From a virus: a DNA stretch of 22,113 nt. Shown one piece after another: positions 1 to 22,113 of the stretch. A program made the position numbers and the translations under genes. How positions within the stretch are numbered: the stretch's first letter is position 1; the number at the start of each line of letters is the position of its first letter. Under the pieces are notes generated by a model, which saw nothing but the letters and a program-made list of their open reading frames with translations, was not told where the DNA came from and ran no database searches. Location of the stretch: positions 1 to 22,113 of the IMG/VR virus record IMGVR_UViG_3300014501_000086, one strand, 5' to 3'.

Positions 1-1
1 C

Positions 2-643
2 CCGAACACCGCCCTTCTCTCTGACCCTAGCTCCGGTCCCACCTGTGCCCGTCCGACGCCAGTCAGCACCCTTCCGCCCGCACACCCCCGCCAGGAGCTA
101 GTCCAGCGGGTCCTAGGCAGCAACAATGAATATAATGACTGCCTGGAAGTCGCGGTCTGCAATGCAATCGCTACCAAGAAGGGTTTGGCACTATCTGACT
201 ACACCCCGATTCCAAATTCCCTAGCCCTCAAGCTATACTCCTCGGTCTCGGGCTTTGATCCAAACGACCCAGCCACGGACACAGGCACCACGGTCTCCGG
301 AATGTTCTCCTATTGGAATTCCACGCCCATTGACGGCTGGATTCTCTCCGGCTATGCTCCCATAGACCCCGCAGACTCGTATTCCATTCGTAATACGCTG
401 CTAGATCCAACCTATGGCGGGGTCCTGCTTGTCCTCAATCTCGCGCTCTCCCAGAAGAACCAGATTGTCTGGTCGGAAGCTGGAGCCCCCGGCACTTGGG
501 GTCCGCACGCGGTCTGGCTCGATCAGTATAACGGGGACCAATATGGCTGCACCTCCTGGGGCAAGTCCAAGTGGCTAGATCAGGATTTCTTTGACGGCAG
601 CTTTGTTGTAGGAGCCTACTCCATGCTCCTTAGTCAAGCATAA
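2..643 (+). CDS. Papain-like cysteine peptidase-fold protein, 5' end outside window
   Basis: The frame is open from the first bases, so the N-terminus lies upstream; 213 residues are visible. An internal TTG at 185 could start translation but would remove the conserved Cys, so I extend to the edge. After a Pro-rich stretch comes NDCLEVAVCNAI with a Cys at visible residue 47. GFDPNDPATDTGT follows, then GPHAVW with His169, and CTSWG near residue 185. The Cys...His...WG order and the DPNDPATD signature match a family of papain/C39-like proteins common in phages and bacteria, where the Cys is the expected nucleophile and the His its partner. Activity and substrate are unknown; a lysis, virion or host-directed role is possible. 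The next gene follows after 61 bases. Confidence 0.72.
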   Translation, partial: PNTALLSDPSSGPTCARPTPVSTLPPAHPRQELVQRVLGSNNEYNDCLEVAVCNAIATKKGLALSDYTPIPNSLALKLYSSVSGFDPNDPATDTGTTVSGMFSYWNSTPIDGWILSGYAPIDPADSYSIRNTLLDPTYGGVLLVLNLALSQKNQIVWSEAGAPGTWGPHAVWLDQYNGDQYGCTSWGKSKWLDQDFFDGSFVVGAYSMLLSQA

Positions 644-658
644 GGACTTAGGACCCAA

Positions 659-704
659 GCTGGTAGACTACGCTGGTAATACAACCCAGCAGAGGACTAC
701 CAGC
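659..704 (+). promoter_or_regulatory. Nested dyad enclosing the ribosome binding site of the HNH gene
   Basis: Arms GCTGGTAG (659-666) and CTACCAGC (697-704) are perfect complements, and the right arm ends immediately before the ATG at 705. Inside lies a second stem, GCTGG (672-676) with CCAGC (686-690). The Shine-Dalgarno AGAGGA (691-696) sits in the internal loop. The same layout recurs at 12226-12281. It could be an RNA hairpin that controls translation or a DNA operator. TGGTAGACT inside it also resembles an extended -10 promoter box, though no -35 box is clear. Confidence 0.5.
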
Positions 705-1166
705 ATGACTATCACTCCGGCCCACGAGCAGACTTCAACCCTGCACGAGGCTATCCTATACCCCGAGCATCTTCAGCGCACCGAGTCCGCTGAGTTCCGC
801 GAGAACAAGCATCACCTAGTTCACGATCTCAGCCTAGGTTGCTGGATCTGCGGCTCGCGGGACCAGCTAGAGATCCATCACGCATCGGTGGAGTGGAGTC
901 TATGGGGCAGCGTGGACCCAGCAAAGGTCCTGGAAACTGCCAAGGCTTTTGACCCTTACGGGTTCACTGCCTCTGACCCGAACTCCCCGATCACAAGTCC
1001 GGATGATGCAAGAAACCTTTTAGTTTTATGCGCTAAGCACCACCGGCACCCGTATTTCGGAGTCCATGCAATTTCTATGCCAATTTGGGTATCCCAGCGT
1101 TCTGCCAAGGACGGGGTTGAAATTACTGCGGACCCAACTGCTCAAGCCAAGCAGCTACCCGCCTGA
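705..1166 (+). CDS. HNH nuclease family protein (zinc-binding)
   Basis: A 153-residue protein with the typical zinc-supported HNH layout: C46-W-I-C49, then IHH at 57-59, then N104-L-L-V-L-C109 and HH at 112-113. The four Cys can hold a structural zinc while His58/59, Asn104 and His112/113 form the metal-nuclease core. It is a small stand-alone protein with no visible DNA-binding add-on. Phage HNH proteins of this size act either as packaging-associated nicking nucleases or as selfish homing nucleases; the packaging genes are 4.6 kb away, so I cannot choose. The start has AGAGGA 8 bases upstream, inside a dyad. Its last 44 bases overlap the 3' end of the convergent HNH gene. Confidence 0.75.
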   Translation: MTITPAHEQTSTLHEAILYPEHLQRTESAEFRENKHHLVHDLSLGCWICGSRDQLEIHHASVEWSLWGSVDPAKVLETAKAFDPYGFTASDPNSPITSPDDARNLLVLCAKHHRHPYFGVHAISMPIWVSQRSAKDGVEITADPTAQAKQLPA

Positions 1167-1719
1167 GGTCCTCCGCAGAGGCATCATTTTTAATTGCATT
1201 GGCCCTGCGAGAGATTATAGCTACGTTCCCTTTTACGTAACCCCCCTTGGGGTCTATGCGATCTAGACTCGCCTGATTTGGATCATATGAAGCCAATACT
1301 CCAGTTCGCCTAGTCGAGGACTTCCGGTATAGGAGATTCAACCCGAATACCGGGCACTTTTCTACATATAGAGTCCTTAGGTATTCCGGGTCCAAGTCAA
1401 ACGGAATATTAAGATCCTTGCACGTTCTCCGTTTTCGCGTTACGGTATAAGCACACCAGAACATGATGGGATCTTCCTTGGCTCTGAGTAGCCAATGCTT
1501 TTCTAAGTATAGTAGCTCAGTGGTGGCCCGCTCTGGCGGCATCTTTAGTTTACACTGGACGCACATCATAGAATTTGTATGGCGTACTGCAAGATGCTGG
1601 TTCTTGCAGTACGATCCAGACTTATAAAATCTACGACCAGCTTCTCTGGCCTCTTGCATAGATTCCTGGAAATCGCTATCAAGAAAACTCTGGATGTCGC
1701 TAAGCTGAGTCTTTCGCAT
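1123..1719 (-). CDS. HNH endonuclease-like protein with N-terminal zinc finger
   Basis: 198 residues. The N-terminal part has a probable zinc finger: C38, H42, C53 and C56. The C-terminal half carries the signature of a common phage endonuclease family: CPVFG (122-126), then SLDRIDPKGGYVKGNV (151-166), ISRRAN and KND. In that family the DRID...GY..GNV block holds the HNH metal-binding residues. It is the last gene of the leftward operon after the glycosyltransferase and the Cys-rich gene. Its ATG lies 20 bases inside the end of the preceding gene in another frame, with only a weak AAGG upstream, which suggests translational coupling. It may be a homing endonuclease; no intron is visible around it. 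Confidence 0.75.
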   Translation of the reverse strand: MRKTQLSDIQSFLDSDFQESMQEAREAGRRFYKSGSYCKNQHLAVRHTNSMMCVQCKLKMPPERATTELLYLEKHWLLRAKEDPIMFWCAYTVTRKRRTCKDLNIPFDLDPEYLRTLYVEKCPVFGLNLLYRKSSTRRTGVLASYDPNQASLDRIDPKGGYVKGNVAIISRRANAIKNDASAEDLRRVAAWLEQLGPQ

Positions 1720-2170
1720 TAGATTGAGCCTTTATTGAGTGCCATTTATGGTACTTACCACACCACGATGACATACTCAAGTGTGAGCATTGCGAAGCCC
1801 ACCAGCCCACGCTTCTATCGCGCTTGGCCAGCTCCTCCATGAGCCATTCAGTCCAGTCCTTGTTCCACCCGTCCATCTGGGCTATCCAGCTCAGCTCGGA
1901 CCAAAGATCCCGGATATTCTCGGCCACTAGGCTCTGAATCAGGCTGGCCCTCTTATCCTTGCAGAGCCCGCACATGCAGGACCTAGTGTGCCCGCTGGAT
2001 CTATCTGAGGCCTCGGTATGCACGTCCATTCGAGCCTTCCAGGTCTCGCAAAGCGCACACCCGCAAGTGCCCCAGACATAGTGATCATGATGGATAGTCG
2101 GGGGCGGGCCGATATCCAGGCAAGCCAGGGGGTACTTTCCACTCCCCGGCTTTTTGTGCCCAGCAGCCAT
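1700..2170 (-). CDS. Hypothetical Cys-rich protein
   Basis: 156 residues with no family I recognise. The N-terminal half has two similar Cys pairs: CGCALC near residues 36-41 and CMCGLC near 65-70, each followed by a basic stretch (ETWKAR, KDKRAS). That spacing is consistent with zinc binding. The middle is rich in Trp (WSELSW, DGWNKDWTEW), and the C-terminal part has further Cys and His (SQCSH, WCGKYHKWH). It starts 3 bases after the TAG stop of the glycosyltransferase, with GGGAG about 9 bases upstream, so the two are cotranscribed. A helper for the glycosyltransferase is possible from position only. Confidence 0.6.
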   Translation of the reverse strand: MAAGHKKPGSGKYPLACLDIGPPPTIHHDHYVWGTCGCALCETWKARMDVHTEASDRSSGHTRSCMCGLCKDKRASLIQSLVAENIRDLWSELSWIAQMDGWNKDWTEWLMEELAKRDRSVGWWASQCSHLSMSSWCGKYHKWHSIKAQSNAKDSA

Positions 2171-2175
2171 TAGTT

Positions 2176-5100
2176 CTAGCTCCCATTCACAACGGTTGGG
2201 ACCCAGGTGCTCGCCAGATCCGGCATGATCGTCTCCTCGCCCTGGTTCGGCACCAGATGGATCTCAGAGATATCCAGCGCAGTCAGGACCCCCTTGATCG
2301 CCTGTTCATTGGCCACCGGGATTCCCTCGCCCAGAGCTGCAATCCCAGGATTCTGGAACTTCAGCTTCCCATTGGTCACGGTAGCCACAAAGACCCGGTT
2401 CCCATCCCGGACGTTCTTGGCAATACCCGCCACGTTCATCCCAATAGCCAGGACCCGCTTGCCCGTTATCCCCGATTCGTCCCAGTCCAGGTTCTCGAAC
2501 CGGCTCCCCTGCGCAGCCAGCCCGCGCCAGACAGTCTTGGCCTCCAGGTTCTGCGGGAAGGTATCATCCGGATTGGTCATCAGGGTCTTGAGCAGCTTGC
2601 CATCAACAAGGAGTCTACGAATGCTCTCATCGTGCTTGGCCTTGCCCCGAGATGCAGATTCCAGGTGCATCACGTCATGCCCCGTATAAAGCAGATTGAC
2701 ATAGCCAGCCTGCCGGGCATAATATCCAGCCATCACGTCATTGTAGTTCCATGGGAATGCCTCATCGAACTTGTCCAAAGTAAAGAACTTGTGCTTCTCA
2801 ATCAGAGCGCACGCTGCACACGCCGCGCCGGTCTGGCGGAGAAGATGAGCAAAGCCTGCAAACCCAATATCGTTGACCTGGATGCCCTTGAAGCACTCAA
2901 ATGCAGCACCCTCGCCAGCATAGACGCCCGCACACTGCAAGGTACCATCCTGCTTAATCAGCCGAGTCCCAACCCAAGCAGTCTTCTCCTCCTGGGCCAG
3001 TGCAACCATGCCGCTCAGCCAGCCCGCAGTCGGGAACCGCACGTCATCATTCAGGAACAGCACATAGTCCCCAGTCGCATGGTTCGCGCCCGCATTGCAC
3101 GCCTTCGGAAAGGAGAAGTCCCCCAGAACTTCAACAACATGGGTAAAGAGACCCGCATCCAATCGCGCAATCTGCCCGCGCGCTACATCCAGATCATGCT
3201 CACTGCCAGAAATGACCAGGATCACTTCCACGTCGCCCGGATATTCAGTATTCTTGGCCAGCGTTGCCAAGCAAGGCCGCAGCAGCCAGCGATTCCCACT
3301 GGTCGGGATAACCACGGACACCTTCGGTGCCAGCCCCTCATCATCCAGCTCCAGCTCTTTCCGGACCTTGATAAACCCAAAGTCCCCGATCTTCTCACAG
3401 CTATATTCCGGAGCAAACTGCTTGATCAGCGCAATACGCCCGTCCGTATCCATATTCTCAGGCGCAGCCGCCATCAGATTCGGCACATGCACCGAGCTAT
3501 AAGCAACCCCGCCCAGGATCTCCTGGGCCAGCGCCCAAACCTCAGTCCGGGTCTCAGGAACCTTGCCCTTCAGCAAGTCCTTGATAGTCCGGGTCCGGAA
3601 AATAGCCCCCGCACTCGTAAAGTCCCGGCCCAGCCCATAATAGAAGTCAGGCTTCTCGGGCAGGAACACCGGATTCGGCTGGCCCTTGCTATCAGTCGGC
3701 ATTGCAATCCAGTCGCAATAGGCTAGAGAATGCCCATCCGCATCGCCCGCTTCCTCCATCGCCGCAAGAGCCGTCTCGTGCATCTGGGCACCAGCGAAAT
3801 CAAACCGGATCCACTTGATCCCCGCCTCAATCGCCTCATCCAAGCTCTCCTGGTCGCCCACCTCAATCCGGGCCACCGATGTTGTCTCGCTTGCCGCGCC
3901 CGTCTTTGGCCCGCCAAAATACGCACTCCAAATCTGGAGCTGCTGGAGGACATTGCCACCCATCTTCGGTAGCTTATGCGCCCGCTTCAGGTAGCCCAGC
4001 TCCGCTGCAAATCTAAATGCCCCCAGCTCCTCGCTGGTCAGGACTTGCTGGAGCAACTGGAACGGAAGCCCCTTGCCCTTAATAGCCTGCTGGTCTATCT
4101 TCGGGTCTGCATTTGCAGCCGTCGCCCAGGCATCGGACACCAGCACATGCTTGAATCCACCCGCGCTCGCAACCGCACCCCATTCAGCCAGGGTCGCAAT
4201 CGCCCCGCCCTCCGGATAAGCCACAACAGTCTGCACAGCCCTCGGGCTCAGCACAGAAACCGGACCAATCGGGAATGGCAGCGGGAACAGCTTCTTCTCC
4301 AGGAGCCCCAGAGCCACCTCGATATCCTCGCCCTGGTCCGGAGTCAGCGGCAGGAATTGCCCGGCATTCATAATTCCAGCGCCCGTCGCCCCGTCATTGG
4401 AGAATGCACTTGCGCTGCCCATCCCAGCGGCCTCAGTGGCCGCTACAAGCCTGCGCAGGTTGCCCGGGGTAATATCAGTCATCCCCCTTGCCAGGACCAG
4501 CCCAGCGCCAGCGCTACGCGCTTGTGCATAGGCCTCCGTGATATCCGCAGGACCCTGCACAAAGCTATCGCCCAAGCTATGCACCGCCAGATCCAGGCCA
4601 TGCACCACATACTTCTTGCCCAGTTTAGCCTTAGGTTTCTCCTGGTATTCCAGACCCCAAGCCTGCGCAACCCAACCCGCATTGGCGCTCATTGCATAGC
4701 CCATAGCCCAAGTCCGCTGAGCACGCTTATACGCAGTCAGCGTATTACGATCCTCCCGGATTGCATTTTCCAGGACAATCTGCCATTCTGCGGGATTCTC
4801 TGCGTAGGCCATCACGGCAGTACACTTGACATACTCCCCAACCGGACTAGCAATCGTGGCCGCGCCAATCATCCCGGCCTGCACCAGCCGGAGGCTGGAC
4901 TTGCCCTCATTGAACAAGGATTGCTGGATCGGGGCCAGGGCCACGTCCAAGTTCAAGCTAGCCAGCGCCCGCCCGAACTCATGCGGAGGCACACCCTCTT
5001 TAAATTCGTATAGTCCCTGGTCCAGGCCCTTTGGGCGCATCCCCATAAAGACAAACTGCACGCGGTCCTTCAGCGGTCCCGTTGCAATAGCACGGACTGC

Positions 5101-5673
5101 CGGGATAAGCTGCTCCAGATCCCCATCGTGGGAAATTCCGCCAGCCCAGCCAATACGGACCTTGGCCTCTTTCGGCTTGACGGTAATCTCAGGCAGAGGA
5201 CCATCTAGTTCCGGGAGCAGATTTGGAAGTACCGTGACCGGCGTGCTGCTGAGAGAGCGGAGCCAAATAGCCAAAGATTCAGTCGGACACACAGCACCGT
5301 CGCAAACATCCAGCGCCGCAGCAATGCGTGCGTCGATCTCATCGGGTGGGGCCAGGAATACTTCATGGTAGTTGTCCTCGTCTACAGCGGATAGATGGTC
5401 ATCTAGCTCATAGATGAATTTGGCATTCGGCAAGGCCGCCCGGAGATCCTTCATGTGCTGGATCTGGCCTTCCTCGACTTGCCGCTGGAATACTACCACA
5501 TCCGGCTTGCTGGCCACCATCTCGTCAATGGGGATAATCGCGTGGGTCATACGAGCGTAGGCTAAGCCCGCCTTCACGATGGCCTGGGCCGGGGTGATGA
5601 TCCGGTGCCAGCCGCATCCGTGCATATCAGCAGCGTAGGCTACGACGAAAGGCAGTTTCTCAGTTTTAGTCAT
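2176..5673 (-). CDS. Giant multi-domain glycosyltransferase (GT4-like + degenerate GT2-like + GT2)
   Basis: About 1165 residues, the largest gene here. Residues 1-340 resemble a GT4-type (GT-B) transferase: FIYELDDH near 90 and NEGKSSLRLVQAGMIGAATI near 255-275, the usual acceptor/nucleotide region. Residues 350-530 look like a worn GT2 domain (FSNDG, GPVSVLSPRAV, LAEWGAVASAGG). Residues 780-1030 are a good GT2 domain: KVSVVIPTSG, then ATGDYVLFLNDDV with the NDD metal-sugar motif near 877, QCAGVYAGEGAAF, NYNDVMAGYYARQAGY and HLESASRG. A final domain of about 100 residues is unrecognised. It probably transfers sugars in the cytoplasm to virion proteins or modified DNA. ATG 5673 is chosen because GAGGGA lies 4 bases upstream; an in-frame TTG at 5685 has no such site. 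It heads a leftward operon divergent from TerL. Confidence 0.85.
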   Translation of the reverse strand: MTKTEKLPFVVAYAADMHGCGWHRIITPAQAIVKAGLAYARMTHAIIPIDEMVASKPDVVVFQRQVEEGQIQHMKDLRAALPNAKFIYELDDHLSAVDEDNYHEVFLAPPDEIDARIAAALDVCDGAVCPTESLAIWLRSLSSTPVTVLPNLLPELDGPLPEITVKPKEAKVRIGWAGGISHDGDLEQLIPAVRAIATGPLKDRVQFVFMGMRPKGLDQGLYEFKEGVPPHEFGRALASLNLDVALAPIQQSLFNEGKSSLRLVQAGMIGAATIASPVGEYVKCTAVMAYAENPAEWQIVLENAIREDRNTLTAYKRAQRTWAMGYAMSANAGWVAQAWGLEYQEKPKAKLGKKYVVHGLDLAVHSLGDSFVQGPADITEAYAQARSAGAGLVLARGMTDITPGNLRRLVAATEAAGMGSASAFSNDGATGAGIMNAGQFLPLTPDQGEDIEVALGLLEKKLFPLPFPIGPVSVLSPRAVQTVVAYPEGGAIATLAEWGAVASAGGFKHVLVSDAWATAANADPKIDQQAIKGKGLPFQLLQQVLTSEELGAFRFAAELGYLKRAHKLPKMGGNVLQQLQIWSAYFGGPKTGAASETTSVARIEVGDQESLDEAIEAGIKWIRFDFAGAQMHETALAAMEEAGDADGHSLAYCDWIAMPTDSKGQPNPVFLPEKPDFYYGLGRDFTSAGAIFRTRTIKDLLKGKVPETRTEVWALAQEILGGVAYSSVHVPNLMAAAPENMDTDGRIALIKQFAPEYSCEKIGDFGFIKVRKELELDDEGLAPKVSVVIPTSGNRWLLRPCLATLAKNTEYPGDVEVILVISGSEHDLDVARGQIARLDAGLFTHVVEVLGDFSFPKACNAGANHATGDYVLFLNDDVRFPTAGWLSGMVALAQEEKTAWVGTRLIKQDGTLQCAGVYAGEGAAFECFKGIQVNDIGFAGFAHLLRQTGAACAACALIEKHKFFTLDKFDEAFPWNYNDVMAGYYARQAGYVNLLYTGHDVMHLESASRGKAKHDESIRRLLVDGKLLKTLMTNPDDTFPQNLEAKTVWRGLAAQGSRFENLDWDESGITGKRVLAIGMNVAGIAKNVRDGNRVFVATVTNGKLKFQNPGIAALGEGIPVANEQAIKGVLTALDISEIHLVPNQGEETIMPDLASTWVPTVVNGS

Positions 5674-5706
5674 AAGGTCCCTCAAAATAGGATTAATCTA
5701 ATTATT

Positions 5707-5747
5707 GAGATACACCTATTGCACTCTGCTGTCAACACCCTTATAGT
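5707..5747. promoter_or_regulatory. Overlapping divergent promoters, glycosyltransferase (-) and terminase (+)
   Basis: On the plus strand TTGCAC (5719-5724), a 17-base spacer and TATAGT (5742-5747) point to the terminase gene. On the minus strand TTGACA (5735-5730), a 17-base spacer and TATCTC (5712-5707) point to the glycosyltransferase. The two promoters occupy the same 40 bases, so RNA polymerase should not be able to sit on both at once; expression of packaging genes and glycosyltransferase could be mutually exclusive. Confidence 0.6.
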
Positions 5748-5789
5748 CCAATTTATGAGATATTTTCCAGGCTACGGGATTCTGCCCGC

Positions 5790-7718
5790 ATGAACAAGTT
5801 GATCCTCCCGACCAGCACAGGCTTGACCCTCCCAGCCTTCTACAATACAGTCATGGGGCCAAAGGGCATTTCCTTCCCCATCCACCTGAATCCAGTCGCA
5901 ACTGCACTGGCCGACAAGCGGATTCAGAAGCTGATGCTCATTATCGGCCCAGGCTCGGGTAAGTCCCTATTCCTATCCGTGGTCTATCCGCTCTATGTGC
6001 TGGGCAACAACCCGGACCACACGATCATCAACGTCTCGGCATCTGAAGGCTTGCCTCAAGGCTTCATGCAGGCAGTCATGGAGATTATCGACAAGTCCCC
6101 GCACTATAAGCGGATGTTCCCCGGAACTAGGCCTGATAAGAAATCCGGCTGGTCTATGGAGCGCGGGATCTATACGACAAGTCGCCCGCCCGGAGATCCA
6201 GACTCCTCCTACCGGGCCGCAGGCCTAACCTCCAAGCAGCTAGTTGGCAAGCACGCCAAGCTCATGATCCTGGACGACATTCACGATGCAGAAAATTCCA
6301 GCTCCGTTGGAGCCTGTCAGAAAGTCATTGATTCTTACTACAATAACCTCCTTGGTCGAGCAGATCCTCAAGAATCAAGATTTATCCTCGCGGGACGTAG
6401 ATGGTCCCAATGGGACATATACGGTCATCTCATTAAGTCCGGGGATTGGGTTGCCATGCGGCTCCCGGCTGAAAGAGGTCCAGGTCAATCCGCCCTCTAC
6501 TACGATGTCTATGTCCCGCCTGATTTAGAGTGCTGTTTTACCGAGGGTGCTGCCCAGGAAGTCAAGACTGATGACCCCAAGTACCGGCAGTTCCGCGCCT
6601 ACTACGGGGTTGACCCTAAGAAGGAAGGCTTCTTCTGGCCCGCTTCCGATGTCAAGCGCCGGGATTACTTCTCCGTTAAGCGGAATAACCCTGCAACCGC
6701 CGCAGCAACCTATCAAGGGTCTCCCGGTGGTAACGAGTCTGGAGTCTTCCTCGAATCTGACTTCCGCTATATTCCAATGGGGGCCTATCCGGCGATGACT
6801 CCGAGTCTGCTTCCGCCCGCCATGATGCCGCCCGGATCTCGCATCATCCAGGGCTGGGATATTTCCCACACCATAGGGAAGAACGCGGACTTCTCTGTCT
6901 GCACGACTGCAATCATATCTCCCTGCCAGTCCTGGCACAATGGCGAGATCGAGGCCCTTGTCGGCAAGCCCGATTCCCACTATGATGTTACTGTAGTGGA
7001 CGTGTGGAAGGACCAAGTAGAGTTCGGAGGTCTGGTCGAGAAGATGCGCGAGCTGCACCAGCTCTGGAGTCCATCCTTCATCGCAGTCGAGAAGAACACC
7101 GGCTCGATTCCCATCATCCAGGCCCTGTCCAACACTCTGCCCATCGTCCCCATGAGCCTGAGGAACAGCAACAAGAAGGCCCGCGCAGTTATCTCGGTCA
7201 GCGCCGGGACCGCCTCAGTGCAGAGCTGGCTCCGGCAAGGCCGAGTGCAATTCTGGGCCGAAGCACCTTGGCTCCAGGCCCTCAAGCAGGAAATGCTTGA
7301 CTTTACTGGGGATGGGTCCGGGCACGATGATATGGTAGACTCCTTTGTCTGGGTTATTACCCAAACCATCGTTCTGGGCTCCGGAACCCCATTGATGCCA
7401 ACGGATTCGATCATCGAAGGCCGAGAGGGGCAGCCTGTGGATCACCATGCCCTAGCAGCCCAAGCCCTCGCGGCCCATTCCGATGCAGGGCGGTTGCTAG
7501 TGGACCTGGCAGCCGCCGAGCGCGGACCCGAGAAGCCAGTCTGGAGACCCGGCCAAGCCCAGCCAATCCTGCCAACCAACCTTCCGGAAATTCAAGTATG
7601 TCAGAATTGTCGCTACCGTGATAGGCTCTCTAGCATGTGTGTAATACAGAGCCGAAAGGTGGTAGGCCTTGACGTGTGCCCGACCTGGAGCTGGGACGGC
7701 GTGGGAGGCAAGCAATAA
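5790..7718 (+). CDS. terL: Terminase large subunit (DNA packaging motor) with Cys4 C-terminal tail
   Basis: 642 residues. The ATPase half has GPGSGKS (53-59, Walker A), LMILDD (158-163, Walker B) and FILAGRRWSQWD (198-209, motif III region). The nuclease half has GWDISH (Asp357), AVEKN (Glu434) and HDDMVD (513-518), the acidic triad of the RNase H-like fold. TerL pumps DNA into the procapsid through the portal and cuts the concatemer. After the nuclease a linker leads to a tail with C604-x2-C607-x9-C617-x12-C630, which I read as a small zinc-binding module that is unusual for TerL. A strong promoter lies upstream; the ribosome binding site is weak. The stop TAA overlaps the portal start (TAATG). 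No small terminase subunit is seen here. Confidence 0.93.
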   Translation: MNKLILPTSTGLTLPAFYNTVMGPKGISFPIHLNPVATALADKRIQKLMLIIGPGSGKSLFLSVVYPLYVLGNNPDHTIINVSASEGLPQGFMQAVMEIIDKSPHYKRMFPGTRPDKKSGWSMERGIYTTSRPPGDPDSSYRAAGLTSKQLVGKHAKLMILDDIHDAENSSSVGACQKVIDSYYNNLLGRADPQESRFILAGRRWSQWDIYGHLIKSGDWVAMRLPAERGPGQSALYYDVYVPPDLECCFTEGAAQEVKTDDPKYRQFRAYYGVDPKKEGFFWPASDVKRRDYFSVKRNNPATAAATYQGSPGGNESGVFLESDFRYIPMGAYPAMTPSLLPPAMMPPGSRIIQGWDISHTIGKNADFSVCTTAIISPCQSWHNGEIEALVGKPDSHYDVTVVDVWKDQVEFGGLVEKMRELHQLWSPSFIAVEKNTGSIPIIQALSNTLPIVPMSLRNSNKKARAVISVSAGTASVQSWLRQGRVQFWAEAPWLQALKQEMLDFTGDGSGHDDMVDSFVWVITQTIVLGSGTPLMPTDSIIEGREGQPVDHHALAAQALAAHSDAGRLLVDLAAAERGPEKPVWRPGQAQPILPTNLPEIQVCQNCRYRDRLSSMCVIQSRKVVGLDVCPTWSWDGVGGKQ

Positions 7719-9526
7719 TGGACTCGGACGAAGATACCCTACTAGACCTGGAGGCCATGCTAGGTGCAGAGATGCCCCAGCAGCCCGCTGAGCTGCCAAA
7801 GCGCCCGTTTCTACCAAGCCCGGAGGCACTCGGAATCGTTTCCGACTTCACTCCCGAATCTATGGGCCGGGTCCAGGAGCTTAATTCCTACTCAACGGCT
7901 CTAGTTAAGGCCATGGAGCCCCAGGACCCGCTCGCTAAGGCCCTCGGAGCCCCGCCGACAGCCTTCTCGTTCGTGACCATGAGCTATATGCCAGATCCCC
8001 AGTCCGGGGGTCTAATGAGCTGGCCCGGTATTGCTCCCGGCAGCCTGCAAAAGCTCGCCCGGACCAATCTGGCCCCCGAGATGATTATCAGCACGCGCAT
8101 TGCAGACGTGCTGCGCTACTCGCACATTTCCTCCCACCCGTGGAAACCCGGCTGGCGCATTGAGATGAAGGACCGCTCCTCCAGCCCTACGACCTGGGAC
8201 AAGCGGGACATGCGAGCTTGCGAGACCATGATCGAGAACTGCTCCCTGGACGGAAGCGCAGATACCCCGCGCAAGCGAGATGCACAAGGCTACTTGCCCT
8301 TCAAGAAGTTCCTGGCTGCGGTGGTCCGCGATTTCCTGACCTATGATGCCATCGCACTCTGGACCGATATGGACCAGCGGGGGCGCGTTAAGGGCTTTGT
8401 CCCGGTCCCTTCCGGAAACATCCGCCTTGCAGACCCCAAGATCGGCTACCTAGGAAATCCTAAGGACTTCGCGGTCATGGTGGATCAGGCAGGCACGGTT
8501 GTCCAGCCCTTTACCAGGAATGAGCTGGTATGGCACGTTGGGAATCCCAAGCTAGATCCGGACTGGGGCGGGTATGGCTGGAGTCGGTTGGACGCAGGGA
8601 TGCGCCTGATTGATGCTTTCCAGGCAGCCTTCGATATGAACACGGACGTATTCAGCAAGAACAGCTTCCCGACCGGGATGATGCTCTTGAAGGGTGCGGG
8701 GTGGACTCAGAACGAGCTGGATGCTATTGCTAGGCAAATCTCCAACCTCAAGAAGGGTGTATCTAAGATCTGGTCCATGCCAGCCATGGTGGTCCCGAAG
8801 GACTCCGAGGTTGACTTCCTGGATCTGAACGCATCCAACGAGAAGGATGCCATGTATCAGAATCACATGAATCTGGTCATGGGCGTTTTCAGCCTGCTCT
8901 ATCAGTTCCCGCATGAGCGGCTTGGCTTCCGCATCTCCGGCAAAGGGCCGGATGCAGGCGAGGAGAAGGGCTCCGGGGACAAAAACCAGACTCTTGTAAC
9001 AGCGGATGAAGACATTGGCCTTATCAACCTACTATCTTCGCTTGAGTTTGTCCTCAACGAATACGTCATCAAGACCAGATTCCCGCACCTCCAGCTCGTA
9101 TTCTGCGGAAAGGCTCCCCGAGAGGATGCCCGAGAATATGAGGCCAAGTCCCTGGCGCAGACTTACGGAGAGCGCCGTGCTGCGGCTGATCTTCCTGCCC
9201 TTGAGACTCTGGCTCAGGGTCCTGACGCCAAGAAGATTGCAAAGCTCATGGACCTCGCGCCCATCGACCCAGGACTCGCCGGGGTATTCCAGTCTCTAAT
9301 TACGGCCTATGTAGCCAGCAAGGAGAAGGCCAAGTCCGATGCGGCGGGGCAGCCCGGTGCAAGGTTCCCAGCCACCAAGGACCCCGCCAAAGGCGAGGCC
9401 CACGGGGCAATGAGCGGGGTGCGGAGGAGCACCCAGAAATCCAGCCTCCTAGTGGCCGATGATATCCGACTGGACTATGATTCCGAGGATTACCCAGAGG
9501 AGCACGGAATCCCAGACCCAGACTAG
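7718..9526 (+). CDS. Phage portal protein, HK97-type
   Basis: 602 residues. The portal forms the dodecameric ring at the capsid vertex through which TerL pumps DNA. Supporting features are the position directly after TerL, the size, and typical blocks: an alpha/beta N-terminal body with FLTYDAIALWTDMDQRGRV and VPVPSGNIRLADP, ELVWHVGNPKLDPDWGGYG, the long stem helix region FDMNTDVFSKNSFPTGMMLL, and DFLDLNASNEKDAMYQNH before FPHERLGF. The C-terminal 90 residues are low complexity. The ATG at 7718 shares one base with the TerL stop and has GGGAGG 9 bases upstream; longer in-frame starts upstream lack a ribosome site. It ends in TAG, overlapping the convergent membrane-protein gene by four bases. 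Confidence 0.9.
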   Translation: MDSDEDTLLDLEAMLGAEMPQQPAELPKRPFLPSPEALGIVSDFTPESMGRVQELNSYSTALVKAMEPQDPLAKALGAPPTAFSFVTMSYMPDPQSGGLMSWPGIAPGSLQKLARTNLAPEMIISTRIADVLRYSHISSHPWKPGWRIEMKDRSSSPTTWDKRDMRACETMIENCSLDGSADTPRKRDAQGYLPFKKFLAAVVRDFLTYDAIALWTDMDQRGRVKGFVPVPSGNIRLADPKIGYLGNPKDFAVMVDQAGTVVQPFTRNELVWHVGNPKLDPDWGGYGWSRLDAGMRLIDAFQAAFDMNTDVFSKNSFPTGMMLLKGAGWTQNELDAIARQISNLKKGVSKIWSMPAMVVPKDSEVDFLDLNASNEKDAMYQNHMNLVMGVFSLLYQFPHERLGFRISGKGPDAGEEKGSGDKNQTLVTADEDIGLINLLSSLEFVLNEYVIKTRFPHLQLVFCGKAPREDAREYEAKSLAQTYGERRAAADLPALETLAQGPDAKKIAKLMDLAPIDPGLAGVFQSLITAYVASKEKAKSDAAGQPGARFPATKDPAKGEAHGAMSGVRRSTQKSSLLVADDIRLDYDSEDYPEEHGIPDPD

Positions 9527-9645
9527 ACGAGCCGTCCAATCAGGAGTCCTAGCGCGAAAGCCAGCCAACCTTCCAGGCTAATCCCCCGGAAGTCCGAAAG
9601 TACCCAGGACCCGCAGAGGATCAGGACGACGAGCCAGAAGATCAT
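9523..9645 (-). CDS. Small membrane protein, 40 residues
   Basis: This short frame reads MIFWLVVLILCGSWVL, then DFRGISLEG, then WLAFALGLLIGRLV. These are two hydrophobic segments joined by a short polar turn, so a hairpin inner-membrane protein is likely. Its ATG overlaps the stop of the preceding 59-residue gene by four bases (ATGA), which is strong evidence of coupled translation and that it is real. Its TAG stop overlaps the end of the convergent portal gene. Function is unknown; small hairpin membrane proteins in phages include holins, antiholins and superinfection-exclusion factors. No lysis enzyme is next to it. Confidence 0.7.
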   Translation of the reverse strand: MIFWLVVLILCGSWVLSDFRGISLEGWLAFALGLLIGRLV

Positions 9646-9821
9646 AGCTCTGGCTCGTCGGACTCTGCCCGGTACTCATCGGCCCAGGCATCTGCTACGC
9701 CGTCTTCCCAAAGCAGGGCAGCGCGGCTCCCTTCCAGATACGGGCACTCCACGATGTCCCGCTTGTGGACCAGTGCATCCACCACGGCATCATAGCCTTC
9801 ACGCCAAGCATTCTGACTCAT
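9642..9821 (-). CDS. Hypothetical small acidic protein, 59 residues
   Basis: The frame reads MSQNAWREGYDAVVDALVHK at the start and ends DEYRAESDEPEL. It is acidic, Trp/Ala-rich and probably helical, and I do not recognise a family. It is the middle gene of a three-gene leftward set: its ATG lies one base after the TAA of the 78-residue gene upstream, and its TGA overlaps the ATG of the 40-residue membrane protein. AAGGTAG about 8 bases upstream can serve as ribosome site. The perfect coupling on both sides is the main evidence that it is translated. Confidence 0.72.
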   Translation of the reverse strand: MSQNAWREGYDAVVDALVHKRDIVECPYLEGSRAALLWEDGVADAWADEYRAESDEPEL

Positions 9822-9822
9822 T

Positions 9823-10059
9823 TTAAGCTACCTTGTGCAGAATGGTTAAATCGAGCGGGTGGCTGGTCTTCTCAGGATTGGCCCCGCTCCAGCGACCAGC
9901 CTTGGTCCAGGAAGTTGGGTGCTCGCCCTGGATATCCAGGAAGCGCCCGTGGATTGGGAACCGGCCTGGGGCATCCGTGCAGTAAATGACTGCCGCGCCG
10001 ATCTCCAGCAGGGTGTAGGATTGTCCTGATTCCCAGGGACTATATTCTATTGCAAGCAT
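9823..10059 (-). CDS. Hypothetical protein, 78 residues
   Basis: Starts MLAIEYSPWESGQSYTLLEI with AAGGAG 8 bases upstream, which favours this ATG over an in-frame start 27 bases further up. The sequence is mixed beta-like (TLLEIGAAVIYC, FPIHGRFLDIQGE) with no motif I recognise. It is the first gene of the leftward trio that ends against the portal gene and is read from the TTGCAA/TAGGAT promoter at 10093-10121. Confidence 0.72.
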   Translation of the reverse strand: MLAIEYSPWESGQSYTLLEIGAAVIYCTDAPGRFPIHGRFLDIQGEHPTSWTKAGRWSGANPEKTSHPLDLTILHKVA

Positions 10060-10092
10060 GGTTCTATCTCCTTCAGGTTGTCGCACGATTTT

Positions 10093-10144
10093 ATCCTAGC
10101 CCAGTCTAGTCACTATTGCAACTAGAAAGAATCCATGGTAGATT
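10093..10144. promoter_or_regulatory. Divergent promoters sharing one palindromic -35 box
   Basis: TTGCAA at 10116-10121 is its own reverse complement. Leftward, a 17-base spacer leads to TAGGAT (10098-10093). Rightward, a 17-base spacer leads to TAGATT (10139-10144), preceded by TG in extended -10 position. Both are plausible sigma-70 promoters using the same six bases, for the 9823-10059 gene and the 10173-10316 gene. Downstream, CTAGAAAGAATCC and GGATTCTAG could also pair around the rightward leader. Confidence 0.55.
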
Positions 10145-10172
10145 GCTGGGACTTACATTAGGGATTCTAGAA

Positions 10173-10316
10173 ATGAGGGCTTTGAGAGTGTCTAGGATCG
10201 TCCGTATTTGGGATGATTCAAAATGCGGTATCTTCTCGTGGAGCGACCGCTCGTTCCGCCATATTTGGCAGGCGCGACTATTTGCGTGGTGGTTTAATAG
10301 GGGAGCCGACAAATGA
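10173..10316 (+). CDS. Hypothetical small basic protein, 47 residues
   Basis: Starts MRALRVSRIVRIWDDSKCGI with AGGGA 8 bases upstream. The protein is basic and aromatic (WSDRSFRHIWQARLFAWWF) and I recognise no family. Its TGA overlaps the ATG of the next gene (ATGA), making it the first of six coupled rightward genes. An upstream in-frame TTG exists, but it lies in the promoter and has no ribosome site. Confidence 0.62.
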   Translation: MRALRVSRIVRIWDDSKCGIFSWSDRSFRHIWQARLFAWWFNRGADK

Positions 10317-10504
10317 GCCAAAAGCTCCTGACCCGCGATTGCTGCTGCGAGAAGTGTCCGCCGGATCGTCCGGTATGCGACGATTGTGCCGCGTTCTCGC
10401 GCGAGATTTGGGAGCAAGACGCTCCATTCGTAATCATACCTGCGCCGGGCGAGAAACACCGCGTTACTGTGCGCAGAACAGATGAAAGGCAGTCCACACC
10501 ATGA
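10313..10504 (+). CDS. Hypothetical Cys-rich protein, 63 residues
   Basis: The N-terminal third has DCCCEKC followed by VCDDC, six Cys within 16 residues, which suggests a zinc-binding knuckle; the rest is EIWEQDAPFVIIPAPGEKHR and a basic tail. The start overlaps the previous stop (ATGA) with GGGAG 9 bases upstream, and its own stop overlaps the next start (ATGA). Unknown function. Confidence 0.68.
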   Translation: MSQKLLTRDCCCEKCPPDRPVCDDCAAFSREIWEQDAPFVIIPAPGEKHRVTVRRTDERQSTP

Positions 10505-10791
10505 GCGAAAATATCAGCGACAAGCTAATTCCGGTTTACGAAACGTATCCGAACTGTGACGCCGGCATCAGGAAGGTTATGTGCCGGCAGGTTTGGCAGC
10601 ACGGTTATCAGGCTGATTTGGGGTGGTCAGTGATGACCCATCACAATCCTGGGCCGGATACGTTCCACACCGATCCCCAGGCGGCATTAGCCCAAGCGCA
10701 AAAACACCGGGAAGATCGGGTTGCCAAAACCAAGGCGGAATTAGAGCGCCTGATGGCGCTTCCCCCGATAACGTTGGAGTCCGTCAATTGA
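10501..10791 (+). CDS. Hypothetical protein, 96 residues
   Basis: Starts MSENISDKLIPVYETYPNCD. The second half (PQAALAQAQKHREDRVAKTK) is strongly helical and charged, possibly a short coiled coil. No family recognised. Start and stop both overlap neighbours (ATGA with the 63-residue gene, TTGA with the next), so it sits inside a translationally coupled operon. Confidence 0.7.
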   Translation: MSENISDKLIPVYETYPNCDAGIRKVMCRQVWQHGYQADLGWSVMTHHNPGPDTFHTDPQAALAQAQKHREDRVAKTKAELERLMALPPITLESVN

Positions 10792-11045
10792 GGTATTTTA
10801 AGACTAGCCTAGCTGCTATGCTCGTTGCATATGTCTTTTCTTTCTCTGCGCTTGGGGACCTGATCTTCTCTTGGGACCACATCCTGGACATGAATGTGCG
10901 GGAATTCCTTACTCTCTGGATTCTGAGTTTGGTCGCTCTGGCTATCAATATTGTAGCGCATAAAGTCGAGCAGAGTGAGATCCGCAGAATCTTCGTGAAT
11001 CTACCTCTGGTAGAATCCCCTGAAATCAGCCAAAATGTCGAGTAG
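10788..11045 (+). CDS. Small membrane protein with two predicted helices, 85 residues
   Basis: I start at TTG 10788, which overlaps the previous TGA (TTGA) and has GGAG 7 bases upstream. Two hydrophobic stretches are visible: LAAMLVAYVFSFSALGDLIF and FLTLWILSLVALAINIVA, followed by a charged cytoplasm-like tail. The topology suits an inner-membrane hairpin. An internal ATG 30 bases on (MLVAYVF) is the alternative start. Function unknown; a second small membrane protein follows immediately. Confidence 0.65.
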   Translation: MRYFKTSLAAMLVAYVFSFSALGDLIFSWDHILDMNVREFLTLWILSLVALAINIVAHKVEQSEIRRIFVNLPLVESPEISQNVE

Positions 11046-11196
11046 AATCAGGGGCTTGGGTGCATTTGCGCGCAAAATGGATCAAATTTCCATAAAAATG
11101 GAGGATTGGTTTTTGACCCCATATTGGACCTGGACGTGCGTGGGACTCGCGCTGGGTGCAGTTGGACTCGCCGCGATTCAGGTCCTGGTCCTGTGA
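11035..11196 (+). CDS. Small single-pass membrane protein, 53 residues
   Basis: The frame reads MSSRIRGLGAFARKMDQISI, then a Trp-rich turn (WFLTPYWTWT), then the hydrophobic CVGLALGAVGLAAIQVLVL to the end. It overlaps the preceding gene by 11 bases and its TGA overlaps the GTG of the next gene (GTGA). The ribosome site is poor, and internal ATGs at MDQIS or MEDW are alternatives. The C-terminal membrane anchor and gapless packing are the evidence. Confidence 0.5.
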   Translation: MSSRIRGLGAFARKMDQISIKMEDWFLTPYWTWTCVGLALGAVGLAAIQVLVL

Positions 11197-11492
11197 GCGC
11201 GCCGGAGTTGCCACCTGAGGTTGTGTACCTGCTGGAAAGAGGGGATAAGGTCCAGGCAACCAAGGAATTGGCGAGGCACGAGCGCATCTCGTTGGGTGAA
11301 GCACTCAAAAAGATCAGCTTTTATACGGGCAAGGCTGAGATGCCCAAGCACCCAGAGCCCAGCGAGATAGTCCGAGGCATAGCTAGTATGCTGGACCACC
11401 CGAGCGTCTATATGGGCGGGCCGAGCCGGATGGCGATAAGAAAGGCGGAAAAGATAGTTGACTATCTGAGGGAATCTGGGGTAGAAGTATAG
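11193..11492 (+). CDS. Hypothetical protein with L7/L12-like helical motif, 99 residues
   Basis: The GTG at 11193 overlaps the previous stop (GTGA), so the protein starts SAPELPPEVVYLLERGDKVQ. The block LLERGDKVQATKELARHERI followed by LGEALKKI recalls the C-terminal helices of ribosomal protein L7/L12, a fold seen in many small phage proteins; this is a resemblance by eye only. The C-terminal half is helical and basic (RMAIRKAEKIVDYLRES). It ends the coupled run that began at 10173. Confidence 0.65.
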   Translation: MSAPELPPEVVYLLERGDKVQATKELARHERISLGEALKKISFYTGKAEMPKHPEPSEIVRGIASMLDHPSVYMGGPSRMAIRKAEKIVDYLRESGVEV

Positions 11493-11520
11493 CCGAGTCA
11501 AATAACAGCGGAGTAGGCCT

Positions 11521-12075
11521 GTGAGTAATACGAATGTAGGACTAGAGAATTGGGAGCGGGTGCCGGGATTCGAGGATCTTTATGAGGTCTCGGATCTAGG
11601 CAGGGTCCGGACCCTGGATACCCGGAAGATCAAGGAGCGGACGACTAGGGCGGATGGGCAGGTGTGCGTGTGCCTGCATGGGGCGAGCAAGGGCTTGAGG
11701 TCCAAGCATACCCAGGTCAAGCTGATTGTGCTGGCTGCATTTAAGGGTCCGAGGCCGGAAGGGTTGGTATCCTGCAACCTAGACGGGAATAGGGATAATT
11801 GCGCGCTGGGGAATCTTTCCTATATGAGCCTGGGGGAATCTAGGCTTATTGCAGATCGGACTCGCCCGAGGCAGCCCAGGCTGAACAGGTTTATGTTCTC
11901 TGACTTGCAGCGGGAGGCCTTGGCTACCGGGGAGACTGTGATTGAATGCGCGGCCAAGCTGGGAATCCGGGAGGATGTGCTGAGGAACTATGTGCGGCAG
12001 CGGGTTATGGCCAAGGTTAAGTCGAAAGGTAAACCCGAGAGCAAGGGGCTGGGGGCCAATTTCGTTGGACACTAA
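11521..12075 (+). CDS. NUMOD4/HNH-type protein with eroded catalytic residues and C-terminal HTH
   Basis: 184 residues. WERVPGFEDLYEVSDLGRVR (11-30) is a clear NUMOD4 DNA-binding motif. The HNH-like part runs from about 64 to 103: VKLIVLAAFKGPRPEGL, then CNLDGNRDNCALGNLSYMS. In active relatives the first motif reads VHRLV and the second HLDGN, so both catalytic His positions are replaced (Lys and Asn). The tail TVIECAAKLGIREDVLRNYV (139-158) looks like a helix-turn-helix. I infer a nuclease relative that has lost cutting and may bind DNA only. GTG start with GGAG 7 bases upstream. Confidence 0.78.
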   Translation: MSNTNVGLENWERVPGFEDLYEVSDLGRVRTLDTRKIKERTTRADGQVCVCLHGASKGLRSKHTQVKLIVLAAFKGPRPEGLVSCNLDGNRDNCALGNLSYMSLGESRLIADRTRPRQPRLNRFMFSDLQREALATGETVIECAAKLGIREDVLRNYVRQRVMAKVKSKGKPESKGLGANFVGH

Positions 12076-12196
12076 TCTTGTACTGGTAGGTATATTCGTG
12101 GCTGGCGCGGTGGGGTTTGCACTTGCGGACTACCCGTGGCTGGCCTTTGTGAGCCTCTTGATTGCTGGGAATGCTCTGGTTAGACTCTATACTTAG
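12065..12196 (+). CDS. Small membrane protein with two predicted helices, 43 residues
   Basis: TTG at 12065 starts a frame of two hydrophobic segments, NLVLVGIFVAGAVGFAL and WLAFVSLLIAGNALV, separated by ADYP. The start lies 11 bases inside the end of the NUMOD4 gene, after a GGGGG run that could serve as ribosome site. A longer in-frame start at 11990 would be antisense-like and basic, so I reject it. Unknown function. Confidence 0.55.
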   Translation: MDTNLVLVGIFVAGAVGFALADYPWLAFVSLLIAGNALVRLYT

Positions 12197-12225
12197 GTCC
12201 TACGGGCCGGTACGGGATGCTGGAC

Positions 12226-12281
12226 TCATGGTAGACTCAACCTAACCAGGATAGCCCTGGAAGGAATGGAGGATACCATGA
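12226..12281 (+). promoter_or_regulatory. Nested dyad wrapping the start codon of the Gln-rich gene
   Basis: Arms TCATGGTA (12226-12233) and TACCATGA (12274-12281) are perfect complements, and the right arm contains the ATG. An inner stem pairs CCAGG (12246-12250) with CCTGG (12256-12260). The ribosome site GGAGG lies in the internal loop. This mirrors 659-704, down to the shared TGGTAGACT in the left arm, which also fits an extended -10 box. Confidence 0.5.
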
Positions 12282-12424
12282 GTAGAGTCGAAGTAAACCA
12301 GAATGTCAACCAGCAGCAGCAACAGCAGCAGAATGATGAGGCTGAGCGGCAGCGCCGGGAGCAGGAGCGCCAGCAGCAAGAGCAGCAGCAGGGCAATGGG
12401 CAGCGGGAGCGTGAGCGCGAATAG
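12278..12424 (+). CDS. Gln/Glu/Arg-rich microprotein, 48 residues
   Basis: Starts MSRVEVNQNV, then a run of seven Gln, then charged repeats of the QRREQERQQQEQQQ kind, ending in REREREstop. By hand I count 17 Gln, 9 Glu and 8 Arg in 48 residues, with no hydrophobic core. It should form a single highly charged helix or remain disordered. GGAGG lies 5 bases before the ATG, the best ribosome site in the region, and a promoter-like TGGTAGACT precedes it. The CAG-rich tract could vary in length by slippage. Short Q/E/R-rich proteins are known from other phages and plasmids without assigned function. Confidence 0.65.
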   Translation: MSRVEVNQNVNQQQQQQQNDEAERQRREQERQQQEQQQGNGQRERERE

Positions 12425-12770
12425 CTCCTGGCCGTAGGGGGCTGACCCGATTCGAGTTTTTAGTAAAAATTTCGGAAGGGGTCAGACCTACGAATCCCCT
12501 GCATCTGCATACTGCCCGCAGGTACCGTACCCCCTGGACTGCGGTCGGTCAACCCCTGCAAACGCATAGCAGACTGCGCAATCTTGCATGGCTGGGTGGC
12601 AGGCGAGCACGCCAGCCTGAGAGCAGGCCGACTCGGATATCTCTACTAAGCTCATGGAATAAGTAGACAATGCAAGGCGGAAGGATTCCCACGCCATATG
12701 TATAGCATGGGACAGGCAACTACGGTATGCGGAATTTGCATAGCTGATATGCAATAAAGGAGTCTAAATA
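12425..12770. other. Gene-free stretch with several strong inverted repeats
   Basis: No convincing coding frame lies here. Visible structures are: a long hairpin 12442-12485 (CTGACCC...GGGTCAG outside, TTTTTA-G-TAAAAA at the tip), which may terminate the Gln-rich gene; arms CTTGCAT (12583-12589) and ATGCAAG (12670-12676) enclosing a GGCTGG...CCAGCC hairpin and TCTACT...AGTAGA; and TTGCATA (12736-12742) with TATGCAA (12748-12754). It could hold a structured RNA or the remains of lost genes. The enclosed 94 bases are not a tRNA: there is no T-arm. Confidence 0.45.
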
Positions 12771-12785
12771 ATGAGAAGAATCTAA
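12736..12785 (+). pseudogene. Orphan start-associated sequence followed by a four-codon frame
   Basis: The sequence GATATGCAATAAAGGAGTCTAAATA followed by ATG at 12771 closely matches the start-associated motif seen before the real genes at 13532, 15707 and 17299. It is preceded by the same kind of inverted repeat (TTGCATA/TATGCAA). The ATG is followed by only AGA AGA ATC and then TAA. I read it as the surviving 5' end of a gene whose body was lost, perhaps when the adjacent GIY-YIG gene arrived; a regulatory leader peptide is the alternative. Confidence 0.45.
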
Positions 12786-12833
12786 ATTTTTGTTGAAAAT
12801 ATATCTTGATTCGAATCTCGATAGGGGTCAGGC

Positions 12834-13277
12834 TTATTCGTCAATCTCTCTGAACATAGCCCAACCTAGTCTATGCGACTTCACCCATTTATCAACCTTA
12901 TACCGATCAATACCATGTGCACGCGCGGCAGCCTGCATATTCTTAAAGAACCCAAGCGGAGTCACTACCCCGAGTCGCTTCTCAGGCAATATGCCTAGCG
13001 ATTCCTTGTGCCTGCTTGTGTTTAAGCCTGTATTATATGGAGGGCTAAGCGCATCAATATAACGCCATTCCACGAGTCGCAATTGGTCCGGATCAGTAGC
13101 CAAGACAAAATGCGAATCGAACTCGCATATGGGAGTCCTTTGATGCTGTGCCAAGCGATTCGGGACATCCTTAGATTGCCCGATATACTGCAATTGATTG
13201 CCCAAGAATAAGAAGTATACCCCGCTAATAGGGTTAACTTTCTGTTTTTGGGCAATCAATTCATCTAGAGTCTGCAT
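12834..13277 (-). CDS. GIY-YIG endonuclease (probable homing nuclease)
   Basis: 147 residues. The catalytic domain is complete: GVY at 19-21, YIG at 31-33, Arg41 in NRLAQH, Glu70 in LVEWRYIDALSPPYN and Asn82. The C-terminal 40 residues (TPLGFFKNMQAAARAHGIDR, then KVDKWVKSH) look like a NUMOD1-type helical DNA-binding module, as in I-TevI-like homing nucleases. It lies alone between the orphan start at 12771 and the small membrane gene at 13332, which suggests a free-standing mobile gene that has displaced part of this gene cluster. Confidence 0.88.
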   Translation of the reverse strand: MQTLDELIAQKQKVNPISGVYFLFLGNQLQYIGQSKDVPNRLAQHQRTPICEFDSHFVLATDPDQLRLVEWRYIDALSPPYNTGLNTSRHKESLGILPEKRLGVVTPLGFFKNMQAAARAHGIDRYKVDKWVKSHRLGWAMFREIDE

Positions 13278-13318
13278 AGGCTCATAGTAGCAGGCTGGGA
13301 ATCCACGTCAACCCAGCC
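13278..13318 (-). promoter_or_regulatory. Promoter-like TTGACG inside an inverted repeat, GIY-YIG gene
   Basis: On the minus strand TTGACG (13311-13306) stands between perfect 7-base arms that read GGCTGGG at 13293-13299 and CCCAGCC at 13312-13318 on the plus strand. A -10 box at the usual distance is poor (CTATGA at 18 bases). The dyad could end the preceding leftward transcript or be an operator. Confidence 0.35.
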
Positions 13319-13331
13319 CGCAATCTTTTTT

Positions 13332-13532
13332 CTACCCCATTGCAGCCTGCAACCAGAACCAAACAATCCCGCCGAAAATTAGCGCAGTCGCGCTCAGAGT
13401 AAGCACCGCGAATCCCATGCCGCTAAGCAATGCAGCTCTCGGATTCGTGCCCCATTCAACCCGTAAATGTACATAACTATTCCAGGTCAAGAATCCAAAC
13501 ACTGCCAGGATAACAAGCGCCAAGGTCAACAT
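13332..13532 (-). CDS. Small membrane protein with two predicted helices, 66 residues
   Basis: Hydrophobic segments LTLALVILAVFGFLTW and GMGFAVLTLSATALIFGGIV are separated by a polar loop with NPRAALLS. No signal peptide cleavage is expected. The ATG carries the start-associated motif ATATCAATAGGAGATTACAGT, the same as several neighbours, so this start is well supported. Unknown function. Confidence 0.7.
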   Translation of the reverse strand: MLTLALVILAVFGFLTWNSYVHLRVEWGTNPRAALLSGMGFAVLTLSATALIFGGIVWFWLQAAMG

Positions 13533-13585
13533 ACTGTAATCTCCTATTGATATGCAAGTAATAGACGATTTTATCTAGGAGTCAA
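13533..13585 (-). promoter_or_regulatory. Promoter and start-associated motif of the 66-residue membrane gene
   Basis: TTGACT (13585-13580), a 16-base spacer and TATTAC, then ATATCAATAGGAG just before the ATG. Directly upstream is a perfect 8-base-arm dyad, GGGGGATT-T-AATCCCCC (13586-13602), that covers the last codons of the methyltransferase-like gene and may act as its terminator. Confidence 0.5.
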
Positions 13586-14148
13586 GGGGGATTTAATCCC
13601 CCCCATTGATCAGCCATTGCATTGGCGATTCCAATAAATGTTCTAGACCTCTCACGCCACCTATGTGGGCCAGGTGGCATCCTATGTATGCGCGCTTCCC
13701 TGCCGGAAACAATACTAGTTGGTACAAGCATAGGTAGATTGTCCAACCACAAGCATGTTGCCTTAGTCTCGCCATGCCCATACTGCCAAGGCTGAATAAT
13801 TTGATCTGGCTTACGAATTTGGCTTGAAATTATGCTAATTGGATTCTCTATTGCGATTCTAGGTATTTTAGAATCCATAAGCATTTGTACGAAATCCAAG
13901 GCGGCTTGCTGCCGACCATCCGCGCGCTTAGCTGCGAAGTGTCTCGCTCCGGATACCGCTAAGTGCGTGCATGGTGGGTGGGCTATCATAAGATCGAATC
14001 CATTACCTATAATGTCCCGAATATCTCCAACATAGTGCGGGCCTGGCTTTTCTGTATCCAAGAGATCGCATGAAATAGCATCATGGCCCCGGGCTATAAA
14101 CGCATCGCGTACCGTTCCGGAGAACTCACAAGCAATTAAGACTCGCAT
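13582..14148 (-). CDS. Cytosine methyltransferase-like protein, short form
   Basis: 188 residues. MRVLIACEFSGTVRDAF is the SAM-binding beginning, HPPCTHLAVSG (57-67) is in the place of the catalytic Cys loop of C5 cytosine methyltransferases, and IENP (100-103) matches their ENV motif. KATCLWLDNLPML and RSRTFIGIANAMADQW follow as in similar phage proteins. There is no recognisable target-recognition domain, and the length is about half that of a bacterial Dcm-type enzyme. It may methylate phage DNA to escape restriction, or may be a non-DNA methyltransferase. ATG 14148 is chosen over the upstream in-frame TTG because TTGGAG is its ribosome site. Its 3' end contains a GGGGG...CCCCC dyad. Confidence 0.72.
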   Translation of the reverse strand: MRVLIACEFSGTVRDAFIARGHDAISCDLLDTEKPGPHYVGDIRDIIGNGFDLMIAHPPCTHLAVSGARHFAAKRADGRQQAALDFVQMLMDSKIPRIAIENPISIISSQIRKPDQIIQPWQYGHGETKATCLWLDNLPMLVPTSIVSGREARIHRMPPGPHRWRERSRTFIGIANAMADQWGGLNPP

Positions 14149-14203
14149 AATAGACTCCAATTGTTATACTTATTCGTATATCGCTTTTTTGCTAAGATTG
14201 CAA
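14149..14203 (-). promoter_or_regulatory. Promoter of the methyltransferase-like gene
   Basis: TTGCAA (14203-14198), 17 bases, TATACG (14180-14175), then GTATAACAATTGGAGTCT before the ATG, a diverged copy of the TATCAATAGGAG start motif. This is one of the best promoter matches on this strand. Confidence 0.5.
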
Positions 14204-14216
14204 ATTTGGTTAAGCG

Positions 14217-14408
14217 CTAATACAGATTGATTGCAAAATTAATGACTGCGCCAAGATTCCAGACTAGAAGCGCGCTAGCCGACATGCAGGCAATAAAGCC
14301 TAGCAGGTCCAGCCAAGGAATCCGGGCCTTGTGCGGGCTTGCTGCGGGCTTGGCGGGGTATAGCGGGGATATTGTCCCCGCCACCTTGAAGGACAAGCGC
14401 GCGCCCAT
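14217..14408 (-). CDS. Small membrane protein, 63 residues
   Basis: A basic N-terminal half (MGARLSFKVAGTISPLYPAK) leads into LLGFIACMSASALLVW and LGAVINFAINLY, one long or two short membrane helices at the C-terminus. Its ATG shares bases with the TAA of the 81-residue gene upstream (TAATG), so translation is coupled and there is no separate promoter. Unknown function. Confidence 0.6.
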   Translation of the reverse strand: MGARLSFKVAGTISPLYPAKPAASPHKARIPWLDLLGFIACMSASALLVWNLGAVINFAINLY

Positions 14409-14653
14409 TAGGACCAGTCCCGAATCGCTGCGCGAATCGTAGTCTTAGAATAGGGTGCGCCGTCCGGAGTCGCGTGGATTCCCATACCCTGAAGGTCGGA
14501 AAGAATACATCCCGCCGCAATATCCCGATTTAGCTTGTGATGCCGGGTGCATCGAATGACAAGATTATAGAGTCCTTCGTCATTCCCAAGCCAAAGACTC
14601 ACATTCCAATGATTCCAATTCTTATGTCCATTATATGCTTTGTGCTGCGCCAT
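14408..14653 (-). CDS. Conserved phage/plasmid protein of the NGWxNYxTWNVxLWxGNDEG type, 81 residues
   Basis: Starts MAQHKAYNGHKNWNHWNVSL and continues WLGNDEGLYNLVIRC. This block is the hallmark of a small family seen widely in phages and plasmids, usually in clusters of accessory genes; I believe it is catalogued as a DUF but cannot confirm the number. The role is unknown. ATG 14653 is preceded by GGAG at 8 bases; an in-frame TTG at 14683 has no ribosome site. Its stop overlaps the next start. Confidence 0.72.
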   Translation of the reverse strand: MAQHKAYNGHKNWNHWNVSLWLGNDEGLYNLVIRCTRHHKLNRDIAAGCILSDLQGMGIHATPDGAPYSKTTIRAAIRDWS

Positions 14654-14725
14654 GGTAGAGTCTCCGAGGTTTAAGTTAATCAATGTCGATAGATATTAGA
14701 TAGGACGATTCGCGGGCTCAGTCAA
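14654..14725 (-). promoter_or_regulatory. Promoter of the 81-residue gene
   Basis: TTGACT (14725-14720), 17 bases, TATCTA (14702-14697): a near-consensus promoter. The -35 box overlaps the GAC TGA end of the preceding gene. The leader differs from its neighbours (CTCGGAGACTCTACC) and lacks the TATCAATAGGAG motif. Confidence 0.55.
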
Positions 14726-14996
14726 CAAGAGTCGCGATCAACATTCCAATTTCCTCACCCCGTAAAGAACGCAGATGATTCGACGCATACCAGGAGGAGG
14801 AGTCGCGAATCCACCACGCGGGGTTGCGATAGAACGCCTTGCGCATGGCATAGGGCAGGGATTCAAATACGATTGAACCATCTGGCAGATACGGGACTCC
14901 ATCCTTATACAAGCCATGTAAACCGGCTTGCTTAGCCTCATGAATGGACTCCCAAACCTTAATGCCGCCTTTAATCAATTCTACTTTAATTCGCAT
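14718..14996 (-). CDS. Hypothetical protein, 92 residues
   Basis: Starts MRIKVELIKGGIKVWESIHE, then HGLYKDGVPYLPDG, then RNPAWWIRDSSSWYASNH. No family recognised. The YKDG element also occurs in the 64-residue protein at 15254, and WY.xNH also in the 125-residue protein at 15770, so these small genes may be distantly related; this is weak. The start carries TTATTAATAGGAGATTCACC at 14997-15016 but no promoter of its own. It lies 13 bases after the 65-residue gene and is probably cotranscribed. In-frame upstream starts would overlap that gene. Confidence 0.68.
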   Translation of the reverse strand: MRIKVELIKGGIKVWESIHEAKQAGLHGLYKDGVPYLPDGSIVFESLPYAMRKAFYRNPAWWIRDSSSWYASNHLRSLRGEEIGMLIATLVD

Positions 14997-15003
14997 GGTG
15001 AAT

Positions 15004-15016
15004 CTCCTATTAATAA
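15004..15016 (-). repeat. Start-associated motif without own promoter
   Basis: TTATTAATAGGAG, a copy of the TATCAATAGGAG family, sits before the ATG at 14996. The stop codon TAA of the preceding gene (15012-15010) lies within it. It is the only clear copy here with no -35 box, so the motif is likely tied to translation initiation rather than only to transcription. Confidence 0.55.
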
Positions 15017-15207
15017 CCAAGCCAAACCAACAAATCCGCCGCATCAATTTGCAGGCTCGACTCGCAATCCAGCCCGGAGTCGTTCAAATAATCCTCAAGA
15101 CTCGTGCAATGATCCTCACACATAGCTCGGCTTGCATGGACTCCGAGCATTACGGACTCGCCTATTGATTGCGCATAAAATGCTTGGCCGGATGTAAATT
15201 GCGACAT
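15010..15207 (-). CDS. Hypothetical protein, 65 residues
   Basis: Starts MSQFTSGQAFYAQSIGESVM and ends DAADLLVWLGY; acidic, with a Cys/His cluster (MCEDHC). No family recognised. ATG 15207 directly follows the start-associated motif CTATCAATAGGAGTTCACCC, which rules out the in-frame start 24 bases upstream. Its stop lies in the ribosome-site motif of the next gene. Confidence 0.68.
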   Translation of the reverse strand: MSQFTSGQAFYAQSIGESVMLGVHASRAMCEDHCTSLEDYLNDSGLDCESSLQIDAADLLVWLGY

Positions 15208-15261
15208 GGGTGAACTCCTATTGATAGGCAATAACTAGCTCGATTCGGCTTAGCTAGTCAA
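15208..15261 (-). promoter_or_regulatory. Promoter with dyad, plus start-associated motif, 65-residue gene
   Basis: TTGACT (15261-15256), then CTAGTT or TAGTTA at 17 or 18 bases. Perfect 7-base arms ACTAGCT (15234-15240) and AGCTAGT (15252-15258) overlap the -10 and -35 boxes, as an operator would. The -35 box also contains the GAC TAG end of the upstream gene. CTATCAATAGGAG follows. Confidence 0.5.
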
Positions 15262-15448
15262 GCGATAGCTTGGCCTTAGTCGAGACATAATGCGCAAAAT
15301 GTCCTGGAGTCTTGCGTGCTACCGTATGCAGGCAAGAAAGATCATGCCAGAATTTAGCGGATTCGTAGGTGGACTCAGTAACACGGATTCCATCCTTATA
15401 GAAGCGACTCGGCTTGTCGGAATATGTATGCTTGACTAGTTGGGCCAT
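15254..15448 (-). CDS. Hypothetical basic protein, 64 residues
   Basis: Starts MAQLVKHTYSDKPSRFYKDG, then RVTESTYESAKFWHDLSCLH, ending KAKLSLD. No family recognised. The start-associated motif TTATCAATAGGAGAATCCACT immediately precedes the ATG. Its final codons double as the -35 box of the next gene's promoter. Confidence 0.68.
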   Translation of the reverse strand: MAQLVKHTYSDKPSRFYKDGIRVTESTYESAKFWHDLSCLHTVARKTPGHFAHYVSTKAKLSLD

Positions 15449-15515
15449 AGTGGATTCTCCTATTGATAACTAGGGTTTAGCATATCGGGCTGAGTCCTGC
15501 AACCCAAGCCCGATA
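15449..15515 (-). promoter_or_regulatory. Promoter with 9-base-arm dyad, plus start-associated motif, 64-residue gene
   Basis: TTGGGT (15507-15502), 17 bases, TATGCT (15484-15479), then TTATCAATAGGAG. Arms TATCGGGCT (15483-15491) and AGCCCGATA (15507-15515) are perfect complements with a 15-base loop and bracket the spacer from the -35 to the -10 box. The hairpin lies 10 bases after the preceding gene and may also end its transcript. Confidence 0.5.
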
Positions 15516-15524
15516 GAATAAGCC

Positions 15525-15707
15525 CTATGCTTTGCAGGCTTCCCGGAATGTTTCCATATTAAACCGGGGATTCTCGGCTTGCAAAGCACGGCCCATTTGA
15601 GACGCAAAGGTATCGCGCGATATCGCCATATCTCCGGGCTTGTCCGAATGGAATTGGAACGAGTCGCGGATTACCTAGGCAATCAAAATATAGTCTTTTT
15701 TCGTCAT
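15525..15707 (-). pseudogene. Small conserved gene (MTKKDY family) interrupted by an in-frame amber codon
   Basis: From the ATG at 15707, after an ATATCAATAGGAGAATCCAC start motif, the frame reads MTKKDYILIA, then TAG at 15677-15675, then VIRDSFQFHSDKPGDMAISR and on to ALQAENPRFNMETFREACKA before a second TAG. The start (MTKKDY.LIA) and end (NPRF....F..AC) are those of a roughly 60-residue family common in phages, so both halves belong to one gene. One base change from CAG, AAG or GAG explains the TAG. It may be a pseudogene, a suppressed or recoded codon, or a sequencing error. Neighbouring genes end in TAG, so TAG is not generally reassigned. Confidence 0.7.
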
Positions 15708-15761
15708 GTGGATTCTCCTATTGATATGTGCAGTAATGGGGGATTAACTCCCCCATGTCAA
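15708..15761 (-). promoter_or_regulatory. Promoter with dyad, plus start-associated motif, amber-interrupted gene
   Basis: TTGACA (15761-15756) and a 17-base spacer lead to CATTAC. The spacer is filled by a dyad with 7-base arms TGGGGGA (15737-15743) and TCCCCCA (15749-15755). ATATCAATAGGAG follows. The -10 is weak, which fits a controlled promoter. Confidence 0.5.
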
Positions 15762-15769
15762 GCCGAGGA

Positions 15770-16147
15770 TTAAAAGAATATCATGCCATTTTTCCAATAG
15801 TGATTCGACTCCCATAATCCAATCTCGCAACCCCGGCCAGATTTATATATAAGATCGACCGACTCCGCCCATGTCGGAATTTCTTTATGCGCGGTATAGA
15901 AGATTCCATCCGGGCTTTTATGCGCCCAAACAATGTGATTCCGATACCACGAGTCGCGCTGCGCTTGCATATATCCATCGACATAGTACCTCACCCATGC
16001 CGGAGTCTTGGCCAAGGACTCCAAGATTACCCCATAGCGCTTATTGATATCGTCATGAGCTAGGCCAAACTCATGGGCGTGCCAGGACAGGCTATTGACG
16101 GACTCAACGGCACGATTACGGATTTTTAAGGCGGTTTCGACTCGCAT
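15770..16147 (-). CDS. Hypothetical protein, 125 residues
   Basis: Starts MRVETALKIRNRAVESVNSL, with YVDGYMQAQRDSWYRNHIVW in the middle and an aromatic end (WESNHYWKNGMIFF). Mixed helical N-terminus and beta-like C-terminus; no family recognised. CTATCAACAGGAGAATCCC stands directly before the ATG. It has its own promoter. Confidence 0.7.
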   Translation of the reverse strand: MRVETALKIRNRAVESVNSLSWHAHEFGLAHDDINKRYGVILESLAKTPAWVRYYVDGYMQAQRDSWYRNHIVWAHKSPDGIFYTAHKEIPTWAESVDLIYKSGRGCEIGLWESNHYWKNGMIFF

Positions 16148-16204
16148 GGGATTCTCCTGTTGATAGATAATAATTAGATGGATTCGCTTAGCTATTCAAG
16201 GGGG
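16148..16204 (-). promoter_or_regulatory. Promoter and start-associated motif, 125-residue gene
   Basis: TTGAAT (16199-16194), 17 bases, TAATTA (16176-16171), then CTATCAACAGGAG. The spacer AGCTAAGCGAATCC is nearly the same as in the 15207 promoter (AGCTAAGCCGAATC), so the promoters themselves are repeats. A GGGGATTAAACACCCCC dyad covering the stop of the previous gene lies just upstream. Confidence 0.52.
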
Positions 16205-16207
16205 TGT

Positions 16208-16639
16208 TTAATCCCCTTCAAAATAGCGCCAAGAATTCGGCACGTCATAGGATTGTACTGATCCGTCCAATTCATCCAGGATTCCGGCGTTTGGGACGCA
16301 AGGGGATGCCATGCGGGCGGAGTCCGTAATGTGCGGGCTTTGAAAGATAAAGAAGTTTAGCGCGCCACCCAGCCAAGAAGAGGCATAATGGACTCCCTGA
16401 TATACCCCGGACACGCTCGATTCGTCCGAATCGAAATACTCGCCAAGATTGTCCGGCAATTCGTCATCCTCGGATAGGGCATTCTCAGCCCGATATTCTT
16501 TAACAAAGTCATCCCATGAATGGTCCGTGAACTCCGAGCCATGCCCATAAAGGAGCGAATCAACCGTATCGGAATGCAAAGCCAGGGCGGAGATATAGCC
16601 GAAAGCGATTCCGGTCTCAAGATTGATATTCGTCGTCAT
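16208..16639 (-). CDS. Conserved acidic phage/plasmid protein (SPCVPNAG family), 143 residues
   Basis: The central part GVHYASSWLGGALNFFIFQS followed by ASPCVPNAGILDELDG and YDVPNSW is the signature of a small family common in phages and mobile elements of proteobacteria. Its function is unknown to me. The N-terminal half is very acidic (SEDDELPDNLGEYFDSDESS), which suggests a protein that binds basic surfaces or mimics DNA. ATG has TTATCAAATGAGGAG upstream. It is the first gene of the long leftward cassette and is divergent from 16839. Confidence 0.72.
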   Translation of the reverse strand: MTTNINLETGIAFGYISALALHSDTVDSLLYGHGSEFTDHSWDDFVKEYRAENALSEDDELPDNLGEYFDSDESSVSGVYQGVHYASSWLGGALNFFIFQSPHITDSARMASPCVPNAGILDELDGSVQSYDVPNSWRYFEGD

Positions 16640-16695
16640 ATTGCGTGCTCCTCATTTGATAATCACTAGCTAAACTAGGCTGATTCGCTTGTCAA
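16640..16695 (-). promoter_or_regulatory. Promoter and start-associated motif, SPCVPNAG gene
   Basis: TTGACA (16695-16690), 17 bases, TAGCTA (16672-16667), then TTATCAAATGAGGAG. The spacer again contains AGCGAATC. It opens the leftward cassette. Confidence 0.55.
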
Positions 16696-16704
16696 CAAAG
16701 CATG

Positions 16705-16741
16705 TGCACTTATTTTATTTTTCTCTAAAAAGCGCAGTGCA
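16705..16741. repeat. AT-rich hairpin between divergent promoters
   Basis: Arms TGCACT (16705-16710) and AGTGCA (16736-16741) enclose TTTTT (16718-16722), CTCT and AAAAA (16727-16731). The hairpin at 12442-12485 has a similar GC outer and TTTTT/AAAAA inner layout. Its position between diverging genes argues against a terminator; an insulator, operator or unwinding site is possible. Confidence 0.35.
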
Positions 16742-16784
16742 GTGTATAAGGACTCAGATTGGCAGAAAAGATTGCTTGATAGGG

Positions 16785-16838
16785 TTGACCGTAGAATCAG
16801 CCTAGGCTAGTAATCAGATATCAAATGGAGTTTATAGA
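16785..16838 (+). promoter_or_regulatory. Promoter and start-associated motif, 131-residue gene
   Basis: TTGACC (16785-16790), 17 bases, TAGTAA (16808-16813), then ATATCAAATGGAG before ATG 16839. The spacer includes the palindrome AGCCTAGGCT next to the -10 box. This is the plus-strand member of the same promoter family. Confidence 0.55.
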
Positions 16839-17234
16839 ATGCAGGTTGAATCGCTAATTGGGCAGACTCTGATCTGCCATGTGACGGGCAAGCAATTCAT
16901 TGGCGCGGTAGCTGGTTGCAGCACGAATTATGCTCGGGATTCCGAGGGGCGTATATTCTCAGACGCAGGAGTCGATATTCAGCAAAAACAGGACTTGCTA
17001 AATCGCAGCAAGCCATTTACGGGCTATATTTCGGGCGATGGCAAGAGCCTTACGGGCTGGAAGGGAAATCACTTGGGCGCGGTTATTTGGGCAAGCCCGG
17101 TGCGACTCGCACGCTGGAGTCACTTTCCTGGTAAAGCCTATGCGGCATATCGGATCCGAGATATTCATGGAGGATTCTGGCATGGGCGTTCAAGTCCGGG
17201 TCTGTGCATAAATATCCGCGCGGCTAAAAAATAA
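16839..17234 (+). CDS. Hypothetical protein, 131 residues
   Basis: Starts MQVESLIGQTLICHVTGKQF, continues GAVAGCSTNYARDSEGRIFS and ends in a basic tail. Gly/Ser-rich and probably beta-structured; no family recognised. Own promoter and start motif as above, divergent from the leftward cassette. Confidence 0.7.
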   Translation: MQVESLIGQTLICHVTGKQFIGAVAGCSTNYARDSEGRIFSDAGVDIQQKQDLLNRSKPFTGYISGDGKSLTGWKGNHLGAVIWASPVRLARWSHFPGKAYAAYRIRDIHGGFWHGRSSPGLCINIRAAKK

Positions 17235-17241
17235 TATTGGC

Positions 17242-17298
17242 TTGTCAGATAGGGAGTCCGACTCCCTATCGCATAAACCAATAGAGGAGTCTAAAAAT
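17242..17298 (+). promoter_or_regulatory. 23-bp palindrome in the promoter, plus start motif, 132-residue gene
   Basis: GATAGGGAGTC-C-GACTCCCTATC (17248-17270) is a perfect dyad with 11-base arms, directly after TTGTCA (17242-17247). The -10 box is unclear. AAACCAATAGAGGAGTC precedes the ATG. It may be a strong operator, or a terminator of the preceding gene whose stop is 13 bases before it. Confidence 0.5.
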
Positions 17299-17697
17299 AT
17301 GGACATTGATATTACGCGATTCGTGCTGGATCTGGATCCATATGAATTTAGTGCGAGCTTTGCGGAGATAGGGCCTAATGCCGCGCGGATTACTTGGGGT
17401 AATGCAAAGGAGCAAGCCAAGGACTCGCCATTGCTTGAAAGTGAGGAGGAATTGCAGGCTTTGCGCGATCATGTGCAGGGAATGGGATTTGGCGAGGAAG
17501 TGCAGCAATACGGCGCGGAAGAATGCAATGCGCTATTTATTCAGCTCATATCCGGGGATATGCGAGAGTCCGGCATGGACGGGGATATGGAGTCATTTGA
17601 CTGGGAGGAATACCACGAGCAATGCGAAGCAGGACAGCTAGCGGGCAGAATAGGGCAGTGGGATGACGGAAGGATCGGCTATTACCTAGGGGACTAG
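17299..17697 (+). CDS. Conserved phage/ICE protein of unknown function, acidic, 132 residues
   Basis: DLDPYEFSASFAEIGPNAAR, ITWGNA, PLLESEEELQALRDHVQGMG, EECNALFIQLISGDMRESG and AGQLAGRIGQWDDGRIGYYL follow in the order of a family I recognise from phages and integrative elements, without known function. The protein is strongly acidic. ATG 17299 is chosen by the AGAGGAG site and start motif; a longer in-frame start at 17242 would run through the promoter palindrome. Confidence 0.75.
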   Translation: MDIDITRFVLDLDPYEFSASFAEIGPNAARITWGNAKEQAKDSPLLESEEELQALRDHVQGMGFGEEVQQYGAEECNALFIQLISGDMRESGMDGDMESFDWEEYHEQCEAGQLAGRIGQWDDGRIGYYLGD

Positions 17698-18078
17698 GAA
17701 TCCGCATAGTGCGGGCAGGAGTCGGGTGGGAGTCTCAAGATTCCTGCCCTATTCTTATTTTCTGGAATAGGGCTATCGCGAGTCTCAAAAATTAGATTTG
17801 TCTCAGGTTTTGAGATAAAAGCCTTGAGCTGAGACAAGTCTGACTCTTTGGGTTTTTGCGGCCTGATTCTGGGAATCTGGACTCGATTCCTCGCGTGGGA
17901 CAAATCTATATAATGCGCGCTGTCCTGCGGGAATCTTATTATCTGGATTCTCCCGCCTTATTTGCACGAATCCGTCTCGATTCCTGGGATTCTGTCTCGA
18001 TTTTTGAGATTCTGCTCGGATTCTGAGATTGAATCCCACATTTTGAGACTTTTTGCACTTTTCTGGAGCAATCTCATC
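17698..18078. other. Non-coding block dense in GANTC and GTCTCA/TGAGAC motifs
   Basis: This 381-base gap lies between two convergent genes. By hand I count about 17 GANTC sites and a dozen TCTCA/TGAGA elements, including GTCTCAG...CTGAGAC pairs. Imperfect decamer-like copies of GATTCTGGGA / GATTCTGAGA lie at 17867-18035. Two hairpins share bases: GGGCAGGA (17713-17720) with TCCTGCCC (17742-17749), and CCCTATTC (17747-17754) with GAATAGGG (17765-17772). TATAAT at 17909-17914 has no good -35 box. Reading frames here are repetitive and basic with no ribosome sites, so I regard the block as non-coding. Confidence 0.55.
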
Positions 18079-18627
18079 CTATGAGACTCGCGCGAACTCG
18101 CCAAACAATTCTCGGGCTTTCGCGCAATAGGCGGCATGGGCAAGCTCGGGATCAGTAAAGTACCCTAAATGGATTCTAACTCCGTTATGCTTAATTTGGG
18201 CCTTCCAAGCCTTATTTGACTCGTTCCAATGGACTCCCTTGAAGCCTGATGTATTATTCTGCGGGAGTCCCCTGTTAGCCCCATTTTGTTGCGTAGTGGC
18301 CAACCTGAGATTGTTCCACTTATTGTCTAGTGAATCTGTATTTATATGGTCTACTCCGAGTCTAGGCCACTCGCCAGTCATATAGATCCATGCGAGTCTA
18401 TGGGCCTGATAGACCTTGCCATTGATACCTATCGCGCGGGTTGGACCCCCCCCAGGTCTTGCGGGCCGAATCTTACCCGCTATTGCGCCAGCCCGGACCC
18501 CTCCCCTCCCCCCAATCTTCCAGGTAAAGACTCCAGATACCGGATCGTATTGCAGAATCTCGCGCAAATATTCCGCAGAAAAATGGTTGACATGCTTAAT
18601 GCAGCTAGTTAATGGTTGATCGGTCAT
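18079..18627 (-). CDS. HNH-AP2 homing endonuclease-like protein (copy 1)
   Basis: 182 residues. The HNH core runs YQAHRLAWIYMTGEWP (73-88), VDHINTDSLDNKWNNLRLAT (92-111), with His76, Asp93-His94 and Asn105 in the catalytic positions. The C-terminal AP2-type DNA-binding domain (127-179) has SGFKGVHWNESNKAWKAQI and HLGYFTDPELAHAAY. This pair of domains is typical of free-standing phage homing endonucleases. ATG 18627 has GGGG 8 bases upstream. It is a paralogue of the gene at 21084. A Pro-rich stretch (ARPGGGPT), coded by a long C run, distinguishes it. Confidence 0.88.
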   Translation of the reverse strand: MTDQPLTSCIKHVNHFSAEYLREILQYDPVSGVFTWKIGGRGGVRAGAIAGKIRPARPGGGPTRAIGINGKVYQAHRLAWIYMTGEWPRLGVDHINTDSLDNKWNNLRLATTQQNGANRGLPQNNTSGFKGVHWNESNKAWKAQIKHNGVRIHLGYFTDPELAHAAYCAKARELFGEFARVS

Positions 18628-18680
18628 AGAGTACCCCTAGAATTCAATTCATTCTAGTAATATCCTGCAAATAATACAAG

Positions 18681-18692
18681 CCCCCTCCCCCC
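18681..18692. repeat. C-rich tract, one of a series at gene boundaries
   Basis: CCCCCTCCCCCC. Similar tracts occur at 19222-19232, 19732-19737, 20202-20220 (G6 facing C8, able to fold), 20478-20483 and 21075-21080. All but the one at 19222 lie between genes, and that one marks the fusion joint. They might be transcript-processing or terminator-like elements. Confidence 0.35.
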
Positions 18693-18724
18693 TATCCAGC
18701 CTACAAAAAAGTTTCAGACTGGGC

Positions 18725-18795
18725 TTTACAGAATAAAATAGACCTGCTATCAATCATTCATCGAATAGACGCTGCAAACAAAAGGACCTAGCACA
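18725..18795 (+). promoter_or_regulatory. Promoter of the DUF2786-endonuclease fusion
   Basis: TTTACA (18725-18730), 17 bases, TATCAA (18748-18753), then AAAGGA 9 bases before the ATG at 18796. It is a moderate match. Confidence 0.4.
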
Positions 18796-19728
18796 ATGGA
18801 ACAGAACAACCGCGCCGACATTCTCCGCCGCATCCGTGGCTTACTGGCAAAAACTACGGGCAATGGCTGCACCGAGTCGGAAGCACTTGCAGCGGCCAGT
18901 CTACTCGCTAAGCTAGTGGACAAATACGGCTTCACTCCTATTGACCTGGAGGAGCCTATGGAAAAATTGACGGAGATTCTTGTATCGGCCAAGGGTGCGA
19001 GTCCTGCCCTGCACTATGCGGTGGCGGTTTCGGAGTATTGCGATTGCCCGGTTCTGAATCGTAAATCGAGCGGCACGCTGGTATTTTTTGGAACTGAGGT
19101 GGATTCCATGCTGGCCGAATATCTTATGAGTCTGCTATCTCATGCGCATACTACGGGCTGGAAAGCCTACCTGAAAGCGGAAAGAATTGCAGGCAAGACG
19201 GGGGGCTCGGATAATAAGGAGCCCCCACCCCCTATGAAGTTTGTTAATTTAGTCGGCCAACGATTCGGATCGCTCCAGGTCATAGCGAGGGCCGAGAACC
19301 TCGCAGGAAAAATCACATGGATGTGTCGATGTGATTGCGGCGGAGAAACTAGATCCACTGGTGGCAATCTCAGGACGGGAACCTCAACAAATTGTGGATG
19401 TGTTCGTCGCGCTGGGTTAGCGGCTAGGAGTACCACCCACGGATTGGGGAAGCCCCCTGAATGGGGTAATTGGATTAGTATGTTAAAAAGATGCTATAAT
19501 CCAAAGACTATTGGCTATAAATACTGGGGAGGTCGTGGAATATCTGTCTGCGATGCCTGGAGAAATGATTTTGGGGCTTTTTACCGGGATATGGGACCAA
19601 AGCCGAGCCCCAAACACTCACTCGATAGATACCCGGACAATTCAGGAAACTATGAGCCTGGAAATGTAAGATGGGCCACACAAAAGGAGCAAGTGGCCAA
19701 TAGTAAGCGTTATTTACGGGTCCGCTAA
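18796..19728 (+). CDS. DUF2786-type protein fused to a zinc-finger/HNH-like endonuclease
   Basis: 310 residues in two unrelated parts. Residues 1-140 are a DUF2786-like protein (RADILRRIRGLLAKTTGNGC, ALAAASLLAKLVDKYGF) with the following domain breaking off near GWKAYLKAERIAGK. Residues 147-310 match a complete phage endonuclease family that usually starts at this Met: LVGQRFGSLQVIAR, CRCDCGG (177-183), NCGCVRR (200-206), RCYNPKT, YWGGRGISVCDAW, SLDRYPDNSGNYEPGN, RWAT. They are joined in frame by GGSDNKEPPPP. At the joint GGGGGCTC...GAGCCCCC can fold over AAGGAG before ATG 19234, so the nuclease could also be made separately. I infer insertion of an endonuclease gene that truncated the host gene; no remaining 3' part follows. 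Confidence 0.8.
   Translation: MEQNNRADILRRIRGLLAKTTGNGCTESEALAAASLLAKLVDKYGFTPIDLEEPMEKLTEILVSAKGASPALHYAVAVSEYCDCPVLNRKSSGTLVFFGTEVDSMLAEYLMSLLSHAHTTGWKAYLKAERIAGKTGGSDNKEPPPPMKFVNLVGQRFGSLQVIARAENLAGKITWMCRCDCGGETRSTGGNLRTGTSTNCGCVRRAGLAARSTTHGLGKPPEWGNWISMLKRCYNPKTIGYKYWGGRGISVCDAWRNDFGAFYRDMGPKPSPKHSLDRYPDNSGNYEPGNVRWATQKEQVANSKRYLRVR
19201..19236 (+). promoter_or_regulatory. Hairpin covering an internal ribosome site at the fusion joint
   Basis: GGGGGCTC and GAGCCCCC are 8-base complementary arms. The right arm overlaps AAGGAG, the only ribosome site before the internal ATG at 19234. It resembles the translational control used by some phage homing endonuclease genes. Confidence 0.4.
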
Positions 19729-19774
19729 GGACCCCCCTCTCTATCTGCAACCAACAAGCACAAGGATTAGAACG

Positions 19775-20185
19775 ATGAACAAAGAGAGAATTGCCCACGT
19801 TATCGGGCTGCTAACGAATAGCATTATGGCCGAGAGCTGGGACTATGGGACCTGGGCGGAGGACTTTGATAAGGATGAGGAAGCCGGGACTGCCCTCCCC
19901 TCCTGCGGTACGACTGCCTGCGCGGCTGGCTGGATGGGCCTCAATGCAAAATGCAATGCCGAGGGCTTCTATCTAACCAAGCTCGGGATTCCAGCCTATA
20001 AGGAGCATCGGCAGACATCGGCAGTTTGCGCCTATCTGGATATTACCTACGATGATGCCTCGGGCATTTTCATAGACCTGCATGAGTCCTTGGGCGAGAA
20101 TGAAGACGGGGAGCCACTGCGGGCTGAGGACGTGACCCCCGCCCACGTTGCCCAGGCCCTACAAGACCTGCTCAATCGGGGCTGA
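19775..20185 (+). CDS. Conserved hypothetical protein (CGTxxCxAGW type), 136 residues
   Basis: LPSCGTTACAAGWMGLNA near residue 42-59 is the hallmark of a small protein family spread through phages and bacterial mobile elements; its role is unknown. The start MNKERIAHVIGLL and the end VTPAHVAQALQDLLNRG are helical. The two Cys in CGTTAC may form a redox or metal site. AAGGAT lies about 8 bases before the ATG. It follows the fusion gene after 46 bases. Confidence 0.72.
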   Translation: MNKERIAHVIGLLTNSIMAESWDYGTWAEDFDKDEEAGTALPSCGTTACAAGWMGLNAKCNAEGFYLTKLGIPAYKEHRQTSAVCAYLDITYDDASGIFIDLHESLGENEDGEPLRAEDVTPAHVAQALQDLLNRG

Positions 20186-20247
20186 TAAGTTACTTGGTAC
20201 AGGGGGGTCCCCCCCCTCCTGTTCCTGACAAAATATCGGAGAGTATG

Positions 20248-20457
20248 ATGAAATTCTTATTGACATATAGCGACCGCCTGGAGGCCAAGAGGCAGGGCTT
20301 CGCCCCGGCTGGCACGGTGGTACAGTTTACCACGCTGGAGGCCCTTCAGGGCTTCGCAAATGCCTCAGGGGTAGGGCAAGTTATCATCCACGGGGATGGG
20401 CATGTGCCTGATTGGCATTCCTGGTATGAGATCCAGGACCCGGAGGAGCGGATGTAG
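20248..20457 (+). CDS. Hypothetical protein, 69 residues
   Basis: Starts MKFLLTYSDRLEAKRQGFAP, then VVQFTTLEALQGFANASGVG, ending EIQDPEERM. Looks like a small alpha/beta protein; no family recognised. GGAG at 20238-20241 fits ATG 20248; ATG 20245 in the same frame is as possible. Upstream in-frame codons run through a G6/C8 tract and are unlikely. Confidence 0.65.
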   Translation: MKFLLTYSDRLEAKRQGFAPAGTVVQFTTLEALQGFANASGVGQVIIHGDGHVPDWHSWYEIQDPEERM

Positions 20458-20539
20458 AATCATATCGTCCTGGACCTCCCCCCTGATTGGTGGGAGATGA
20501 CCTGGATTGAAGTCTATAATGGATATAGGGAATAGAAGC

Positions 20540-20725
20540 ATGGTGCAGGTAGTCGGGAAGGATCAAACTCTAATCAAGCGGATTACGTGCAGGCATTGCA
20601 CGAGTATCCTGGAATATATCCCGAGCGAGGTCCGGAGTCGGACGGTCCGGGACTATGGCGGGGGCTCGGATGAGCTGCGCGAGATTACTTGTCCTGGGTG
20701 CGGAACGGACGTGCAGGTCCGATAG
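20540..20725 (+). CDS. Zinc-ribbon protein, 61 residues
   Basis: ITCRHCTSILEYIPSEVRSR and ITCPGCGTDVQVR give CxxC...CxxC about 37 residues apart, a zinc ribbon of the kind found in many small phage proteins (C..C...LEYVP). AGGGA is 8-9 bases before ATG 20540. ATG 20519 in the same frame adds seven residues and has only GAAG, so the start is uncertain. Probable role is nucleic acid or protein binding; unknown in detail. Confidence 0.68.
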   Translation: MVQVVGKDQTLIKRITCRHCTSILEYIPSEVRSRTVRDYGGGSDELREITCPGCGTDVQVR

Positions 20726-20782
20726 GGCTTCTAATTCAATCAACTTTTCCTATACATGGAAATTTTTTAAGAGGATATGACT

Positions 20783-21037
20783 ATGATTAAGTTTGATATG
20801 GTGACACTGAACTACCCCAAGCTGATGCACGCTATGGGCAGGCTGTCGGACTATAGGGTCCTGTATTGCGGTGGGCAGGGCTATGCGGTGATTCGGATGC
20901 TGGACATTGAGGAGAATGCGAGTTCCCTGCTGTTCTCCGTGGCCAGCGTGGAGAGCAAGACGGCGCGGGGTTGGGATACTAAGCAAGAGGCGCAGACCAT
21001 TGCGGACTTCCTCAATAGCACGATTGTAGCGGGCTAG
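20783..21037 (+). CDS. Hypothetical protein, 84 residues
   Basis: Starts MIKFDMVTLNYPKLMHAMGR and ends KQEAQTIADFLNSTIVAG. Alpha/beta appearance with a Gly-rich turn (YCGGQGYAVIRML); no family recognised. AAGAGGA is 7 bases before ATG 20783 and only 1 base before the in-frame ATG 20777, so the second ATG is preferred. Confidence 0.66.
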   Translation: MIKFDMVTLNYPKLMHAMGRLSDYRVLYCGGQGYAVIRMLDIEENASSLLFSVASVESKTARGWDTKQEAQTIADFLNSTIVAG

Positions 21038-21083
21038 AACGTGCTCAAGGCCCTTCTGGCTGGGATGATCCTGGCCCCCCTCC

Positions 21084-21626
21084 CTACGAGGTCCGGGCGA
21101 ACTCCCCATACAGTTCTGCAACCTTGGTGCAATAAGCCGCATGGGCGTCTTCCGGAGTCCTGAACTCCCCGAGTATGATCTTCCTGCCCTTGAAACGTAC
21201 AGCGGCTCTCCAAGCAGCATGAGATGGGTGCCAATAGACTCCTTTGAATCCGGACTTATTATTCTTCTGGGGGCCTCGATTGGCTTGGTTCTGGGACGTG
21301 GTGGCGAGTCTGAGGTTATTCCAACGATTGTTTAACGAGTCTGTATCAATATGGTCGATCTCCAGGGCGGGCCACTCGCCAGTCATATACAACCAAGCAA
21401 GGCGGTGGTTAAAATACGACTTTCCGTTTATCCGTATAGATAGTCGTTGCTTAGGCTTATTTGTGCTTTTAGAGCCTGCTTGGGCTCCAGGTATAGCTCG
21501 ATTCCCCCTCCGCACCTTCCAGGTAAAGACTCCTGTTTCCGGATCATAGTGCAGAATCTCCCGCAATAAATCTAGCGTAAGATGGTTGACAGGCCCCACC
21601 TTAATGGGTATTGAATGCTCAGTCAT
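21084..21626 (-). CDS. HNH-AP2 homing endonuclease-like protein (copy 2)
   Basis: 180 residues, paralogous to 18079-18627. HNH part: FNHRLAWLYMTGEWP (72-86) and IDHIDTDSLNNRWNNLRLAT (90-109), with His74, Asp91-His92 and Asn103. AP2 part (125-178): SGFKGVYWHPSHAAWRAAVR and ILGEFRTPEDAHAAY. GGAG lies 9 bases before the ATG. It is read against its neighbours, as expected for an inserted mobile gene. Both copies end in GEFAR-x-S. Confidence 0.88.
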   Translation of the reverse strand: MTEHSIPIKVGPVNHLTLDLLREILHYDPETGVFTWKVRRGNRAIPGAQAGSKSTNKPKQRLSIRINGKSYFNHRLAWLYMTGEWPALEIDHIDTDSLNNRWNNLRLATTSQNQANRGPQKNNKSGFKGVYWHPSHAAWRAAVRFKGRKIILGEFRTPEDAHAAYCTKVAELYGEFARTS

Positions 21627-21707
21627 GATCCGGCTCTCCGAGGCTATTTAGTTTAGGGTTCGGATCATACTAAAATAAGTATGATTAATCAAGTTATTGG
21701 AATTCAC

Positions 21708-21986
21708 ATGAAATACCTATTGTTGGCTGGACTTGCAGCCCTGATTCCTACTTCTGGGCATGGTCAAACTCCGAGTCAGGCTGATGTGGCCTATACTGAT
21801 CAATGCCTTGTGGCGGTGGCCAATGGACTGGAGCTGAATCATCCAGGCTGGCATCTAACCCGGCTGAGCAAGGGAGGTGCCGAGCCGGTGGCCTACCAAT
21901 TGGTCCAGCAATACGGGGACCGAGATAAGGCTTGCAGAGTCGGGGCGGAATGGCTTATGGATTTGGCTACAAGGTTGGAAGGTTAG
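21708..21986 (+). CDS. Small exported protein with signal peptide, 92 residues
   Basis: MKYLLLAGLAALIPTSGHG followed by QTPSQADVAY is a good Sec signal peptide: Lys2, hydrophobic core, small residues before a probable cut near GHG/Q. The mature part of about 73 residues has two Cys (QCLVAVANG, KACRVGAEW) that could form a disulphide in the periplasm. This predicts a periplasmic phage protein in a Gram-negative host. GGA lies 8 bases before ATG 21708; the in-frame ATG 21681 would spoil the signal peptide. The stop is 2 bases before the next start. Confidence 0.7.
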   Translation: MKYLLLAGLAALIPTSGHGQTPSQADVAYTDQCLVAVANGLELNHPGWHLTRLSKGGAEPVAYQLVQQYGDRDKACRVGAEWLMDLATRLEG

Positions 21987-21988
21987 AC

Positions 21989-22113
21989 ATGAATTCCGAG
22001 GATTTGGTTAAGGGGGTCCGGGCTGGGCGTATGGCTGGCAGGACTATGCTGGAGATAGCGAGGGACCTGGGCGTGACCTACGGGGTTGTCTCGGGGGTCA
22101 TCCAGAGGAATAA
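21989..22113 (+). CDS. Helix-turn-helix protein, 3' end outside window
   Basis: The frame starts MNSEDLVKGVRAGRMAGRTM and continues LEIARDLGVTYGVVSGVIQR to the window end, 41 codons. The LEIARDLGVTYGVVSGVI block is a classical helix-turn-helix, suggesting a small DNA-binding regulator. GGAAGG lies 7 bases upstream, and the gene is coupled to the exported-protein gene. Confidence 0.6.
   Translation, partial: MNSEDLVKGVRAGRMAGRTMLEIARDLGVTYGVVSGVIQRN

Follow-up and report, generated by a model that had tools for sequence, protein, structure and literature searches.

Candidate promoter-leader modules ahead of small genes in a soil-type bacterial virus

INTRODUCTION

Start-associated sequences (SAS) have been described in actinobacteriophages. 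The SAS and ESAS of cluster K mycobacteriophages are documented by Pope et al. 2011 (PMC3203893) and in work on Adephagia, where the ESAS proved to hold SigA-like promoters whose boxes are 17-18 bp apart (PMC11373665), a finding that strengthens the SAS/ESAS parallel drawn in the initial annotation of the locus described here. In T4-type phages, composite promoter(early)-stem-loop cassettes (PeSLs; Arbiol 2010, Comeau 2014; cited in PMC4503421) have been proposed to permit the shuffling of single genes. Here we analyze a stretch of viral DNA of 22,113 nucleotides (IMG/VR record IMGVR_UViG_3300014501_000086; the window), which represents a soil-type bacterial virus in which each of about ten tiny genes can probably be switched on alone.

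RESULTS AND DISCUSSION

A leader repeated ahead of small genes

The initial annotation described near-identical leaders directly before the starts of small genes on both strands. For six core copies this description holds: TATCAATAGGAG has six matches at ≤1 mismatch, where 200 Markov shuffles gave 0.135 on average (maximum 3), and all six lie on the minus strand, 6-8 nt ahead of the ATGs at 13532, 14996, 15207, 15448, 15707, and 16147. There is no further match at this threshold in the 22-kb fragment, and the ATG of a long open reading frame (ORF) stands at a matching distance from only 3.3% of random positions. The leaders at 16639, 16839, 17299, and 12771, in contrast, have diverged (4, 2, 4, and 6 ungapped mismatches to the core motif, respectively), and that at 14148 has 2 mismatches. 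Since matches at up to 3 mismatches show no excess (23 versus 18.9 by chance), the diverged leaders are assigned by position and promoter register. Those of 17299 and the orphan at 12771 form a subfamily, CAATARAGGAGTCTAAA. Among the remaining starts examined in the window, beyond the leaders listed here, none has TATCAATAGGAG at ≤2 mismatches.

13541..13552, minus strand: core leader TATCAATAGGAG, ahead of gene 13332-13532
15004..15015, minus strand: core leader TATTAATAGGAG, ahead of gene 14718-14996; lacks a promoter and contains the TAA stop of gene 15010-15207
15215..15226, minus strand: core leader, ahead of gene 15010-15207
15457..15468, minus strand: core leader, ahead of gene 15254-15448
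15715..15726, minus strand: core leader, ahead of ORF 15527-15707
16154..16165, minus strand: core leader TATCAACAGGAG, ahead of gene 15770-16147
16648..16661, minus strand: diverged leader TATCAAATGAGGAG, ahead of gene 16208-16639
16819..16830, plus strand: diverged leader TATCAAATGGAG, ahead of gene 16839-17234
14155..14168, minus strand: diverged leader TATAACAATTGGAG, ahead of the phrog_757 methyltransferase gene 13582-14148
17277..17289, plus strand: subfamily leader ACCAATAGAGGAG(TCTAAA), ahead of gene 17299-17697
12750..12762, plus strand: orphan subfamily leader TGCAATAAAGGAG(TCTAAA); the downstream ORF has 4 codons only (MRRI-stop at 12771)
14662..14691, minus strand: long leader TATCGACA...CGGAG, ahead of gene 14408-14653, with TATC where transcription is predicted to begin and the Shine-Dalgarno considerably farther downstream

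The genes stand as single units on both strands, as annotated. In ORF 15527-15707, listed in the initial annotation as a gene, codon 11 is an in-frame TAG. Recoding of TAG to rescue this ORF is unlikely because TAG terminates 11 of the 29 listed genes. Searches of the small genes against Pfam, NCBIfam, and PADLOC assigned no firm function, and Rfam and tRNA searches gave no match. GGAG is a common Shine-Dalgarno sequence. T4 RegB-like cleavage of the GGAG leaders was considered and rejected, the RegB consensus GGAGRAYARAA not being followed (PMC3014915).

No relatives covering the array were found; searches via gene 17299, via gene 14718, and in genome_contigs gave none. Terminase and portal led to only three close relatives, all short contigs containing the structural region only, and among 80 loci reached through the methyltransferase none had a repeated leader of this motif. 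In viral contigs, TATCAATAGGAGAATCC occurred as 12 singletons, chance-like and none repeated.

Promoter boxes in register with the leaders

In 9 to 10 of the 12 leaders, TATC is preceded at 33-35 nt by a TTGAC-like -35 box, bearing out the earlier view that a separate promoter-like box belongs to most copies and that the 14996 copy has none. Anchored on TATC at this distance, boxes scoring ≥5/6 occur in 7 of 12 leaders (background, 0.014), and the exact arrangement TTGAC...TATCAA is present five times against 0.05 expected. The -10 boxes agree with TATAAT at 2-4 of 6 positions and, when located by register, carry A as their second base in 9 of 10 cases and lack -7T in all 10; because they are poor, an unanchored scan with the E. 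coli consensus gave no excess (10 versus 10.0). The -35 boxes start at -8, -8, -4, 7, 8, 8, and 22 nt relative to the upstream stop, and in three cassettes they overlap the stop codon of the preceding gene.

13547..13585, minus strand: promoter-leader TTGACT-16-TATTAC-TATCAA, its -35 overlapping the TGA codon that ends the methyltransferase gene
15221..15261, minus strand: TTGACT promoter-leader of 15207, its -35 overlapping the TAG codon that ends gene 15254-15448
15721..15761, minus strand: TTGACA promoter-leader of 15707; stem-loop within the spacer
16656..16695, minus strand: TTGACA promoter-leader of 16639
16785..16824, plus strand: TTGACC promoter-leader of 16839, the inverted homologue of the 16639 promoter
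14691..14725, minus strand: TTGACT-17-TATCTA promoter of 14653, its -35 overlapping the TGA codon that ends gene 14718-14996
16165..16199, minus strand: TTGAAT-17-TAATTA promoter of 16147
15468..15502, minus strand: TTGCAG-17-TAAACC promoter of 15448
14168..14203, minus strand: TTGCAA-17-TATACG promoter of 14148
17242..17277, plus strand: TTGTCA-17-CCTATC of 17299, a weak promoter-like stretch that palindrome GATAGGGAGTCCGACTCCCTATC overlaps

We consider it fairly probable that the repeat is a promoter-leader module, one per small gene, comprising a housekeeping-sigma promoter and a very short 5' untranslated region (5'UTR) with a Shine-Dalgarno sequence. Because of the TTGAC register and the overlaps between -35 boxes and stops, both evident in the DNA itself along with the repeat and its register to the ATG, the motif is most readily interpreted as the opening nucleotides of the 5'UTR plus the Shine-Dalgarno. 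Each promoter, with TTGAC as its -35 box and a poor TAnnnn as its -10, would initiate at about TATC and make a very short mRNA whose 5' end is the leader (predicted 5'UTR, about 18-21 nt), and AGGAG, 6-9 nt before the ATG, would serve as the Shine-Dalgarno. The phage may have multiplied this unit ahead of small, probably early, accessory genes, and a gene with its own expression signal could be kept, lost, or inverted independently of its neighbors. In this reading, TATCAAT would be preserved by selection acting on the start site and the leader rather than through anti-Shine-Dalgarno pairing.

The gene at 14653 was overlooked in the initial annotation. Here the arrangement is TTGACT-17-TATCTA-5-TATC, and the Shine-Dalgarno lies some 26 nt past the TATC start; TATC thus remains fixed relative to the promoter despite the displaced Shine-Dalgarno, suggesting that TATC marks the start site and AGGAG serves translation. 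In unrelated viral contigs, TTGAC-N28-30-TATCAATAGGAG occurs once per contig. A perfect TATAAT often precedes TATC there by 4-6 nt, so that TATC falls close to the +1 position expected for an ordinary promoter. A search with the whole promoter-leader pattern returned 22 viral and 11 bacterial stretches, with one copy apiece. Several points weigh against the module reading: the 14996 copy retains the motif without a promoter, the -10 boxes are poor and the unanchored scan shows no excess, the copies are in part kin to one another (see below), and none of the relatives located spans the array.

Conservation and kinship of the copies

Identity among copies is 94% in the leader, compared with 33% over the 28 nt before it, 24% still farther upstream, and 33% where coding begins, the baseline for unrelated sequences being about 35% with shifts allowed. 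The leader is therefore itself constrained, since the 28 nt preceding it are at background, and the sequence is, as proposed, over-conserved beyond a Shine-Dalgarno. Spacer sequence is common to 15207/16147/14653 and to 16639/16839, above the 99.5% background level, and segments 16653-16696 and 16784-16827 are inverted 44-nt copies; the copies are thus partly related by descent and not independent. The idea that single-gene cassettes are gained, lost, or flipped is plausible, the indirect pointers being these inverted copies, the 12771 orphan, and the promoter-less 14996 copy. Two junctions carry strong stem-loops:

15471..15527, minus strand: stem-loop (21-nt arms) that follows ORF 15527-15707 and overlaps the 15448 promoter; z -3.1
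17235..17283, plus strand: stem-loop (24-nt arms) that follows gene 16839-17234; z -5.1

Stem-loops are moderate at 13532 and 15707 (z -1.7) and not significant at the remaining junctions, and the palindromes near promoters differ from one another in sequence.

GANTC saturation and host class

The array lies within a region filled with GANTC sites.

12001..18700, no strand: GANTC-saturated region containing the array; 132 sites versus 27.8 expected, z 19.8

GANTC is the strongest of 1,024 words tested in 12.0-18.7 kb. Because this word is under-represented in alphaproteobacterial genomes and was depleted in the six alphaproteobacterial phages sampled, such saturation is unusual, and it merits attention in its own right. 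It also accounts for the AATCC tail that the initial annotation noted after the leaders without seeing this connection: the tail does recur but was rejected as a component of the leader signal, GANTC overlapping GGAG in 8 of 12 leaders and at 27 of 54 other GGAGs of the region (p=0.35). Alphaproteobacteria have -10 boxes without -7T (PMC8407463), and the absence of -7T here suggests an alphaproteobacterial host. It is conceivable, though quite improbable, that CcrM sites fill the accessory/early region, including promoters and leaders, so that the methylation state of the infecting DNA, shifting as the phage replicates, serves the array of single-gene modules as a common switch or timer. Such filling would be the opposite of the GANTC depletion in other alphaproteobacterial phages.

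Alternative readings

TATCAAT at the start site could be an operator at which a phage protein binds and switches all genes jointly, making the array a true regulon. The conservation of seven bases past the Shine-Dalgarno but not of the spacer would fit this, as would a position over +1 that suits a repressor, and the Adephagia authors proposed a regulator at the ESAS inverted repeats (PMC11373665). We nevertheless regard an operator as unlikely: the dyad is unconvincing, just TATnnATA, TATC is identically placed at 14653 though the remaining motif differs, the palindromes by the promoters are dissimilar, and the search of the window identified no regulator gene. The earlier suggestion that the genes answer to one signal was likewise not borne out, the search having found no operator, regulator, or shared non-promoter element. 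Nor do we see much of a case for a purely translational motif that, like SAS, would extend the ribosome-binding site and have no tie to transcription, even though the motif sits in ribosome-binding-site position with 6-9 nt spacing and the promoter-less 14996 copy is retained within a two-gene unit. The fixed 33-35 nt register to TTGAC ties TATC to transcription, as does its distance from the Shine-Dalgarno at 14653, and it also counts against this reading that TATCAAT is not known to be complementary to the 3' end of the 16S rRNA.

That the copies are recent duplicates homogenized by recombination, functioning as ordinary Shine-Dalgarno sequences alone, draws on the two promoter groups with common spacer sequence and on the inverted copies, but seems very unlikely, as most pairs fall to background identity directly upstream of the leader and plain duplication would not be expected to end at 12 nt. 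We attach hardly any probability to methylation-responsive modules, in which GANTC in spacers and at the Shine-Dalgarno would make expression depend on CcrM-type methylation and GcrA. Promoters bearing methylated GANTC are activated by GcrA together with sigma70 (PMC7987155; PMC3667746), GANTC is 4.7-fold above expectation in the region, most promoters have it in the spacer or at -35 (in a region saturated throughout), and the -10 boxes are compatible with an alphaproteobacterial host. Yet GANTC is no denser at the leaders than at the region's other GGAGs, its enrichment extends into coding sequence, and the sites have a neutral central base and depart from the GcrA-preferred YGAKTCG (PMC7987155).

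COMPARISON WITH KNOWN SYSTEMS

We offer a testable reading in which promoter and minimal leader can be transplanted as one unit. Were this reading true, it would account for the ability of phages to trade tiny host-takeover genes singly. The array would represent a non-homologous start-associated case with the motif at the predicted transcription start and in fixed promoter register.

Like the SAS/ESAS of cluster K (PMC3203893; PMC11373665), it has an over-conserved stretch of 12-13 nt where ribosomes would bind ahead of many small non-structural genes, a core ATAGGAG, and a sigma70-like promoter directly upstream of many copies. An over-conserved AGGAG-containing sequence directly upstream of many starts, as in SAS, is present, and a TTGAC-like box stands in register, with a weak -10, where the re-analyzed ESAS has -35 and -10 boxes at 17-18 bp. 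The sequence differs, as the initial annotation had stated: the cluster K consensus GGGATAGGAGCCC has no match here at ≤2 mismatches, and its 5 matches at 3 mismatches are fewer than chance, none before array starts. The shared 17-bp imperfect inverted repeats of ESAS (4-13 bp spacer) were not found upstream of the leaders, inverted repeats in the array being confined to some junctions and mostly unrelated in sequence. Unlike in cluster K, the array consists largely of single-gene units whose -35 boxes abut or overlap upstream stops, TATC is at the predicted transcription start, and the host is probably not an actinobacterium. The SAS of Microbacterium cluster EF phages is likewise an independent repeated start-associated sequence with a weakly conserved upstream element, but its consensus is GGGAAAGGACCCC and that element is centered on GTAGAG rather than being a TTGAC promoter (PMC7302621). 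In part of the genome of the haloarchaeal virus HGTV-1, most ORFs are likewise preceded by a conserved motif that includes a promoter-like element, although that element is archaeal and TATA-like and belongs to another domain of life (PMC3950731).

T4-type PeSLs, as cited in PMC4503421, resemble the array in placing a repeated promoter and intergenic stem-loop between small genes, and sigma70-type promoters between genes can be recognized here from sequence. The array differs in that stem-loops occur at some junctions only and vary in sequence, and in that conservation falls on the leader rather than on the promoter core. Claiming membership in neither group, we suggest by analogy that the array may work like the ESAS promoter plus SAS of cluster K and like the PeSLs of T4.

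Repeated leaders and their promoter register

Six minus-strand small genes, with starts at 13532, 14996, 15207, 15448, 15707 and 16147, are preceded at the ribosome-binding site by a leader matching TATCAATAGGAG with at most one mismatch, where 0.135 copies are expected in the window. An ATG follows all six after 6 to 8 nt, as at only 3.3% of random positions, and of 21 further window starts that were examined, none carries the sequence at up to two mismatches. Identity among these core copies is 94% in the leader, 33% in the preceding 28 nt, 24% further upstream and 33% in the first 30 coding nt; unrelated stretches, compared with small shifts permitted, reach about 35%. With its flanks at background, the leader has most likely been kept by selection.

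The initial annotation described near-identical leaders. This holds for the six core copies, but the leaders at 16639, 16839, 17299, 14148 and 12771 are diverged. When three mismatches are allowed, the motif occurs about as often as chance predicts, so that the diverged copies are recognised by where they stand and by their promoter register. Leaders 17299 and 12771 make up a subfamily of their own, CAATARAGGAGTCTAAA.

When leaders were anchored at TATC, a TTGAC-like box was found 33 to 35 nt upstream in 9 or 10 of 12, scoring at least 5 of 6 in seven (background frequency, 1.4%), and exact TTGAC-N-TATCAA strings occur five times versus 0.05 expected. To this extent most copies do appear to have their own promoter, as had been proposed, but an unanchored E. 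coli-style scan found no excess, leaving the promoter activity of the modules putative. Unrelated viruses have single copies of TTGAC-N28-30-TATCAATAGGAG, in which a perfect TATAAT often stands 4 to 6 nt before TATC; this shows the register to be the one known from ordinary sigma70 promoters, with the start near TATC. At 14996 the leader is present and the promoter absent, as originally claimed, and the TAA of the preceding gene falls within the leader. At 14653, a further cassette missed previously (TTGACT-17-TATCTA, TATC in the usual register), the Shine-Dalgarno sequence is displaced downstream with the position of TATC relative to the promoter unchanged. Together, these two cases suggest that TATC is part of the transcription start and AGGAG part of the translation signal.

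Packing of modules, and their possible copying and decay

Spacer sequence is common to 15207, 16147 and 14653, and likewise to 16639 and 16839, which form an inverted 44-nt repeat; each group looks related by descent. Gaps from the -35 box to the upstream stop codon are -8, -8, -4, 7, 8, 8 and 22 nt, most boxes abutting or overlapping the stop, which leaves the modules lying end to end. Some genes are separated from the following promoter by a stem-loop, strong at 15448 and 17299 and not significant at some other junctions. The ORF at 15527-15707 (minus), with a perfect leader in front, reads MTKKDYILIA, a TAG at codon 11, then VIRDSFQFHSDKPGDMAISRDTFASQMG. Recoding of TAG is unlikely because it is a regular stop here, ending 11 of 29 listed genes, and the gene is therefore probably a pseudogene. 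Leader 12771 (plus) stands before a four-codon ORF, and both cases fit gene loss from surviving modules. The leader-bearing gene at 15770-16147 (minus) weakly matches the PADLOC ThsB TIR-like model (1.3e-5, residues 10-71), a match that is probably not meaningful.

GANTC saturation

Between 12001 and 18700 the window holds 132 GANTC sites versus 27.8 expected (z 19.8), and among 1,024 words built as xy(N0-3)zw GANTC leads in enrichment by a wide margin. Its central base is uniform (68, 64, 64 and 68, both strands counted), it is enriched between and inside genes, and most in-gene counts of the region lie above the average obtained by shuffling synonymous codons. The next highest among the viral loci compared is the relative L015, a short IMG/VR contig whose best 6 kb give z 5.4. 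Saturation is also seen at 21084-21626 and at L015 5000-8000. In stretches sampled from six alphaproteobacterial phages, GANTC counts are 0.03 to 0.77 of expectation, the opposite of the saturation here, and in most alphaproteobacterial genomes GANTC is at least two-fold under-represented (PMC3973325).

The AATCC reported to recur after the leader core is a piece of the GANTC site. Leaders (8 of 12) are no richer in GANTC than the region's remaining GGAG sites (27 of 54), and GANTC is thus a separate regional feature outside the leader signal. GANTC-specific methyltransferases are known from some phages of Alphaproteobacteria (PMC5537653). Those enzymes have the motif NPPY/F/W, whereas the phrog_757 methyltransferase of the window has PPC, and we therefore claim no link.

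Host, relatives and neighbouring genes

The -10 boxes are poor, with T at -7 in 0 of 10. This T is missing from most promoters of Alphaproteobacteria, and the TTG triad at -35 is missing in Actinobacteria and Betaproteobacteria (PMC8407463); from these traits we tentatively infer an alphaproteobacterial host. Terminase and portal genes identify a tailed phage, and the 22,113-base virus record is probably a fragment. Named phages are distant relatives only. The short IMG/VR contigs L013 and L014 (terminase 96%) and L015 (79%) are close in the structural region, and none of the three covers the small-gene array.

2176-5670 (minus): gene next to terminase for a very large (1164 aa) glycosyltransferase-like protein with an N-terminal phrog_7162 match
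5790-7718: terminase large subunit gene
7697-9526: portal protein gene
17698-18078: gene-free stretch of about 380 bp in which GANTC is densest; it contains several inverted repeats as well as repeated TCTCGATTTTTGAGATT-like units, and is possibly a replication origin or regulatory region
18079-18627 and 21084-21626 (minus): pair of HNH endonuclease genes that share 57% identity and are each rich in GANTC; more HNH, NUMOD4 and GIY-YIG endonuclease genes lie close by
18796-19728 (plus): single ORF with DUF2786/DUF7168 and HNH endonuclease regions, a layout that resembles insertion of an endonuclease into the gene
L015 1578-4400: terminase ORF about 300 residues longer, the insert resembling an intein
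L015 3395-3955: HNH-like ORF in a different frame within that terminase ORF

Comparison with known systems

Nothing found here supports the proposal of a dispersed regulon answering one common signal. The suggested parallel with cluster K phages, in which a start-associated sequence (SAS) is accompanied by a promoter-bearing extended element (ESAS), stands for the arrangement, which works alike (PMC3203893; PMC11373665); in sequence tests the window repeat matches neither SAS nor ESAS. The arrangement also works like the T4 promoter(early)-stem-loop cassettes (PeSLs) (PMC4503421), but here stem-loops stand at only some of the junctions and vary in sequence.
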